Of a stretch of DNA of 64,000 nt, positions 1-64,000 are shown one piece after another. Positions within the stretch are counted from its first letter, which is position 1. The number at the start of each line of letters is the position of its first letter. This stretch comes from Cryptosporangium aurantiacum. Its GTDB lineage: Bacteria; Actinomycetota; Actinomycetes; Mycobacteriales; Cryptosporangiaceae. A program made the position numbers and the translations under genes. Below the pieces are notes generated by a model. That model saw only the letters and a program-made list of their open reading frames with translations. It was not told the DNA's origin and did no database searches. The stretch spans positions 372,001 to 436,000 of the forward strand of contig NZ_FRCS01000004.1 in NCBI RefSeq assembly GCF_900143005.1, given 5' to 3'.

Positions 1-700
1 AGGCGCGGGGGCGGTCGGCGAGCACGAAGCCGAGCGCGGTGACCAGCAGCCAGATCGGCCCGGTGAACCCGGCCATGTACTGCACCGGCGAGACACCCAG
101 GACCAGCGTGAGCCCGCCCAGGATCGCGCCCACCCAGCCGATCCAGCGCGGCGCGGCAGAGTGTCGCAGCGCCGCCGCGGCGATCGCGACGCCTGCCACG
201 CCCGCGCCGACCCAGAGCCAGGAGATCGTGGCGACCCAGTGCGCGTAGAAGTCGGCGCTCTCCGGGACGAGCTCGCCCTCCGGCGCGTGGATGCCGAACA
301 CGAACTCGGTGGTCAGGCCGCTGCCGAGCAGGCCGGCGACGGAGACGAGACCGAGCCCGGACGACGCCACCGCGGGGAGCAGGCTGCCGACCGGCGCCTG
401 CGCCTCCAGCCGACGCTTCAGCCCGGCGGCGAACACCAGCAGGAGCAGCGCGGTGACGATCGTGAACGTGTGGTTGATCAGGATCCAGGTCGTCTGGTCG
501 GCCAGCGCCTTGACGACCTCCTTCGGCTTGCCGATCGTCTCCGGCAGATACGCGGCGTCGATCTGGAGGCTGGCCACGATCGACGCGAAGCCGGTGACGC
601 CTGCGGCGAGGCCGGTGGCGGCCCACGCCCGGCTGTTCCCGACGTCCCTGCGCTGCTGACGCGGCGGCACTGCCGCGCCGGGGGTGGTGTACGTAGTCAT
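1..700 (-). CDS. Multi-pass membrane protein of unknown function (C-terminus beyond window)
   Basis: The first codon is the ATG at 700-698 and the frame stays open to the window edge, giving at least 233 residues. The translation opens with a short polar stretch (MTTYTTPGAAV, several Arg and Gln), followed by alternating hydrophobic segments near residues 28-48, 75-95, 108-128, 150-175 and 185-232. This is the pattern of an integral membrane protein with a cytoplasmic N-terminus. I do not recognise a catalytic motif. It lies downstream of the two-component pair on the same strand, separated by about 225 bp of GC-rich spacer without a gene. Co-transcription with the pair is possible but not shown. 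Confidence 0.7.
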   Translation of the reverse strand, partial: MTTYTTPGAAVPPRQQRRDVGNSRAWAATGLAAGVTGFASIVASLQIDAAYLPETIGKPKEVVKALADQTTWILINHTFTIVTALLLLVFAAGLKRRLEAQAPVGSLLPAVASSGLGLVSVAGLLGSGLTTEFVFGIHAPEGELVPESADFYAHWVATISWLWVGAGVAGVAIAAAALRHSAAPRWIGWVGAILGGLTLVLGVSPVQYMAGFTGPIWLLVTALGFVLADRPRA

Positions 701-925
701 GCTGCTGTCCCTGCTCCTCATGTCTCCGGCCCTGTGGGCGAGCCCCGAAACGCCGGGGCCGACCGGAGATCACGGTGCCGCGCCCGGCGTCCCGGGTTCG
801 AGGGCGCGAGGCCCGAATACACGGGCCGTTGCCCGGGCCCCCGGCACGGCTGCCCGAGCCGGTGCCTGGGCCACGGGCACGGCTGCCCGAGCCGTTGCCC
901 GGGCCGCCCGGGCCGGTGCTCGGCG

Positions 926-1576
926 CTAGCCGGGCAGGGAGCGGCCCAGACCCGCGTCGCGGGCGCGCGCCACGGCCTCGGCGCGGTCGGCCACCTGGAG
1001 CTTCGTGAAGACGTTCGACACGTGGTTGCGCACGGTCTTCGGCGACAGGAACAGACGCCCGGCGATCGCGCTGTTGGTCAGGCCGCGGGCGACCAGGTCG
1101 AGGATCTCCCGCTCCCTGGTCGTCAGCTCGGGGAACGGCAGCGCCTGGGTCCCACCGGAGGTGAACCAGGCCAGCACCCGGCTCGCGACCCCGGCGCTGA
1201 ACACCACCTCGCCGCCCGCCACCGCCTCGATCGCCCGCGCGATCTCCGCCCGTCCCGCCCCTTTCAGCAGGTAACCGCGGGCGCCGGCGCGCATCGCGGC
1301 GAACACCGCGTCGTCGCCCTCGAGCATCGTGAGCACGAGCACCGCGGTACCGGGCCGCCGGTCGACGACCTGCCTGGTGGCCTCCATCCCGGTGAGCCCG
1401 GGCATCTGCAGGTCCATCAGGACGACGTCCGGCGCGGCGTCGTCGACCGCGGCCACGGCGGCGGCGCCGTCCGCGCACTCGGCCACCACCTCGACGTCCG
1501 GCATCGCGGCCAGTGCGGTGACCAGGCCTTCCCGGTAGAGCGGGTGGTCGTCGACGATCATCACACGGATCGTCAT
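926..1576 (-). CDS. LuxR/NarL-family response regulator
   Basis: A 216-residue two-component response regulator acting as a cytoplasmic DNA-binding transcription factor. Residues 1-120 form a receiver domain with the acidic pair D9/D10 (VDDHPLYREG), phospho-acceptor D55 (VLMDLQMPG) and a late conserved Lys (YLLKG). Residues 150-210 are a LuxR-type helix-turn-helix (LTTREREILDLVARG, then SPKTVRNHVSNVFTKL). The start ATG overlaps the stop codon of the upstream histidine kinase by 4 bp (ATGA), so translation is probably coupled and the kinase is its partner. Target genes are unknown; the divergent membrane protein at 3896 or the membrane gene at the left edge are candidates. Confidence 0.92.
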   Translation of the reverse strand: MTIRVMIVDDHPLYREGLVTALAAMPDVEVVAECADGAAAVAAVDDAAPDVVLMDLQMPGLTGMEATRQVVDRRPGTAVLVLTMLEGDDAVFAAMRAGARGYLLKGAGRAEIARAIEAVAGGEVVFSAGVASRVLAWFTSGGTQALPFPELTTREREILDLVARGLTNSAIAGRLFLSPKTVRNHVSNVFTKLQVADRAEAVARARDAGLGRSLPG

Positions 1577-3768
1577 CGCACGGTCACCGGCAACTCCGCC
1601 TCCACCCGCGTGCCCTGCCCGTCGTCGCCGGGTCCGAGCGTGAACGTACCGCCGAGCTCCTCCGCACGATGCCGCATCGAAGTCAGCCCGACCCCGGTGC
1701 CGCCGAGACCGGCGGGCGCAGCCAGCGCGCCGAGGCCACCCGGCCCAGCCTGCGCCGCGGAACCGGCGGGGCCGCCGATCGCGGCGTGGCCGGCGGGCGC
1801 CGCGGGGCCGGCGGGCGCCGCGGGGCCGGCGGGCGCCGCGGGGCCGGCGGGCGTGGCGGGCGCGGTGAGGCCGCGGCCGTTGTCGGTGACCACCACCCGC
1901 ACCCGGTCGCCGGTGTCCGAGCGGGTCACCGACACGCGCACCGCGCGCGGTTCCGCGTGCCGCGCGGCGTTGGTCAGCGCCTCCGCGACGATCCGGTACG
2001 CCGCCACCTCCACCGCGGCCGGCAACGCCGCCCCGGTCTCGACCACGACGTCGACCGGGAACCGCGGCGCGAAGCGGCTGCCGAGCTCGGTCAGCGCCCC
2101 GTCCAGCCCCAGGTCGTCCAGGGCGGGTGGCCGGAGCCCGTGCACCACACCGCGGACGTCCTGCACGGTCTCCTGCAGCCGCGGCAGCGCCCGATCGAGC
2201 AGCGCGCCCGCCCGGTCGGCGTCCGGGGGAAGCAGTTCCCGCGCGGTCTCGATCTGCAGCGCGAGCGCGGCCAGCGCCGGTCCGAGCCCGTCGTGGAGGT
2301 CCCGGTAGAGCCGTTTCCGCTCCTCCTCCCGGGCGCTGACCAGCAGTTCCCGGGAGCGGTGCACCTCGCGGGTGAGCTGGACGGCGTGCACCGCGATCCC
2401 GGTGCGGCGGGCGAGGTCGTCGAGCGCACGACGGCGTCGGCGGGTGGTACCTGCCCCGCGCGGCACGACCAGCTGCCCGACGTCCACCCCGGCGTAGGCG
2501 AGCGGGATCGTCTCGACCGGATCCGAACGAACACCGCTCGCCACCGTGCTGCCGTCCGGCAGGACGATCGCCACGTACGGCAGCCGGAGCGCCGCCGCGG
2601 CCGTCGCCGCCACGTCCTCCAAGAGCGTCCCCGCGTCCTGGACCGCCTCCAGCCGCTCGCCCAGCCGGGCGAGCACCGCGTACGGGTCGTCCGGTTCGCC
2701 GTAGACCAGCCGGTTGACCAGCGCCCGTACCCGCCGGTGGGCCGGTGCCAGCAACAGTGCGACGACGACGGTCGCGACCAGCGGCGCACCCGCTGCCCCG
2801 CCGAACAGCGTCCCCAGCAGGCCGACACAGAGCACGTAGACGCCGGCCAGCACTGCCAGGAGCGCGCCCCACAGCAACGAGCGCGCGACCAGCGCATCAA
2901 CGTCCCAAAGGCCGTGGCGCAGTGCTGCGACCGCGAACCCGACCGACAACGGGACCATCGCCAGTGCCGTGACCGCGGGCCCAGCCGCGAACCCCAGCCC
3001 GAACAGCGCCACGCTGGCCGCGAGGCCGAGCAGGATCCAGCTGAGCCGGTCGCGGACCGGACCGCGCGCCGTCCACCACCGGTGCACCAGGCTGATCAGC
3101 GACGCTGCGACCGCGACCATCGAGAACACGTTCAGCGGCCACGCGACCTCCGGCCGCGCCGCGGCCGCCAACCCGATCGGGTTCTCCAGGCCGGCCGCGG
3201 CCAGCCCCGGCGCGCCCTGCGCATACGGATAAACCGCCCAGTGGACGCTGTGCGTGACGACCGCCGCGAGCGCCAGCGCGAGTACCGGCCACCACCGGCG
3301 GGACGCGAGCCGTCCGTCCGGCGCCAGCACCGGCAGCACCGCGGCGATTCCGAGGAGCGCCGCGACCCAGGTCCAGTTGGCCCACCAGAGCAGCACCGGC
3401 GCGATCCCCGGGCCGCCCGGCCGGTCGAGTGCCCAGACGCCGTACTCCAGCGCGGCCAGCACCCAGGCCCCGACCAGCCCGATGCCGAGTAGTAACGGCC
3501 CGATCGGCAGGCGTGGCCGCGCCGCGACCAGCCAGGCACCGGCGGTGCCGTAGCCGATCCCGATCGCGGCCAGCATCAGCCACCAGACGGTCACCCCGGG
3601 TGCGGCGGTCGCGTCGGCGTTCCGCAGGTGCAGGGCCACGCCGATGACCAGCGGTGTCCCCAGCGCCGCCGCGCAGCCGCCGACGACGAGCGGGAGCCGC
3701 CCGGCTCTCGGCACCTCGGCGAGCACAGCCACGGCGCTCATCGTCGCCGATCCGGCCGCGCGTGTCAT
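1573..3768 (-). CDS. NarL-type membrane sensor histidine kinase with repeat-expanded ATP lid
   Basis: About 731 residues. The N-terminal half has roughly eight hydrophobic segments, then a linker or GAF-like region. A HisKA_3 dimerisation motif follows with the phospho-accepting His near residue 492 (YRDLHDGLGPALAAL). The C-terminal HATPase has an N-box (AEALTNAARHA), G1 (DNGRGL, about 628) and G2 (GTGVGLTSM, about 688). Between G1 and G2, where relatives have only a few residues, lies an Ala/Pro/Gly insertion of about 50 residues encoded by an 18-bp tandem repeat (1791-1844). The ATG at 3768 was preferred over an in-frame ATG at 3741; neither has a strong ribosome site. It forms an operon with the response regulator. 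The signal sensed is not apparent. Confidence 0.88.
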   Translation of the reverse strand: MTRAAGSATMSAVAVLAEVPRAGRLPLVVGGCAAALGTPLVIGVALHLRNADATAAPGVTVWWLMLAAIGIGYGTAGAWLVAARPRLPIGPLLLGIGLVGAWVLAALEYGVWALDRPGGPGIAPVLLWWANWTWVAALLGIAAVLPVLAPDGRLASRRWWPVLALALAAVVTHSVHWAVYPYAQGAPGLAAAGLENPIGLAAAARPEVAWPLNVFSMVAVAASLISLVHRWWTARGPVRDRLSWILLGLAASVALFGLGFAAGPAVTALAMVPLSVGFAVAALRHGLWDVDALVARSLLWGALLAVLAGVYVLCVGLLGTLFGGAAGAPLVATVVVALLLAPAHRRVRALVNRLVYGEPDDPYAVLARLGERLEAVQDAGTLLEDVAATAAAALRLPYVAIVLPDGSTVASGVRSDPVETIPLAYAGVDVGQLVVPRGAGTTRRRRRALDDLARRTGIAVHAVQLTREVHRSRELLVSAREEERKRLYRDLHDGLGPALAALALQIETARELLPPDADRAGALLDRALPRLQETVQDVRGVVHGLRPPALDDLGLDGALTELGSRFAPRFPVDVVVETGAALPAAVEVAAYRIVAEALTNAARHAEPRAVRVSVTRSDTGDRVRVVVTDNGRGLTAPATPAGPAAPAGPAAPAGPAAPAGHAAIGGPAGSAAQAGPGGLGALAAPAGLGGTGVGLTSMRHRAEELGGTFTLGPGDDGQGTRVEAELPVTVR
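1791..1844. repeat. 18-bp tandem repeat inside the histidine kinase gene
   Basis: Three identical 18-bp units with degenerate copies on both sides. They encode repeated APAGPA blocks in the ATP-lid region of the kinase. Unit length is a multiple of three, so copy-number change would keep the frame. Confidence 0.85.
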
Positions 3769-3895
3769 GGGACACCAAGTCCCGTTCGGGCAGGACACCG
3801 CGGCCCCGCGCGAACGGGGTCGCCGGCTCAGGCGCTCGGGACGGACGCGAACCGAGGCTGGTGCGGACACCGACCACTCTCTCCGGAGGAACCCC

Positions 3896-4480
3896 ATGTC
3901 CGTCGTTCTCGAAGCACCTCGCGTCCGGTCCGGCGCCGCCGCCGCGACCGCAGCGGCGATCTGCTGGATCGCGCTCGGTATCGACTCGGTCGCCCGTGGT
4001 GGCGCCGAGACGTCCCGGGACGTGTTCGTCCTGCTGCCCTGGGTGCTCACCGCGTTCGCGGTCACCCAGTTGCACCTCGCCCAGCGTCCGCCGGCCGGGC
4101 GCCGCACCTGGATCGAGCCGGTGGGCTACTGGGCCGTGATGGTCGCGATGCTGCTCACGCTGGTCGGCACCGCAGCGTGGCCGCTCGACATACCCGCGCT
4201 CCAGGTCCTCGGGTTCCCGCTGGGCGTGATGATCTGGCTGGTTGCGATGATCGCGTTCGGCTGGGGCACGGTCCGCGCGGGCGTGTTTCCGACCTGGGCC
4301 GGGGTGCTGCTCGCGCTGCTGGAGCCCGGTTCGATCCTGACCGGCCTGTTGCTCTCCCCGATCGCCGGGCTGGAGGACCACGGAAACTACTCGGCGGGCC
4401 TGGAGAAGGGTGTTCTTCTGCTGCTGCTCGCGGGTGCGCTGCGCAGGGCATCGGTGGGTGCCGCCGACACCGCGGAGTGA
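3896..4480 (+). CDS. Integral membrane protein, unknown function
   Basis: A 194-residue protein with about six hydrophobic segments and short loops. The ATG at 3896 is preceded by a good ribosome site, GGAGGA at 3884-3889. It is transcribed divergently from the sensor kinase, with 127 bp between the two start codons that must hold both promoters. Divergent membrane genes next to NarL-type pairs are often targets of the pair, so that link is plausible but inferred. No catalytic signature was seen. Confidence 0.8.
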   Translation: MSVVLEAPRVRSGAAAATAAAICWIALGIDSVARGGAETSRDVFVLLPWVLTAFAVTQLHLAQRPPAGRRTWIEPVGYWAVMVAMLLTLVGTAAWPLDIPALQVLGFPLGVMIWLVAMIAFGWGTVRAGVFPTWAGVLLALLEPGSILTGLLLSPIAGLEDHGNYSAGLEKGVLLLLLAGALRRASVGAADTAE

Positions 4481-4499
4481 GCGGTATTAGCCTCTGCGC

Positions 4500-5468
4500 A
4501 TGGCGATCTCCACCGAGGCGCACACCTGGACCACCGACGTCCTCGGCGCCCCGTACGAGCAGTACACGATCCCGCTCGGTAGCGATGACCAGGGTGAGGT
4601 CGTCGCCACGCTGGTCCGCCGCCGTGCGGACCGGCCGACCGGGCGGGCGGTGCTCCACGTCCACGGTTTTGTCGACTACTTCTTCCAGACCCACCTGGCC
4701 GACCGGCTGGTCGAGTCCGGATTCGACTTCTACGCGATCGACCTGCGCAAGTACGGGCGCAGCCTGCGCCCGCACCAGACGCCGTACTTCTGCCGCAGCT
4801 TGACCGAGTACTTCGCCGATCTGGACGCCGCTGTCCGGATCATCCGGGAGCAGGACTCGCACGAGACCGTGCTGGTCCATGCCCACTCCACCGGCGGGCT
4901 GGTCACGCCGCTCTGGGTGCATCGGCACCGCACCGAACGGCTGGTTGACGGGCTCGCGCTGAACAGCCCGTTCTTCGACATGAACCAGCCGCGGTTGGTG
5001 CGTGGGGCGATCGACTTCTTCGGGGCTCCGATGGGCACGTTCCGGCCGTACCAGGTGCTGCCGGCCCCGTCGTCGAACTTCTACGGGCGCAGCCTGCACC
5101 GCGACCACGCCGGCGAATGGGACTACGACCTGGCCTGGAAGCCGATGTCCGGGGTGCAGATCCACGCCGGGTGGCTGCGGGCGATCCGGAACGGCCACCG
5201 CCGGATCGAGGCCGGTCTGGCGATCGAGGTCCCGATCCTGGTGGCCTGCTCCACGGCGACGTTCCGGTCGTCGCGCTGGGACGAGTCGGTGCTGCGTACC
5301 GATGCCGTGCTCGACGTCGAGCACATCGCCAGCCGTGCGCACCGGCTGGGTCGGCAGGTGACGCTGGTCCGGATCGAGAACGGTGTGCACGACCTGGCGC
5401 TGTCCGCTCCGCCGGTCCGGGAGCGGTATCTCGAAGAACTTCTACGCTGGGTAGAGACCTACGTTTGA
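4500..5468 (+). CDS. Alpha/beta hydrolase (serine aminopeptidase S33 / monoacylglycerol-lipase-like)
   Basis: A 322-residue cytoplasmic alpha/beta-hydrolase. Visible features are an oxyanion-loop motif (VLHVHGFVDYF), a strand-turn around YAIDLRKYGRS as in lysophospholipases, and the nucleophile elbow HAHSTGG containing the catalytic Ser. A late His (ENGVHDLAL) fits the catalytic triad. It starts 19 bp after the preceding membrane gene on the same strand. Substrate class (monoacylglycerol, lysophospholipid or peptide) cannot be decided from sequence. Confidence 0.85.
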   Translation: MAISTEAHTWTTDVLGAPYEQYTIPLGSDDQGEVVATLVRRRADRPTGRAVLHVHGFVDYFFQTHLADRLVESGFDFYAIDLRKYGRSLRPHQTPYFCRSLTEYFADLDAAVRIIREQDSHETVLVHAHSTGGLVTPLWVHRHRTERLVDGLALNSPFFDMNQPRLVRGAIDFFGAPMGTFRPYQVLPAPSSNFYGRSLHRDHAGEWDYDLAWKPMSGVQIHAGWLRAIRNGHRRIEAGLAIEVPILVACSTATFRSSRWDESVLRTDAVLDVEHIASRAHRLGRQVTLVRIENGVHDLALSAPPVRERYLEELLRWVETYV

Positions 5469-5487
5469 GCCGGAGTAGCGTCGGGTC

Positions 5488-6252
5488 GTGTACCGCTTCC
5501 TGCTGAGCCCGAAGTGGGTTGCGTCGTTCCTGCTGTGCGTCGTGGCCGCGGTGGTCTGCGTACGGCTGGCGCACTGGCAACTCGATCGGCTCGACCAGAA
5601 GCGCGCGATCAACGATGCGATCACCACGGCCCGCGACGCGTCGCCGGTGCCCGCGTCCTCGCTGAACGACGAGCCCGAGTACACCCGGGTCCGGGCCACC
5701 GGGCAGTACGACGTCGCGCGCGAAGTGCTGGTGCGCAACCGGACACAGGACAACAAGCTCGGGTACTACGTGCTCGCGCCGCTGCGCACCACCGACGGCC
5801 CGGTGCTCTGGGTCGTCCGCGGTTGGGTGGCGGCCGGTTCCGGTGGCGCCACGTCGATTCCCACGTACGGGGCGGCGCCTGGTGGCACCGTCACCGTGGT
5901 GGGGCGGGTACGCGAACCGGAGAGCGGCTCGATCGGGTCCGTGCAGGTCAGCGGCCACAACCTGATCACCCGAATCACGCCGGAAGCGTTGCAGGCCGAC
6001 GGTGAGCCTGCCTACGACGCGTTCGTCGAGCTGATCTCGTCGACGCCGGCTGATACTTCGCTCAGCGCCCTGCCTGCGCCGGACGACCTCGACGAGGGCC
6101 CACACTTGGCCTACGCCGTTCAGTGGTACCTGTTCGCGGGGATGTTCCTCGTCGGGTACCTGGTCCTCGCCCGCAACTACGCACATCGGGACGACGCCCC
6201 GCGCGCCACCGTCGACGCGGATCCGCCCGCCGTGCCTGCCGAGGCTCCTTAG
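5488..6252 (+). CDS. SURF1 family protein (cytochrome oxidase assembly)
   Basis: A 254-residue protein with the SURF1/SHY1 architecture: one N-terminal membrane helix (residues 8-27), a large extracytoplasmic domain, and a C-terminal membrane helix (about 212-232). The family helps assemble haem a into cytochrome c oxidase. Recognisable pieces are the segment VRLAHWQLDRL just after the first helix, VRATGQYD, VWVVRGWV, and AYAVQWYLFAG leading into the last helix. Start is the GTG at 5488. It lies 19 bp after the hydrolase, so co-transcription is likely. Confidence 0.88.
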   Translation: MYRFLLSPKWVASFLLCVVAAVVCVRLAHWQLDRLDQKRAINDAITTARDASPVPASSLNDEPEYTRVRATGQYDVAREVLVRNRTQDNKLGYYVLAPLRTTDGPVLWVVRGWVAAGSGGATSIPTYGAAPGGTVTVVGRVREPESGSIGSVQVSGHNLITRITPEALQADGEPAYDAFVELISSTPADTSLSALPAPDDLDEGPHLAYAVQWYLFAGMFLVGYLVLARNYAHRDDAPRATVDADPPAVPAEAP

Positions 6253-6340
6253 ACCGCGTTTCCCGGGCGTCGCTCTCGCGAGTGTCGGGGTGGTCCGCAA
6301 CGGAGCTTGGGCTCGTAGCCCGTGGCCTAGGCTTCGCTCC

Positions 6341-7135
6341 ATGGCGCCGATGCTCGAAGGCTTCACCCAGTTCGACTTCAGTCATCATGGCAAGACCCAC
6401 CCGGTCTACCGAGCAGGCACCGGACCCGCGGTCATCGTGATTTCCGAGATCCCCGGCATCACGCCGAAGGTGCTGTCGTTCGCACGGCGGGTGGCCGATC
6501 TCGGCTGCACGGTGTTCCTGCCGTCGCTGTTCGGGATCCCCGGCCGCGACATCGACGGCAAGGCGCTACGCACGGCGATGCGGAACGTCTGCGTCTCCCG
6601 CGAGTTCACGATGTTGGCCCGCGGCAAGGCGTCGCCGGTGACCGTATGGTTGCGCGCGCTGGCGAAAGAGGCGCACGAGGAATGCGGCGGGCCGGGCGTC
6701 GGCGCGGTCGGGATGTGTTTCACCGGCGGGTTCGCGCTGGCGATGGCCGTGGATCGCCGGATGCTCGCGCCGGTGCTCGCCCAGCCGTCGCTGCCGTTCC
6801 CGGTCGGTGCCGCCCGAAAGTCCGACGTCGGCCTCGACACCGCGTCGCTGGCTCGGGTAAAGGAGCGCTGCGCGGACGAGGGGCTCTGCGTGTTGGGGCT
6901 GCGCTTCACCGACGACAAGTTCGTGCCCGCGGAGCGGTTCGCCCGGCTGCGGCGGGAACTCGGCGACGGTTTCGTCGGGGTGGAGATCCCGTCCTCGTCG
7001 GTGCCCAACGGGTCGCAGCCGGGTGGGATGGCGCACTCGGTGCTCACCGAGGACCTCGTGGACGAACCGGGCCATCCGACGCGGGTGGCCCTGGACCAGG
7101 TGCTGCAGTTGTTCCGCGACCGCCTGCTGCCCTGA
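6341..7135 (+). CDS. Dienelactone hydrolase family protein
   Basis: A 264-residue alpha/beta hydrolase of the dienelactone hydrolase family. The nucleophile elbow is GMCFTGG, with Cys in the catalytic position as in true dienelactone hydrolases. It is followed by acidic (FTDDKF) and His (MAHSVL) segments that could complete the triad. The family usually cleaves dienelactone or related esters in aromatic catabolism, but many actinobacterial members have unknown substrates. The ATG at 6341 was chosen because the protein family begins near this point; a second ATG lies at 6350 and an upstream extension looks non-coding. Confidence 0.85.
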   Translation: MAPMLEGFTQFDFSHHGKTHPVYRAGTGPAVIVISEIPGITPKVLSFARRVADLGCTVFLPSLFGIPGRDIDGKALRTAMRNVCVSREFTMLARGKASPVTVWLRALAKEAHEECGGPGVGAVGMCFTGGFALAMAVDRRMLAPVLAQPSLPFPVGAARKSDVGLDTASLARVKERCADEGLCVLGLRFTDDKFVPAERFARLRRELGDGFVGVEIPSSSVPNGSQPGGMAHSVLTEDLVDEPGHPTRVALDQVLQLFRDRLLP

Positions 7136-7152
7136 GCAGGGCACGGCTGGGC

Positions 7153-7243
7153 GCGGGGCGCCGGGCGCCGGGTGCGGGGCGCCGGGTGCGGGGCGCCGGG
7201 TGCGGGGCGCCGGGTGCGGGGCGCCGGGTGCGGGGCGCCGGGC
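7153..7243. repeat. 14-bp GC-only tandem repeat array
   Basis: Four perfect head-to-tail copies of gcggggcgccgggt at 7174-7229, with variant or partial copies at 7153-7173 and 7230-7243. The unit is not a multiple of three and no credible reading frame crosses it, so it is an intergenic minisatellite just after the dienelactone hydrolase stop. Confidence 0.9.
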
Positions 7244-7658
7244 GGACGCTGGCTTGAGTCTCGGCATCCGGGCACGTCCCACCTGTCGGGAGCGCTAGCC
7301 CGATTCTCGCGCCACCCGTGCCCGCTTAGTCCCCGAGCGTCGGAATCCACGGCGGCGGACAGGCGAAGCGGGCGCGTTTACGCTGGCTATAGCCGCCCTA
7401 ATCGCGCCCGCTTCGGTCCGCTCCCGGGATGAAACGCGGATCGGGTTCAGCCCCGGCTCAAGGCCGCGTAGCGAGAGGATTCGGCGGCTGGTCAAGTCCT
7501 TGCTCGGCGGGGTCACTCGCGGTGCCGGGTGCGGAGCGGGCTGCCCACCTGGTGGACGAGGGGTCCGCTGGACGGGAATGCGGCTGGGGGATTGTCCGAT
7601 TTCCGCGATCCTGCGGGTCGTTTACTGTCGCTGTGTCTAGTTCCCGGAGTGGGCTGTT

Positions 7659-7710
7659 GAAGCGCTGCACAGTTTGTGCCGTCAGAGGGGCACAGAATGT
7701 GCAGCGCCTC
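7659..7710. repeat. Paired 13-bp palindromes forming a larger inverted repeat
   Basis: GCACAGTTTGTGC (7667-7679) and GCACAGAATGTGC (7690-7702) are each GCACA-N3-TGTGC palindromes, with centres 23 bp apart. The two 22-bp blocks 7659-7680 and 7689-7710 are also near-perfect inverted repeats of one another around an 8-nt spacer, so the whole could form a long hairpin or bind a repressor twice. No start codon with a good ribosome site lies close by, so the target gene, if any, is unknown. Confidence 0.6.
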
Positions 7711-7917
7711 CACACGGTCGACGCCGCGCTCGGGGCTGACGTCCGGTCGGGTGGCCTTGAGGCCGGGCCGGACCAATCCGCGTTCGTAGCGGCGGCATTC
7801 CGGGGCCCACCCGAGAGGATAAATCCGCAACACCGTCCCCCACGCAACGCCGAACAGCCGGGGGGCCGCCACCGCGGGGCCGATCCTCTACCGCAGCGCA
7901 GCGGCCGGAGCGACGAC

Positions 7918-7953
7918 GAAAGGCGCCCGCCCTCGATGGGGCGAGCGCCTTTC
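7918..7953 (-). terminator. Hairpin downstream of the giant low-complexity gene
   Basis: A 15-bp stem (one mismatch) with a 5-nt loop, 9 bp after the stop codon of the minus-strand gene at 7962. The distal side on that strand begins with a short T-rich stretch. Likely intrinsic terminator. Confidence 0.65.
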
Positions 7954-7961
7954 ATGTGGCA

Positions 7962-10900
7962 TCAGCGGCCGCCGTTGCCGTTCTCGTGCATCACGTCGCC
8001 GTGCGCACGGGCGTCCCAAACCAGGGTCGGTCCCGAGCGGAGCACGGTCGGCTGGTCGTCCTCGTCGCGCCCGTCATACGGATCGCGCGGATCGTACGGG
8101 TCACGAGCGGCCCGCGGGTCCCGTGCAGCACGCGGGTCGCGCCCGTCACGGGGGTCCCGAACGTCGCGGGGGTCGCGAGCGTCGCGCGGGTCCCGAACGT
8201 CGCGGGGGTCGCGAGCATCCCGCGGGTCCCGAGGGTCACGCGGGTCCCGAGCGTCGCGGGGGTCGTACGGGTCGCGAGGGTCGTACGGATCGCGGCCGTC
8301 GTAGGGGTCGCGTGCGTCCCAGTCACCACGCGGGTCGCGCGGGTCGCGGTCACGGGGGTCCCGGAAGTCACGCGCGTCGCGGGCGTCCCGCAGGTCGCCG
8401 GGTTCCATGGGCCATTCGGGCGTGCCCGGCCAGCCCCCGGCGAGCGGCGGCGGGCCGGAGGGCTGCCCGTACGGTTCGCCGTACGGGCCGGCGCCACCCG
8501 GCATCGGACCGCCGGACGTCGGACCGCCCGGAACCGGACCGCCTGGAATCGAGCCCGGCCCACCCGGAACCGGACCGAAGCCGCTCGGAACCGGACCCGG
8601 ACCGCCAGGAACCGGACCCGGACCACCGCCCGGAATCGGGCCATCGCTCGGAAGCGAGCCCGGGCCACCGCCCGGGACCGGACCGGGACCACCAGGCATC
8701 AGTCCGGGGCCGCCCGAGCTGGGGCCGCCCGAACCGGGGCCCAGCGGGCTGGGGCCACCGTTCGGGCCGGGGCCGCCGGGGCCGGGGCGCCGGTCATCGA
8801 AGCCGCGACGGCGGTCCCCACGCTCACCGCGGTCCCACTCGGCGGGCGGCGGGGGCGGCGGGATGTCCCACTCGCTCCCTCCGAACCCGTCCGGACGACG
8901 GAACGGCGCATCCGAGTCCTCTCGGCGTCCACCGAAGTCGGACGGGCGCGGGACCGGGCCGCTGGAGTTGGGACCGAGTCCGACCGGGCTGCCCGGGCCG
9001 CCCCCCGGAACCGGACCACCGCCCGGAATGGGGCCACCGCTCGGAAGCGGACCCGGACCACCGCCCGGGATCGGACCTGGACCGCCGGGGATCGGGCCGG
9101 CGCCGCCGGAAAACGAACCGGGGCCGCCAGGACCGACCGGGCCAGGGCCGAGCGGGCCGGGACTCACCGGGCCGAGTCCGATCTGGCTGTTGGGACTAGT
9201 GGGGCCGTTCAGCCCGCCAAGTCCGTTCGGGCCTCCGGCACCACTCGGGCCGTTGGGGCCGCCGGGACCATTGGAGCCGCCGGGACCGTTCAGCCCGCCG
9301 GGGCCTCCCGCGCCGCCGGGGCCGCCGGAGCCACCGGGACCACTCAGGCTGCCAGGCCCTCCCGGACCACCAAAGCCGTCCGGCCCGTTCAGCCCGCCCG
9401 GACCGTGGAGCCCGCCGGGGCCTCCCGCGCCACCGGGACCGCCGGAGCCACCGGGACCACTCACGCCGCCGGGGCCGTTCGGGCCGCCGGGGCCGCCGCT
9501 CGCGCCGAACGGGCGGTCGGACGGCGTGGTAAACGGCGAGTCGCCGGGCGGAAACGACGGTGCCGGGTGCGATCCGGTCACGCTGACCCGGCCGGTGTTG
9601 GCCGGGCGTCCGTTCCGAGGCCGCACCGCGGGGATCTCGCTGGTGGCGTCGTCCATCTCGTCGTACGGCTGCGACCGCGGCGGCGGCGGACCGGAGCGCG
9701 GTGAGACCGGCGGACCGCTGACCGGTCCGCCGAGCGCCGAAAGCTCACCGGTCGGGCGCTCGAACGAACGGGGCGCCGCGCCCCCGCGGCCGAACGGCGA
9801 GTCCGATGTCGACGATTGATCGCCCGAGTCTCGGGGTTCCCGCAGCTCGCGAACCCAGGCCGGCAGTCGGTCGGGGCCCTCCGACAACACTGCAGTCGCC
9901 TGGTCGGGACGGCCGTCCGAGAAATCGTCCGGGAAGGGGCGGAACTGGTCCGGGCCCTGAGGGCCGCGCGGGTCGGGACCCAGCTGCTCGGAACGCGGCC
10001 CCGGCTCGCCACCGGGACCCCGGTCGCCGCCCGACCCGCGCTCGACACCCAGCCCACGCTCAGCCCCTGGACCCCACTCAGGACCGGGACCACGCTCAGG
10101 ACCGCCGGGGCCGCGCTCGCCACCGGGACCACCCCCGAAACCACCGAGACCGCGCTCAGGTCCTCCGGGGCCACGCTCGCCGCTGAGGCCGCCAGGGCCA
10201 CGCTCGCCACCGGGGCCACGCTCGCCACCGGGACCACCGGGGCCACGCTCGCCACCGGGACCGGCGGGGCCGCGCTCGCCGCTGAGGCCGACCAGACCAC
10301 TAGGGCCGCGGTCAGAACCGCCAGGCTCGCCGCCGGAACCGCCAGGTCCGCGGCGTGCGGCGGCTTCCTCGATCGGGCCACGGCGCGCGGCGAGTTCTTC
10401 GATCGAGCCGCGGCGACCGGAATCGTCCCGACCGACCTCACGCAGACCCGGCTCTCGCGCCCCGATGTCACGGGGACCACCGTCGCGGGGAGCGCCCGGC
10501 GGCGGGCCGAACTCCGGCGGAACACTCAGCACCGCGGTCGGCGGCGGACCGATCACCGGCGGCTCGCCGAGGCCGGGACCCGCATCACCTGCGGAGCCGC
10601 CCGACACCGGCCGGTCGCCCAGGTGTGCGGCCGGCGCGCTCGGCTCCGGACGGCCGGTGCCGGGCGGCGGAGGCAGCACGCTTCCGCCCGGACCAGTCGC
10701 AGCGGAACTGTGGCCGGAGGCGTCGGGACCGGCCGGGCCGCCGGCAGCCGGGAAGGTCACCCGGCGCGGCTTCTCCGGCGCGGGACGCGCGGAACGCTCA
10801 CGCTCGCTGCCCGATGGTGCCGGACGACGCGGCTGGCCGAGCCGCACAGCCGGGTCGGCCGACGGCTCGGGGGGCGTCGGCGGCTGCCCGTGGCGTCCGG

Positions 10901-13187
10901 TGGACGGCCTGGGCGGGAACGGCTCGTCGTCGATGCCGGTCAGCGTCGCGATCGGATCGTTCAGCGGGTCGGCGGCGCGGACCGCGGTGGGCCGGTCGTT
11001 CGACTCGTCGTCGTTGGCGGCGTGCGAGGCAGGGGCGCCGAGCCGGCGGACCGGAGCGCCGTCCGGAACTCCACGGCGACCCCGCTCGGAACGCTCGGCT
11101 TCGGGACGCGGTGGGGCTCCCTCGTCAGAAACGACGCTCAGCCCCACGGGAGGCGAGACCGGCCGAGGCGCCTCGGGGCGGCTCGGCCCGTCTACCCGGC
11201 CCGCGCCATCAACACGGTCGGCGCCCTCACCACGACCAGGCCCATCAACAGGCCCCACCCCGTCAAGGCGACCCGGCCCGTCAAGGCGACCCGGCCCATC
11301 GAGGCGACCCGGCCCATCGAGGCGACCCGGCCCATCGAGGCGGCCGGGCCCATCAGCACGGCCTGCCCTCTCAGGGCGGCTTGCCACGTCAACGCGGCCG
11401 ACCACATCCGGACGGTCCGCTCCATCAGGACGACCAGCGCCCTCAGAACGACCAGCGCCCTCAGAACGACCAGCGCCCTCAGAACGACCCGGCCCATCGG
11501 GACGACCAGCACCTTCAAGACGACCAACGCCCGCAGAATGACCCGGCCCATCGGGACGGCCAGCGCCCTCGAGACGACCCGGCCCGTCAGGGCGGCCGGC
11601 GCCGTCGAACGAACGACCAGCGGCCTCGGAACGACCGATACCCTCAGAGCGACTCGGCCCATCGGGACGGCCAGCGCCCCCGAGACGACCCGGCCCGTCA
11701 GGGCGGCCGGCGCCGTCGAACGAACGACCAGCGGCCTCGGAACGACCGATACCCTCAGAGCGACCCGGCCCGTCGGGACGGCCAGTGCCCTCGAGCGAAC
11801 GACCGGCGCCCTCGGAACGTCCGACGCTCTCAGAGCGACTCGGCCCCTCGGCACGTCCGACGCCCTCGGAGCGACTCGGCCCATCGGAGCGACCCGACCC
11901 CTCAGCACGAGCGAGGCCCTCAGCGCGACCCGGTCCGTCGGAGTGAGCGACGCCCTCGGAGCGTCTCGGGCCGTCGGGGCGACCCGGCCCGTCGGAGCGG
12001 CTGGCGCCCTCGGAGCGGCTGGCGCCCTCGGAGCGGCCCGGCGCCTCGGAACGCACAGCGCTGTCGGAAAGGCCAGCACCCTCGAGACGACCCGGCCCGT
12101 CAGGGCGGCCGGCGCCGTCGGACGAACGACCAGCGCCCTCGGCACGGCCCGGAGCGTCACCACCGACCACCGTCAGACCGGGACCGCGAGCCGGCGTCAC
12201 CGGCTCCACACCGGTACGCCGGGCAGCACGGCCCCCACGCGGAACCGGCGCCAACACCGGGCGACCGGGCTCGTCGGTCGGAGCGGCGGGCGTGGTCGAG
12301 GACGGCGGTCCGAGCGGTTCCGCCGGGCTCGACGCAGCCGGGCTCGACGCAGCCGGAGAGGGAGCGGGAGTCGGAGCCGGCGAAGTAGAAGGAGCAGTCA
12401 GCGGATCGACGGACGGCGCCGGCGCCGGAACCCGTGCGGCCGGCGGGAGCGGACCCGGCGTCGCTGTGGGAACGATCGGCTCGCCGGGCGACGGCTTTCG
12501 CGGAGCGTCCGTATCGACCGAAGCGGCAGCGACGGAGAGCGGAACCGACGCACCACTCCCGGACGGGAACGGAACAGCAGAATAGGGACGGCTGACGGCC
12601 GCATCTTCGGTGCGCCCCACTGACCGGGCGAAAGCGTGCGCCTGGTCTCCGATGTCGAGCAGCAGCGTCCCGACCGACGAGCGCCAGACGCCGAGCGTCG
12701 CGACGGTCAGCGGCAGACCGTTCTCGACCAGGAGCTGGAACGTCGCGGTGGTGCGGTCGGCGAGTTCACCGGCGACCAGCACGAGCTTGGGGTTCGGCGC
12801 GAGCTTGCTGATGCCCTCGTCGTCGGCGAACCGCTTCCAGTCGTTCCAGAAGACGTCCTCGCCGCGCCAGTAGAGCGTCGCCAGCTCTTCCAGGCTGGCC
12901 GCGCGGGCCCACCCGAAGTATTCGAGGCATTCGGCCAGCTCGTTGCGGTCGACCCGCTGGCGCGCGTGGACGACGACCAGCCGCCCTTCGCCGTCGACGG
13001 CGATCAGCGTGGGGTGGCCGCCACCGCTGATCGTCGGACGCTGTTGGATCCGGAGTAATCGGCTGCCGTAGACGGGATCAGGATCACGCCATAACGCGTC
13101 CTCGATCTGCCGGTCGAAGTCACCGACACCTTGGTCCAGGCGCTGGAGCGGGACCAGGCCATCGGGCCCGACCTCGAAGAGCGGCAT
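7962..13187 (-). CDS. Giant low-complexity protein with N-terminal globular domain
   Basis: A 1741-residue open frame starting at the ATG at 13187 with a strong ribosome site (AGGAGG, 10 nt upstream). Residues 1-200 look globular (for example [18 protein letters not shown], then [17 protein letters not shown]), with a strand pattern slightly recalling NucS/DUF91-type PD-(D/E)XK folds but lacking their acidic and Lys residues; this is a weak inference. The rest is disordered repeat: Pro/Ala/Ser to about 310, then GR-S/P-D/E-G hexads to about 680, mixed Pro/Gly, GERGPGG blocks (about 990-1080), [11 protein letters not shown] collagen-like blocks (about 1190-1330), and RDPRDARD blocks near the C-terminus ending in a short ordered tail. 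No signal peptide or membrane helix is seen. It stands alone. Confidence 0.75.
11552..11773. repeat. Two near-identical 111-bp direct repeats inside the giant gene
   Basis: The block starting at 11552 recurs at 11663 with very few differences. The 111-bp period equals 37 codons, so the reading frame is kept. It is a recent duplication within the hexad-repeat part of the giant protein. Confidence 0.8.
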
Positions 13188-13385
13188 GAAGTCCTAACCT
13201 CCTACATCGGTTCGACACCGACGATCCGCCCGGGAGTCGTCGCGCCGCACCGCGTCCGGGGTATCGGGCCTCCGGACTAGGCACGCCGGAAGACCACTGG
13301 TCGCCCCGGACATCTGTGTTCGGGTCGTTACCCGGCGGCCTGTTCCGCTAGAGGCCGCTTTCGCAGCCTGCCACACTCCCGGTGT

Positions 13386-14920
<1,535 letters not shown>

Positions 14921-14924
<4 letters not shown>

Positions 14925-15931
14925 GACGCGCCCGTTCGTGAGGTGGACGTGCGCGCCGCGCGGCTCGGGCGCACCAGCGCGCGGAGGATTAGGGTCGCCG
15001 CGCCGAGCGCGGCCGCGCCCGCGCCGACCAGCAGGGAGAGCCGCGCCGCCGGGACGATGTCGGCCGGCCGGGCCTCCCGGCCGTCACCGAGCACCGGACG
15101 CTCGTCGACGGCGCCGCCGTACGTATTGCGGCCGCCGAGCCGAATGCCCAGCGCACCCGCGGTCGCTGCCTCGCACTGGCCGGCGTTCGGGCTCGGATGC
15201 GCGCCGCCGTCCCGCCGCCAGGTGCGCCAGGCCTCCCCCGCGGCGCCGCGGCGTACCAGCGGTGCGGCGCCGATCGTCAGAAGGGCGGTGAGCCTGGACG
15301 GCACGAGGTTGAGTAGGTCGTCGAACCGCGCGGACGCCCAGCCGAACTGGACATACCGGTCCGATCGGTGCCCGACCATGGCGTCCAGGGTGTTGACCGC
15401 GCGATAGCCGACCAACCCGGGGATCCCCGCCACCGCACCCCAGAAATACGGAGCGACGACGGCGTCCGCGGTGTTCTCCGCGACCGACTCGACGACCGCC
15501 CTGGCGAGTGCCGGAGGTTCCAGACCGGCCGGATCACGTCCGCAGAGGTGAGAGAGGCGGTTGCGCGCACCGGGCAGATCGTCGGCGGCGAGCAGGCGGT
15601 CCATCGCACCGGCCTCGCGGCGCAGTGACGCCCCGCCGACCACCGCCCACGTCGTCACCGCGGTGGCGGCTGCACGCAAAACTGGGCGTCGGCGGGTCAA
15701 TCGGTCGACCGCGACGGCTGCGGCCACCGGTGCCCCGACCGCGAGCGCGGTGTAGACGACGCCCCGGGGACGCGTCGGCGCGTAGAGCCGCCGCTCGAGC
15801 GCTGCGGCGAACCGCCCGTACCCGGCGACCGGGTGGCCTCGGCGCGGGTCCGGGACGACGTGGTCGAGCATCGCGCCGAGGGTCAGCCCGACGGCCGTGG
15901 CGAGCAGGTCGGAGCGGGACGGAGCAGACAC
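14921..15931 (-). CDS. cobD: Adenosylcobinamide-phosphate synthase CobD/CbiB
   Basis: 336 residues. Integral membrane enzyme that attaches aminopropanol phosphate to adenosylcobyric acid. Recognisable motifs are [17 protein letters not shown] near the N-terminus, [33 protein letters not shown], and the C-terminal [16 protein letters not shown] segment, all typical of CbiB/CobD. Several hydrophobic helices are present. Start is the GTG at 15931. It is the first gene of a cobD-cobQ operon; I saw no cobalamin riboswitch in the 228 bp upstream. Confidence 0.95.
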
Positions 15932-16159
15932 CGCCCGAGCCTAGCCAGCGGCCGTGCGCTGGCTCGCCGCCACTGCTCTCTGCGGTGGCGCCTGACACAC
16001 CCGCGTTAGCACAAGCGCTGTCGCCGTCGGCGGCGTCCACAGGGGTGGGAGTTGTGCACAGGCACGCGGGCAGGCACTGCCCGGGCGGTGGTGGCGCCGG
16101 GACCGTGGTGGTGCGCCCGGGTGTCCGGGCAGACGATTCGCGGAAGCAGGGATCTTCAG

Positions 16160-17356
16160 ATGAACGAGACGATCACCACGCTCGTGGGGAACGTCGTCGA
16201 CACGCCGAGTCGGCGAACTCTCGACTCCGGCGTGAGCGTCACGTCGTTCCGAGTAGCCTCCACCTCCCGACGATTCGACCGGGTGACCAACCGTTGGGTC
16301 GACGGCGATTCGCTCTACCTCAAGGTGACGTGCTGGCGCTCGCTGGCCGAGAACACGTCCGTCTCGCTGGTGAAGGGCGATCCGGTGATCGTCACCGGGC
16401 GCCTGTACACCCGCCTCTACGAGGTGGCCGAGTCCCGGCGGGCGGCCTACGAACTGGAGGCGACGGCCATCGGCTTCGACCTCAACCGCGGCCGGGCCAC
16501 GTTCCAACGCATGCCGAGCTCGCGTGCGGTGACCGTGGACGAGGCGGGTCCGGACGGTCTGCCGACGGGCAGCGCGGTGGATGCGCACCTGGATACCGGC
16601 GTGACGACGGAGAGCGGCGTCGCGGTGGGCGCCGATCCGCTCGGCGATGACGAGGAGGACGAGCGACCGGAGTCCGGGCCGCACATGGAGGGCATCGACG
16701 TACCTCGTACCCCACCGGTCGGCCCCGACGGCCGCCCGCTCGGCCCGCCGTTCGGCCCAGCCGGCGCGGTAGGTCGCGCTACTTCGACCAGCGCGGTTGG
16801 TCGGGCCACCCCCACCGGCGCGGAAGGCCGCGCCGTCCCGACCGGCGCGGAAGGCCGCCCCAGCCCGACCAGCGCGGGAGGCGTGAACAGCGCGTCCGGC
16901 GCCGGGGGCGCGAGCACGGCAGGCAACGCGGGGGGCGCGAGCAGCGCGTCCGGCGGCGGGGACGTGGGACGCGCGAGCACCGCAGGAGGCGCAGGCAGCG
17001 CGTCCGGCGCTGGGGGCGCGAGCACCGCGGGAGGCGCCGGGGGCGCGAGCACGACAGGCAGCGCGAGCGGCGCGGGAGGCGCGGGCAACGCGTCCGGCGC
17101 CGGGGGCGCGAGCACTGCGGGCAGCGCAGGCAGCGCGAGTGGCGCGGGAGGCGCGGGCAGCGCCGGGGGCGCGGGCGCGGTGGGAGGCGCGAGCGGCGCG
17201 GGAGGTGCGGGTGGTCGAACCGGGCCCGTTGGCGTGGGAGGCGCTGGGGCGGCGGCTACCACGGCGGCTGGGGCGGGTGGCTCGGCCGCTGAGGCGGAGC
17301 GGGACACTCCGCGGCCGGGCCCCCGTCGTCGCGGCTCATCGGCGGTTCCCGCGTAA
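16160..17356 (+). CDS. ssb: Single-stranded DNA-binding protein paralog with long Gly/Ala/Ser tail
   Basis: 398 residues. Residues 1-115 are an OB fold of the SSB family (METITTLVGNVV-type start, VTSFRVASTSRR, YLKVTCWRSLAENT, KGDPVIVTGRLYTRLYE). Residues 120-190 are acidic and polar. From about 235 the protein is almost pure Gly/Ala/Ser/Thr (GAGGAST-type repeats), ending in RRRGSSAVPA. The acidic tip (DDDIPF type) through which housekeeping SSB recruits partners is absent, so this is probably an accessory paralog rather than the replication SSB. The ATG at 16160 has a purine-rich site (GGAAGCAGGG) upstream. It is divergent from cobD. Confidence 0.85.
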   Translation: MNETITTLVGNVVDTPSRRTLDSGVSVTSFRVASTSRRFDRVTNRWVDGDSLYLKVTCWRSLAENTSVSLVKGDPVIVTGRLYTRLYEVAESRRAAYELEATAIGFDLNRGRATFQRMPSSRAVTVDEAGPDGLPTGSAVDAHLDTGVTTESGVAVGADPLGDDEEDERPESGPHMEGIDVPRTPPVGPDGRPLGPPFGPAGAVGRATSTSAVGRATPTGAEGRAVPTGAEGRPSPTSAGGVNSASGAGGASTAGNAGGASSASGGGDVGRASTAGGAGSASGAGGASTAGGAGGASTTGSASGAGGAGNASGAGGASTAGSAGSASGAGGAGSAGGAGAVGGASGAGGAGGRTGPVGVGGAGAAATTAAGAGGSAAEAERDTPRPGPRRRGSSAVPA

Positions 17357-17433
17357 CGCGGCAGCCGTCAGAGCGATGTGCCCGGAGAGTGGTCTGTAGG
17401 ACTGCGACTCACGGTGCTACCGGTCGGCGCCCA

Positions 17434-17481
17434 AGCGGATTGCATTTGGAAGACGTATGGCCCTTCCAAATGCAATCCGCT
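17434..17481. terminator. Perfect 19-bp inverted repeat between convergent genes
   Basis: Arms agcggattgcatttggaag (17434-17452) and its exact complement (17463-17481) flank a 10-nt loop. The arms are about 50 percent AT, unlike the surrounding DNA. It sits between the stop codons of the SSB paralog and the GNAT gene, so a bidirectional terminator is the simplest reading, although no U-tract follows. Confidence 0.7.
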
Positions 17482-17506
17482 CAACGGCGCACGGCAGCGG
17501 TAGGCG

Positions 17507-18565
17507 TCAGACCGTGGCTATTCGGGGACGGGCGACGACCGGATACGGCATCCGGACGGCGGGCTCGGGCAGCGGGCGGTCATCAACGCCCGGCTCGCCG
17601 GGCACCGGCTCCGGCTCGAACGGCAGTGGGATGCGCGTCACCAGCAGATCGCCGGTGTACCGGGTACGCCGCTCCAATCCCAGCCGGTGCAGCATCGCCC
17701 GCAGCGCGCGGTTCTCCGGTCCGCCGAACGAGACAGCTTCGCGGTGCCCGAGCTCGTACGCGACGTGCAACGCGTGCTTGGCCAGGATCGCGCCCAGCCC
17801 GCGCCGCCGATGGTCCTCTCGCACCAGCACTCCGAAATCGGCGACCGGGAGGTGGCCGGTGATCTGCGCGACTCCGACCAAGCGGAACCCGCTGAACGCC
17901 ACGAGCGTGCAACTGCCGGGCACGGCGTCCAGGCATTGCTCCGGATCGGTCAGCGCGGGCGGCAGCGCCCCCGGGTACCGGTCCCGCAGCGAGGCAGGCG
18001 TCGAGCGCTCGTGCAGGTCGGCGACTGCGGCGGCGTCCCGAGGCCGGGCCGGACGGATCGCCACCACCGCCCCACCCACCAGCGCGGCGTGCACGACCGC
18101 GCGAGCCCGGGAGGGCCGAGCGGCCGGGCGACGGACAGCCTCGCTCCCGACGGGCGAGCCCAACCCGACCGAGCCCGAGGCGGCCAAACCCGCGCCAGCC
18201 GGACCTACGGCGGGTGCAGCCGTGGGCGGCGGACCCGACGCGGCCGGACCAGCGGTAGCCCGATCCGAGGCAGCCGGATCGGCGGAGCACGAGCCGCCAG
18301 CCGGTGGAGCGGCCGCCGGTGGGCCCGCGGAGGCCGGAGCCGCGGAGGCCGGAGCCGCGGAGGCCGGAGCCGCAGAGGCCGGAGCCGCAGAGGCCGGAGC
18401 CGCAGAGGCCGGAGCCGCAGAGGCCGGAGCCGCAGAGGCCGGAGCCGCAGAGGCGGGGGGCGGGGTGGATGGATCTGGGGAGGACGAGTCCTCGGCGGGT
18501 GGAGGCGGGGCACCTCGCGGCAGGTTGGTTGGAACTGGGGCCGGGCGCGCCCGGTCGCTTGCCAC
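17507..18565 (-). CDS. GNAT N-acetyltransferase with PASAA-repeat N-terminal tail
   Basis: 352 residues. The C-terminal half (from about 165) is a GNAT acyltransferase: VAIRPARPRDAAAVADLH at the start, the acetyl-CoA pyrophosphate loop in REDHRRRGLGAILAKHAL, then a final Gly-Pro-Glu-Asn helix. It resembles the GNAT modules of protein lysine acetyltransferases. The first 165 residues are disordered and Ala/Pro rich, including eight PASAA repeats from a 15-bp array. The GTG at 18565 was chosen because GGAGG lies 8 nt upstream of it; a GTG three codons earlier has no room for a ribosome site. Substrate unknown. Confidence 0.82.
   Translation of the reverse strand: MASDRARPAPVPTNLPRGAPPPPAEDSSSPDPSTPPPASAAPASAAPASAAPASAAPASAAPASAAPASAAPASAAPASAGPPAAAPPAGGSCSADPAASDRATAGPAASGPPPTAAPAVGPAGAGLAASGSVGLGSPVGSEAVRRPAARPSRARAVVHAALVGGAVVAIRPARPRDAAAVADLHERSTPASLRDRYPGALPPALTDPEQCLDAVPGSCTLVAFSGFRLVGVAQITGHLPVADFGVLVREDHRRRGLGAILAKHALHVAYELGHREAVSFGGPENRALRAMLHRLGLERRTRYTGDLLVTRIPLPFEPEPVPGEPGVDDRPLPEPAVRMPYPVVARPRIATV
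18327..18446. repeat. 15-bp tandem repeat (8 copies) in GNAT gene
   Basis: Eight uninterrupted 15-bp units (gcggaggccggagcc and a gcagag variant), coding for PASAA on the minus strand. The unit keeps the reading frame. Confidence 0.92.
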
Positions 18566-18729
18566 GGGTGTCACCTCCGCGTCGCTGTGCGGTCGACGTC
18601 AGCGTCCGTGGCTACTGTTTCGACGGCGTCACACGTGGGTGATAAGTCAGGTTCGGCGGATCCGTCCACCCTCTCGACAACTGGCCGTACCTGCGGTTCA
18701 ACCTCCGGTGAGCGTGGCTGAGAGGTTGG

Positions 18730-20415
18730 TCACTCCGCCGGCACCGTCCGCGCCAACAATGCCTCGATCGCAGTACCGCGGGGCAGCGTCCCGAACGCAT
18801 AGCCGCTCTCGCCGCCGAGCCGCGAGCCGCAGAACGCGCTGGCGACCTCCTCCGGCGCGTGCCGCACGAGCAGCGCGCCCTGCAGGACGAGCGCGAACCG
18901 CTCCACCAGCCGACGGGCCCGGTACTCCCACTCGTGGGTGTCGGACAGCTCGTTGCGCAACGCGGCCCACGCCGCGTCCAGGCGGCTGTCGGCTCCGTGC
19001 ACCTGCTCGATCTCCTCGGTGTACGCGGCGAACGCGGCGGGCTCGCGACCCAGCGCCCGCAGGACGTCGAGCGCATTGACGTTGCCGGAGCCCTCCCAGA
19101 TGCCGTTGAGCGGCGCCTCCCGGTAGAGCCGGGGCATGCCGCTCTCCTCGACGTATCCGTTGCCGCCGAGGCATTCGAGTGCCTCCGCGACGAACGCGGG
19201 CTGCCGCTTGCACACCCAGTACTTGCCGATCGCGGTGGCCAGCCGGGAAAACGCCCGCTCCTGATCGTCGCCCGCGAAGGCCCGGTCGACCGCGCCGGCC
19301 AGCCGGAGCGCGAGCGTGGTGGCGGCTTCCGACTCCAGTGCCAGGTCGGCCAGCACGTTGCCCATCAGCGGCTGGTCCACCAGACGCCGCCCGAACGCCG
19401 AGCGGTGGCGCGTGTGGTGGACGGCCTGAACCAGCGCGGCACGCATCCCCGCCGCGGAACCGACGACGTTGTCCAGCCGGGTCAGCGACACCATCTCGAT
19501 GATCGTCCGGACGCCCCGCCCCTCGGGCCCGACCAGCCAGGCCACGGTGTCGTCGAACTCCGGCTCCGAGCTCGCGTTGCTCCGGTTGCCCAGTTTGTCC
19601 TTGAGACGCTGGATCCGGAACGTGTTCCGGGTGCCGTCCGGCAGGATGCGCGGCACCAAGAAGCAGGACAGCCCACCCGGCGCCTGCGCCAGGACCAGGA
19701 ACACGTCGTTCATCGGCGCGCTCGTGAACCACTTGTGGCCGCGCAGCCGCCAGGTGCCGTCCCCGGCGAGCCGCGCGATGGTCGTGTTCGAGCGGACGTC
19801 GGATCCGCCCTGCTTCTCGGTCATACCCATGCCCGCGAGCAGACCGCGCTTGGTCGTCGGCACTCGCAGGCCGAAGTCGTAGACCCGGCTGGCCAGCAGC
19901 GGTTCGTAGACCTCGGCGAGGTCGGGGGTGGAGCGCAGCGCGGGCACCGCGGCGTACGTCATCGACAGCGGACACAGGTGCCCCGCCTCGAGCTGCCCCT
20001 GGACCAGCAGCCCGGCCGCCCGTGCCACGTGCGCGCCGACCCGGTCGTCGGCCCACGGCGTCGCGCCGAGGCCTGCCCCGACCGAGACGTCCAGCAGCCG
20101 GTGCCAGGACGGGTGGAACTCGACCTCGTCGATCCGGTGGCCGTACCGGTCGTGGGTGCGCAGCACCGGCTCGTGGCGGTTGGCTTCGTCGGCCCAGGTC
20201 TGCGCTTCGGCGCTACCGGCGATCCGCCCCAGCTGGTGCAACTCGGGCAGGAACCAGGACGCGCCCTCCCGGACGACGCCCGCGAGCAGCGCCGGATCGT
20301 CGGCCACGTCGTGGCCGACGAGCGGCGGAGGCTGGTTGGTGACCTGGTGCGTGCCCGCACCGGCGGCCGGAGCGGCCGAGAAGACCGGCGATTCGGACGT
20401 CACGAGCTCGGACAT
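18730..20415 (-). CDS. AidB-like acyl-CoA dehydrogenase
   Basis: 561 residues, the length of the AidB/isovaleryl-CoA-dehydrogenase-like branch rather than the 380-residue short-chain enzymes. FAD-dependent flavoprotein fold with MTEKQGGSDVRSNTT (family signature), GHKWFTSAPMNDVFLVLA, TRLDNVVGSAAGMRAAL and the C-terminal EALECLGGNGYVEESGMPRLYREAPLNGIWEGSGNV block. AidB proteins bind DNA and are linked to alkylation stress in E. coli; the native substrate is unclear. The ATG at 20415 has GGAGG 8 nt upstream. It overlaps the end of the upstream TetR gene by 16 bp, so the regulator and enzyme form one operon. Confidence 0.9.
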   Translation of the reverse strand: MSELVTSESPVFSAAPAAGAGTHQVTNQPPPLVGHDVADDPALLAGVVREGASWFLPELHQLGRIAGSAEAQTWADEANRHEPVLRTHDRYGHRIDEVEFHPSWHRLLDVSVGAGLGATPWADDRVGAHVARAAGLLVQGQLEAGHLCPLSMTYAAVPALRSTPDLAEVYEPLLASRVYDFGLRVPTTKRGLLAGMGMTEKQGGSDVRSNTTIARLAGDGTWRLRGHKWFTSAPMNDVFLVLAQAPGGLSCFLVPRILPDGTRNTFRIQRLKDKLGNRSNASSEPEFDDTVAWLVGPEGRGVRTIIEMVSLTRLDNVVGSAAGMRAALVQAVHHTRHRSAFGRRLVDQPLMGNVLADLALESEAATTLALRLAGAVDRAFAGDDQERAFSRLATAIGKYWVCKRQPAFVAEALECLGGNGYVEESGMPRLYREAPLNGIWEGSGNVNALDVLRALGREPAAFAAYTEEIEQVHGADSRLDAAWAALRNELSDTHEWEYRARRLVERFALVLQGALLVRHAPEEVASAFCGSRLGGESGYAFGTLPRGTAIEALLARTVPAE

Positions 20416-21113
20416 GCTGCCTCCAGTGAACTTTCCGCAGAGTGAGCGCCGTCCGCAGAGGTCGGTCGAACAGAATCCAGCGCGGAGGGGGCGAACTGGG
20501 TCACGGGTACTCCGACACACCGGAGCGCGAGCGCGGTGAGCTCGGCGACCAGCGAGCGGGCGGCCGGCCCGTCCACCGGCCCGGAGAGCTGGCCGATCAG
20601 GACCTCGGCAACGCCGCCGGTGAGCGCGGCGGCCGTGACGGCGGCGTTCTGCGGCACCATCTCGCCGGCGCGGACGCCGTCGAGGATCACCGCCGCGAAC
20701 ACCTCGTGATAGCGCCGCCGGTAGTTCAGCCGTTCGGTGACGACCAGCGGGTCGGCGGGTTCGGCGATCAACGCGTACGCCAGTTGGCGCCCGAGGATGG
20801 CCCGCTGCGCGAACAGCCCGACGCCCTGCGCCAGCCGGTCGGCCGACGAGACCGGCTCGGACGCCGACAGGACGGTGCCCAGCACCTCGAGCTCGCGCTG
20901 GGTGGCGCGGCGGAACACCTCGGCGGCGAGCGCTCCCTTGTTCGGGAAGTGCTGATAGACGGCGCCGGTGGAGATTTCCGCGGCGGCGGCGACGGCTGCG
21001 ACCGTGGCGCCCGCCCAGCCCTGAGCGGCGACGATGCGGGTGGCCTCGGCCACGAGTCGTTCGCGCACGGCGGCGCGGCGGCGTGCGACCCGAGGGGGTT
21101 GGCGGTACGGCAC
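20400..21113 (-). CDS. TetR-family transcriptional regulator
   Basis: 237 residues. N-terminal helix-turn-helix (ATRIVAAQGWAGATVAAVAAAAEISTGAVYQHFPNKGAL), then a helical ligand-binding domain of the TetR type. Start is the GTG at 21113. An exact 6-4-6 palindrome lies 8-23 bp upstream of the start, which suggests autorepression. The gene runs directly into the AidB-like acyl-CoA dehydrogenase (16-bp overlap), which is therefore the likely target and an acyl-CoA a possible ligand. Confidence 0.9.
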   Translation of the reverse strand: MPYRQPPRVARRRAAVRERLVAEATRIVAAQGWAGATVAAVAAAAEISTGAVYQHFPNKGALAAEVFRRATQRELEVLGTVLSASEPVSSADRLAQGVGLFAQRAILGRQLAYALIAEPADPLVVTERLNYRRRYHEVFAAVILDGVRAGEMVPQNAAVTAAALTGGVAEVLIGQLSGPVDGPAARSLVAELTALALRCVGVPVTQFAPSALDSVRPTSADGAHSAESSLEAACPSS

Positions 21114-21120
21114 GGAAGTA

Positions 21121-21136
21121 GTGAACCAGAGTTCAC
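21121..21136. promoter_or_regulatory. Palindromic operator upstream of tetR-acyl-CoA dehydrogenase
   Basis: GTGAAC-CAGA-GTTCAC, a perfect palindrome with 6-bp arms, immediately upstream of the TetR start. Position and symmetry fit a TetR-type operator for autoregulation. Confidence 0.55.
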
Positions 21137-21253
21137 GGCTTCCCGATAGCCCGTGGCGTGAGGACGTTCACAGGACGCGTCAGACGTCCGGCCAGTTGCC
21201 AGAACTCCGCTGAGTCACGACACTTCATGGGGGTCTCGGACCAGCACACCCCG

Positions 21254-21291
21254 TCTACAGGTTGTAGATTTTCTTGTCTACACAACGTAGA
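21254..21291. promoter_or_regulatory. Two direct palindromic operators plus -10 element
   Basis: tctacaggttgtaga (21254-21268) and tctacacaacgtaga (21277-21291) are TCTAC-N5-GTAGA palindromes, centres 23 bp apart, in an AT-rich patch. The CTACA-N3-TGTAG core resembles BlaI/CopY-family operators. A -10-like TAGAAT at 21288-21293 overlaps the second site and lies about 7 bp before the ATG at 21301, as expected for a leaderless transcript. Confidence 0.6.
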
Positions 21292-21300
21292 ATTTTGCTC

Positions 21301-21495
21301 ATGAATTCGCCCCTGTCCGGTGCCGCAAGCGACGCTCTCGACCGGGCGCTCGACCAGCTCCGGATCCGCCTCCTGGCCACTGCGGCGACCCGCCTGCAGC
21401 CCGCGGAGAACGACCGGCCGATCGAGCCGTCGAACCGTCGATGCCACAGCACCGGTGCCCCGAGGCGCAAAAGCACCAACAACAACGCGGCCTGA
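21301..21495 (+). CDS. 64-residue protein of unknown function, probably leaderless
   Basis: Starts at the ATG at 21301, directly after the tandem operators and the -10-like TAGAAT. No ribosome site is present, consistent with a leaderless mRNA. Residues 8-32 could form an amphipathic helix (SDALDRALDQLRIRLLATAATRL), followed by a polar, basic tail ending in NNNAA. The frame ends at the terminator hairpin 21493-21526, which overlaps its stop codon. I do not recognise a family. The compact promoter, ORF and terminator arrangement is what argues that it is real. Confidence 0.5.
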   Translation: MNSPLSGAASDALDRALDQLRIRLLATAATRLQPAENDRPIEPSNRRCHSTGAPRRKSTNNNAA

Positions 21496-21526
21496 CCGGC
21501 GGTCAGCGGAACCCGACCGCCGGTCA
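21493..21526. terminator. Bidirectional terminator hairpin
   Basis: A 12-bp perfect stem (tgaccggcggtc and its complement) with a 10-nt loop between the micro-gene (plus) and clpP (minus). Confidence 0.7.
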
Positions 21527-21541
21527 GAACAGTTGGACCGA

Positions 21542-22258
21542 TCAGCTCCGGGAGCCGACCGGATCCAGCGTCCGGACGACGTGGTCGACGAAGCCGTAGT
21601 CGCGCCCCTCCTCCGCCGTGAACCAGCGGTCCCGGTCGGAGTCGCGCTCGATGACCTCCAGCGGCTGACCGGTGTGGAACGCGATCAACTCGGCCATCGT
21701 CTTCTTGGTGTGCAGCATCTGCTCGGCTTGGATCCGGATCTCGGTCTCGGTACCGCCGAACCCGCCGTGCGGCTGGTGCATGACGATTCGGGAGTGCGGT
21801 AGCGCGTACCGCTTACCACGCGCACCGGAACAGAGCAGGAACTGTCCCATCGAGGCGGCAAATCCCAGCGCCACCGTGCAGACGTCGTTACTCACCCATT
21901 GCATGGTGTCGTAAATGCCCATTCCGGCGGTCACCGAGCCGCCCGGAGAATTGATGTAGAGCCAAATGTCACGCTCCGGGTCCTCGGCGTTGAGCAGCAA
22001 CAATTGCGCGCAGATCGCGTTCGCCACCGCGTCGTTGACCTCACTGCCCAGAAACACGATCCGGTCCCGCAACAGCCGCGAGAAGACCTGCTCGTCCAGC
22101 CCGCCGCTCCCGATCGGAACCGGCGCTGACGCGGCGATTCCGGCGCGGACGACCGGCCCGGTCACCGGAACTGACGACCAGTGCGGCACGGTGTCGACTG
22201 CTCGGTCGTGCACTGCGGATCGCCTGCCGCCCGACGTCCGAAAAGGTATTTGAACCAT
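21542..22258 (-). CDS. clpP: ATP-dependent Clp protease proteolytic subunit
   Basis: 238 residues from the ATG at 22258. Serine peptidase that assembles into the barrel-shaped ClpP tetradecamer and degrades proteins fed by Clp ATPases. Catalytic triad residues visible: Ser136 (GFAASMGQF), His161 (VMHQPHGG) and Asp near 210 ([10 protein letters not shown]). The substrate-groove motif [17 protein letters not shown] is intact. About 50 residues precede the usual start of the fold ([10 protein letters not shown]); this is either a propeptide or a sign that a later start is used. It is not paired with a second clpP or with clpX here, so it may be a paralog of the main clpP1P2 operon. Confidence 0.92.
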
Positions 22259-22411
22259 ATCGCGGACCTGCACCTCTCGACTCGCCTTTGTTTTCCTTCT
22301 CGGACGCTAAGCGGAGATCGAGCCGCGAATAGAAATGTTCGCTGGAGGCGATTCCGCTCTTGGCGTCTACGCCGAGAGCAATACGGGTAGCGGCAGGAGG
22401 CCGGGTCGGGC

Positions 22412-22430
22412 ACGGAGCGGTTCGCTCCGT
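22412..22430. other. Short leader hairpin upstream of pta
   Basis: acggagcg-gtt-cgctccgt, a perfect 8-bp stem about 40 bp before the pta start. It may be a leader structure or an operator. Confidence 0.35.
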
Positions 22431-22469
22431 AAGCTACGAACAGGCTCCCACCGACCGGGAAGGACCGAG

Positions 22470-24530
22470 ATGTCCGAGATTCTCTATCTCACGTCGATGG
22501 AGCCGCGTTCGGGAAAGTCGGCGGTGGCGTTGGGCTTGCTCGACCTGCTCGCCGCGGACGTCCGGCGGCTGGCGGTGTTCCGGCCGGTAGTGCCTGACCA
22601 CGGGCAGCCGGATCCGATCGTCGAGCTGGCCCGCTCGCGGTATCAGCTCGACCTTCCGGAGCCCGACGCGGTCGCGTTCACGTACTCGTCGGCGGCGGAG
22701 CTGATCGAGTCCGGCGGGCCGGAGCGTCTCATCTCGGCGGTGGTCGAGCACGTCGCCCGGCTGCGTGAGCGCTACGACTTCGTGCTGTGCGTCGGCACCG
22801 ACTTCACCGGACCGTCGCCCGCCGTGGAACTGGACCTCAACGCCGAGCTGGCTGCCAACCTCGGCGCCCCGGTGCTGCAGGTGCTCTCCGGGCACGGCCG
22901 TACCGCCGACGCAGTGACCACCGCACTCCGGGAGGGCCGCACGGTCCTCCGCGAACACGGCTGCGAGGTCCTGGCCACGATCGTCAACCGCGCCGGCCCC
23001 GAACACACCGGCCTGGCCTGCGACGACCCGCCGGTCTACGTGCTGCCGGACCTGCCGGTGCTGGCCGCGCTGACCGTCGCCGAGGTTGTCGCCGCCCTCG
23101 ACGGGACGCTGCTCTCCGGCGACGGACCGGCGTTGCAGCGCGAGGTCGACTCGTACCTCGCCGGCTCGGCCTACCTGCAGACCGTGCTCCCGCTGCTCAA
23201 GGACGGCATGCTGCTGGTGTCGTCCGGTGACCGGATCGACCTGGCGGTCGGCGTCGCGGCGGCCGCCGTGAGCCCTGAGCTGCCCACTCCGGCGGGCATC
23301 GTGCTGACCGTCGGGCACGTGCCTGACCAGCAGAGCCTCGCGTTGCTCGAACCGTCCGGGCTGCCGGTGATCGCGGTGAAGGCCGATACCTACACGACGC
23401 TGCACCAGCTGGAGGGCCTCACCGGGCAGTTGCGGGCCGACAGCGCCCGTAAAGTTGCCGCCGCACTGGGGGCGTTCGCCGACCACGTCGACACCGAGAC
23501 GCTCCGCAAACGGATCCAGCTGAGCAAGCCGGACGTCGTCACGCCGTTGATGTTCTCCGCCCAGCTGATCGCGCACGCCCGAGCCGACAAGCGGACGATC
23601 GTGCTCCCCGAGGGCGAAGAGGAACGAATCCTGCTCGCCACCGAGGAGCTGACCCACCGCGGCGTCGCCGACCTGGTCCTGCTCGGTGACCGCGACGTCA
23701 TCGCGGCGAAGGCCACCCAGCTCGGCACCGACCTGTCCGGCGTCCGGATCATCGACCCGCTGCGCTCACCGCTGCGATCTCAGTTCGCGAAGACGTACGC
23801 CGAGCTGCGCGCGCACCGGGGCGTGACCCCGGAGATGGCCTACGACATCGTCGGTGACGTCTCGTACTTCGGCACGATGCTCGTGCACGCGGGTGAGGTC
23901 GACGGCATGGTGTCGGGCGCCGCGCACACGACCGCGCACACGATCCGGCCGGCTCTGGAGGTGATCCGGACGCTGCCCGACGTCTCGCTGGTCTCGAGCG
24001 CGTTCCTGATGTGCCTGCCGACGAAGGTCCTGGTGTTCGCCGACTGCGCCGTCGTCCCCGATCCGGACGCCGCCCAGCTGGCCGACATCGCGATCTGCGC
24101 CGCCGAGACCGCGGTCGCGTTCGGGGTCGAGCCGCAGGTCGCGATGGTGTCGTACTCGACCGGCGGCTCCGGGTCGGGCGTCGACGTCGACAAGGTGCGC
24201 GCGGCGACGTCGCTGGTGGCTGAACGACGGCCGGACCTGCCGCTGGCCGGACCCATCCAGTACGACGCCGCGGTCGACCCGGCGGTCGGCGCCGCGAAGC
24301 TGCCCGGCAACCCGGTGGCCGGGCATGCGACGGTCCTGGTCTTCCCCGACCTCAACACCGGCAACACCACGTACAAGGCCGTACAGCGGGCGGCATCGGC
24401 GATCGCGGTCGGCCCGGTGCTCCAGGGGCTGCGGCGACCGGTCAACGACCTGTCCCGCGGGTGCACGGTCGCCGACATCGTCAACACGGTTGCCATCACC
24501 GCCGTCCAGGCACAGCAGGGAGCGCGATGA
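22470..24530 (+). CDS. pta: Phosphate acetyltransferase
   Basis: 686 residues, the long form. Interconverts acetyl-CoA and acetyl phosphate. The N-terminal half has a P-loop-like start (LTSMEPRSGKSAVALGLLDLL) of the BioD/CobB type and a DRTGG region. The catalytic PTA domain occupies roughly the last 330 residues (TIVLPEGEEERILLATEEL, GDVSYFGTMLVHAGEVDGMVSGA, SYSTGGSGSG, YDAAVDPAVGAAKLPG, FPDLNTGNTTYKAVQR). The ATG at 22470 has a GGAAGGA site. The stop codon overlaps the ackA start by 4 bp (ATGA), so both enzymes are produced together. Confidence 0.96.
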   Translation: MSEILYLTSMEPRSGKSAVALGLLDLLAADVRRLAVFRPVVPDHGQPDPIVELARSRYQLDLPEPDAVAFTYSSAAELIESGGPERLISAVVEHVARLRERYDFVLCVGTDFTGPSPAVELDLNAELAANLGAPVLQVLSGHGRTADAVTTALREGRTVLREHGCEVLATIVNRAGPEHTGLACDDPPVYVLPDLPVLAALTVAEVVAALDGTLLSGDGPALQREVDSYLAGSAYLQTVLPLLKDGMLLVSSGDRIDLAVGVAAAAVSPELPTPAGIVLTVGHVPDQQSLALLEPSGLPVIAVKADTYTTLHQLEGLTGQLRADSARKVAAALGAFADHVDTETLRKRIQLSKPDVVTPLMFSAQLIAHARADKRTIVLPEGEEERILLATEELTHRGVADLVLLGDRDVIAAKATQLGTDLSGVRIIDPLRSPLRSQFAKTYAELRAHRGVTPEMAYDIVGDVSYFGTMLVHAGEVDGMVSGAAHTTAHTIRPALEVIRTLPDVSLVSSAFLMCLPTKVLVFADCAVVPDPDAAQLADIAICAAETAVAFGVEPQVAMVSYSTGGSGSGVDVDKVRAATSLVAERRPDLPLAGPIQYDAAVDPAVGAAKLPGNPVAGHATVLVFPDLNTGNTTYKAVQRAASAIAVGPVLQGLRRPVNDLSRGCTVADIVNTVAITAVQAQQGAR

Positions 24531-25672
24531 AGCCGGTACTGGTGATCAACTCCGGATCGTCGTCGCTGAAGTACCAGCTGATCGACGTCGGGTCCGGTGT
24601 GCTCGCCAAGGGACTGATCGAGGAGATCGGTTCGGACGCCGCCCGGCTGCGGCACTCCGGACGCGAGCCGGACACCCGGCCGGCGAAGGACCACGACGCG
24701 GCGCTCGCGTGGATGCTCCAGGTTCTCGGCGGGTTGGACGGACTGCTCGCGGTCGGGCACCGCGTCGTCCACGGCGGGACGCGATACACCGCGCCGACCG
24801 TGATCGACGCCGCCGTCGAGGCCGGCATCGAGGAGCTGTCGCCGCTCGCGCCGCTGCACAACCCGGTCAACCTGGCCGGCATCCGGGCGCTGCGGACCCA
24901 GTTGCCGGACGTCCCGCAGGTCGCGGTGTTCGACACCGCGTTCCACGCGACGATCCCGGCAGTGGCCGCCACCTACGCGCTGCCGCTCGACGTGGCCGCG
25001 GAGTACGGCGTCCGCCGGTACGGGTTCCATGGCACGAGCTGCCAGTACGTGACGCGGCGGACCGGGGAGTACCTGGGCGCCGAGAACCTCATCATCTGCC
25101 ATCTCGGGAACGGCGCCTCGGCGACCGCGGTGTCCGGCGGGCGGAGCGTCGACACCTCGATGGGGCTGTCGCCGCTGGAGGGCCTGGTGATGGGCACCCG
25201 CAGCGGTGACCTCGACCCGGCGCTCCCGTTTCACCTGATCAGGGCCGGGCTGGATCCGGCGGAGGTGGAGACGATCCTCACCTCTCGCAGCGGGCTGCGC
25301 GGCCTGGCCGGTGCGTCGGACATGCGGGAGGTTCGCGCGAAGGCCGACGCCGGGGACGCCGCTGCCCGGCTCGCGCGCGAGATCTACGCGTACCGGATCC
25401 GTAAGTACGTCGGCGCGTACCTGGCGGTGGTTCCGGGGGTGCAGGCGCTGGTGTTCACGGCGGGGGTCGGCGAGAACGACGCTCCGCTGCGGGCCGAGGT
25501 CTGTGGGTCGCTGGCCCATCTGGGTATCGAGTTGGACGACGACGCCAATCGCGCCGCCGTCGGGCCGTCGGAGCCGGTGACGATCGGCAGTGGGGCGGTG
25601 CCGGTCGTGGTCGTGCCCACCGACGAGGAGTCGGAGATCGCCGCACAGGCGGCAGCCGCCGTCCTCTCCTGA
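24527..25672 (+). CDS. ackA: Acetate kinase
   Basis: 381 residues. Transfers phosphate between acetyl phosphate and ADP, completing the acetyl-CoA to acetate route with Pta. ASKHA-fold signatures are intact: NSGSSSLKYQLID at the N-terminus, HRVVHGG, the catalytic segment FDTAFHATIP, YGVRRYGFHGTSCQYV, CHLGNGASATAV, DTSMGLSPLEGLVMGTRSGDLDP and FTAGVGEND. Slightly shorter than the usual 395-400 residues. Second gene of the pta-ackA operon. Confidence 0.96.
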   Translation: MKPVLVINSGSSSLKYQLIDVGSGVLAKGLIEEIGSDAARLRHSGREPDTRPAKDHDAALAWMLQVLGGLDGLLAVGHRVVHGGTRYTAPTVIDAAVEAGIEELSPLAPLHNPVNLAGIRALRTQLPDVPQVAVFDTAFHATIPAVAATYALPLDVAAEYGVRRYGFHGTSCQYVTRRTGEYLGAENLIICHLGNGASATAVSGGRSVDTSMGLSPLEGLVMGTRSGDLDPALPFHLIRAGLDPAEVETILTSRSGLRGLAGASDMREVRAKADAGDAAARLAREIYAYRIRKYVGAYLAVVPGVQALVFTAGVGENDAPLRAEVCGSLAHLGIELDDDANRAAVGPSEPVTIGSGAVPVVVVPTDEESEIAAQAAAAVLS

Positions 25673-25691
25673 CGGGGGGCGGGGGCCGGGC

Positions 25692-26570
25692 TCAGGGTTC
25701 CGGCAGCTCGGCCAGCCGATGTTCGGCACCGGCGACGCGCTGCGCTGCGAGCTGCGCCGATTTCCGCGCAGCCTCGTCCGCCCGCCGCGCGGCTTTCGCG
25801 TCGTGCTCGACGGAGTTCACGGCCGCCTCCGCGTCGTCCAGATCGAGGCGCAGCTGGTCGACGCGGTCCCGCGCGTCCTGCAGTCGCTGCTCGACCTCCG
25901 CCAACGCCCGCGCGGACTCCTCGCGCGACGCTTCGGCGTCGACCAGCGACGCCCGCGCGCGGTCCACGACCTCCTCCGCCTCCTCGCGGGCCCGGCGCAG
26001 CTGCTCGGTCCGCTCCTTCCGGCGCACGGCCAGGTCGTCGTCGGCCGGTTTGGAGGCCTTCGGTTTCGGCGTAGCCACCGGCGCCGGACCCGGCCCCACC
26101 GGCCCGAACCCGGCGTACTGCAGCGCGTTGGTCAGCCGTCCGCTTCGGACCGCCTCGGCCGCCTCCGGGTCGCCGAGCGCGGCGTGCAGCGTCTGCTCCA
26201 GTTCCCGGGCGACGTCGTCGCTGATTGCCTGCCCACGCTCGTGGCCGAGCGCCCGCGCTTCCTGAGCCACCGCGTAGACGAGCCGGTGCCGCTGCTGGGT
26301 CAGCGCCCGCAGCTGGTCGGCGCTCACCGAGGCCTGCAACTCGCGGAGCTGCTCCCCCAGCGCCAGCAACGGCTCGATCTGCTCCTGCCGGTCGCGGATC
26401 AGCTGGTTTGCCAGCCAGGCCGAGAGCGACGGCTTCCGCAGCGCCTTGATCTGCGCGGCGAGCTCACGATCGCCGGCCGCACGTGCCTCTTTCTCCCGAG
26501 CGGTGCGCGCGGCCGTGAACTGGCCAGGGTCGAGTCCGTACAGCTCGTCGGCCACCTCGTCGAGGTTCAC
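25692..26570 (-). CDS. Coiled-coil protein of unknown function
   Basis: 292 residues from the GTG at 26570. The N-terminal part (VNLDEVADELYGLDPGQFTAARTAREKEAR) and the following ALRKPSLSAWLANQLIRDR segment are a conserved actinobacterial family of unknown role. From about residue 175 there is a Pro/Lys hinge, then a long charged coiled coil rich in Arg, Glu and Ala that runs almost to the end. An ATG at 26624 would add 18 residues but the family begins at the chosen start. It converges on ackA with a 19-bp gap. Confidence 0.75.
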   Translation of the reverse strand: MNLDEVADELYGLDPGQFTAARTAREKEARAAGDRELAAQIKALRKPSLSAWLANQLIRDRQEQIEPLLALGEQLRELQASVSADQLRALTQQRHRLVYAVAQEARALGHERGQAISDDVARELEQTLHAALGDPEAAEAVRSGRLTNALQYAGFGPVGPGPAPVATPKPKASKPADDDLAVRRKERTEQLRRAREEAEEVVDRARASLVDAEASREESARALAEVEQRLQDARDRVDQLRLDLDDAEAAVNSVEHDAKAARRADEAARKSAQLAAQRVAGAEHRLAELPEP

Positions 26571-26995
26571 GCGACGAGCGTGCCACGACCGAGGCCCACG
26601 CGTCCGCGCGACGCCGCTGACCATGGGCGCTTCACCCGTCCGGTCGAGGCCGCACTAGTCCGCGCAGCAGATTGTCCTATGTAGACTCGTGTGACGCCCA
26701 CCTCCCTCTTTGACCAGCATCGATGTGCAATTTTCGGGAGCAGCGTGTAGCCTTCGACGTCGGGTCAACAGCGTGGGCCGAGGTCGAGGAGGTGGTCGTC
26801 GTGTCGTCGAACGATCCCTCCAGTAGTCATACCCGGCACGCGCTCAGCCGCTGAGGCGTCGGGAGACGACGCCACCCCTTCTTGCTGACGAAGCTCGCAG
26901 CCCCAAACAAACGGTGCTGCTCAGGGGAGCCGCGGTGCGCAGTGCCGGGTCAACGGGCCGCCGTTCGCTTCCGATCCGCGCAAGGGGTACCTCCC
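26571..26995. other. 425-bp region with possible leader peptide and hairpin
   Basis: No ordinary gene. It contains a 17-codon frame at 26801-26854 with a strong GGAGG site, a 7-bp perfect hairpin (26855-26873) starting right after its stop codon, and then the ribosome site of the 28-residue membrane peptide at 26996. The arrangement suggests a structured leader. Confidence 0.4.
26801..26854 (+). CDS. Possible Ser-rich 17-residue leader peptide
   Basis: GTG start with GAGGAGG 6-12 nt upstream; peptide VSSNDPSSSSHTRHALSR, with seven Ser in about 18 residues. The stop codon abuts a GGCGTCG-GGAGA-CGACGCC hairpin. Could be a translational leader controlling what follows; could also be chance. Confidence 0.25.
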   Translation: MSSNDPSSSHTRHALSR

Positions 26996-27082
26996 ATGAG
27001 CAAGGTCACTGTTCCGTTCGCCGCCGTTCTCGTCCTGGCCTGGATCGTCACCATCACCGTTATCAACGCTTCCGCACACTGA
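26996..27082 (+). CDS. 28-residue single-pass membrane micropeptide
   Basis: ATG at 26996 with a purine-rich site (AAGGGG) 8-13 nt upstream. The peptide is MSKVTVPF followed by a continuous hydrophobic helix (AAVLVLAWIVTITV) and a short polar end INASAH. Size and ending recall KdpF, but there is no kdpABC nearby, so I give no function. The coding quality (one clean helix with flanking Lys and His) argues against chance. Confidence 0.45.
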   Translation: MSKVTVPFAAVLVLAWIVTITVINASAH

Positions 27083-27325
27083 CAGTAGTCACCCGAGGGC
27101 TGGCGTAGTGATGCGCGGCGGGTGCAAATCGGTGAGTAACCTGATGGAAAAGTACGACTCGGGCTGTCCGTCAGTATCAATCGACGCGGATAGCAGGAGA
27201 CGCGTCGGGAGTGTCCCTCCAGATCCCCGAGCACGGCTCTGACCTGCGGGTTACTCTGCTCTCCGAGATAACGGGGACCGGTGGGGCACGGCGGGGGCCG
27301 TCGACGAAACCTGCTCCCGTGCCAT

Positions 27326-27398
27326 GCCCTCGTAGCTCAGCGGATAGAGCAGGTGCCTTCTAAGCACTTGGTCGCAGGTTCGAACCCTGCCGAGGGCA
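27326..27398 (+). tRNA. tRNA-Arg (anticodon TCT)
   Basis: Acceptor GCCCTCG pairs with CGAGGGC; D-arm GCTC..GAGC; anticodon loop CTTCTAA gives TCT; T-arm GCAGG-TTCGAAC-CCTGC. The CCA end is encoded at 27399-27401. Confidence 0.95.
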
Positions 27399-27506
27399 CC
27401 ACACCCGGGCGGCCAGCGTATCGTGCTCGCGCCACGATCTGAATACTCTGCGTAGCAGTACTGCTGCACTTCCGCTGATACCCGCCCACCCTCGTACGGT
27501 GGCCGG

Positions 27507-27842
27507 GTGCGGACCCTCGGGGTGGACCTGGCGGCCGAGGCCGCCAACATCACGAAGGCCGGGATCGACTGTCCGCTGGGCTGGCCGGACGAGTTCGCAG
27601 CGTTCCTCGCGGCCTGGTCGAGCGGCACGTTCGTCGCGCCGGTGGATATCGCCGGGAAGGAATGGCGCCGCCGGCTGGCCTATCGGCGGACCGACGAGGT
27701 GGTGCGTGCCCGGCTCGGGCTGACCGCGCGGGCTGCGGCGTTGGGTCTGACCTACGCACCGGATCCCTCGGACGCCGCGACGGCGGCGTCCGAGGGATGG
27801 ATCGCGCTCCCGGCGAGCGGCCTCGACGCGCTGGTGCCCTGA
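27507..27842 (+). CDS. Internally deleted DUF429 protein (probable decayed gene)
   Basis: 111 residues from a GTG. Three pieces match successive parts of DUF429 (RNase H-like fold, normally about 230-250 residues): the extreme N-terminus MRTLGVDLAAE, then AGIDCPLGWPDEFAAF to WRRRLAYRRTDEVVR, then the C-terminal TARAAALGLT..EGWIALP. The stretches between them (about 35 residues, then about 100 including the core) are missing, both in frame. A perfect 16-bp hairpin (27763-27798) lies within the last piece. I infer two in-frame deletions; whether a mini-protein is made is unknown. It converges on the phosphatase gene. Confidence 0.6.
   Translation: MRTLGVDLAAEAANITKAGIDCPLGWPDEFAAFLAAWSSGTFVAPVDIAGKEWRRRLAYRRTDEVVRARLGLTARAAALGLTYAPDPSDAATAASEGWIALPASGLDALVP
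27763..27798. terminator. Perfect 16-bp hairpin near 3' end of the DUF429 remnant
   Basis: atccctcggacgccgc, a GACG loop, then the exact complement. It lies between convergent genes and could terminate transcription from either side, although it overlaps the remnant's frame. Confidence 0.55.
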
Positions 27843-27861
27843 CCCACCGCGTGCACCCGCG

Positions 27862-29880
27862 TCAGCAGCGGAACTCCGCCCACACGATCTTGCCGGTGCC
27901 CCGCGGCTCCGACCCCCAGGAGGCGGAGAACCGGGCCACCACGTCCAGCCCGCGGCCACCGGTGCTGGTCAGCAACGCCCGGACCAGCCGCGGCGGCGTC
28001 GGCGAGTCGTCCTCGACGATCAGCCGGATCCGGTCGGGAAAACGAACCAGGGTCAGCTCGACCAGGCCTTCGCCGTGCCGGATCGCGTTCGTCACCAGCT
28101 CCGACGCGCACAGGACGGCCGGCTCCACGATGCTCGGGTCGAGGTCCCACCCGGCCAGGGTGCGGTTGACGAACGCCCGCGCTCGGCCGATCGCGCCCGG
28201 CGCGCCGGGCGCGATCGAATGGCGCGCCTCGTCGGTCCGGGTCTCGTCACCCCGGTCACGACGGGCGACGACGACCGCGACGTCGTCGAAGCGGCGCCCC
28301 GCCGGTCCGATCGGCGCGATGATCCGCTCGGCGAGGTGCTCAGCGTTCTCCCCGGCACCGATCGCGGCCCGCTCCGCCAGCGCGCGCAGCCCGGCGTCGA
28401 TCGACTGGCCCGGTGATTCGATCAGCCCGTCGGTCACCAGGACCAGAGCGTCGCCCGGACCGATGTGGACCGCCGTCGACCGGTACACGGCCGCGTCCTG
28501 GACGCCGAGGATCAGCCCGCCGCTGGGCGCGACGATCTCCACCCCGCCGTCCGCGCGGACGACGATCGGCGGCGGATGCCCCGCCCCCACGACGACGCCG
28601 TCCCCGGTAACCGGGTCGATCGTGGCGTAACAGCAGGTCGCGAGCAGCCGCGTCTCCAGATCGACGAGCAGCCGGTTGGTGCGCGCCACCACCTCCTCGG
28701 GGCGGTGGCCCTCGGACGCGTACGCGCGCACCGCGATCCGCAGCTGCCCCATCACCGCGGCGGCGTGCGCGGTGTGCCCCTCGACGTCGCCGACGACCAG
28801 CCCCACTTCGCCGGACGGCAGCGCGATGACGTCGTACCAGTCCCCACCGACCTGCAACCCGTCCGCGCTGGGCAGGTACCGGCAGGCGGTGGAGACGCCG
28901 GGGATGCCGTCGGTGCGCCGGGGCAGCATCACCCGCTGCAGGCCGGCGGCCAGCTCGTGCTCGGCGTCGTAGAGGCGTGCCCGCTCGAACGACTGCGCGG
29001 CCAGCCCGCCGAGCGCGACCAGCATCGTCCGGTCGTCGGACGTGAACGGCTGCGGCTTGTCCCACCGCACCGCACAACCGCCGACCGGACGCCCGGTGGC
29101 GACCATCGGCAGATAGGCCCAGGCCGCACCGATGCCCTCGAGCGCGTCCGGCCAGCGGTCGACGAACGCGGCGGCGTCACCGGCGAACAGCGGCAGCCGC
29201 GAGCGCACGGCCTCGGCGAGCGGGCGTGGATCGTCCATCGACGCCCCGTCGAAGTCGGCGATGACGTGAGCGTCGTACCCGACCGCGTCGATGACCCGGA
29301 GCCGCCCGCTCTCGACGAGGACGACGCCCAGCGCGGACGCCCCGATCGCGGCCCGCAGCGTGCCGGTCAGTACCTGGGTGACGTCCTTGAGCGTCAGCGC
29401 CTCGGCGAGCGCTCTGGTCACCGCGTTGATCAGCTGAGCGCGCTCCGACTCCGCGCGGACGGCGTCCTGCTCGCGCTGCCAGGTCTCGTAGCGGTCGGTG
29501 CAGTCCGCGGCGACGCCGACCATCCGGTCCGGCGCGCCGTCCGTGCCCGCGAACACCCGGCCCCGCGCGTCCAGCCAGCGCTCGGTGCCGTCGGGCCGGA
29601 CGATCCGGTACTCGGCGTGGTACTGGCCGCAGTCGTCGATGGCGCGCTGGACCACCTGCTCCACCCGGTCGCGGTCGGCCGGGTGGAGCGCGGCGTAGAA
29701 CGTCTCGATCCGGCGGTCGAACGTCGCCGGGTCGAGGCCGACCAGGCGGCACAGGCGCTCGTCCCAGATCAGCTCACCGGTGGTGAGATCCCAGTCGAAC
29801 GACCCGGTCCCGGAGGCGTCCAGAGCCAACTGGAGCCGGCCGAGCAGGACGTCGCTCCCCGCAGACTCCGGGGAACCCAT
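27862..29880 (-). CDS. PAS-GAF-PP2C (SpoIIE-like) phosphatase with C-terminal HATPase
   Basis: 672 residues, cytoplasmic. Order: PAS (about 15-130, with FDWDLTTGELIWDERL), GAF (about 150-300), SpoIIE/RsbU-type PP2C phosphatase (about 315-530, with GGDWYDVIALP, VGDVEGHTAHAAAVMGQLR and GAGHPPPIV as metal-site segments), and a RsbW-like HATPase (about 560-672, with CASELVTNAIRHG and GGRGLDVVARF). Such proteins control anti-sigma and anti-anti-sigma partner switching in stress responses; having both phosphatase and kinase-like domains is typical of actinomycetes. The ATG at 29880 has a GAGGAG site. A SigB-like sigma gene lies 1.7 kb away, but no anti-sigma gene was seen here. Confidence 0.92.
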   Translation of the reverse strand: MGSPESAGSDVLLGRLQLALDASGTGSFDWDLTTGELIWDERLCRLVGLDPATFDRRIETFYAALHPADRDRVEQVVQRAIDDCGQYHAEYRIVRPDGTERWLDARGRVFAGTDGAPDRMVGVAADCTDRYETWQREQDAVRAESERAQLINAVTRALAEALTLKDVTQVLTGTLRAAIGASALGVVLVESGRLRVIDAVGYDAHVIADFDGASMDDPRPLAEAVRSRLPLFAGDAAAFVDRWPDALEGIGAAWAYLPMVATGRPVGGCAVRWDKPQPFTSDDRTMLVALGGLAAQSFERARLYDAEHELAAGLQRVMLPRRTDGIPGVSTACRYLPSADGLQVGGDWYDVIALPSGEVGLVVGDVEGHTAHAAAVMGQLRIAVRAYASEGHRPEEVVARTNRLLVDLETRLLATCCYATIDPVTGDGVVVGAGHPPPIVVRADGGVEIVAPSGGLILGVQDAAVYRSTAVHIGPGDALVLVTDGLIESPGQSIDAGLRALAERAAIGAGENAEHLAERIIAPIGPAGRRFDDVAVVVARRDRGDETRTDEARHSIAPGAPGAIGRARAFVNRTLAGWDLDPSIVEPAVLCASELVTNAIRHGEGLVELTLVRFPDRIRLIVEDDSPTPPRLVRALLTSTGGRGLDVVARFSASWGSEPRGTGKIVWAEFRC

Positions 29881-29964
29881 CGGCGCGATCTCCTCCTGAC
29901 GGCTGTTGACCTCCCCAGTATGCGGGCGTCACACGCGATCCGCCTGTCGGGCACGTCGGTCCGG

Positions 29965-31068
29965 TCAGGCAGCCCGTTTGCCGTCGACGACCGCTCGGGC
30001 GGTGTCCGGGAAGTCGGCGAACACCCCGTCGATGTCCTGGGCCAGCAGCAGGCGCAGCCAACCCTCGACGTTGCCCCGCGCGGTCGGGTCGGTACCGATG
30101 CGGAAGTCCACCGGGAGGAACTGGTTCTCGTTGCGGAGCGTCCAGACGTGGACGATCAGCTTCGCCTTGTGCGCGTCGGCGACCACGGTCGTCGGCGGCC
30201 GGGTGCGACCGGACGCGTCGAGCGGGATCACCCGGGCGGTGTTCAGCCCGACGCCGTCCGCGTAGGTCCGGATGTCCGCGAGACCGGCCGGCGTCACCAG
30301 GTCGTCGTAGGTGCGGCCGTCGCCGTACGGGGCGCCCGCGGCGTCGATGAGCTGGGCGAGCGGAACGTCGATCATCCGGTTCAGGCGCCGGAGGTTACCG
30401 GTCTCGAAGGACTGGATGACGACCTTCTTCCAGTGACTCCGCTTCAGCGTCTTGACCAGCGGCTCCTCGAGCGGCTTCCCGATCGAGCGGAAGTAGGTCG
30501 GGTGCTTGGTCTCCGGGTAGATCCCGATCGTCCGGTGACGCCGCTTGCTCTCCCGCTTCACCAGGTCGACGACCTCCTGCAAGGTCGGCACCGGGAACTT
30601 GCCGTCGTAGGCGGTGTTGGCGGGGCGGACGGCAGGGAGCCGCTCGATCGCGCGCAGCGTCTTGAGCTCGGGGAGCGTGAAGTCCTCGGTGAACCAGCCG
30701 GTGACCGCGCGCCCGTCGATCGTCTTGGTCGTCTTCCGGTCGGCGAACTCCGGGCGCTTCGCGACGTCGGTGGTGCCGCTGATCTCGTTCTCGTGCCGCG
30801 CCACGAGCACGCCGTCCTTGGTGATGACCAGGTCGGGCTCGACGTAGTCGGCGCCCTGCTGGATCGCGAGCTGATAGGCGGCCAGCGTGTGCTCGGGGCG
30901 GTAGCCGCTGGCACCCCGGTGGGCGATCACGACGGCGCTCTTCTTCTCCGCTTTGGCGGGTAAGGCCGCGGGGGCGGCGGCGGCCGGGGCCGCGACGCTG
31001 AAGGCACCGGCGAACAGGGTCAGCGCGAGCGTCGAGCCCGCGAGACTCCGAAAACTCCTGAGAGACAC
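29965..31068 (-). CDS. Secreted glycerophosphodiester phosphodiesterase
   Basis: 367 residues with a signal peptide (MSLRSFRSLAGSTLALTLFAGAFSVAAPAAAA). TIM-barrel GDPD family: AHRGASGYRPEHTLAAY carries the first catalytic His, ADYVEPDLVITKDGVLVARHENEI the metal-binding Glu/Asp and second His, and IYPETKHPTYF the downstream Glu. It hydrolyses glycerophosphodiesters to glycerol-3-phosphate outside the cell, useful in phosphate and glycerol scavenging; closest in layout to GlpQ. Start is the GTG at 31068 with GGAGGAG upstream. Confidence 0.92.
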   Translation of the reverse strand: MSLRSFRSLAGSTLALTLFAGAFSVAAPAAAAPAALPAKAEKKSAVVIAHRGASGYRPEHTLAAYQLAIQQGADYVEPDLVITKDGVLVARHENEISGTTDVAKRPEFADRKTTKTIDGRAVTGWFTEDFTLPELKTLRAIERLPAVRPANTAYDGKFPVPTLQEVVDLVKRESKRRHRTIGIYPETKHPTYFRSIGKPLEEPLVKTLKRSHWKKVVIQSFETGNLRRLNRMIDVPLAQLIDAAGAPYGDGRTYDDLVTPAGLADIRTYADGVGLNTARVIPLDASGRTRPPTTVVADAHKAKLIVHVWTLRNENQFLPVDFRIGTDPTARGNVEGWLRLLLAQDIDGVFADFPDTARAVVDGKRAA

Positions 31069-31172
31069 AGCTCCTCCTCGAGGCGCGGCGACGTGGATGT
31101 CGCCTCGCCCCGAGCAGCCCAGCGGAGCCAGTCAGATTTCAGTTGAAACAGGACTGAATGGGGTGTGAACCG

Positions 31173-31418
31173 TTACTGCAGGTAAGACTCGACCTCGCTC
31201 ACCGGACGCGCTGCGGCGTCGTCGGGGTTCTGGCCGGCGTCACGGCGAGCCCGCCGCTGCCGCAGCAGGTCCCAGCACTGGTCGAGCTCTTCCTCGACGT
31301 GCTTGAGCCGCTCGTGCTCCTCGGCGGCGGTGAGCTCACCGGCGGCCAGGCGCTGCCGGAGCGAGTGCTCCTCGGCCACCAGCTCGTCGACCCGCGAAAT
31401 GATCTGCTTCTCCGACAC
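31173..31418 (-). CDS. DUF2630 family protein
   Basis: 81 residues, almost entirely helical and charged: an N-terminal helix (IISRVDELVAEEHSLRQRL) and a second (EEHERLKHVEEELDQCWDLLRQRRARRD), matching the small actinobacterial DUF2630 family. Start is the GTG at 31418 with a GGAGGA site. Function is unknown; it is often constitutive and monocistronic. The sigma gene lies just upstream on the same strand but a terminator separates them. Confidence 0.85.
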   Translation of the reverse strand: MSEKQIISRVDELVAEEHSLRQRLAAGELTAAEEHERLKHVEEELDQCWDLLRQRRARRDAGQNPDDAAARPVSEVESYLQ

Positions 31419-31500
31419 GGTCTGTTCCTCCTAGGAAGTTGCCGCCCCGACGGTACGCCGACGAGCGTCCCGCGCCTTCTGTAGTTCGACTGCAGAACGA

Positions 31501-31533
31501 CGAAGCCCCTGACCCATCGGGTCAGGGGCTTCG
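31501..31533 (-). terminator. Intrinsic terminator of the sigma factor gene
   Basis: cgaagcccctgaccc, a 3-nt loop, then the exact complement: a 15-bp perfect stem 10 bp after the sigma gene stop codon. Confidence 0.85.
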
Positions 31534-31542
31534 GAACGAACA

Positions 31543-32505
31543 TCAGGCCGCGACGACGCCTTCGGAGGCGGCTAGTTCGCGGAGTTGATGCAGTGCAGCG
31601 TTCTCGAGCTGACGCACCCGCTCGCGGGACAGGCCCAGCGTGCCGGCGATCTCGGTGAGCGACTGCTGCCGCCCGTCCTCGAGGCCGTACCGGGCACGCA
31701 CGATCCGCGCCGACCGCGGGTCGAGCCGCTCGATCATCTGCCCGAGCCCGTCACGCTGGATCGCGGCGATGACCACGTCCTCCGGCGACGGCTCGTCACC
31801 GTCGGCGACCAGGTCGGACAGCGAGGTCTCGCCGTCCTCACCGACCGGGGTGTCCAGCGACACGGTCTCCCGCGCCCAGCGGATCAGCTCTTCGACCCGC
31901 GAAGGCTCGATGTCCAGGGCACCGGCGAGCTCCACGATCTCGGGCTCGCGGCCCAGCTCACGAGTGAGATCACGCCGGACGTTGCGCATCCGGTTGATCT
32001 CCTCCACGAGGTGGACGGGAAGTCGTACCGTCCGGGCCTGCTGCGCGATGGCCCGGCTGATCGCCTGCCGGATCCACCAGGTCGCGTACGTGGAGAACTT
32101 GTATCCGCGCTGGTAGTCGAACTTCTCGACCGCGCGAACCAGGCCGGAGTTGCCCTCCTGCACCAGGTCCAGCAGCGGCATCGCGCTGCGGGTGTAACGC
32201 CGCGCGATCGAAACCACCAGTCGGAGGTTGGCCAGAATGAACGCGTCCTTGGCTCGGCGGCCTTCGGCTACGAGCCGGGTAAGCTCAGAACGCGTGATGT
32301 GTTCGGGGATCGTTCCTTCGTCGAGCCAAAACTCGGCGAGGAGGCCGGCCTCGACCTGCTTCGCCAGCTCCACCTCCTGCGCAGCGTTCAGCAGCGGGGT
32401 GCGGCTGATCTCGTGCAGGTATGTGCCGACGAGGTCGCGGTCCGGCACCGCGGTGTCGTCCGCCTCGACGACCCGGGTACTCGGTTCCACAACGTCCGTC
32501 GTCAT
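31543..32505 (-). CDS. Group 2 sigma-70 family factor (SigB-like)
   Basis: 320 residues from the ATG at 32505 (GGGGAG site). Region 1.2 (DLVGTYLHEISRTPLLNAAQE), region 2 (ANLRLVVSIARRYTRSAMPLLDLVQEGNSGLVRAVEKFDYQRGY with KFSTYATWWIRQAI), region 3 and region 4 helix-turn-helix (SLTEIAGTLGLSRERVRQLENAALHQLREL) are all intact. It lacks the long acidic region 1.1 of the principal sigma factor, so it belongs to the SigB/HrdD-like group used in stationary phase and stress. A perfect terminator follows. It is divergent from a flavin reductase-like gene. Confidence 0.93.
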   Translation of the reverse strand: MTTDVVEPSTRVVEADDTAVPDRDLVGTYLHEISRTPLLNAAQEVELAKQVEAGLLAEFWLDEGTIPEHITRSELTRLVAEGRRAKDAFILANLRLVVSIARRYTRSAMPLLDLVQEGNSGLVRAVEKFDYQRGYKFSTYATWWIRQAISRAIAQQARTVRLPVHLVEEINRMRNVRRDLTRELGREPEIVELAGALDIEPSRVEELIRWARETVSLDTPVGEDGETSLSDLVADGDEPSPEDVVIAAIQRDGLGQMIERLDPRSARIVRARYGLEDGRQQSLTEIAGTLGLSRERVRQLENAALHQLRELAASEGVVAA

Positions 32506-32682
32506 CGTCTCCCCAATCCCTCTTTGTGCCTCACACGTACGTAACCCACAACGGCGTTCACCCGGCAGAGATTCCGGTTTCGAAGGGTGATCCGCGCAAC
32601 GTTGCGCGCCGCAAACCATCCGTCGGGGTATGCCCCTGCTATCGGCCGGGTAATCTGCTTCGGTGAGTTTCCGGACGAATCT

Positions 32683-33249
32683 GTGACGAACACCTCGGCC
32701 GATCAGGTGAAATCCGCGCTCGCGCGGTTCGCCACCGGGGTTGCGGTGCTCAGCGTCAGAGACGGAAGGCCACCCGATTCGGCGCCGCCCGGCCCCGATG
32801 TCGTTGATCCCGACGAAGACTTCGACGATCCCGCCGACGACATCGCCGCCACCCTCACAGCGTTCATGCCGGTCTCGTTGTTCCCGCCGATCGTGGCAAT
32901 CTCAGCCGATCTCACCGGCTACGTCGCCGAGGTTCTGCAACGTCGGGCGCATTGGGGGCTGTCGGTCCTCTCGAGTGGCCAGGCGGCACTGGCGGGACGA
33001 TTCGCGGCTGCCGGGCGTCCGAGTGCCCGGTTGTTGCTGGCAGGCGAGGAGCACCATCGGGGCCCGCTCACCGGCGCGCTGCTGCTCGACCGGGCCACCG
33101 CGACGATCGAGTGCGTGACGATCGATCGGCGGCCGGTCGGTGACCACCTGCTGGTGACGGCCTCGGTCGTCGACGTGACCGCCGCTGGGCCGAAGGACCC
33201 GCTGGTCCGCTACGACCGTGCCTATAGGGGTCTCACCCGCCGGGACTGA
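32683..33249 (+). CDS. Flavin reductase-like (FMN-binding split barrel) protein
   Basis: 188 residues from the GTG at 32683. The opening ADQVKSALARFATGVAVLSV is the usual start of the HpaC/flavin-reductase domain. SLFPPIVAISAD and WGLSVLSSGQAALAGRFA follow the family pattern, and the end contains the strand DHLLVTASVVDV. A stretch at about 29-58 is unusually acidic and Pro-rich (DPDEDFDDPADD), inserted between the first strands. It may supply reduced flavin to a monooxygenase; no partner is adjacent. A frame extending to 32587 looks like promoter DNA (TAATCT at 32651). Confidence 0.8.
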   Translation: MTNTSADQVKSALARFATGVAVLSVRDGRPPDSAPPGPDVVDPDEDFDDPADDIAATLTAFMPVSLFPPIVAISADLTGYVAEVLQRRAHWGLSVLSSGQAALAGRFAAAGRPSARLLLAGEEHHRGPLTGALLLDRATATIECVTIDRRPVGDHLLVTASVVDVTAAGPKDPLVRYDRAYRGLTRRD

Positions 33250-33333
33250 TGCCGCGGGCCCGGAGACCGTGCAGCATGGCCGTGGGCTCACCCGGCGTGA
33301 TTGACCGGGGCAGCGCCGGGTAACCGCGACGGC

Positions 33334-33741
33334 ATGGAACGCAGCGACAAACACGGACCACGGCAGGACGAGGCGATGGCACGCGAGACCGAGGGCCTCG
33401 TGCGATCCGGGCACTCCGGGCGGACCGAGGAATGGCGCGACCCGGAGCCCGCCGGCGAGGACCAGCCCGAGGCCGACCGCGCGCCGAACGCGACGCTGAC
33501 CGGGGGCGTCCCCGAAGGGATCACCCCCGCAGGCGTCGAGGAACGCTCGGAGCTCGCCGCCCATCTCGGCAAGGAGATCTACCCGGCCTACCGCGACGCG
33601 CTCGTCGACCGCCTGGTCGAGACCAACGCACCCGGCCGCCTCGTCACGGCCGTCCGCGACCTGCCGCCCGACGCGGAGTACCAGAACGCGGGTGAACTCG
33701 CCGAGGCCCTGGGTCTAGGCCACGAATCGCACCGCTTCTAG
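33334..33741 (+). CDS. DUF2795 domain protein
   Basis: 135 residues. The first 60 residues are polar and probably disordered (many Asp, Glu, Arg and Pro). The C-terminal half is a DUF2795-type helical domain (ELAAHLGKEIYPAYRDALVDRLVETNAPGRLVTAVRDLPPDAEYQNAGELAEALGL, several short helices). Function is unknown; such proteins are common in actinobacteria. The stop codon overlaps that of the convergent GH15 gene by 4 bp. Confidence 0.8.
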   Translation: MERSDKHGPRQDEAMARETEGLVRSGHSGRTEEWRDPEPAGEDQPEADRAPNATLTGGVPEGITPAGVEERSELAAHLGKEIYPAYRDALVDRLVETNAPGRLVTAVRDLPPDAEYQNAGELAEALGLGHESHRF

Positions 33742-35516
33742 GCGTCACGCTCGTCGACTCCGCCGATCAGCACGGCGGAGTTGACGAGCGCAACGTGGCT
33801 GAACGCCTGCGGCGTATTGCCGAGGTGTCGCTTCGTCACCGGGTCGTACTCCTCGGCGAGCAGGCCGGTGTCGCTGGACAGCGCGACGAGCCGGTCGACC
33901 ATCGCGACCGCCTCGTCCTTGCGCCCGATCAGGAACAGCGCGTCGGCGAGCCAGAAACTGCACGCCAGGAACGCACCTTCGGTGCCGGGGAGGCCGTCGA
34001 CGGCTTCGGTCTCCGGCCGGTACCGCAGCACGAACCCGTCGACGCATAGCTCGCGCTGGACGGCCTCGACCGTGCCCACCACCCGGGGATCGTCCGGCGG
34101 CAGGAACCCCAGCCGCGGAATGAGCAGCAGCGACGCGTCCAGCCCGGCGGAGCCGTAATACTGCGTGAACGAATTCCGCGCCCGGTCGAAGCCCCGCGCG
34201 CACACTTCCGCGTGAATGGTGTCCCGGATCGTCCGCCAGCGGGCGACGTCGCCATCTTGGCCGAACTGCTCCGCGGTCTTCACCATCCGGTCGAACGCCA
34301 CCCAGCACAGCACCTTCGAGTGCACGAAGTGCTGCCGGTCACCACGAACTTCCCACAGACCGTTGTCCGGCTCGCGCCACGCGGCCTCCAGGTGGTCGAC
34401 CAGCCGCTTCTGCAGGCTCCACGCGTCGTCGCTGCCGCTGATCCCGGCCTTCCGGGAGAGGTGGAGACAGTCGAGCACCTCACCCCAGACGTCGAGCTGG
34501 AGCTGTTCGCTGGCCGCGTTGCCGATCCGGACCGGCGTCGACTTCTCGTAGCCGCCGAGCCAGGGCACTTCCCACTCGTCGATCCGCCTGCGGCCTTTGA
34601 TCGAGTACATGATCTGCAGGTCGGACGGGTCGCCGGCGACCGCGCGCAGCAGCCAGTCGCGCCAGGCCAGCGCCTCCTGGTCGTACCCGTTGGTCAGCAG
34701 CGCCTGGAGCGTGAACGACGCGTCCCGCAGCCAGCAGTAGCGGTAGTCCCAGTTGCGAGGGCCGCCGACCTGCTCCGGCAGTGAGGTGGTGGCCGCGGCG
34801 ACGATGCCGCCGGTCGGGTCGTAGGTCAGCGCTTTGAGCGTGATCAGCGACCGCCTGACCGCGTCCGCCCAGCGGCCCTGATAGCTGCACTGCTGGATCC
34901 ATCCACGCCAGTACGCCTCGGTGGTATTGACCTGCTCAATGGCGTCCACATCGCGGTCGTTGTCGTTCCAGGACTCGCGCCAGGTGAGCACGAACGGGAC
35001 GTACTCGCCCGGGCCGACCGTGAACTCGCCCACAGTCGCGAGGTTCTCACCGTGCAGCGGAACGCTGCTCCGCAGCCAGACCGCGTCCGGGCCGGCCACG
35101 GCGGCGAACTCGCCGTCGACGTGCCGCACCCAGGGAACGATCCGTCCGTAGTCGAACCGCAACCGCAGGACGCTGCGCATCGGCACGCGGCCGGAGATCC
35201 CCTCGACGACGCGGACCACGTCCACGGCGTCGTCCCGGGGCGGCATCAGGTCGATGACGCGGACGCGACCCTCCGGCGTCTCCCATTCGCTCTCCAGGAT
35301 CAGCGTGTCCTCGCGGTACTTCCGGCTGACGCAGACCCCGCCCGCGACCGGGGCGATCGTCCAGTGCCCGTTGTCCTGGTCACCGAGCAGAGCCGCGAAG
35401 CACGCGCCGGAGTCGAATCGCGGTAGGCAGAGCCAGTCGATCGACCCGTCGGTGCCGACGAGCGCCGCGGTGTGCAGGTCGCCGATGACCGCGTAGTCCT
35501 CGATTCGCCCAGCCAT
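33738..35516 (-). CDS. Glycoside hydrolase family 15 (trehalase/glucoamylase-like)
   Basis: 592 residues from the ATG at 35516 (GGGAGGAAG site). N-terminal beta domain (GRIEDYAVIGDLHTAALVGTDGSIDWLCLPRFDS, the usual start of bacterial GH15 proteins) and a C-terminal alpha6/alpha6 barrel (LPEQVGGPRNWDYRYCWLRDASFTLQAL with catalytic-site acids, LDVWGEVLDCLHLS, DNGLWEVRG, FLACSFWLADALFLIGR). Actinobacterial members of this shape include a characterised mycobacterial trehalase, so trehalose hydrolysis is a reasonable guess, with alpha-glucan hydrolysis as the alternative. Cytoplasmic (no signal peptide). Convergent with the DUF2795 gene. Confidence 0.9.
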   Translation of the reverse strand: MAGRIEDYAVIGDLHTAALVGTDGSIDWLCLPRFDSGACFAALLGDQDNGHWTIAPVAGGVCVSRKYREDTLILESEWETPEGRVRVIDLMPPRDDAVDVVRVVEGISGRVPMRSVLRLRFDYGRIVPWVRHVDGEFAAVAGPDAVWLRSSVPLHGENLATVGEFTVGPGEYVPFVLTWRESWNDNDRDVDAIEQVNTTEAYWRGWIQQCSYQGRWADAVRRSLITLKALTYDPTGGIVAAATTSLPEQVGGPRNWDYRYCWLRDASFTLQALLTNGYDQEALAWRDWLLRAVAGDPSDLQIMYSIKGRRRIDEWEVPWLGGYEKSTPVRIGNAASEQLQLDVWGEVLDCLHLSRKAGISGSDDAWSLQKRLVDHLEAAWREPDNGLWEVRGDRQHFVHSKVLCWVAFDRMVKTAEQFGQDGDVARWRTIRDTIHAEVCARGFDRARNSFTQYYGSAGLDASLLLIPRLGFLPPDDPRVVGTVEAVQRELCVDGFVLRYRPETEAVDGLPGTEGAFLACSFWLADALFLIGRKDEAVAMVDRLVALSSDTGLLAEEYDPVTKRHLGNTPQAFSHVALVNSAVLIGGVDERDA

Positions 35517-35612
35517 GTGCTTCCTCCCGTGGTGACGTTCGGTACGTGCCCGGTGAGCAGGGCCGGGAAAACCCGTGGGCTGTCCGGAACTTGCCGTGCT
35601 GAGATCAGCGTC

Positions 35613-36239
35613 ATGCTCACCGCTGCCCTGGCCGGGCTGGGCCTCGGCCTGTTCGTCGCGGCCCAGGTCGGGCCGGTTTCCCTGCTCTGCGTCCGCACCG
35701 TGCTGCGCTACGGGCTCGCTCCCGGGCTCGCGATCGGCATGGGGGCGGCGCTGGTGGACGTGGCCTACGCCACGCTCGGGATGCTGGGGGTCGCGCAGCT
35801 GGTCCAGTCGGACGTGATCCGCTGGACGCTCGGCACGGTGGGGGCCGGCGTCCTGATCTGGATGGGCGCACGCACGCTCTGGACGGCCCACCGGGTCAGG
35901 CTCGGGCTGGAAACCGTCGACGAAGTGACCACCGTAGGGGCGGCGTTGCGCACGTCCGTGCTGGCCACCGCGTCGAACCCGCTGACGATCGCGTCCTGGG
36001 CGTCGATCTTCGCCGCGGCGTCCACGGCCGCTCTGACGTCGTCCACAGCGTCCGCGGTGAGCCTGCTCGTCGGGCTCGGCGTCGGCAGCGTCGGCTGGTT
36101 CACGGTCCTGGCGATCGGCGTCGCGCTCGCGCGACGCCGCATCGGTGACCGCCTCATGCGGGTGGTCGACGCGATCTCCGGAGCCGGTCTGGTGACCTTC
36201 GGCGGTATCCTCGCATTTCGGGCTGCGAGGGATACTTAG
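35613..36239 (+). CDS. LysE family amino acid exporter
   Basis: 208 residues, six hydrophobic helices. The first helix pair carries the family motif GLFVAAQVGPVSLLCVRTVLRYG, and the second half has SNPLTIASWASIFAA. LysE/RhtB proteins export basic or neutral amino acids or homoserine lactones; the substrate is not predictable. Divergent from the GH15 gene, 96 bp between starts. Confidence 0.88.
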   Translation: MLTAALAGLGLGLFVAAQVGPVSLLCVRTVLRYGLAPGLAIGMGAALVDVAYATLGMLGVAQLVQSDVIRWTLGTVGAGVLIWMGARTLWTAHRVRLGLETVDEVTTVGAALRTSVLATASNPLTIASWASIFAAASTAALTSSTASAVSLLVGLGVGSVGWFTVLAIGVALARRRIGDRLMRVVDAISGAGLVTFGGILAFRAARDT

Positions 36240-36285
36240 GCAGCGCTCGACACGATGATTCATCAGGGTGGATAGGCTGCCGTGC

Positions 36286-36888
36286 GTGACTGAGCGTTTG
36301 GTGTGGGTCGACTGCGAGATGACCGGGCTCGAACTGGAGCACGACGCGCTCATCGAGGTTGCGGCTCTCGTTACCGATTCCGAGTTGAACATCCTCGGTG
36401 AAGGCGTCGACGTGGTGATCCACGCCCCCGACGACGCGTTGAGCGGGATGCTCGACGTCGTCCGGGAGATGCATGCGAAGTCGGGGCTCACCGAGGAGGT
36501 TCGAGCCTCGACCGTGTCGATCGCCGAGGCCGAGGACCGGGTGCTCTCGTACATCACCGAGCACGTCCCGGACCCGAAGTCGGCCCCGCTGTGCGGGAAC
36601 TCGATCGCGACCGACCGGGGATTCCTCGCCCGGGACATGCCGCGGCTCGACAACTACCTGCACTATCGGATGGTCGATGTCTCCTCGATCAAGGAGCTGT
36701 GCCGGCGCTGGTACCCGCGGGTGTACTTCGGGCAGCCCGCGAAGGGGCTCGCGCACCGGGCGCTGGCTGACATCCGGGAGAGCATCCGGGAACTCCAGTA
36801 CTACCGGCAGGCGATCTTCGTCCCCCAGCCCGGTCCGGACGTGGAGCAGGCGAGGGCCATCGCAGCGGGGCTGGCCGACCCGGAGTGA
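36286..36888 (+). CDS. orn: Oligoribonuclease
   Basis: 200 residues. DEDDh 3'-5' exoribonuclease that degrades 2-5-nt RNAs and pGpG, an essential last step of RNA turnover. Motifs: VDCEMTGL (D9, E11), then [15 protein letters not shown] (third Asp), and [15 protein letters not shown] with the catalytic His and fourth Asp. Start taken at the GTG at 36286 because the fold begins there; a GTG 18 nt upstream would add six residues. Confidence 0.95.
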
Positions 36889-36981
36889 CGGGGATCCGAT
36901 TCTCGAAGGGGGTATCGAGGTCGAGGTGTCCCCAGCGGGACCGCTATGATGAGTGAGCCGCGCGGGTGACTGCGCGAGCAT

Positions 36982-37055
36982 GGTGGCTGTAGCTCAGTTG
37001 GCAGAGCACCGGGTTGTGGTCCCGGGTGTCGTGGGTTCAAATCCCATCAGTCACC
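36982..37055 (+). tRNA. tRNA-His (anticodon GTG)
   Basis: Acceptor GTGGCTG pairs with CAGTCAC; the extra G at position -1 opposes discriminator C, the hallmark of tRNA-His. Anticodon loop TTGTGGT gives GTG; T-arm GTGGG-TTCAAAT-CCCAT. CCA is encoded at 37056-37058. Confidence 0.95.
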
Positions 37056-37065
37056 CCACAGAGCG

Positions 37066-37093
37066 AAGGGCCGGTCCATTCGGACCGGCCCTT
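37066..37093. terminator. Terminator between tRNA-His and convergent L,D-transpeptidase gene
   Basis: aagggccggtcc, ATTC loop, exact complement, then TTGTTGTG. A 12-bp stem placed to stop transcription from both sides. Confidence 0.8.
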
Positions 37094-37128
37094 TGTTGTG
37101 GGCCGCCGACGCTCGGCGGCCCGCACCG

Positions 37129-38361
37129 TCACTTGATGGCGCTGCCGGCCTTGTACTCCTCCCAGGAGAGCTCCCAGTCGGTCCAGCCGTTGCCCTTCTC
37201 GACGTGCACCTCGGTGCCGACGACCTCGATCGGGTCGCCCTTGAGCGTCAGCTCGTAGAACCAGCTCGCGTTGGCGGTCGACGCATTGACACACCCGTGC
37301 GAGACATTCTCACGTCCCTGCGAGCCGACCGACCACGGCGCGGCGTGGACGAACTCGCCACCCCAGGTGAACCGGACGTCGTAGTACACCACCTGCCGGT
37401 AACCGTCAGGCGAGTCCGACGGCACGCCGAACGTCCCGGAGTCGAACGTCTTCTGGTACGCCTTCTCCATCGCGACCATCCGGCCGGACGACGTCGGCGT
37501 GCTGCGTTTGCCGAGGCTGATCGGGAACTTCCGGAGCAGCTTGCCGTCCCGGTAGACGTACATCGTCTTTTCCTTGTTGACGATCTTGCTCGTCACCGCG
37601 CGCCCCACCGTGAACGTGGCGAACCGGTCACGCTTGCCGTAGTTCCCGTTGCCCATCGGCAGGCCGCCGATCGCGAGCCGCACCGAGACCTTCGTGCCGG
37701 TCGGCCAGTAGTCGCGCGGGCGGTAGTGGATCTCGTTCGCCGCGAACCAGTGCCAGGACCCCTCGACGGCCGGCGTACTGGTGACGAACAGCCGCTTCTC
37801 GACCGCGGCCCGCTGGGCCTTCGGGATGCTGTTGGTGAATTCGACGACGATCGGCAGCCCGACGCCCACCGTGTCACCGTCGTTGACGTAGAGGTCGGCG
37901 CCGGTGATCGAGTACGGCTTGGCCATCGTCGTGAACGTGGACGTCACGGACTTGCTGTTGCCGCTGCCCTGGCTCGCGGTGGCGACGACCTTGTAGGTCG
38001 TGCTGTACGCGAGTTGCCGGGCCGGCACCCAGGACTTGCGGTCGGTGGCCACGTTGCCCGGCACCGGCTTGCCGTCGGTGCCGGTGAGCGTCACGGTCTC
38101 GAGGGCACCGTTGGTGGCGAACGTCAGCACCGAGCTCGTCAGCACCTTCGTCGCCTTGTTCGCCGGCGCCGTGAGCGCGAGCGTCGTCGGCGGCGCGGAC
38201 GGACTCTTCGCTATGTTGCCGGCCGGGCTGAACTCGCCGGTCGGAGCGCCTGACGCGCTGTCGCACGCGGCCAGCAACCCGACGGCGAGCACGGCGGCGC
38301 CGACCCGCTTCGCCCATTGCCCACCGACGTTGTCGCTGCTTGAGGCGCGGACCGCCCGCAT
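37129..38361 (-). CDS. L,D-transpeptidase lipoprotein (YkuD)
   Basis: 410 residues from the ATG at 38361 (GGGGTG site). Signal peptide with lipobox LLAAC, lipidated at Cys33. Two Ig-like domains (about 60-270) precede a C-terminal YkuD domain with the catalytic SHGCVNAS (His355, Cys357). Such mycobacterial-type enzymes form 3-3 peptidoglycan cross-links that resist most beta-lactams. The domain order (lipoprotein, Ig, Ig, YkuD) matches the LdtMt2-like group. Confidence 0.95.
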   Translation of the reverse strand: MRAVRASSSDNVGGQWAKRVGAAVLAVGLLAACDSASGAPTGEFSPAGNIAKSPSAPPTTLALTAPANKATKVLTSSVLTFATNGALETVTLTGTDGKPVPGNVATDRKSWVPARQLAYSTTYKVVATASQGSGNSKSVTSTFTTMAKPYSITGADLYVNDGDTVGVGLPIVVEFTNSIPKAQRAAVEKRLFVTSTPAVEGSWHWFAANEIHYRPRDYWPTGTKVSVRLAIGGLPMGNGNYGKRDRFATFTVGRAVTSKIVNKEKTMYVYRDGKLLRKFPISLGKRSTPTSSGRMVAMEKAYQKTFDSGTFGVPSDSPDGYRQVVYYDVRFTWGGEFVHAAPWSVGSQGRENVSHGCVNASTANASWFYELTLKGDPIEVVGTEVHVEKGNGWTDWELSWEEYKAGSAIK

Positions 38362-38595
38362 CGTCACCCCGCTCGTTCGCTGAACTTCCGGCCCATCCCG
38401 TGCCGTATACCTACACGACACTGTGAATCACCTGTACACGATGTTGTCAACCCCTACGGAGGTAGGGACGCGTCGGTTCACCGTTCTTCCGAGGGGTGTG
38501 ACGGACGGCTCGGCTTACCGATTTCAGGCCCGAGGCGGCGGCTGCTATCGTTGTCTCTCGTCACCCGGGGTGGTCGCCCCTCCCGGGACCGACGG

Positions 38596-38668
<73 letters not shown>

Positions 38669-38728
38669 CTTTCTTGTTTCCGCAGGTCAGCCCTCTGTGA
38701 GCACGTACGGCTGCTAGCGTCCGGTGCT

Positions 38729-39487
38729 ATGTGGACCGAAGAGATCGTGGCCGGGCGGCCGGCGTGGCGGCACACCCCATCCGGCGTGGTCTTTCGAGCG
38801 GTATCGGCTGGCACCTACCGCATGGGCCTGTCCGAGGCCGAGCTGGCGGCGGTACGCGCGATCGAGCTCAATGGCGGCGCCGAGGACACGCTTGAGCCAT
38901 TCTTCGCCGGCGCCGGGGACGCCCAGCCGGTCCGCGAGGTGCGGGTCGAACCATTTCTGATCGCCCGGCACCCGTTGACGGTCGCGCAGGTTCAGCACTG
39001 GTTGCCCGAGTACGAGGACGACTACGCCGACGCGGACTCCGGCACGGCCCGGCTCGAGGACGACCTCGACGACCTGCTCGAGGCGCTCCCGTTCCGGCTA
39101 CCCAGCGAGGCCGAGTGGGAGTACGCGGCCCGGGCAGGCACCGCCACCGTGACCTTCCGCGGAGACGGCAAGCCCGGCGAGGACCAGCTGCTCGACGACT
39201 TCGGCAACGAGCAGCGGACGGCCGCCGCTGAGAACGCGTTCGGGCTGGCGGCCATGGGCTCGGCGGCCGAAATCTGCGCCGACGTATGGATTCCCGGGTT
39301 CGCGGGCGCACCGGCGGATGCCCGTCCACGCGTCGGTGACGGTCCCCGGGTGGTCCGCGGTGGCGCCGCCGACCTCTACCCGTGGCAGGGCTGTGACGAA
39401 TGGCTGCTGCTGCTCTCCGCCACCCGGTACGAGCACGCCCAGTTCACGGCGGTCCGCCCGGTCGCGCCGGTGCCGCCCTGGAAATAG
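38729..39487 (+). CDS. SUMF1/formylglycine-generating-enzyme-like domain protein
   Basis: 252 residues. The fold markers are SAGTYRMG near the start, VEPFLIARHPLTVAQVQHWL, RLPSEAEWEYAARAGT, and RVVRGGAADLYP towards the end. Unlike true sulfatase-modifying enzymes it lacks the active-site Cys pair and the usual C-terminal GFR segment, so it is more likely a binding or other catalytic variant, as in many bacterial SUMF1-like proteins. Monocistronic; directly after tRNA-Lys. Confidence 0.8.
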   Translation: MWTEEIVAGRPAWRHTPSGVVFRAVSAGTYRMGLSEAELAAVRAIELNGGAEDTLEPFFAGAGDAQPVREVRVEPFLIARHPLTVAQVQHWLPEYEDDYADADSGTARLEDDLDDLLEALPFRLPSEAEWEYAARAGTATVTFRGDGKPGEDQLLDDFGNEQRTAAAENAFGLAAMGSAAEICADVWIPGFAGAPADARPRVGDGPRVVRGGAADLYPWQGCDEWLLLLSATRYEHAQFTAVRPVAPVPPWK

Positions 39488-39597
39488 CCTGCTCGGGCCG
39501 CCGCACTGCCGCCGTCGGAGGAAGTGGTTGCGGCTGTCACCGGCGCGGTCGCCACAAATCATGCTGCTGCACGTCAAGGCGGTGTGAACATGACGCC

Positions 39598-39813
39598 ATG
39601 ACTACCTGGCGCTTCACCGTCGATGGCCACGACTGGATCGTCCGCGAGCGCGTCGGGCAGCACGGCGTCTACGACTACGAGTGGCTCACCGGTCCTAACA
39701 CCTATGGGTTCACCGGGGCCGCCTCCGGCGGGACGATCGACGAGGACGACATGAAGGTTGCCATCGCCGACTTCCTCGCCGAGATCAACCCGGAGACCGG
39801 TTACCTGGACTGA
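39598..39813 (+). CDS. Small hypothetical protein
   Basis: 71 residues: TWRFTVDGHDWIVRERVGQHGVYDYEWLTG then a Gly-rich turn and an acidic helix. Beta-strand rich with many aromatic residues at the start. I do not recognise it. A terminator-like hairpin follows. Confidence 0.6.
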   Translation: MTTWRFTVDGHDWIVRERVGQHGVYDYEWLTGPNTYGFTGAASGGTIDEDDMKVAIADFLAEINPETGYLD

Positions 39814-39836
39814 CCGGAGCGTGCGCCTGCCGGGAA

Positions 39837-39882
39837 AGTGGACCCGCTTGGGCTAGTCATAGCTGGCCCAGACGGGTCCACT
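39837..39882. terminator. Terminator-like hairpin
   Basis: 17-bp stem (two mismatches) with a 12-nt loop, 24 bp after the small hypothetical gene. Confidence 0.6.
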
Positions 39883-39969
39883 CGCCGCGGCGCTGCTTCG
39901 AACAGCGGGTGGCCGGCTCGGCCGGGTACGGTCGCGGGATGTCCCACCCGCTGAGAGGCGGTGCCGTTG

Positions 39970-40350
39970 ATGGCATGTCGTATCGGTGAGCTCGTGCTCG
40001 GCTGCCGCGACCCGGAGGTGCTGGCGCGGTTCTGGTGCGAGGTTCTGGACTTCGTCGTGCTCGATCGGGAGGACGACGGGTCGATCGAGATCGGGCCGCG
40101 GGAAGGGTTCGGCGGGCCGCAGCCGACGATCTTCCTCAGTCGCCGGGACGAGCCGGAGAAGGGCAAATCCCGGCTGCACATCGACGTCAACCCCACCGAC
40201 CGCGACCAGGACGCCGAGCTCGAACGCCTGCTGAAGATCGGAGCGCGCCCGGCCGACATCGGTCAGACGGGTGACGAGTCGTGGCATGTCCTCGTCGACC
40301 CGGAAGGCAACGAGTTCTGCCTGCTCAAGACCCGTCTCAACGCACTCTGA
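39970..40350 (+). CDS. VOC/glyoxalase superfamily protein
   Basis: 126 residues. ACRIGELVLGCRDPEVLARFWCEVLDF is the first beta-alpha-beta unit of a glyoxalase fold. RLHIDVNPTDRDQDAELERLLKIGAR and DPEGNEFCLL form the second. This subgroup is common in actinobacteria, with unknown substrates (antibiotic resistance or isomerases are among relatives). The ATG at 39970 fits the GAGAGGCGG site better than the GTG at 39961. Confidence 0.85.
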   Translation: MACRIGELVLGCRDPEVLARFWCEVLDFVVLDREDDGSIEIGPREGFGGPQPTIFLSRRDEPEKGKSRLHIDVNPTDRDQDAELERLLKIGARPADIGQTGDESWHVLVDPEGNEFCLLKTRLNAL

Positions 40351-40362
40351 CGCGTCGCGGAG

Positions 40363-42702
<2,340 letters not shown>

Positions 42703-42713
42703 GGCGGTGATCC

Positions 42714-43742
42714 CTACTCGTCGTGGCCGTGTGGCGCGGCCGGCTCCGAAGCGGCCGGCTCCGGTGCCGCCGGCTCCCGGCCCGCCGGCTCCGAGGTACC
42801 CGGCTCCGAGGTACCCGGCTCCGAGGTACCCGGCTCCGAGGTACCCGGCTCCGAAGCGACCGGCGCACCCGGCCCGGCGTAGGCCGTGAACACCGCGGTG
42901 CGGACGCGCCCGGCGTGCTGGAAGTCGAGGAACAGCCCGTAGGCGCCCGCCGACGGAACCTCGGCGTAGAACGTGATCTCCGGTCCGGCCGCGGTACGAC
43001 CGTCGCCCGGTTCGCCGTCGGGATGGACGTGCAGATAAGCCAGGTCCCCGTCGCGCAGCGCGACCAGATGCCCGTAGGCGCCCAGGTACGGCTGCAGGTC
43101 GGTCACCGGCTTCCCGCCACGGGTGACGCTGAGCGTCAGCTTGGACGAGGTGCCGGGCACCAGATCGCCGGTGAGCGTGACCGTGTAGCCGTCCACCGTC
43201 GCACTGCGCGCCGGGGCAGGCAGCGGCTCCGGGCGGTAGTCGCCGGCGGCAGGCAGGTCGACGCCGAGCGTGAGCGCCTCGGACCGGCCGGTGGGCTGGA
43301 AGTCCGCGAAGACCCGGTACTGCCCGGCGGCCGGCACCGCGAGCGGCAGCGACCAGGTGCCGTCCGCCGCGAGGGCGGGGTGCACGTGCTGGAACCCGGA
43401 CAGGTCACGCCGCACCACGATGAGGTGCAGTTTCTTCTCGTGCGTCGGGGTGTAGTCGGTGACCGGCTTCCCGTCTGGCCCGACGATCCGGAACGTGAAC
43501 GGCGTCGGAGCGCCGACGCTCAGGCGTGGAGTGGCCGGGACCAGCCGGTAGCCGTCCTCGGCGACCTGCAGCCCACCCGGGAGGTGCGCCGCGGTCTCCG
43601 TGGCGCCGGCGTGGTCACCGCTGTCGGCGTGCGTCTCGGTTACTGCCTCGTCCGGGCCGACGACGTTGCCGACGCCGAGCGACGCGCCGAACACCGCGAT
43701 CAGGCCGAGCCCGAACGCGGCCAATTTAACCGGGGTACGCAT
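42714..43742 (-). CDS. Exported copper-locus protein, His-containing, with SEPGT repeats
   Basis: 342 residues. A hydrophobic N-terminus (residues 5-25) acts as signal or anchor. The body has two beta-rich domains with His-rich spots ([41 protein letters not shown]), consistent with metal binding outside the cell. Near the end there are four SEPGT repeats encoded by a 15-bp tandem array (42787-42846), and the tail is PHGHDE. First gene of the copA operon; a role in periplasmic or surface copper handling is inferred. Confidence 0.75.
42787..42846. repeat. 15-bp tandem repeat (4 copies)
   Basis: Four identical units of ggctccgaggtaccc encoding SEPGT on the minus strand. Confidence 0.9.
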
Positions 43743-43781
43743 CGGTCACTCCTTCCGATCGGCGAGGTCTCCACCATACCC

Positions 43782-43830
43782 ATACCCCCTCCAGGTATTG
43801 CAACCCTTGCGGCATACCCTACGGGGGTAT
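43782..43830. promoter_or_regulatory. Two CsoR-like copper operators in a divergent promoter
   Basis: ATACCCCCTCCAGGTAT (43782-43798) and ATACCCTACGGGGGTAT (43814-43830) are 17-bp inverted repeats with the TACC...GGTA arms of CsoR operators, centres 32 bp apart, between the divergent copper genes at 43742 and 43857. CsoR releases DNA on binding Cu(I), so both operons should be copper-induced. No csoR gene is present in the window. Confidence 0.7.
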
Positions 43831-43856
43831 ATCTTGCGCTGTCGGAGGTGGTGAGA

Positions 43857-45926
43857 ATGCACGCCCACGAAGGTCACGGCGGGCACGACAAGCACGCCGG
43901 GCACGACCCGGAGATGTTCCGCCGCAAGTTCTGGCTAAGCCTGGCCCTGACCGTCCCGATCGTGCTGACCAGCGACATGATCATGGAGTGGTTCGGCTAC
44001 CAGCTGGACTTCCCGGGCCTGGAACTGGTCGGTCCCGTCCTCGGGACCGTGGTGTTCTTCTACGGCGGCTGGCCGTTCCTCGTCGGTGGTGTCCGCGAGG
44101 TACTCGATCGCGCGCCGGGCATGATGCTGCTGATCTCGATGGCGATCACCGTCGCGTACACCGCGTCGCTGGCCACCAGCCTCGGCCTCTTCGAGCTGGA
44201 CTTCTGGTGGGAGCTGGCGGCGCTGGTCACGATCATGCTGCTCGGCCACTGGCAGGAGATGAAGGCGATCGGCCAGGCGCAGGGCGCGCTGGACGCACTC
44301 GCCGCGCTCCTGCCCGACGACGCCGAGCGCCTCGACGAGCACGGCACGCCGCAGCGCGTCGCGGTGGCCGACCTACGCCTCGGCGACGTGGTGCTGGTGC
44401 GCTCCGGCGGCCGCGTCCCGGCCGACGGACGGATCACCGACGGCAGCGCCGAACTCGACGAGTCGATGATCACCGGCGAGTCCCGGCCGGTCACCCGCAC
44501 GGTCGGTGACCGGGTCGTCGCCGGTACGGTCGCCACCGATTCGGCGATCCGCGTGGAGATCACCGCGGTCGGTGAGGACACCGCGCTCGCCGGCATCGGA
44601 CGACTGGTCGCCCAGGCGCAGGCCGCCGGTGGCCGCGCCCAGGTTCTCGCCGACCGGTTCGCTGCGCTGCTCTTCTACGTCGCCACCGCAGCGGCCGCGG
44701 TCACGTTTGTCGTCTGGTGGGCCCTCGGTGACCTCGACCAGTCCGTCGTCCGGACCGTCACGGTCCTCGTCATCGCGTGCCCGCACGCGCTGGGCCTGGC
44801 GATTCCGCTGGTGATCGCGCTGTCCACCGCGGTGTCGGCCAAGGCGGGCATCCTGGTCAAGGACCGCCTGGCACTGGAGCGTATGCGCACCGTGGACGCC
44901 GTGCTGTTCGACAAGACCGGCACGCTGACCAAGGGCGCGCACGTCGTCACCGGCGTCGCGGCCACCGCCGGCCACACCGAGCAGGAGGTCCTCCGGCTGG
45001 CTGCCGCCGTCGAGGCCGACAGCGAGCACCCGCTGGCGCGGGCGATCGTCGCGGCCGCCGCCGAGCGCGGTTCGACCGCTACCGCGTCCGGCTTCCGGTC
45101 CCTGACCGGCCGCGGCGTTCAAGCCACTGTCGACGACGTCCGCTACGCCGTCGGCGGCCCCGCGCTGCTCCGCGAGCTGGACGCCACGGTGCCCGACGAC
45201 CTGGCAAGAGTGACCGAGTCCTGGTCACAGCGTGGCGCCGCGGTCCTGCACCTCCTCCGGCTCGGCGACCACGCGACGCCGGACGTGCACGGCGACCACG
45301 CCGCGCCGGACGTGCTCGGCGCGCTCGCTCTCGAGGACGAGGTCCGTCCCGAGGCCCGGCAGGCCATCGCCGAGCTGCGCGCGGCAGGCGTCGGCAAGAT
45401 CGTGATGATCACCGGCGACGCCCGGCCGGTCGCCGAGGCCGTCGCAGCCGACCTGGGCTTCCGCCCCGGCGTGGACGAGGTCTTCGCTGAGGTGCTGCCC
45501 GCGGACAAGGACCAGGCGGTCGCCGAGCTGCAGGCTCGCGGCCTGACCGTGGCGATGGTCGGCGACGGCGTCAACGACGCTCCCGCGCTCGCGCGCGCCG
45601 ACGTCGGACTGGCCATCGGCGCCGGAACCGACGTCGCGATCGAATCCGCGGGCGTCGTGCTCGCCTCGTCCGACCCGCGCGGGGTCACCGGCGTCATCCG
45701 CCTGTCCCGCGCGTCCTACCGCAAAATGATCCAGAACCTGGCCTGGGCTGCCGGGTACAACGTGGTCGCGATCCCGCTCGCGGCCGGCGTCCTGGCCTGG
45801 GCCGGCCTGACGCTCAGCCCGGCGATCGGCGCGGTCCTGATGTCGGGCTCGACGATCGTCGTCGCGCTCAACGCCCAGCTGCTGCGCCGGGTCGAGCTGA
45901 CGCCTCAACCGGTCACGCGCGGTTGA
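43857..45926 (+). CDS. copB: CopB-type heavy-metal P-type ATPase
   Basis: 689 residues. His-rich N-terminus (HAHEGHGGHDKHAGHD) instead of a Cys-type metal domain, and the membrane metal site is CPH (VIACPHALGLA), the mark of CopB-type enzymes (Cu+/Cu2+ or Ag+ transport). DKTGTLTKG, SEHPLARA and GDGVNDAPAL are intact. Start is the ATG at 43857 with GGAGG 8 nt upstream. Divergent from the copA operon and under shared CsoR-like sites. The stop overlaps the convergent MFS gene stop by 14 bp. Confidence 0.94.
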   Translation: MHAHEGHGGHDKHAGHDPEMFRRKFWLSLALTVPIVLTSDMIMEWFGYQLDFPGLELVGPVLGTVVFFYGGWPFLVGGVREVLDRAPGMMLLISMAITVAYTASLATSLGLFELDFWWELAALVTIMLLGHWQEMKAIGQAQGALDALAALLPDDAERLDEHGTPQRVAVADLRLGDVVLVRSGGRVPADGRITDGSAELDESMITGESRPVTRTVGDRVVAGTVATDSAIRVEITAVGEDTALAGIGRLVAQAQAAGGRAQVLADRFAALLFYVATAAAAVTFVVWWALGDLDQSVVRTVTVLVIACPHALGLAIPLVIALSTAVSAKAGILVKDRLALERMRTVDAVLFDKTGTLTKGAHVVTGVAATAGHTEQEVLRLAAAVEADSEHPLARAIVAAAAERGSTATASGFRSLTGRGVQATVDDVRYAVGGPALLRELDATVPDDLARVTESWSQRGAAVLHLLRLGDHATPDVHGDHAAPDVLGALALEDEVRPEARQAIAELRAAGVGKIVMITGDARPVAEAVAADLGFRPGVDEVFAEVLPADKDQAVAELQARGLTVAMVGDGVNDAPALARADVGLAIGAGTDVAIESAGVVLASSDPRGVTGVIRLSRASYRKMIQNLAWAAGYNVVAIPLAAGVLAWAGLTLSPAIGAVLMSGSTIVVALNAQLLRRVELTPQPVTRG

Positions 45927-47124
45927 CGAGAACGCGCGCGAGGACGGCGGTGACGGTGCCGGCCAGGACGACGGTCAGCAGGCCGACGCGGAGGCTGCTG
46001 TGGTCGGCGATCACACCGACCAGCGGCGGCGAGAGCAAGAAGCCGCCGCGCAGCAGCCAGCTGACGATCGTCAGCCCGGTGCCGGCCGACAGGCCGGGCA
46101 ACTCGTCGGCGGTGTGCATGGCGGCGGGCACCAGCGTCGCGACGCCGAGCCCGGCCGCGGCGTACCCGGCGAGCGTGGCCGGGACCGACGGCACGGCCAG
46201 CGCGACGCCCATCCCGACCGCGGCGAGGATCCCACCGCTGCGGACGACCGTGCGCTGCCCGAAGCGGTCGACGACGCGGTCGCCGGTGAGCCGCCCGGCC
46301 GTCATCGCGACCTGGAGCGCGACGAACGCGAGCCCGGCGGTGGCGGCGGTGGCGTGCAGGTTGTCGCTCAGGTAGAGCGCACCCCAGGACGCCCCGGCGT
46401 CCTCGACCAGCGCACCGCAGGCGGCGAGCACTCCGAGGGCGGCGAGCATGCCGATCGCGGCCCGGCTGACGGCCCGGCGGCCGGCGGTGGCCACCGGGGC
46501 ATCGTCCGGAACCACCGAGCGCTCGGCGTCCTCCGAGCCGGGCAGCAGGAACCGGAACGCGACCAGCGCGACGGCGCTGAACAGCAGCGCGGAGATGGCC
46601 AGGTGCAGGCTCAGCGGGAGCCGCAAGCCCGCGGCCGCGGACCCCATCAGGCCACCGAGCACCGCGCCGACGCTCCACAGGCCGTGAAACGAGTTGACGA
46701 TCGAGCGCCGGTACAGGCGCTGCACCCGGAGGCCGTGCGCGTTCTGAGCCACGTCGATGACGGCGTCGAGCGCCCCGATCAGGCCCAGCGCGGCGGCGAA
46801 GACCACCCAGTTCGGGGCCACCGGGATCGTGAGCGTCATCGCGGCGAGCAGGACGATGCCGAACGCGGCGACCCGAGCCGATCCGAACCGGCGAATCGCG
46901 GCCGCGCCGAAGAGGCCGGCCAGCAGCGCGCCGAGCGGCATCGCGGCCAGCGCGGTGCCGAGCAGGGCGTTGCTGACGCCGAGCTCGGCCTTGATCTGCG
47001 GGTACCGGGGGACGACGTTGGCGAACAGCGCGCCGTTGGTGAGGAAAACCGCGGCGACAGCGGCGCGGGCCAGCCGCGCCTGCCGGGTCGGGCCGGGCGG
47101 GGCGGTGACGGGAGAAGCGAGCAC
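45913..47124 (-). CDS. MFS transporter
   Basis: 403 residues with about twelve hydrophobic helices in two halves joined by a polar loop (SEDAERSVVPDDAPV). The opening FLTNGALFANVVPRYPQIKAELG and the repeated GLIGALDAVIDVAQNAHGLRV resemble proteobacterial and actinobacterial sugar/drug-type MFS efflux permeases. Start GTG at 47124. It follows the TetR gene and acetyltransferase on the same strand; spacing of 29 bp fits one operon. Substrate unknown. Confidence 0.88.
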   Translation of the reverse strand: MLASPVTAPPGPTRQARLARAAVAAVFLTNGALFANVVPRYPQIKAELGVSNALLGTALAAMPLGALLAGLFGAAAIRRFGSARVAAFGIVLLAAMTLTIPVAPNWVVFAAALGLIGALDAVIDVAQNAHGLRVQRLYRRSIVNSFHGLWSVGAVLGGLMGSAAAGLRLPLSLHLAISALLFSAVALVAFRFLLPGSEDAERSVVPDDAPVATAGRRAVSRAAIGMLAALGVLAACGALVEDAGASWGALYLSDNLHATAATAGLAFVALQVAMTAGRLTGDRVVDRFGQRTVVRSGGILAAVGMGVALAVPSVPATLAGYAAAGLGVATLVPAAMHTADELPGLSAGTGLTIVSWLLRGGFLLSPPLVGVIADHSSLRVGLLTVVLAGTVTAVLARVLVNRA

Positions 47125-47153
47125 GGTGGATCCTGAACGGTAGGTACGAGGGG

Positions 47154-47732
47154 TCAGCGCAGGTAGCGCTCGATGGCGTGCCGGATCTGCGCGGCGTTCA
47201 TCGGATCGGTCGACAGCGCGCTGTGCAGGACCAGGCCTTCGATCAGCGCGTCGAGTTCCCGGGCAGTCGTCGGGTCGAAATGGCGTTCCAGCGCGATGCG
47301 GCTACGCCGCATCCACGCCTGGGTGACGGCCTTCAGCGCGGGCTTGCGCGCCGCGGCCACGTACAGCTCCACGGTGAGGACGAGATCGTGCCCCGAGCCG
47401 AGCAGGTCGTCGGATACCAGCGCGATCACCGCCTCGATGGCGGCGTTGCGGTCGGCGGCGGCACCGAGCCGCTCGTCGAAGACCGCGGCGACCGCGTCGG
47501 CGTGCCGGGTGAACGCCTCGGCGAGCACCTCGTCGAGCGAGGAGAAGTGGTAGGTCATCGAACCGAGCGGCACGTCGGCGACCCGCGCGATCTCCCGGTG
47601 CGTGGTGCCGGCCACGCCGCGCTCGGCGATGACCGTCAGCGCGGCGTCGATCAGGCGGTCTCGCCGACCCGGGTCGTGCCGCCGTGCCCTGCGCGGCGCG
47701 GGCAGTCGCGCGCTGCCGGGGTGAACACTCAT
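47154..47732 (-). CDS. TetR-family regulator
   Basis: 192 residues. Helix-turn-helix at about 25-70 (RLIDAALTVIAERGVAGTTHREIARVADVPLGSMTYHFSSLDEVL), then a helical effector domain. The start overlaps the upstream acetyltransferase stop by 4 bp. Middle gene of an acetyltransferase-TetR-MFS operon that begins at paired palindromic operators (48313-48345), so autoregulation with the transporter as the output is likely. Confidence 0.9.
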   Translation of the reverse strand: MSVHPGSARLPAPRRARRHDPGRRDRLIDAALTVIAERGVAGTTHREIARVADVPLGSMTYHFSSLDEVLAEAFTRHADAVAAVFDERLGAAADRNAAIEAVIALVSDDLLGSGHDLVLTVELYVAAARKPALKAVTQAWMRRSRIALERHFDPTTARELDALIEGLVLHSALSTDPMNAAQIRHAIERYLR

Positions 47733-48310
47733 GAGTTCCCGATCGTGCGGATCACCCGCGCCGGGTTGCCGACCGCGACGACGTTCGCCGGCAGGTCGCG
47801 GGTGACGACCGACCCGGCGCCGACGACCGTGTTCTCGCCGATCGTCACGCCGGGCAGCACGATCGCTCCGCTGCCGAGCCACACGTTGTCGCCGATCGTG
47901 ATCGGCTCGGCCGCCTCCCACTTGTCCCGGCGCGGTTGCGGGTCGATCGGATGCGTCGGGGTGAGCAGCTGCACGTTGGTGCCGATCTGCACGTCGTCGC
48001 CGATCGTGATCGGGGCGACGTCGAGCGCGACCAGGCCGAAGTTGGCGAACGTGCGTGCGCCGACGCGGAGGTGGCTGCCGTAGTCGACCCGCAGCGGCGG
48101 CCGGATCTCGGTGCCTTCGCCGACGGCTCCCAGCAACTCGACCAGCAACGCGCGGCGCCGCTCGGGGTCACGGGCCGAGGTCGCGTTGTACGCGTCGGTC
48201 AGGTCCAGCGCCCGCAGGCTCTGCTCGGCCAGTTCCGGGTCGTCGGCGATGTAGAGATCACCGGCGAGCATCCGCTCGCGCATCGTCCGGCCGTCCGCCT
48301 CCGTGGTCAT
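47729..48310 (-). CDS. Sugar O-acetyltransferase (maltose acetyltransferase type)
   Basis: 193 residues. N-terminal helical segment (MTTEADGRTMRERMLAGDLYIADDPELAEQ) typical of the Maa family, then left-handed beta-helix hexapeptide repeats (ITIGDDVQIGTNVQL, ITIGDNVWLGSGAIVLPGVTIGENTVVGAGSVVT) ending in ALGNPARVI-like VAVGNPARVI. Catalytic His in LLTPTHPID. CoA-dependent transfer of acetyl to a sugar hydroxyl. First gene of the operon; the ATG at 48310 sits 3 bp after the operators. Confidence 0.92.
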   Translation of the reverse strand: MTTEADGRTMRERMLAGDLYIADDPELAEQSLRALDLTDAYNATSARDPERRRALLVELLGAVGEGTEIRPPLRVDYGSHLRVGARTFANFGLVALDVAPITIGDDVQIGTNVQLLTPTHPIDPQPRRDKWEAAEPITIGDNVWLGSGAIVLPGVTIGENTVVGAGSVVTRDLPANVVAVGNPARVIRTIGNS

Positions 48311-48312
48311 GC

Positions 48313-48345
48313 GTACGACTGTACACATCATTTGTACGGTCGTAC
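48313..48345. promoter_or_regulatory. Paired palindromic operators of the acetyltransferase-tetR-MFS operon
   Basis: gtacgactgtaca (48313-48325) and tgtacggtcgtac (48333-48345) are 13-bp inverted repeats of one another (one mismatch) around a 7-nt spacer, and each contains a GTAC-N4-GTAC palindrome. They lie just before the first start codon. Likely binding sites of the operon's TetR protein. Confidence 0.6.
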
Positions 48346-48381
48346 ATACGCGCCCGAATTATCCGGATCTAGGGTTGGGGC

Positions 48382-48685
48382 GTGGACCGGGCGCGGAGGA
48401 AAGAGCTGATCGCCACCGTGGCGTACGTGGGCCTCGTCGCGGTCTGCGCGACGGTCGGCGCCTACGGCGACTCCGGCGGAGCGGTCGTGCTGGCGTACCT
48501 GCTCACGCTGCCCGGCTCGCTCGTCGTGGTGCTGCCGCTGTTCGTCGTCGCGACCGGCATCGACGCGATCGCCCCGTGGTGGGTCGCGTCCGCCGTGGGG
48601 GTGGCCGGATATCGGCCTGGCGATGCTCAACTGCTACGTGGTCGCGTGGGTCCGCCGGTGGCGCGCGCGCCGCGAGGACGAGTGA
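48382..48685 (+). pseudogene. Small membrane protein gene with a frameshift
   Basis: GTG start; the first 70 codons (RARRKELIATVAYVGLVAVCATVGAYG, then a second hydrophobic segment) read well in one frame. After the G-run at about 48595-48601 (gtgggggtgg) the plausible continuation DIGLAMLNCYVVAWVRRWRARREDE-stop is in the next frame; the original frame runs on as Arg/Pro-rich nonsense. Removing one G restores a clean protein of about 100 residues with three membrane helices. A true mutation, programmed slip or sequencing error are all possible. Confidence 0.6.
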
Positions 48686-49051
48686 TCGCGCGTCCACAAA
48701 AGACGGCCAGGCACACCGGGCCCGAGTCCCGGACGCTAGTGCGGATTCGCTCAACACCGCCAGGTATCGGCACGGTGCCCTCCGAGGGGCCACTATTCAT
48801 CTCGCGCGGCCCCGTCCGCCCGGAACCGGCGGGGTCGCGCCTTGAACTTACGAAGAACGCACAGAAGAGGCGCACCGCCGGCTTCCCCGGCCGGCGGTGC
48901 GCCTTCGGCAACCTGAGTTGAGCCCGCTACCGGAATCGGTCTCGCGCGGGCCGCCACAGACCGCGCGATCCGATCAACTCCCGGCGGTATCCGTGGACCC
49001 GCCCGACGAGACCCACTCAATCGGGCGGGTGCGCACGGCACTCGGCTTCAC
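48686..49051. other. 366-bp stretch without a convincing gene
   Basis: Contains the terminator at 48868-48904. A minus-strand frame translates to a VERIRTSVRDSGP-type sequence, which often marks non-coding or repeated DNA rather than a gene. Nothing else recognised. Confidence 0.5.
48868..48904 (-). terminator. Terminator hairpin of exported protein A
   Basis: aggcgcaccgccggc, 7-nt loop, exact complement: a 15-bp perfect stem, about 150 bp downstream of the minus-strand gene at 49052. Confidence 0.6.
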
Positions 49052-50212
49052 TCAGGTGAGCGAGCAACCGGACACGACCAAGATCGCGATCTTCACCGCC
49101 TCACGCTGCCGCTCGTGCGAGCTCTCCTTGTCCGAGTCGTTGTCGACGGCGAGTTCGATCCGGACGATGATCGCCACGCGCTGGATCTCCAGCGGGTTGA
49201 TGACGTTGTCCCGGACGTACTCCGCGTCGGCGTTCTCCGCCTCGGCGAGCGCTTCCTCCGCTGCGGCCTCGTCCTCGGCGAGCGCCTCCTCGTTCGCGTC
49301 GACGACCTCCTGCGCGTCCTCGGGCAGCTCACCCGCCGCGGCGTCGGCCGACTCCGAGGCCTCCACGGACTCGGTCGCCTCCACCGACTCGGTCGCCCCC
49401 GCCGGCTCCGAGGACTCGGCGGCCTCCGCGGACTCGGCAGCTTCCGCGGCTTCCGCGGCCTCCGGGACGTACGCCCCGACGTCCTGACACTGGATCAGCC
49501 CCGGGTCCGCCGCAGCCGGGTCCTCCGTCGCCGCGGGGTCTTCGGTAGCAGCAGGATCCTCGGTAGCGGCCGGGTCCTCCGTCGCCGCCGGATCGTCCGC
49601 CGCGGCACCGTGCTCCGCAGCCGCCGCGTCGTCCGCAGCAGCAGGATCCTCGGTAGCGGCCGGGTCATCCGTCGCCGCCGGGTCCTCGGTGGCCGCCGGA
49701 TCGTCGGTTGCCGCCGGGTCCTCGGTGGCCGACGGGTCCGCGCTCGCGGCCGCATCCGCCGGCTCGACGGCGCACTCCCCCAACGCCTCTTCATCAAGAT
49801 CAGGCGCCTCGGCCGCCCGGCCGATCGCGATCTCGATGCGCTGGATCGCCGCCTGCCGCTTCGACGCGAGCGGGCCGAGGATCGCGTTCTGGACGAAGTT
49901 CGCCCCGCCCTGGCCGACCGTCGACTCGAGCCGCGCCTGCGCCTCGGCGACCTGCGTCTCCAGCAGAGCGACGTTCCGCGCGACCTCGTTCTGGGCCTGC
50001 TCCGGCACCTCGGTCAGTTCACCCGCCACGTCCGGGCAGACGATCTGGTCGGCCGCGGGGTCGGCCGTGGCGCTCACCGTCGCGGTGGCTTCCGCGTTCG
50101 AATCCATGCTCGCGGACGACACGCCGACCATCGCTGCGGCCGTCAGCGCGAGCGCTGTTCCGCCGACGGCGACGCCTATCGCCCACCCCGACCGTCCTGA
50201 TTGTTTTCGCAA
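49052..50212 (-). CDS. Exported protein with 88-residue Cys module and Asp/Glu/Pro/Ala linker (paralog A)
   Basis: 386 residues from a TTG start at 50212 (GGGAGAG site, 6 nt spacing); the start is set by homology to the neighbour. Short basic start (RKQSGRSGW), a membrane/signal helix (about 11-32), then module 1 between Cys59 and Cys147 (88 residues apart) with LLETQVAEAQARLESTVGQG and NFVQNAILGPLASKR. A linker of about 80 residues follows, mostly EDPAATDDP repeats. The C-terminal module (Cys242 to Cys383) has diverged, with a long acidic Ala/Glu insertion but a recognisable YVRDNVINPLEIQR. Family not recognised. Adjacent to its paralog on the same strand; each has its own terminator. Confidence 0.8.
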   Translation of the reverse strand: MRKQSGRSGWAIGVAVGGTALALTAAAMVGVSSASMDSNAEATATVSATADPAADQIVCPDVAGELTEVPEQAQNEVARNVALLETQVAEAQARLESTVGQGGANFVQNAILGPLASKRQAAIQRIEIAIGRAAEAPDLDEEALGECAVEPADAAASADPSATEDPAATDDPAATEDPAATDDPAATEDPAAADDAAAAEHGAAADDPAATEDPAATEDPAATEDPAATEDPAAADPGLIQCQDVGAYVPEAAEAAEAAESAEAAESSEPAGATESVEATESVEASESADAAAGELPEDAQEVVDANEEALAEDEAAAEEALAEAENADAEYVRDNVINPLEIQRVAIIVRIELAVDNDSDKESSHERQREAVKIAILVVSGCSLT

Positions 50213-50379
50213 TTCCGCTCTCCCTTTGCGTGGCACCCGGAAGGGCCTCCATGCGCCCACGCAATCCAGAACGGGGACCCGTCCGCGGGGGTTCAGCAAA
50301 ATCGGAAAAATGAATAGTGAGTCGCCGGAACCATGAAGAAAGGGGTCAAGCGGCTCACGAAAAATTGCGCACACAAACG

Positions 50380-50419
50380 CAGGGAGCATCGCCGGCGGGG
50401 TGACCGGCGATGCTCCCTG
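50380..50419 (-). terminator. Terminator between the two exported paralogs
   Basis: A 16-bp perfect stem (cagggagcatcgccgg and its complement) with an 8-nt loop, about 70 bp after the stop of paralog B, followed on the minus strand by a T-rich stretch. Confidence 0.75.
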
Positions 50420-50491
50420 GGATGGCCTGAGCCCGGTAACCGGGATCAGATCACGCGGACCGCCACAGACCGCGTAATCGTACTTCCGAAC

Positions 50492-51307
50492 TCAGGCGAG
50501 TGAACAGACCGACAGCGCAGCGACATCCAGCTCGGGGCGCGCAGCGTGCCGACCGATCGAGATTTGGATTCGGTCGATGGTGGCTGCTCGCTTTCCGGCG
50601 AGCGGCCCAAGAATTGCATTTTGGACGAAGTTCGGTCCTCCTTCTCCCGCGGACGTCACAAGTCGGTTCTCGGCCTCACTGATCTGCGTCTCGAGCAACG
50701 CCAGATTGCGCTCCACCTCCGCCTGTGCCTGCGCCGGTACAGCCGGCAGCTCACTCTCCACGTCGGGGCACGAGATGCTCTGAGCAGCAGCGTCGTCCCC
50801 GTTATCCGCATCGTCTGCAGCCGGTGCGGACGTCTGCGGCGCCGTCGGCGCCTCGGTCGTCGGTGCGGTGGTCGCCGGAGCGGCACCGCCGTCTTCCACG
50901 GTGCAGGTCGACAGCTCGGCGATCGGCAGGTTCGGACGCGGGGCGGTGCGTCCGATCGCGATCGCGATGCGGTCGATCGCCGCTCCGCGTTTCGAGGCCA
51001 GCGGACCCAGGATCGCGTTCTGCACGAAGTTGGGGCCACCCTGGCCGACCGTTGATTCCAATCGATTCTGCGCTTCCGAAATCTGCGTTTGCAGCAACGT
51101 CAGATTCCGGTCGACCTCGGCTTGTGCCGAGGCCGGAATGGCGGGTAGTCGACTCGCGACGTCCGGACAGGTGATCTGCCCCACAGACGCTGTTTCGCTC
51201 TCCTCGCTCGCCGACGAAACACCCACCATAGCCGCGCCGGTCAGCGCGAGCGTGACACCACCGATGACAACGCCCAAGGTCCAACCTGACCGACCATGTT
51301 TACGCAT
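50492..51307 (-). CDS. Exported protein with two identical-length 88-residue Cys modules (paralog B)
   Basis: 271 residues from the ATG at 51307 (AGGAGA site). Start MRKHGRSGW, a membrane/signal helix (about 10-32), then two tandem modules: Cys47 to Cys135 and Cys180 to Cys268, each exactly 88 residues apart. Each contains CPDV..LP, AQAEV-RN-LLxTQISEAxNRL, then GGPNFVQNAILGPLAxKR and IDRI-I-IGR. The two copies are clearly related. A Thr/Ala/Pro linker joins them. The paired Cys suggest a disulfide per module. No known family recognised; probably extracytoplasmic and membrane-tethered. Confidence 0.85.
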   Translation of the reverse strand: MRKHGRSGWTLGVVIGGVTLALTGAAMVGVSSASEESETASVGQITCPDVASRLPAIPASAQAEVDRNLTLLQTQISEAQNRLESTVGQGGPNFVQNAILGPLASKRGAAIDRIAIAIGRTAPRPNLPIAELSTCTVEDGGAAPATTAPTTEAPTAPQTSAPAADDADNGDDAAAQSISCPDVESELPAVPAQAQAEVERNLALLETQISEAENRLVTSAGEGGPNFVQNAILGPLAGKRAATIDRIQISIGRHAARPELDVAALSVCSLA

Positions 51308-51514
51308 TCGTTCTCCTGAGTCCGGCGCACCCGGATGGGCTTCGGAGGTGCCCACGCCCTTCAGACGGAAAGGCGCGGCGTCCGGTTCAGCGGGAATTCG
51401 AGAACGGTGGGAAAGCGCGCCGACCAGCCGGAACGCGTCCGACCCGGCAACCGCACGGCGGTGCCCGACCGTCATCCTGGAGGGGCAACGTCCCAGCCCG
51501 GAGGTCGGCCCCCC

Positions 51515-52591
51515 ATGCAGCGAACCCGTACACACCGCCTGGCGGCGATCCTGGCGATCGTGATCGCGGTGCTGACGGTGACCGCATCGCCGGCCAGCGC
51601 GCACAGCGCCGACGCCAGACCCGAGGCGAGCGACTACCGCACCGAGATCACCACGATCAGCCCGGACCCGTCCGGCGTCACGGTTCGTGTCGTCGAGAAC
51701 GGCGCCCGGCTCGAGCTCCGCAGCCGCACCGACGAGGACGTCGAGGTTCGCGGCTACTCCGGCGAGCCGTACCTGCGGATCTCGCCGGATGGCGTCTGGA
51801 CCAACACCCGCTCACCGGCGACCTGGATCAACGCCACCGCCGACGGCAAGAGCCCGGTACCGGCGAGCGCCCGTGTCGACACCGCGGCCGCTCCCGAGTG
51901 GAAGAAGATCGGCTCGGAGCCGGTCGTCCGCTGGCACGACCACCGCTCGCACTGGATGAGCACCAGCCCTCCGCCGGCCGTCACCGCGGCGCCGGACTCG
52001 CCGCACCGGATCGCGTCCTGGACGGTCGCGCTCGTCGTCGCCGGCACGCCGACCACGGTGAGCGGCACGCTGGACTACGAACCGCCACCGGCCACCCCGC
52101 TGTGGTGGGTGACGGTCGTGCTGGTGGCTGCGGCCCTGTTCGCGCTCACCTACTTCGCCGGGGGACGCCCGGCAGCGCGCCATCTCGTCACGGCAGCCCT
52201 CGGGGTGGCCGCCGTGGCCGAGATCGCCGATGCGGTCGGTCGCACGATCACCGAGGGCGCCACCGGCTTCGGTGTGGTGACCGGTGTGCTCACCGGGCAG
52301 GGCGTCGGCGTGCTGGTGTCGCTGGCCGCGCTGGTGGCCGCCGTGCTGGCGAGCCGGGGCTGGGAGGCCGGTCCGTTCGCGGTCGCGTTCGGCGGGGTGT
52401 GCCTGGCGCTGCTGGGCGGGCTCCCGGACTACGAGACGTTCGCCCACGCGGTGCCGCCGGTGCCGTGGCCGGGGCTGGTCGCTCGCCTGCTGACCGTGGC
52501 CGTGCTCGGGTTCTCGGTCGGCGCCGCGCTGAGCGGGTGGTGGTGGCTTCTGCACGCCCGCCGAGTGAACACCGCACTCAGCCAGACCTGA
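51515..52591 (+). CDS. Membrane protein with exported N-terminal beta domain
   Basis: 358 residues from the ATG at 51515 (GGAGG, 9 nt). A cleavable-looking signal peptide (TVTASPASA) would leave a mature N-terminus HSAD. A beta-rich extracytoplasmic domain (about 35-190: VRVVENGARLELRS, EVRGYSGEPYLRIS, SGTLDYEPP) is followed by about five membrane helices. A mature N-terminal His recalls copper-binding CopC-like proteins but the fold is not established. The stop codon overlaps the convergent MaoC gene by 14 bp. Confidence 0.75.
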   Translation: MQRTRTHRLAAILAIVIAVLTVTASPASAHSADARPEASDYRTEITTISPDPSGVTVRVVENGARLELRSRTDEDVEVRGYSGEPYLRISPDGVWTNTRSPATWINATADGKSPVPASARVDTAAAPEWKKIGSEPVVRWHDHRSHWMSTSPPPAVTAAPDSPHRIASWTVALVVAGTPTTVSGTLDYEPPPATPLWWVTVVLVAAALFALTYFAGGRPAARHLVTAALGVAAVAEIADAVGRTITEGATGFGVVTGVLTGQGVGVLVSLAALVAAVLASRGWEAGPFAVAFGGVCLALLGGLPDYETFAHAVPPVPWPGLVARLLTVAVLGFSVGAALSGWWWLLHARRVNTALSQT

Positions 52592-53402
52592 GGCACCCCG
52601 CGCGCAGCACCGGGCGGCGTCGGCGGTTCAGCACCTCGAACCCGGCACCGACGCCGGTCGGGTACCAGCGCACGGTCAGCACGTCGCCGGGGAAGACCGG
52701 GCGGGCGAACTCGGTGGTCAGCCGCCCCACCTCGGCGCCGGGCACCTCGTGCTCCAGCGCGTGGCAGGTCAGCGCCAGCGTGCACAGGCCGTGCAGGATC
52801 GGCGCGGCGAACCCGATCCGGCGCGCCGCTGCGGCGTCCAGGTGGATCGGGTTGCGGTCGCCGGTGGCGTCCGCGTACCGCACGGCCTGGTCGCGGTCGA
52901 CGGTCACGGTCAGCGCACGCTCCGGGCCGACGGCGGGGTCCGGCAGCTCGGCGCCGGGTTGCGGCTCGGTGAACGGGTTCTCAGCGGACGACCCTGCGAC
53001 GAGGAACGTGCCGGACTGTTCGGCCAGCCGCTGCCCGTCCGGGCTGGACGCCGTTCCCTGCAGTTCCACCGTCGCGCCTTGCGGTGTGTGCCGGAGGGCT
53101 ACGACCCCGGCGTCCACCAGCACGTGCGAGCCCGCGCGGACGGGTGCGTGGAGCACGATCGAGTGACCGAGGTGCACCAGCCGGCCGGTGACCCGGTCGC
53201 CGAGGAACTCGGTGAAGAAGTCCCGGGCCACCGCCCCGAACGGGACGCAGGTCCAGACCGGGGACGCCACGTCGCCGGCCAGCCGGTCGGGCCGCTGGTC
53301 GGCCGTCGCCGCCGCGTACCGGGCCAGGCCGGACCGTTCGGCCACTCCACGGTGCGATCCCCGCCAGCCGCGCAGCGCCGAGCCGTCCAGGACGATCGTC
53401 AC
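52578..53402 (-). CDS. MaoC-like (double hotdog) dehydratase/hydratase
   Basis: 274 residues from a GTG that overlaps the acpS stop (GTGA). N-terminal hotdog half (FTEFLGDRVTGRLVHLGHS) and C-terminal MaoC half with YADATGDRNPIHLDAAAARRIGFAAPILHGLCTLAL, the hydratase signature with catalytic Asp/His, and RLTTEFARPVFPGD. In this cluster it would act on 3-hydroxyacyl-ACP to form enoyl-ACP. Last gene of the biosynthetic operon. Confidence 0.88.
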   Translation of the reverse strand: MTIVLDGSALRGWRGSHRGVAERSGLARYAAATADQRPDRLAGDVASPVWTCVPFGAVARDFFTEFLGDRVTGRLVHLGHSIVLHAPVRAGSHVLVDAGVVALRHTPQGATVELQGTASSPDGQRLAEQSGTFLVAGSSAENPFTEPQPGAELPDPAVGPERALTVTVDRDQAVRYADATGDRNPIHLDAAAARRIGFAAPILHGLCTLALTCHALEHEVPGAEVGRLTTEFARPVFPGDVLTVRWYPTGVGAGFEVLNRRRRPVLRAGCLRSG

Positions 53403-53776
53403 GGCCCCATCACCACCGCCGCGTAGACGTGCCCGTCCGCGGCGCCCCAGCGGCCGACGCCCGAGAACGCGCCGGGCCAGTCGACGCGGACGCCGGAGAA
53501 CGACGTCAGCCCGACCCCGTCGACCAGCGCGTCCAGCACCGGGCTGACCGCGTCCGACGGCGTGACCGATACCCCGCTCCACCGGAACCCGGGCGGGCGG
53601 CCGCCGACCGCCTTGACCGTGGCTTCCTTCACCGCGAACAGCGCGGCGACCCGCACCGTGCTCGCCGCCCAGGAAGCCTCGGCCGGCGAGCCGATCGTCC
53701 GACGCAGCCGGCCGCCGTACCGCGCGACCAGCCGCGCGACCCGATCGACCTCCACGACGTCAATCCCGACGCTCAT
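53399..53776 (-). CDS. acpS: Holo-[acyl-carrier-protein] synthase
   Basis: 125 residues. AcpS-type 4'-phosphopantetheinyl transferase that converts apo-ACP to holo-ACP. GIDVVEVDRV with the metal-binding Asp, and FAVKEATVKAVGGR with the metal-binding Glu, are intact. Overlaps the hydrolase upstream and MaoC downstream by 4 bp each, so it is likely dedicated to the ACP at 60040-60348. Confidence 0.93.
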   Translation of the reverse strand: MSVGIDVVEVDRVARLVARYGGRLRRTIGSPAEASWAASTVRVAALFAVKEATVKAVGGRPPGFRWSGVSVTPSDAVSPVLDALVDGVGLTSFSGVRVDWPGAFSGVGRWGAADGHVYAAVVMGP

Positions 53777-54555
53777 GCGACGTAGGGCCGGGCGACGCAG
53801 TAGTCGAGGAACGCGGTCAGGTCGGCGTGGTACTCATCGGCCCGCTCGTACATCGGCGCGTGTCCGCAGCGGTCGTAGACGACCAGCCGCGCGTCGGACA
53901 GCGTCGGCACCGCGCGCTCCCACGGCTCGACCGGGGTGATCGCGTCGTTGCGTCCCCAGGCGAACAGCTTCGGGCAGGTCAGCGTCGGCAGCACCTTCTT
54001 CGTCGGGTAGCCGCGGACCGCCGCGAGCGCGGAGAGCAGCGTCTCCATCCCGTGCGGGCGGAACACCTCGTCGATCGTCTCCCGGTAGCGCTGCTGGTCG
54101 ATCTCGTACTGCTCCGGCTCGTGCAGCAGCAACTTGACGAAGATGTCCGCGGCCTCGTCGGGGTGACGCACCCGACGGAGCAGTTGGCGGCCGAAGACCT
54201 GGTTGGCCTGTTTGTCCAGGCCGGGTGCGCCGCTGGCCACGATCCCGGCGACCGCGTCCGGGTGCGCGCGGGCCATCTGGAACGCGATCAGCGCGCCGAG
54301 CGAGTCGCCGCAGAACACCATCGGACCGCTGACGTGCTCGCGGCAGGCGGCCAGCACCTGGGTGGCGACCCGCTCCACCGAGCGGGCGGTCTTGCGGTCC
54401 AGCGACACCACCGACTCGCCGAACCGCACGACCGGCCAGCCGTCGGCGTTCAGCCGCTCCCACGTCCGGTCCCAGAGCCAGTCACCGACGAAGAGGGCCG
54501 GTAGCAGAACGACGGTCACCGGGCGGTCGGCCGGGGCGTACCTCGTCGTGAACAA
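53773..54555 (-). CDS. Alpha/beta hydrolase in the biosynthetic operon
   Basis: 260 residues from a TTG start (AGGAG, 6 nt). Nucleophile elbow FCGDSLGALIAF (Ser), acid in WGRNDAITP, His in DRCGHAPMYE: a complete triad. Could be a thioesterase-like releasing enzyme or an esterase. No cyclase signature seen. Confidence 0.85.
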   Translation of the reverse strand: MFTTRYAPADRPVTVVLLPALFVGDWLWDRTWERLNADGWPVVRFGESVVSLDRKTARSVERVATQVLAACREHVSGPMVFCGDSLGALIAFQMARAHPDAVAGIVASGAPGLDKQANQVFGRQLLRRVRHPDEAADIFVKLLLHEPEQYEIDQQRYRETIDEVFRPHGMETLLSALAAVRGYPTKKVLPTLTCPKLFAWGRNDAITPVEPWERAVPTLSDARLVVYDRCGHAPMYERADEYHADLTAFLDYCVARPYVA

Positions 54556-54571
54556 CGGGGCTCCTTACAGG

Positions 54572-54958
54572 TCAGCGGCGGACGGCGAGTGCCACCGCGA
54601 CGGTTCGGGCGTGGCTGATCGAGACGGTCACCGACTCGCCCGGTGCGAGCCGGTCGGGAAGTGCGCCGCGCAGCCGGACGGCCGGCGGGTGGGAGGCGGT
54701 GCAGCGCGCCGGGTCCGGGCAGCGGACGGCGTCCGGCAGCACCTCGACGTCGGCCCAGCGGACGCCGTCCGGGGCGCCCAACGCGGCCAGCACCGCACGC
54801 TTGGCCGCGAGCAGCCCCGCCGCGCGCCCGAGCCCCGGCCGCTCGGCGCAGCGCAGCCGCTCGGCGGCGGTGAACACCTCCTCCACCGGACGGCCGTCGA
54901 GCAGCGCGGCAACGGACCCCCGGGGTGGGACCGCCACGGTGACACACGTGCTGGTCAC
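54572..54958 (-). CDS. Degenerate AcpS-like protein
   Basis: 128 residues from a GTG overlapping the malonyltransferase stop. The end (SVTVSISHARTVAVALAV) matches the C-terminal strand of AcpS (VSISHE-type), and GRAAGLLAAKRAVLAALG lines up with the helix that normally reads AAKEAV-KAL. The metal-binding Glu of that helix is Arg here, and the N-terminal GIDIVE strand is not seen. So it is probably an inactive or altered PPTase-fold protein; the true acpS is 0.8 kb away. Confidence 0.65.
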   Translation of the reverse strand: MTSTCVTVAVPPRGSVAALLDGRPVEEVFTAAERLRCAERPGLGRAAGLLAAKRAVLAALGAPDGVRWADVEVLPDAVRCPDPARCTASHPPAVRLRGALPDRLAPGESVTVSISHARTVAVALAVRR

Positions 54959-55875
54959 GTCGGGGCCAGCGTGGTGAGTCGGCGGAAGGCGCGGGGATCG
55001 GACAGCGACACGCACGGCACGCCGGGGACGATCGCGCGGGCCAGGACCGTGAGCACCTTGCTGTCCCCGGCCTCGACCAGCCGCCGCACGCCGAGCGCCG
55101 CGATGCCGCTCACCACGTCGGTCCACCGCACCGGCGCGGTCAGCTGCTCGACGACGGCGCGCTGAATGGCGTCCACCGAAGAGACCGAAGCACCGGGGAC
55201 GTTCAGGAACAGCGGGACCGACGGCGGGCGCAGCCCGGCGGCGGCGACGACCGCGCGCCACTCATCGGTCGCCTCCGCCATCAACGGCGAGTGGAAGGCG
55301 CTGCTGACGACGAGGCGGGTGACTTTTCGCGCCCCCGCTGCGGTGGCGCGATCGGATGCGGTGGCCACCGACTCGGCCGCGCCCGAGATGACCACGTTGG
55401 ACGGACCGTTGAGCAGCGCGGGGACCACCGGCCCCGGCACGTCGGCGCAGATCTCCGCCACCCGGTCGAGGTCCAGCCCGATCACCGCGGCCATCGCCCC
55501 CGGCGTCCGGACCCGGCCCATCAGCGCTCCCCGCGCTGCGACGAGCCGGAAGCCCTCCTCCAGCGGCAGCACACCGGCGGCGCAGAGCGCGTTGAGCTCG
55601 CCGACGCTGTGCCCGGCGACCGCGTCCGGAACGGAACCCCGTTCGCCCAGCGCCGCAGCAGCCACCGCGTTCACGGTGAACACCGCCACCTGCGTGTTCT
55701 GCGTCAGCGTCAGCTCGCGCTCCGGCCCGCGGAAGCAGAGCGCGCGCAGGTCACGGCCGAGCACCGCGGAGCCGGTGTCGAACACCGCGGCAGCGGCCTT
55801 CGAGGCTCGCTCCAGCCAGTGCCCCATCCCGACGCGTTGCGTCCCCTGCCCGGGAAAGAGAAACCCGATGCTCAC
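54955..55875 (-). CDS. Malonyl-CoA:ACP transacylase
   Basis: 306 residues from a GTG (AGGGGG site). FLFPGQGTQ, catalytic Ser in GHSVGELNAL, Arg in AARGALMG, His in SSAFHSPLM and the GPSNVVISG strand are all present. Supplies malonyl-ACP to the cluster. A paralog of the housekeeping FabD, dedicated by its position. Confidence 0.93.
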   Translation of the reverse strand: MSIGFLFPGQGTQRVGMGHWLERASKAAAAVFDTGSAVLGRDLRALCFRGPERELTLTQNTQVAVFTVNAVAAAALGERGSVPDAVAGHSVGELNALCAAGVLPLEEGFRLVAARGALMGRVRTPGAMAAVIGLDLDRVAEICADVPGPVVPALLNGPSNVVISGAAESVATASDRATAAGARKVTRLVVSSAFHSPLMAEATDEWRAVVAAAGLRPPSVPLFLNVPGASVSSVDAIQRAVVEQLTAPVRWTDVVSGIAALGVRRLVEAGDSKVLTVLARAIVPGVPCVSLSDPRAFRRLTTLAPT

Positions 55876-55888
55876 CCCAATCCCCCTG

Positions 55889-56644
55889 TCAACGCTGTCC
55901 CTGCCAGGTGTTCCAGGAGATCCGCCGCTCCAGCGGCGCCCGCTTGGCCGGCCGGAACACGGTCTTCGTGGTGTGGGCGACCGGCACCAGGCAGGTCTGG
56001 GTGACGCCGTCCGGGATGCCCAGCGCCGCCGCGACGTCGTCCTCCCAGCCCAGGTGCATGCAGGTGAGCACCGACCCGAGCCCCCGGCTGCGCAGCGCCA
56101 GCTGGAACGACCACACGGCCGGGTAGATCGAGCCCCAGAACGCCGCGGTGAACTCCGAGTACGGCCGCGGGTACGCCATCGGCCCCGGCGGACGAGTGCC
56201 GGGGCGCTCGGGCATCGCCAGGTCCTCCGGGCGCGGCCCGACGATGCACGGGATGACGTGCACCGGGATCGCCGCCAGGTGCTCGGGCAGCCACTCCGCG
56301 GACGCCACGGTGCGGCCGGCCTCGCCGGTGGCCTTGGCCCAGCGGCGGGTCCGTCGGGCCACCCCGCGGGAGTGGAACTCCCAGGAGCGGCGGTACGCGT
56401 CGGCCAGCAGCGCGCGCTTGTCCGGGTCGGTGATCACCAGCCAGTGCCAGCGCTGCTCGTTGTGCGCGGTCGGGGCCTGCAACGCCAGCCGGAGGCAGTC
56501 CTCGATCACCTGCGGCTCGACCGGCCGGTTCAGGTCGAGGCTCCGCCGCACCGCCCGGGTCGTGGTGAGCAGCCAGTCGATCACGTCGAGCTCGTCCTCG
56601 GTCGGTCGCCCGTCGACGCGCGCGCCACCCACGATCGTCGTCAT
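55889..56644 (-). CDS. Nitroreductase-family flavoprotein
   Basis: 251 residues. FMN-dependent nitroreductase fold: TTTRAVRRSLDLNRPV at the start, ALQAPTAHNEQRWHWLVI (flavin-binding), and ALRSRGLGSVLTCMH. The ATG overlaps the ketosynthase fusion stop by 4 bp. In a biosynthetic operon it may oxidise or reduce the product or an intermediate. Confidence 0.87.
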   Translation of the reverse strand: MTTIVGGARVDGRPTEDELDVIDWLLTTTRAVRRSLDLNRPVEPQVIEDCLRLALQAPTAHNEQRWHWLVITDPDKRALLADAYRRSWEFHSRGVARRTRRWAKATGEAGRTVASAEWLPEHLAAIPVHVIPCIVGPRPEDLAMPERPGTRPPGPMAYPRPYSEFTAAFWGSIYPAVWSFQLALRSRGLGSVLTCMHLGWEDDVAAALGIPDGVTQTCLVPVAHTTKTVFRPAKRAPLERRISWNTWQGQR

Positions 56645-58944
56645 CCGACCGACGCCAGAACGGCCGCGCCGAACGTCGAGTTCGGACTCGTCGCGGTCGC
56701 GACGACCCGCCGGAGGCCGGATCCCGTCCCCGGTTCGGTGACGTGTGCCAGGGCGACGTCGGGCAGCGGCTCGACCAGGTTGACCGTCGGCGGCACCAGT
56801 CCCTCGGCGAGGGCGACGGCGCCGACCAGCAGGTTCACCGCACCGGAGGCCGCTTCGCACTCACCGGTGATCGACTTCGGAGCAGTCACGGACGTCCGCG
56901 AACTGAACACCGCACCGAGGGCACGCGCCTCGACGACGTCGTACGCCGACCCGGACCCCGACCCGACACACAGATCGACGTCGTCCGGAGTCGTCGCCGC
57001 CCGGCTCAACGCCCGCCGCAGCACGTCGGTCTCCCGGCCCGCCGACGAGTGCGCGACACCGGTCACCTCGCAGTACGCCCGCCCGCCCCGGGCGGCGACG
57101 GTTTCGGCGGGTTCCAGCACCAGCGCGACCGACGCGGCACCGAGTACCGGCCCGGCGCGGCCCCGGTCGTACGGACGCGCAACACCGTCCGGGGCCAGTG
57201 CCTCGCGCTTGGCCCGCTCCCGCAGTACCGGCTCGCAGAGGTCGTCGGCGGCGAGCAGGAGCATCCGCTCGGCCTGCCCGGTGCGCAGGAACCAGAGCGC
57301 GGCGTCCAGCCCGAGGATCGCCGACGACCCGCCGGACGCCACGGTCGTCGTCGGTCCGCGCAGGCTCAGCGCCTGGCACACCGCACCGCCGGGCGCGTTG
57401 ATCGTCGCGCCGGAGAACAGCAGCGCGCTCGGGCCCTCGCCGCGCTCGGCGGCGGTGGCCAGCGTGTACGTGCTGCGGATCGGGCCGTAGCCGGTGGCGA
57501 ACACCAGCCCGGTGGTGTCCCGGCCGGACCGCGAGGCCGGGAGCTTCGCGTCGTTCCAGGCCGCCACCGCAGCCGCCAGCGCCTGCCTGGCGAACGCGTC
57601 CATGTGCCGCCAGAGCCCCGGTGCGGCCAGCGGGCGTCCGGTCAGCGGCGGCGGCTCGACCCCGTAGCCGTCGAGGTGCTCGAGCCGCCGGATCCAGGAC
57701 TCGCCGGACGTCAGCCCGGCGCGCCAGGCGTCCAGGCCGACGCCGGTTCCGCCGACCGCGCCGAGGCCGGAGACCACGATCCGTCCGTCGGTCAGCGGCG
57801 GACGGTCCGCTTTCCGGCCGGGGCGAGTGAGCACCAGCGAGCAGTTGTTGCCGCCGAACGCGTAGTTGTTGGAGACCGTGACCTCGACGTCCGCCGGGCG
57901 GCCCCGGTTGGGCACGAAGTCCATCGCGGTCGGGTACGGCTCGCGGAAGCCGACCGTCGGCGGCACGGTTCCGGTGTGGACGGCCAGCACGCAGGCCACG
58001 GCCTCGATCGCACCGGACGCGCCGAGGCTGTGCCCGATCGCCGACTTCGTGCCGCTGATCGGGACCCGGCTGACCCGGTCGCCGAACAGCGTCGCCATGG
58101 CTTTTTTCTCCATCGTGTCGTTGGCAGGCGTGCCGGTGCCGTGGCCGTTGACGTAGGAGACGTCGTCGACGGTGAGACCGGCGTCGGCGAGGCCGCGACG
58201 GACCGCGCTGATCGCGCCGCGCCCGGACGGATCGGGCGAGGTGGCGTGGTAGGCGTCGGCGGAGAGGCCGTAGCCGGCGACGTCGGCCAGGATGCGGGCA
58301 CCGCGGGCTTCGGCGCGGGCCCGGGTCTCCAGGACGAGGAACGCGGCGCCCTCACCGAGGCTGAGACCGGTCGACTCGCTGTAGGGCGCGGTGGGGCCGG
58401 GCGCGACCGCCTGGAGGCTCGCGAACCCGGCCAGCGTCTCGGCCAGCAGGATGTCGACGCCGCCCGCGAGCACGATCTCGGCGGAGCCGTCCCAGAGCAG
58501 GTCGCGGCCGGTTCCGACGGCGTTCGCACCGGCGGCACAGGCGGTCGAGATCACGACCCTGGGGCCGGTCAGCGCGAACCGTTCCGCGATCTCGTCGCAG
58601 GTCTCGTGGAACGGCGCGTAGGACGCCCTGGAGGCGTCCGGCGTCCCCTGGCACTTACCGAGCACGAGCCCGACCTCGGCTGCTCCCAGCGCAGCCGAGT
58701 CCAGACCCGCGTGGTCCAGTGCCTCCCGGGCGGCGACGACGGCCAGCGCGGTGTTCCGCTCGTCATCTCCGACGGGCAGCCACTCGTCCGGCACCACTCC
58801 GGCGAAGGCCCCGGCCAGCTCACCGCTCTCCGCACGCACCACCGCACGGCGCCCGGCGACCAGGTTGCTCCAGAACTCCTCGGCGTTCCGGCCGAGCGGG
58901 CTGAGGACGCCGACCCCGGTGACGACGACGGGAACCCGGTCCAT
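56641..58944 (-). CDS. Ketosynthase fused to chain-length-factor-like ketosynthase
   Basis: 767 residues. First half (1-375): a complete beta-ketoacyl synthase with Cys136 (STACAAG), His268 (NGHGTGTPAND), Lys300 and His305 (KSAIGHS). Second half (about 388-767): a second KS fold, but the Cys position reads VASGGSS (no Cys), the first His position is GSGSGSAYD, and the second is KSITGEC, so both His are lost. That is the profile of a chain-length factor (KS-beta). In type II systems KS and CLF are normally separate genes; here they are one polypeptide joined at a short basic linker (residues 376-388). Gap to the GcvT-like gene is 4 bp. Confidence 0.9.
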   Translation of the reverse strand: MDRVPVVVTGVGVLSPLGRNAEEFWSNLVAGRRAVVRAESGELAGAFAGVVPDEWLPVGDDERNTALAVVAAREALDHAGLDSAALGAAEVGLVLGKCQGTPDASRASYAPFHETCDEIAERFALTGPRVVISTACAAGANAVGTGRDLLWDGSAEIVLAGGVDILLAETLAGFASLQAVAPGPTAPYSESTGLSLGEGAAFLVLETRARAEARGARILADVAGYGLSADAYHATSPDPSGRGAISAVRRGLADAGLTVDDVSYVNGHGTGTPANDTMEKKAMATLFGDRVSRVPISGTKSAIGHSLGASGAIEAVACVLAVHTGTVPPTVGFREPYPTAMDFVPNRGRPADVEVTVSNNYAFGGNNCSLVLTRPGRKADRPPLTDGRIVVSGLGAVGGTGVGLDAWRAGLTSGESWIRRLEHLDGYGVEPPPLTGRPLAAPGLWRHMDAFARQALAAAVAAWNDAKLPASRSGRDTTGLVFATGYGPIRSTYTLATAAERGEGPSALLFSGATINAPGGAVCQALSLRGPTTTVASGGSSAILGLDAALWFLRTGQAERMLLLAADDLCEPVLRERAKREALAPDGVARPYDRGRAGPVLGAASVALVLEPAETVAARGGRAYCEVTGVAHSSAGRETDVLRRALSRAATTPDDVDLCVGSGSGSAYDVVEARALGAVFSSRTSVTAPKSITGECEAASGAVNLLVGAVALAEGLVPPTVNLVEPLPDVALAHVTEPGTGSGLRRVVATATSPNSTFGAAVLASVG

Positions 58945-58948
58945 CGCG

Positions 58949-60043
58949 CTACCCCTCGGCCTGGGCCGCGTCGAGGATCGCGGTCTCGGACGCCGTGGCC
59001 CAGCTGCTCGGGATCACGTACGGCGCCGCGAGCGTGCGCCCGGTCCGTCCGTCGATCACCACGTCGAGGCCGGCGGCCGAGAGCTCGGCCCGGATCCGGG
59101 CGAGCCCGAGCACGTCACCGCGGCTCGGGCTGCGCAGCGCCCAGATCACCTGACCGACGGTCTCACCGCCGATGCGAACCTCCGCTCCGACCTCGGGCAC
59201 GTCCGTTCCGGGCAGGCTCCAGCCGATCGGCAGCGCGGTCGGTCCGGTCTCGAACTCGGCCGCGACCGCGTCCCGCCCGGTGAAGTTCTCCTTGGTGACG
59301 TCGATCAGCCAGTTGAACCCGGCTTGCAGCGCCGTCGCCGCGTCCACGGTCTCGCGGTGCAGGCACGGCTGACGGACCTCGAGCATCGCGGTCTCCAGCG
59401 CGACCAAACCGGCCGGTACCGCGGCGTCCAGCGCCTCCCAGAGCGCGGGGGCGTCCTCGACGCGGACGAAGAACTTGTAGCCGTACTCGCCGGTGAACCC
59501 GGTCCGGGAGACCGCGAGCTCGCCGCCGTTCCACGGAACGACGGTGGTGCCGCCGAACGGCAGCGTGCCCAGGTCCGGGTCGATCGCCCGCTCGACGACC
59601 TCGGCGGCGGTCAGGCCTTCGACCAGGACGATCGTCTCGATGCCGCGCAGGTCGGTGATCGTCGCGGAGGCGCCGTGCCCGTCGGCCCGGAGCTTCTCCA
59701 GGTGCGCGAGCGTCGTCGACGTGCGCCCGAGCGACGTCTCCAGCCGGTAGCCGTCGTCGGTGAGGTACACCGTGACGAGGTCGACCGGGCGGCCGTCCTC
59801 GTCGAGGATCGCGGTCAGCAGCGACTGCTCCGGGGTGACGAACTCCAGGTCCCGCGCGAGCGCGGCCTGCAGCAGGTCGAACGCGTCGTCGCCGGTGAGC
59901 TCCAGCAGGCCGGCCGCGGTGAGGTCGAAGCGGGCGGCGGCGCGCCGGATCGCCCCGTACTCGGCGTCCGGGTCGCCGTAGTGCGCCGGGACGGGCGTGC
60001 CGTCGACGTCCGCCCACACGGCGGGCACGGTCAGCGCTGTCAT
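58949..60043 (-). CDS. GcvT-like folate-binding protein
   Basis: 364 residues. Aminomethyltransferase fold: start VPAVWADVDGTPVPAHYG, LQAALARDLEFVTPEQSLLTAILDEDGRPVDLVTVYL, the folate-loop SRTGFTGEYGYKFFVR, and a C-terminal barrel. GcvT normally moves a one-carbon unit from the glycine cleavage H-protein to tetrahydrofolate. No gcvP or gcvH is nearby; within a PKS-type operon it more likely uses a one-carbon transfer or has another folate role. Overlaps the ACP gene by 4 bp. Confidence 0.88.
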   Translation of the reverse strand: MTALTVPAVWADVDGTPVPAHYGDPDAEYGAIRRAAARFDLTAAGLLELTGDDAFDLLQAALARDLEFVTPEQSLLTAILDEDGRPVDLVTVYLTDDGYRLETSLGRTSTTLAHLEKLRADGHGASATITDLRGIETIVLVEGLTAAEVVERAIDPDLGTLPFGGTTVVPWNGGELAVSRTGFTGEYGYKFFVRVEDAPALWEALDAAVPAGLVALETAMLEVRQPCLHRETVDAATALQAGFNWLIDVTKENFTGRDAVAAEFETGPTALPIGWSLPGTDVPEVGAEVRIGGETVGQVIWALRSPSRGDVLGLARIRAELSAAGLDVVIDGRTGRTLAAPYVIPSSWATASETAILDAAQAEG

Positions 60044-60348
60044 GACGCGTCCTCCGTCTCCGCGCGGGTCACCAGCACGCGGTCGACGAACGCGGCGACC
60101 GAGCCGAGCAGCGCGCGGTCCTCCTCGTAGACCGCGATGCCGAACTCCGCGTCGATGCCCATCGTCAGCTCCAGCGCGTCCAGGCTGTCGAGCTCCAGGC
60201 CGCGGCCGAACAGCGGCTGGTCGTCGGTGATCCAGGCCGGCGGGATCGGCAGCTCCAGGCGTTCGACCAGCATCGACTTCACCCGGCTGGTCAGCTCGTG
60301 CCGATACGCGGCGTGCACCAGCGCCGCGTCGAGATCGGCGTCTGTCAT
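60040..60348 (-). CDS. Acyl carrier protein
   Basis: 102 residues. The phosphopantetheine site is LELDSLDALEL (Ser in DSL) near residue 55, surrounded by the usual acidic helices. Extra N-terminal helix of about 20 residues compared with FabF-type ACPs. Overlaps the neighbours on both sides by 4 bp. It is the natural substrate for acpS at 53399 and the ketosynthases here. Confidence 0.93.
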   Translation of the reverse strand: MTDADLDAALVHAAYRHELTSRVKSMLVERLELPIPPAWITDDQPLFGRGLELDSLDALELTMGIDAEFGIAVYEEDRALLGSVAAFVDRVLVTRAETEDAS

Positions 60349-61211
60349 GACCGATTTCCTCCGTTCCGAGGGGTAGCGGGTCGGGCGCCGGACATCCGGC
60401 GGCGGGACGTGCCGGTCGGCAGCAGGGATTCGTCGGGCATCCGCTGCCGGAGCGCGTGCCCGCCGTCGACCTCGACCACGGTTCCGGTGAGATAGGACGC
60501 CCGGTCGGACGCCAGGAACGCGACGACGGACGCGACCTCGGCGGCGTCGGCTCCCCGGGACAGCGGGATCCGGCTGAGCACCATCGTCCGGACCATCGGG
60601 TGGAGCTTGCGGGTCATCGCGGTCTCGATCAGTCCCGGCGAGACCACGTTGGCCCGGATGCCGTACGGCGCGAGCTCGGCCGCGATGCTCTTGGTGAACG
60701 ACGTGACCGCGCCCTTGGAGGCGGCGTAGTTCGCCAGGCCCGGCGCGCCGCCCGCGTTGATCGAGCCCAGCGTGACGATCGCACCGCGCCGGGCGGGCAT
60801 CATCAGCTTCGCGGCCTCGCGGCAGCAGAGGAACACGCCGGTGACGTTGGTGCGCAGCACGGTCTCGAAGTCCGCGCGGGACATCTGCACGAGCATCGCG
60901 TCCTTGGTGATGCCGGCGTTGGCGACCAGGACGTCGAGCCGGCCGAACTCCCCCCGCACGGTCGCGAACATGCGGCGGACGGCGTCCTCGTCGCCGGTGT
61001 CGGCGCCGTGCAGAACCGCGGTTCCGCCCCGTTCCTCGATTCGGGCCGCGATCTCCTTCGCCGCGGCCTCGTTGGAGTGGTAGTTGACGACGACGGTCGC
61101 GCCCTCGGCGGCGAGTTCCAGCGCGACCGCGGCACCGATGCCGCGTGATCCTCCGGTCACCAGAGCGACGGTTCCCGGCGCGAATAACGAATTCGAAGGC
61201 TCCGCGTCCAC
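60345..61211 (-). CDS. FabG-like ketoreductase (SDR)
   Basis: 288 residues from the GTG at 61211 (GGGGAGA site). Rossmann SDR: TGGSRGIGAAVA at the nucleotide site, NAGITKDAMLVQM, catalytic Ser in LGSINAG and YAASKGA (Tyr-x3-Lys), then SPGLIETAMT. Reduces 3-ketoacyl-ACP. A C-terminal Arg-rich tail of about 25 residues is extra. Probable promoter at 61282-61311. First gene of the tightly overlapping operon. Confidence 0.93.
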   Translation of the reverse strand: MDAEPSNSLFAPGTVALVTGGSRGIGAAVALELAAEGATVVVNYHSNEAAAKEIAARIEERGGTAVLHGADTGDEDAVRRMFATVRGEFGRLDVLVANAGITKDAMLVQMSRADFETVLRTNVTGVFLCCREAAKLMMPARRGAIVTLGSINAGGAPGLANYAASKGAVTSFTKSIAAELAPYGIRANVVSPGLIETAMTRKLHPMVRTMVLSRIPLSRGADAAEVASVVAFLASDRASYLTGTVVEVDGGHALRQRMPDESLLPTGTSRRRMSGARPATPRNGGNRS

Positions 61212-61281
61212 CTGCGATCTCCCCTGATGATTAGCGCACGTGAATGCCAGAAAGAATGCACGGTCACGGGACGACGGGCCG

Positions 61282-61311
61282 AGGTTACTCACGAGTCAAC
61301 CGACGGGTCAA
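61282..61311 (-). promoter_or_regulatory. Probable sigma-70 promoter of the ketoreductase operon
   Basis: On the minus strand TTGACC (61311-61306) is followed after 18 bp by TAACCT (61287-61282), about 70 bp upstream of the ketoreductase start, in an AT-richer patch between two minus-strand genes. Confidence 0.5.
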
Positions 61312-61409
61312 GGGTGCTCGAATTACCCACTTGACGCCCTGCGGTAAGAGATTCCGAATCCACGCGGAGGTACGGAACTTTCCTATTCTTGTTCGCCGAC
61401 CGGTGACAA

Positions 61410-62636
61410 TTATCGGGCCGGAGTGACCACCAGCGCGGCGTTGTGCCCGCCGAACGCGAACGAGTTCGTCAGCGCGGGCGCCGGTGGCAGCCACCGTGGT
61501 TCGCCGGTGACCAGGTCGAGCGCGGCGCCGTCGGTCTGCCGCGAGTGGTTGGCCACCGGCGGCACCGCGCCCTGCTGCACGGACAGCACGGTGACGACGG
61601 TCTCGAACGCACCGGAAGCGCCGATCATGTGGCCGGTGACGCCCTTCGGCGCGGTCACCGGCGGTGCCTTCACGCCGAAGCAGCGGAGGATCGCGGCGGC
61701 CTCCGCCTCGTCGCCGGCCGGCGTGGACGTGGCGTGGGCGTTCACGTGGCCGACCTCGCGCGGCTCGACGTGCGCGTCGTGCAGTGCGGCCGCCATGCAG
61801 TCGGCCGCCAGCCGACCGTCGAGCCGCGGCACGACCATATGGTGAGCATCACAGTTCGTGGCGTAACCGGCCAACTCGGCATAGATCCGAGCGTTCCTGG
61901 ACAACGCGTGGCTCCACCGCTCCAGCACCAGGAACGCCGCCCCCTCGGCGAGCACAAAACCGTCGCGGGCGGCGTCGAACGGGCGGCTGGCGTCGGCCGG
62001 CCGGTCGACCCGCGACGACAGCGCCCCCAACCGGCGGAACGCCTCCACGACCAGCGGCGAGAGGCAGGCCTCCGCACCGCCGGCGAGAACGACGTCGGCC
62101 ATCCCCGACCGGATCGCCCGGAGCCCCTCCCCGATCGCGACCGTGCTGCTGGCGCACGCGGCCACGTGGGTGGAGACCGGGCCGGTGACGCCGAAGCGCA
62201 AGCCGATCCGGGCCGCGGTGGCGCTGGGCATGAGCATCGGCACGGTGTGCGCGGTGAAGCCGTCATGCCCGGCGTCCCACGACTGGGTGAGCGCCTCCGC
62301 CGCCGACGCGACGCCCGCACCGCCGGTTCCGAACGTCACCGCCCAGCGGTTGCGGGCGCCGTGCTTGCGCAGTCCGCTGTCGCGGACGGCGTCCACCGCC
62401 GCGGCCAGTCCGAGTTCCGCCGTCCGGTCGGCGCCCTGTCTGCCGCGACCGGGGAAATAACTGGCGACGTCGAACTGCGGAACGATTCCGGCCAGATACG
62501 GCGTCTCACCGTCGGCGCACCGCCTGGTCAGTGAAACCCCGGCCAGAAGCGCATCGAAAGCAGCGCCGACGGTCGTACCTGCCGGGCTCTTGACGCCGAT
62601 GCCGGTGACCGCGACACGAATTCGCCCGCCCGTCAC
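61410..62636 (-). CDS. Stand-alone beta-ketoacyl synthase
   Basis: 408 residues from the GTG at 62636. Complete KS: VAACASSTVAIG (Cys), VNAHATSTPAGD (His) and APKGVTGHMIGASGA (His). FabF-type length. Its role beside a fused KS-CLF may be starter-unit condensation, a dedicated primer step or a distinct elongation, but that is inferred. Confidence 0.92.
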   Translation of the reverse strand: MTGGRIRVAVTGIGVKSPAGTTVGAAFDALLAGVSLTRRCADGETPYLAGIVPQFDVASYFPGRGRQGADRTAELGLAAAVDAVRDSGLRKHGARNRWAVTFGTGGAGVASAAEALTQSWDAGHDGFTAHTVPMLMPSATAARIGLRFGVTGPVSTHVAACASSTVAIGEGLRAIRSGMADVVLAGGAEACLSPLVVEAFRRLGALSSRVDRPADASRPFDAARDGFVLAEGAAFLVLERWSHALSRNARIYAELAGYATNCDAHHMVVPRLDGRLAADCMAAALHDAHVEPREVGHVNAHATSTPAGDEAEAAAILRCFGVKAPPVTAPKGVTGHMIGASGAFETVVTVLSVQQGAVPPVANHSRQTDGAALDLVTGEPRWLPPAPALTNSFAFGGHNAALVVTPAR

Positions 62637-62778
62637 GACGGCTCCGCGCAGCGGAATACCAATCGCGCAGGGCAAGATTGTTCGAGTGCGACAGAAAACA
62701 TCCCCCGACCCCGATTCCCTAGCCGAATTTGCGGCTCACAATAGCGTGGGAACGGGAACGCAATAATGCTTTCGCGAC

Positions 62779-63816
62779 TCAGGGCAAGAGTAGGCAGCTG
62801 TCGCCGAATTCGTGCCAGCGGTAGCCCTCGGCGACCGCGGCGCGGTACGCCGCCTGCACGAGCGCCGGGCCCGCGACGGCCTCGAGCAGCAGGAGGTGGG
62901 ACGCCTCCGGCGTGTGCCACCCGGTGACCAGCCCGTTCACCACGCGCGCCGGGTGGTCCGGTCCGATCACCAGGTCGGTCCAGCCCTCGGTCGCCACGAC
63001 GCGACCGCCCTCGTCCACCGCGCTCTCCAGCGCCCTGGTCACGGTCGTCCCGACCGCGACCACCCGCCCGCCGGCCTGCCGGACCGACTCGACCTGCCGG
63101 GCGGTGGCCGGCGGCACCCGGAACCGCTCGGTCTGCGGGCCCTCCCCGAACTCCTGCGACGAGACGCCGGTGTGCAGTAACACCGGCGCGACGCCGATGC
63201 CCCTGGTCACCAGGTCGGTCACCATCCGGTCGGTGAACGGACGCCCGGCGCTGGCCATCTCCGCGCTGCCCGGCTCCCGCGCGAACACCGGCTGGTATTC
63301 CGCGAGTGGCCAGCGTCCGTGCAGGTAGCCGTAGGTGATCGGGCGACCGTGCCGGTTGAGCCAGGCCTCCACCGGTCCCTCCAGGACGACGTCCGCTGCC
63401 CAGAGCCGGACGCCGGCCGGATGGGCGTCGGCGGGCGCCCGCAGCGTGAGCCGGGCGTCGTCGGGCACCGTGATCCGCTCGCCGGGCCTGGCGTCCAGAA
63501 CCGGGCCGGAGCCGTCCGGGACCCGTAGTTCGACGATCCACCCACCGCCGGTGGCGCGCGGCGCCGAGAAGTGCACGACGACCGGGGTCCCGTCCGGGCG
63601 ACGACCGTCCACTGCGGCCGGAAGCGTGCCCGACGTGTTGACGACGACCAGGTCGCCGGGGCGGAGGAACTCCGGCAGCGCGGCGAACCGCGTCGAGGTC
63701 AGCCCGGACGGCGTCGCCACCAGCAGCCGCACGCCGTCCCGGGACAGGCCACGCGCTTCCGGCGGAACGGTCGCCTCCGCGTCCGTAGGCAGAGTGAACA
63801 CCGTCCGGGGTTTCAC
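62779..63816 (-). CDS. QueA paralog (S-adenosylmethionine:tRNA ribosyltransferase-isomerase family)
   Basis: 345 residues, similar in length to QueA. The fold markers LRPGDLVVVNTSGTLPAA, RVVAVGTTVTRALESAVDEGG, GWTDLVIGPDHPARVVNGLVTGWHTPEASHLLLLEAVAG are all QueA-like, but the hallmark PTAGLHF segment reads SAGRPFTDRMVTDLV, and NDTRV reads NTSGT. So substrate or reaction may differ from true queuosine synthesis; SAM use is likely retained. Overlaps the SDR gene stop upstream by 4 bp; a linked SDR-QueA pair is seen in other actinomycetes. Confidence 0.75.
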   Translation of the reverse strand: MKPRTVFTLPTDAEATVPPEARGLSRDGVRLLVATPSGLTSTRFAALPEFLRPGDLVVVNTSGTLPAAVDGRRPDGTPVVVHFSAPRATGGGWIVELRVPDGSGPVLDARPGERITVPDDARLTLRAPADAHPAGVRLWAADVVLEGPVEAWLNRHGRPITYGYLHGRWPLAEYQPVFAREPGSAEMASAGRPFTDRMVTDLVTRGIGVAPVLLHTGVSSQEFGEGPQTERFRVPPATARQVESVRQAGGRVVAVGTTVTRALESAVDEGGRVVATEGWTDLVIGPDHPARVVNGLVTGWHTPEASHLLLLEAVAGPALVQAAYRAAVAEGYRWHEFGDSCLLLP

Positions 63817-64000
63817 GCCCCCACCCCCGCCAGCAACTCGGACGCCCGGTACCGCCCGCTCGGCGGCCGTTCGGTCACCAGCCGCAGCAGCGCCGGAACC
63901 ACGGTCTCCGGCTCCGGACGGTCGGAGATGTCCTCGCCGGGGAACGCTTCCTGGTGCATCGCGGTCCGCATGTCACCGGGGTCGAACGCGTACACCCGGA
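63813..64000 (-). CDS. C-terminal end of a short-chain dehydrogenase (N-terminus outside window)
   Basis: The last 60 or so residues, in frame to the window edge: VYAFDPGDMRTAMHQEAFPG then a helical tail ending ELLAGVGA. The PG-M-T pattern is the usual SDR segment after the catalytic Tyr-Lys. Overlaps the QueA paralog by 4 bp, so the two are co-transcribed. Confidence 0.75.
   Translation of the reverse strand, partial: RVYAFDPGDMRTAMHQEAFPGEDISDRPEPETVVPALLRLVTERPPSGRYRASELLAGVGA

What the first reader, a model, noticed from the sequence alone, without database searches (positions are those of the whole stretch)
52578..61211. Compact reducing type II PKS/FAS-like operon with unusual accessory enzymes
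KR, ACP, GcvT-like, KS-CLF, nitroreductase, MAT, degenerate PPTase, hydrolase, AcpS and MaoC run on one strand with 4-bp overlaps or gaps below 20 bp, plus a stand-alone KS just upstream. KR and DH present with no enoyl reductase suggests a polyene-type or partly reduced acyl product. A GcvT-like folate protein and a nitroreductase inside such an operon are not part of any cluster type I can name.
Basis: partly seen in the sequence, partly recalled or inferred. Interest (0 to 1): 0.75.

Follow-up and report, generated by a model that had tools for sequence, protein, structure and literature searches.

The report
Compact polyketide operon, split ACP-activating enzyme
An 11-gene bacterial operon that probably builds a polyene-like acid belongs to a recurrent, apparently uncharacterised group of gene clusters, which carry an odd folate-type protein next to the chain-building enzyme and two half-enzymes that look as if they join to switch on the carrier protein.

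Summary
The operon is real: eleven minus-strand genes, 52578-62636. Of ten junctions, six are 4-base overlaps, three are gaps of 4-16 bases and one (KS1 to KR) is 198 bases. [quoted passage not shown] It is not a one-off: of 22 other fused KS-CLF loci examined, 17 keep the order KR-ACP-GcvT-KS/CLF-NTR-MAT-PPT-HYD-AcpS, with FabZ, a flavin monooxygenase, a second hydrolase, a SnoaL-like and a beta-helix gene added. The window is a deep, stripped branch: MaoC instead of FabZ, plus a stand-alone KS. A MaoC scar at the same site in a congener points to loss there rather than recent gain here. New point: the 'degenerate PPTase' and the 'AcpS' hold complementary halves of the AcpS active site in 18 of 18 clusters, which suggests a heteromeric holo-ACP synthase; two distant loci have the AcpS half without a visible partner. 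A GcvT-like gene precedes the fused KS-CLF in 21 of 22 loci. Searches of the open-access papers held found no characterised cluster with this gene set. Product and GcvT chemistry are unknown.

The parts
61410..62636 (-). KS1: stand-alone FabF-type ketosynthase, Cys/His/His intact; no match of its own in the 17 core loci
60345..61211 (-). KR: FabG-type ketoreductase with YxxxK
60040..60348 (-). ACP with DSL attachment motif
58949..60043 (-). GcvT-like protein (PF01571); keeps the E. coli Asp97 equivalent (D88) and Glu192 equivalent (E186), loses both Arg of RDTLRLE
56641..58944 (-). Fused KS-CLF (767 aa): active KS half, CLF half without Cys and both His
55889..56644 (-). NTR: nitroreductase-family flavin enzyme
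54955..55875 (-). MAT: FabD-type malonyl transferase, GHSxG
54572..54958 (-). PPT: half holo-ACP synthase; keeps SxSH, lacks GID and KE motifs
53773..54555 (-). HYD: alpha/beta hydrolase, GDSLG; candidate thioesterase (start codon uncertain)
53399..53776 (-). AcpS: half holo-ACP synthase; keeps GID and KExxxKA, lacks SxSH
52578..53402 (-). MaoC: hot-dog dehydratase with GDxNPxH, standing in for the FabZ of relatives

Best explanation
The operon encodes a self-contained highly reducing type II PKS. (1) PPT and AcpS together form one heteromeric holo-ACP synthase that puts phosphopantetheine on the operon's ACP: AcpS supplies the metal/catalytic half (GID, KExxxK) and PPT the CoA-phosphate half (SxSH). 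(2) MAT loads malonyl; the fused KS-CLF, possibly primed or helped by KS1, elongates; KR and MaoC reduce and dehydrate each round to a conjugated or hydroxylated acyl chain. (3) The GcvT-like protein, whose ancestor serves a swinging-arm carrier protein, works on or beside the ACP/KS-CLF complex, most likely as a partner protein, possibly with a folate-linked one-carbon step. (4) NTR does a flavin redox step on the chain and HYD releases it. Shown: genes, motifs, gene-order conservation, reciprocal motif loss. Inferred: all reactions, the heteromer and the product class.
For: Domain assignments and intact motifs. Same core order in 17 of 22 other KS-CLF loci examined. PPT/AcpS reciprocal motif loss in 17 of 17 pairs, 16 relatives and the window, also with the looser pattern used for the controls; L125 makes 18. 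Against solved AcpS chains, AcpS matches chain residues 5-73 and PPT 24-126. Passages of PMC3447402 put Asp8, Glu57 and Lys61 of one monomer and Ser111, Asp112 of its neighbour around one CoA. GcvT-like gene directly before KS-CLF in 21 of 22 other loci.
Against: No expression, product or complex data. AlphaFold models of PPT and AcpS were too poor to use (pLDDT 40.3 and 40.8). Two distant loci (L031, L073) hold an AcpS half without SxSH and no detected PPT partner in the 20-21 kb read, so the half may work otherwise. The host carries two other ACPS-family genes that could serve the ACP. The Asp97 equivalent is lost in the GcvT-like proteins of L067, L072 and L073, so folate chemistry cannot be the whole reason for the linkage. 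HYD may be another kind of esterase.
Confidence: 0.55

Rival explanations
1. The operon makes an ordinary modified fatty acid or polyene; PPT is a pseudo-enzyme, AcpS alone or the host's own PPTases do the activation, and GcvT is a structural partner with no chemistry.
For: Host has two other ACPS-family genes. PPT alone misses key motifs. AcpS halves without a detected PPT in L031 and L073. The GcvT-like proteins of L067, L072 and L073 lost the Asp.
Against: A decaying PPT would not keep SxSH and an HWAGRLAAK block in 16 of 16 relatives, and AcpS lacks SxSH in the same clusters.
Confidence: 0.28
2. The GcvT-like protein uses a tetrahydrofolate one-carbon unit to methylenate, hydroxymethylate or demethylate the ACP-bound chain, giving a branched product (compatible with the best explanation).
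For: D88 (E. coli Asp97) and E186 (Glu192) kept in 18 of 18 core-type proteins; T-protein ancestry as an enzyme acting on a carrier arm (recalled).
Against: In the same 18, Arg228 is Met in 18, Arg224 is Leu or Val in 18, Asn114 is Ser in 18, His51 is Gly or Ala in 18; within TGxTGE, Thr190 is kept in 15 and Gly191 in 13. Asp lost in three distant linked homologues.
Confidence: 0.25
3. A cispentacin/coronafacate-type ring-forming type II PKS-like system.
For: NCBIfam AmcF hit over its cut-off for the whole fused protein (332.5 against 325).
Against: KS half alone scores 285.5; the CLF half is 389 aa and hits AmcG (157 positions) with 27.6 against 80; no adenylating enzyme or aminotransferase among the operon and flank genes scanned.
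Confidence: 0.04

Closest known systems
Highly reducing type II PKS systems (ava/cma clusters in PMC10777205, passages; others such as ishigamide cited in PMC11446937, passages)
   Same: KS-CLF, ACP, KR and DH as free proteins; no aromatase
   Different: KS and CLF fused; GcvT-like, NTR, own MAT and two half-AcpS genes; no aromatic-starter ligase; second KS
Cispentacin (amc) / coronafacate (cfa) type II PKS-like enzymes (PMC10698177, parts 1-2 of 8 read)
   Same: AmcF is among the best NCBIfam matches of the KS half
   Different: full-length CLF, no AmcH- or AmcC-like gene found; KS alone below the AmcF cut-off
Orphan core cluster in L026-L028, L057, L059-L066, L068-L071, L125
   Same: same order of the nine shared genes; mean identity per protein 35-53% to 16 of these loci
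   Different: window lacks FabZ, FAD monooxygenase, second hydrolase, SnoaL-like and beta-helix genes, has MaoC and KS1, and no sugar genes among the flank genes scanned
Group I AcpS (homotrimer) and group II (two-domain) PPTases (PMC3447402 and PMC2148441, passages)
   Same: same motif set in total; one CoA site between two halves
   Different: halves lie on two separate genes with reciprocal loss
Glycine-cleavage T-protein (GcvT)
   Same: PF01571, Asp97 and Glu192 equivalents
   Different: below NCBIfam gcvT cut-offs (113.2 against 235.85; 149 against 300); RDTLRLE replaced by a motif ending AMLEVRQP

Membership tests
Highly reducing type II PKS | KS with Cys-His-His paired with a CLF lacking Cys | tested here: met
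Highly reducing type II PKS | Free ACP, KR and DH; no aromatase/cyclase in the operon | tested here: met
   DH is MaoC, not FabZ
Highly reducing type II PKS | Polyene or reduced acyl product | not testable with these tools
   needs metabolite data
Cispentacin/coronafacate type | KS over the AmcF equivalog cut-off | tested here: not met
   KS half 285.5 against 325; whole fusion 332.5 by adding the CLF half
Cispentacin/coronafacate type | Truncated cyclization factor AmcG, 2-oxoglutaryl ligase AmcH, aminotransferase AmcC | tested here: not met
   CLF half 27.6 against 80 for AmcG; no such genes among those scanned
Group I AcpS, single chain | GID, KExxxK and SxSH in one protein | tested here: not met
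   neither PPT nor AcpS has all three, 17 of 17 pairs. Control: 17 of 25 other ACPS-family ORFs carry both halves in one chain, 6 lack a detected SxSH, 2 match nothing
Heteromeric AcpS (proposed) | Two genes in one cluster that together hold the complete site | tested here: met
   18 of 18 core-type clusters; not met in the distant L031 and L073, which show only the AcpS half
Heteromeric AcpS (proposed) | Physical complex and joint activity | not testable with these tools
   single-sequence models failed
GcvT aminomethyltransferase | Score over the gcvT equivalog cut-off | tested here: not met
GcvT aminomethyltransferase | Asp97 (E. coli) kept | tested here: met
   18 of 18 core-type rows; its catalytic role is recalled
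Nitroreductase family | PF00881 over its cut-off | tested here: met
   63.3 against 23.5 bits

The most novel reading that the evidence does not exclude
PPT and AcpS are two subunits of an obligate heteromeric holo-ACP synthase that arose by duplication of AcpS and complementary loss of half-sites, a two-gene stage comparable to the fused Sfp-type enzymes; it activates a dedicated ACP on which a GcvT-like protein, recruited from the lipoyl-arm to the phosphopantetheine-arm world, performs a folate-dependent one-carbon step.
Probability: 0.17. Interest if true: 0.8.

Novelty: new variant of a known kind. Interest (0 to 1): 0.55.

Why it matters
If the two half-AcpS proteins work only together, this would be a naturally split phosphopantetheinyl transferase, a look at how two-domain Sfp-type enzymes could have evolved and a tool for switching one carrier protein on at will. 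If the GcvT-like protein acts on ACP-bound chains, folate one-carbon chemistry would join the type II PKS repertoire. The operon has the fewest genes of the 18 core-type clusters read here, so it is a convenient place to look for the product.

Tried and rejected
Recent horizontal gain was my first reading: the operon is absent in the four other genomes held of its family, and QueA and the convergent gene dn1 are neighbours in congener G003. It was weakened when the G003 junction proved to hold a MaoC-like remnant (50 of 63 bases, one gap, score 55; best of 200 shuffles 38; 0 of 100 pieces of that locus reach it). A MaoC gene without the rest at that site is not excluded. In G002 a 2 kb stretch with another long open frame lies there; G001 has no QueA match.

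Cispentacin-type function was rejected. Structure models of PPT and AcpS had pLDDT 40.3 and 40.8, so no fold search was run. Promoter and terminator scan uninformative. The search for related loci in genome contigs gave 9 distant GcvT hits of 23-38% identity; I first took them all as unrelated, but on rechecking one, L031 (Streptomyces sp. CT34), carries AcpS-MAT-KR-ACP-FabZ-GcvT-KSCLF-KR like L073; the other 8 show no KS-CLF match at E<=1e-6. L031 shows an AcpS half and no PPT partner, which speaks against the heteromer being general; for this I lowered the best explanation from 0.6 to 0.55, raised the pseudo-enzyme rival from 0.25 to 0.28 and lowered the novel case from 0.2 to 0.17. A phylum draw found no GcvT-like match at E<=1e-45 other than the window's own in 396 genomes. 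An alignment of PPT rows used wrong frames for relatives and was discarded. Two housekeeping GcvT rows (L003, L006) were mistranslated and dropped. In L125 the AcpS half was missed by my pattern (GVDMAE) and read by eye. Five of 27 other genomes with a KS-CLF hit at E<=1e-80 were not fetched (G495, G522, G547, G562, G583). L029 (G071, KS match only) was fetched and not counted.
Full report
WHAT IS THERE. Minus strand, 62636 to 52578: KS1, KR, ACP, GcvT-like, fused KS-CLF, NTR, MAT, PPT, HYD, AcpS, MaoC. Junctions are six 4-base overlaps, gaps of 4, 13 and 16 bases, and 198 bases between KS1 and KR. The KS half has Cys, His, His; the CLF half has none of them; KS1 is a complete second KS; KR, MAT, HYD and MaoC keep their catalytic motifs (the meaning of the motifs is general knowledge). 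Among flank genes scanned, upstream are a queuosine-type gene, a MerR regulator, a SAM hydrolase, a histidine kinase and ABC transporter genes; downstream are a convergent unknown gene, two unknown repeat-protein genes, a TetR regulator, an MFS transporter and P-type ATPases. None looks like a tailoring or sugar gene.

NOT A ONE-OFF. The fused KS-CLF was sought at E<=1e-80 in 200 genomes of family f14 (14 hits), 394 of the class (14 with the window's own) and 397 of the order (13 with its own); the draws overlap. Counted once, 27 other genomes match; I fetched 22 of them. Seventeen of 22 share the order KR-ACP-FabZ-GcvT-KSCLF-NTR-FAD monooxygenase-hydrolase-MAT-PPT-SnoaL-HYD-AcpS-beta-helix (families). 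One more (L058) is cut by its contig end. Three (L067, L072, L073) share KR, ACP, FabZ, GcvT and KSCLF, with an extra gene between FabZ and GcvT in L067 and L072 and with MAT and AcpS upstream in L073. One (L074) lacks GcvT. Outside these draws, L031 (Streptomyces sp. CT34) has the L073 layout. Within the 20 kb read, 14 of 17 core loci also show a glycosyltransferase and 13 of 17 a DegT aminotransferase match. In the two flanks read further, G270 has NDP-hexose 2,3-dehydratase, epimerase, C-methyltransferase, SARP and LuxR regulators and a transporter gene, and G422 a 2,3-dehydratase and C-methyltransferase. The relatives' product is therefore probably a glycoside with a branched deoxysugar (inference).

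THE WINDOW'S BRANCH. Mean identity per protein is 35-53% to 16 core members, which share 52-84% among themselves. In the KS-CLF tree 17 relatives (16 core and L058) form one clade with the window as its nearest row, on long branches whose placing is uncertain. The window lacks FabZ, FAD monooxygenase, second hydrolase, SnoaL-like and beta-helix genes and has MaoC and KS1, which have no match of their own in the 17 core loci. Dehydration is thus kept by a different hot-dog enzyme while tailoring and sugar genes are absent; the product is expected to be simpler.

HISTORY. The cluster is in 1 of 5 genomes held of its family. In congener G003 the flanking genes QueA and dn1 are adjacent, and the roughly 100-base junction holds a stretch (L122:9192-9255) that matches the end of MaoC (window 52601-52663; 50 of 63 bases, 1 gap) in the right place and orientation. 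This favours an operon, or at least its MaoC end, present in a common ancestor and deleted in G003.

THE HALF-PPTASES. In one solved AcpS the CoA pyrophosphate is held by Asp8, Glu57 (through the metal) and Lys61 of one monomer and Ser111 and Asp112 of its neighbour; in another, Asp8, Glu58, Lys62, Ser102 and His103 surround the phosphate (PMC3447402, passages). In the two-domain human enzyme the site (Ser110, His111, Asp129, Glu181, Lys185) lies in the groove between the two domains (PMC2148441, passages). PPT keeps SxSH and lacks GID and KE in 17 of 17; its partner AcpS keeps GID and KExxxKA and lacks SxSH in 17 of 17 (same with the looser control pattern); L125 makes 18. Matches to solved AcpS chains are likewise complementary: AcpS to chain residues 5-73, PPT to 24-126. 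Control: of 25 other ACPS-family ORFs from the window's genome and the relatives' genomes, 17 carry both halves in one chain, 6 had no detected SxSH and 2 matched nothing. L074, a different type II locus, has an intact AcpS. Against: L031 and L073 show an AcpS half without SxSH and without a PPT partner in the stretch read. So in the core clusters the two genes look like reciprocal halves of one site, which needs only two neighbouring subunits; that they bind each other is inferred. Two targeted searches of the open-access library found no paper on such an enzyme; that is not proof of novelty.

THE GcvT-LIKE PROTEIN. It lies directly before KS-CLF in the window and in 21 of 22 other loci, also in L031; the three most distant of the 22 still match PF01571. 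Eighteen core-type proteins (16 core, L058, window) all keep the Asp97 and Glu192 equivalents, and all have replaced both arginines of RDTLRLE, Asn114 and His51. L067, L072 and L073 lost the Asp. So the linkage to KS-CLF is older than, or independent of, the presumed folate chemistry. I rate a partner or carrier-docking role as likely, and a one-carbon step in the core family as possible (0.25).

WHAT IS KNOWN. Highly reducing type II PKS systems in print (PMC10777205 and PMC11446937, passages; PMC10698177, parts 1-2 of 8; PMC10132072 and PMC13311259, passages) share the KS-CLF/ACP/KR/DH logic but in what I read none has this gene set. The searches named above listed no characterised cluster with it; MIBiG and antiSMASH were not available. 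The NCBIfam label 'AmcF' that the fused protein would attract is misleading: the KS half alone falls below that cut-off.

VERDICT. Real, recurrent, apparently uncharacterised; a new variant of highly reducing type II PKS. The best testable surprise is the split holo-ACP synthase.

Noticed in passing
L122:9192-9255 (congener G003) against window 52601-52663: Remnant of the MaoC 3' end between QueA and the convergent gene in a congener without the operon.
   Followed up: yes
window 56641-58944: The fused KS-CLF passes the NCBIfam AmcF cut-off (332.5 against 325) only because the CLF half adds score; automatic annotation may mislabel it as cispentacin biosynthesis.
   Followed up: yes
L031:6890-14917 (Streptomyces sp. 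CT34): A named strain with a related locus AcpS-MAT-KR-ACP-FabZ-GcvT-KSCLF-KR; its AcpS lacks SxSH and no PPT partner was seen.
   Followed up: partly
window 49052-51604: Two neighbouring genes encode repeat proteins with a shared VGQGGxNFVQNAILGPLAxKR unit and Ala/Asp/Glu-Pro-rich spacers; no Pfam match; homologues at the same site in two congeners.
   Followed up: partly
L072 (G608) 17146-19972: A distant GcvT/KS-CLF locus sits beside ornithine-cyclodeaminase-like and PLP-enzyme genes and a short gene with a below-cut-off lantibiotic-dehydratase match; perhaps a diaminopropionate-type amino acid joined to a polyene.
   Followed up: no
L073:15843-16091: An AcpS-like half (GVDLVD, KESVVK) without SxSH and without a detected PPT partner in the 20 kb read.
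   Followed up: partly
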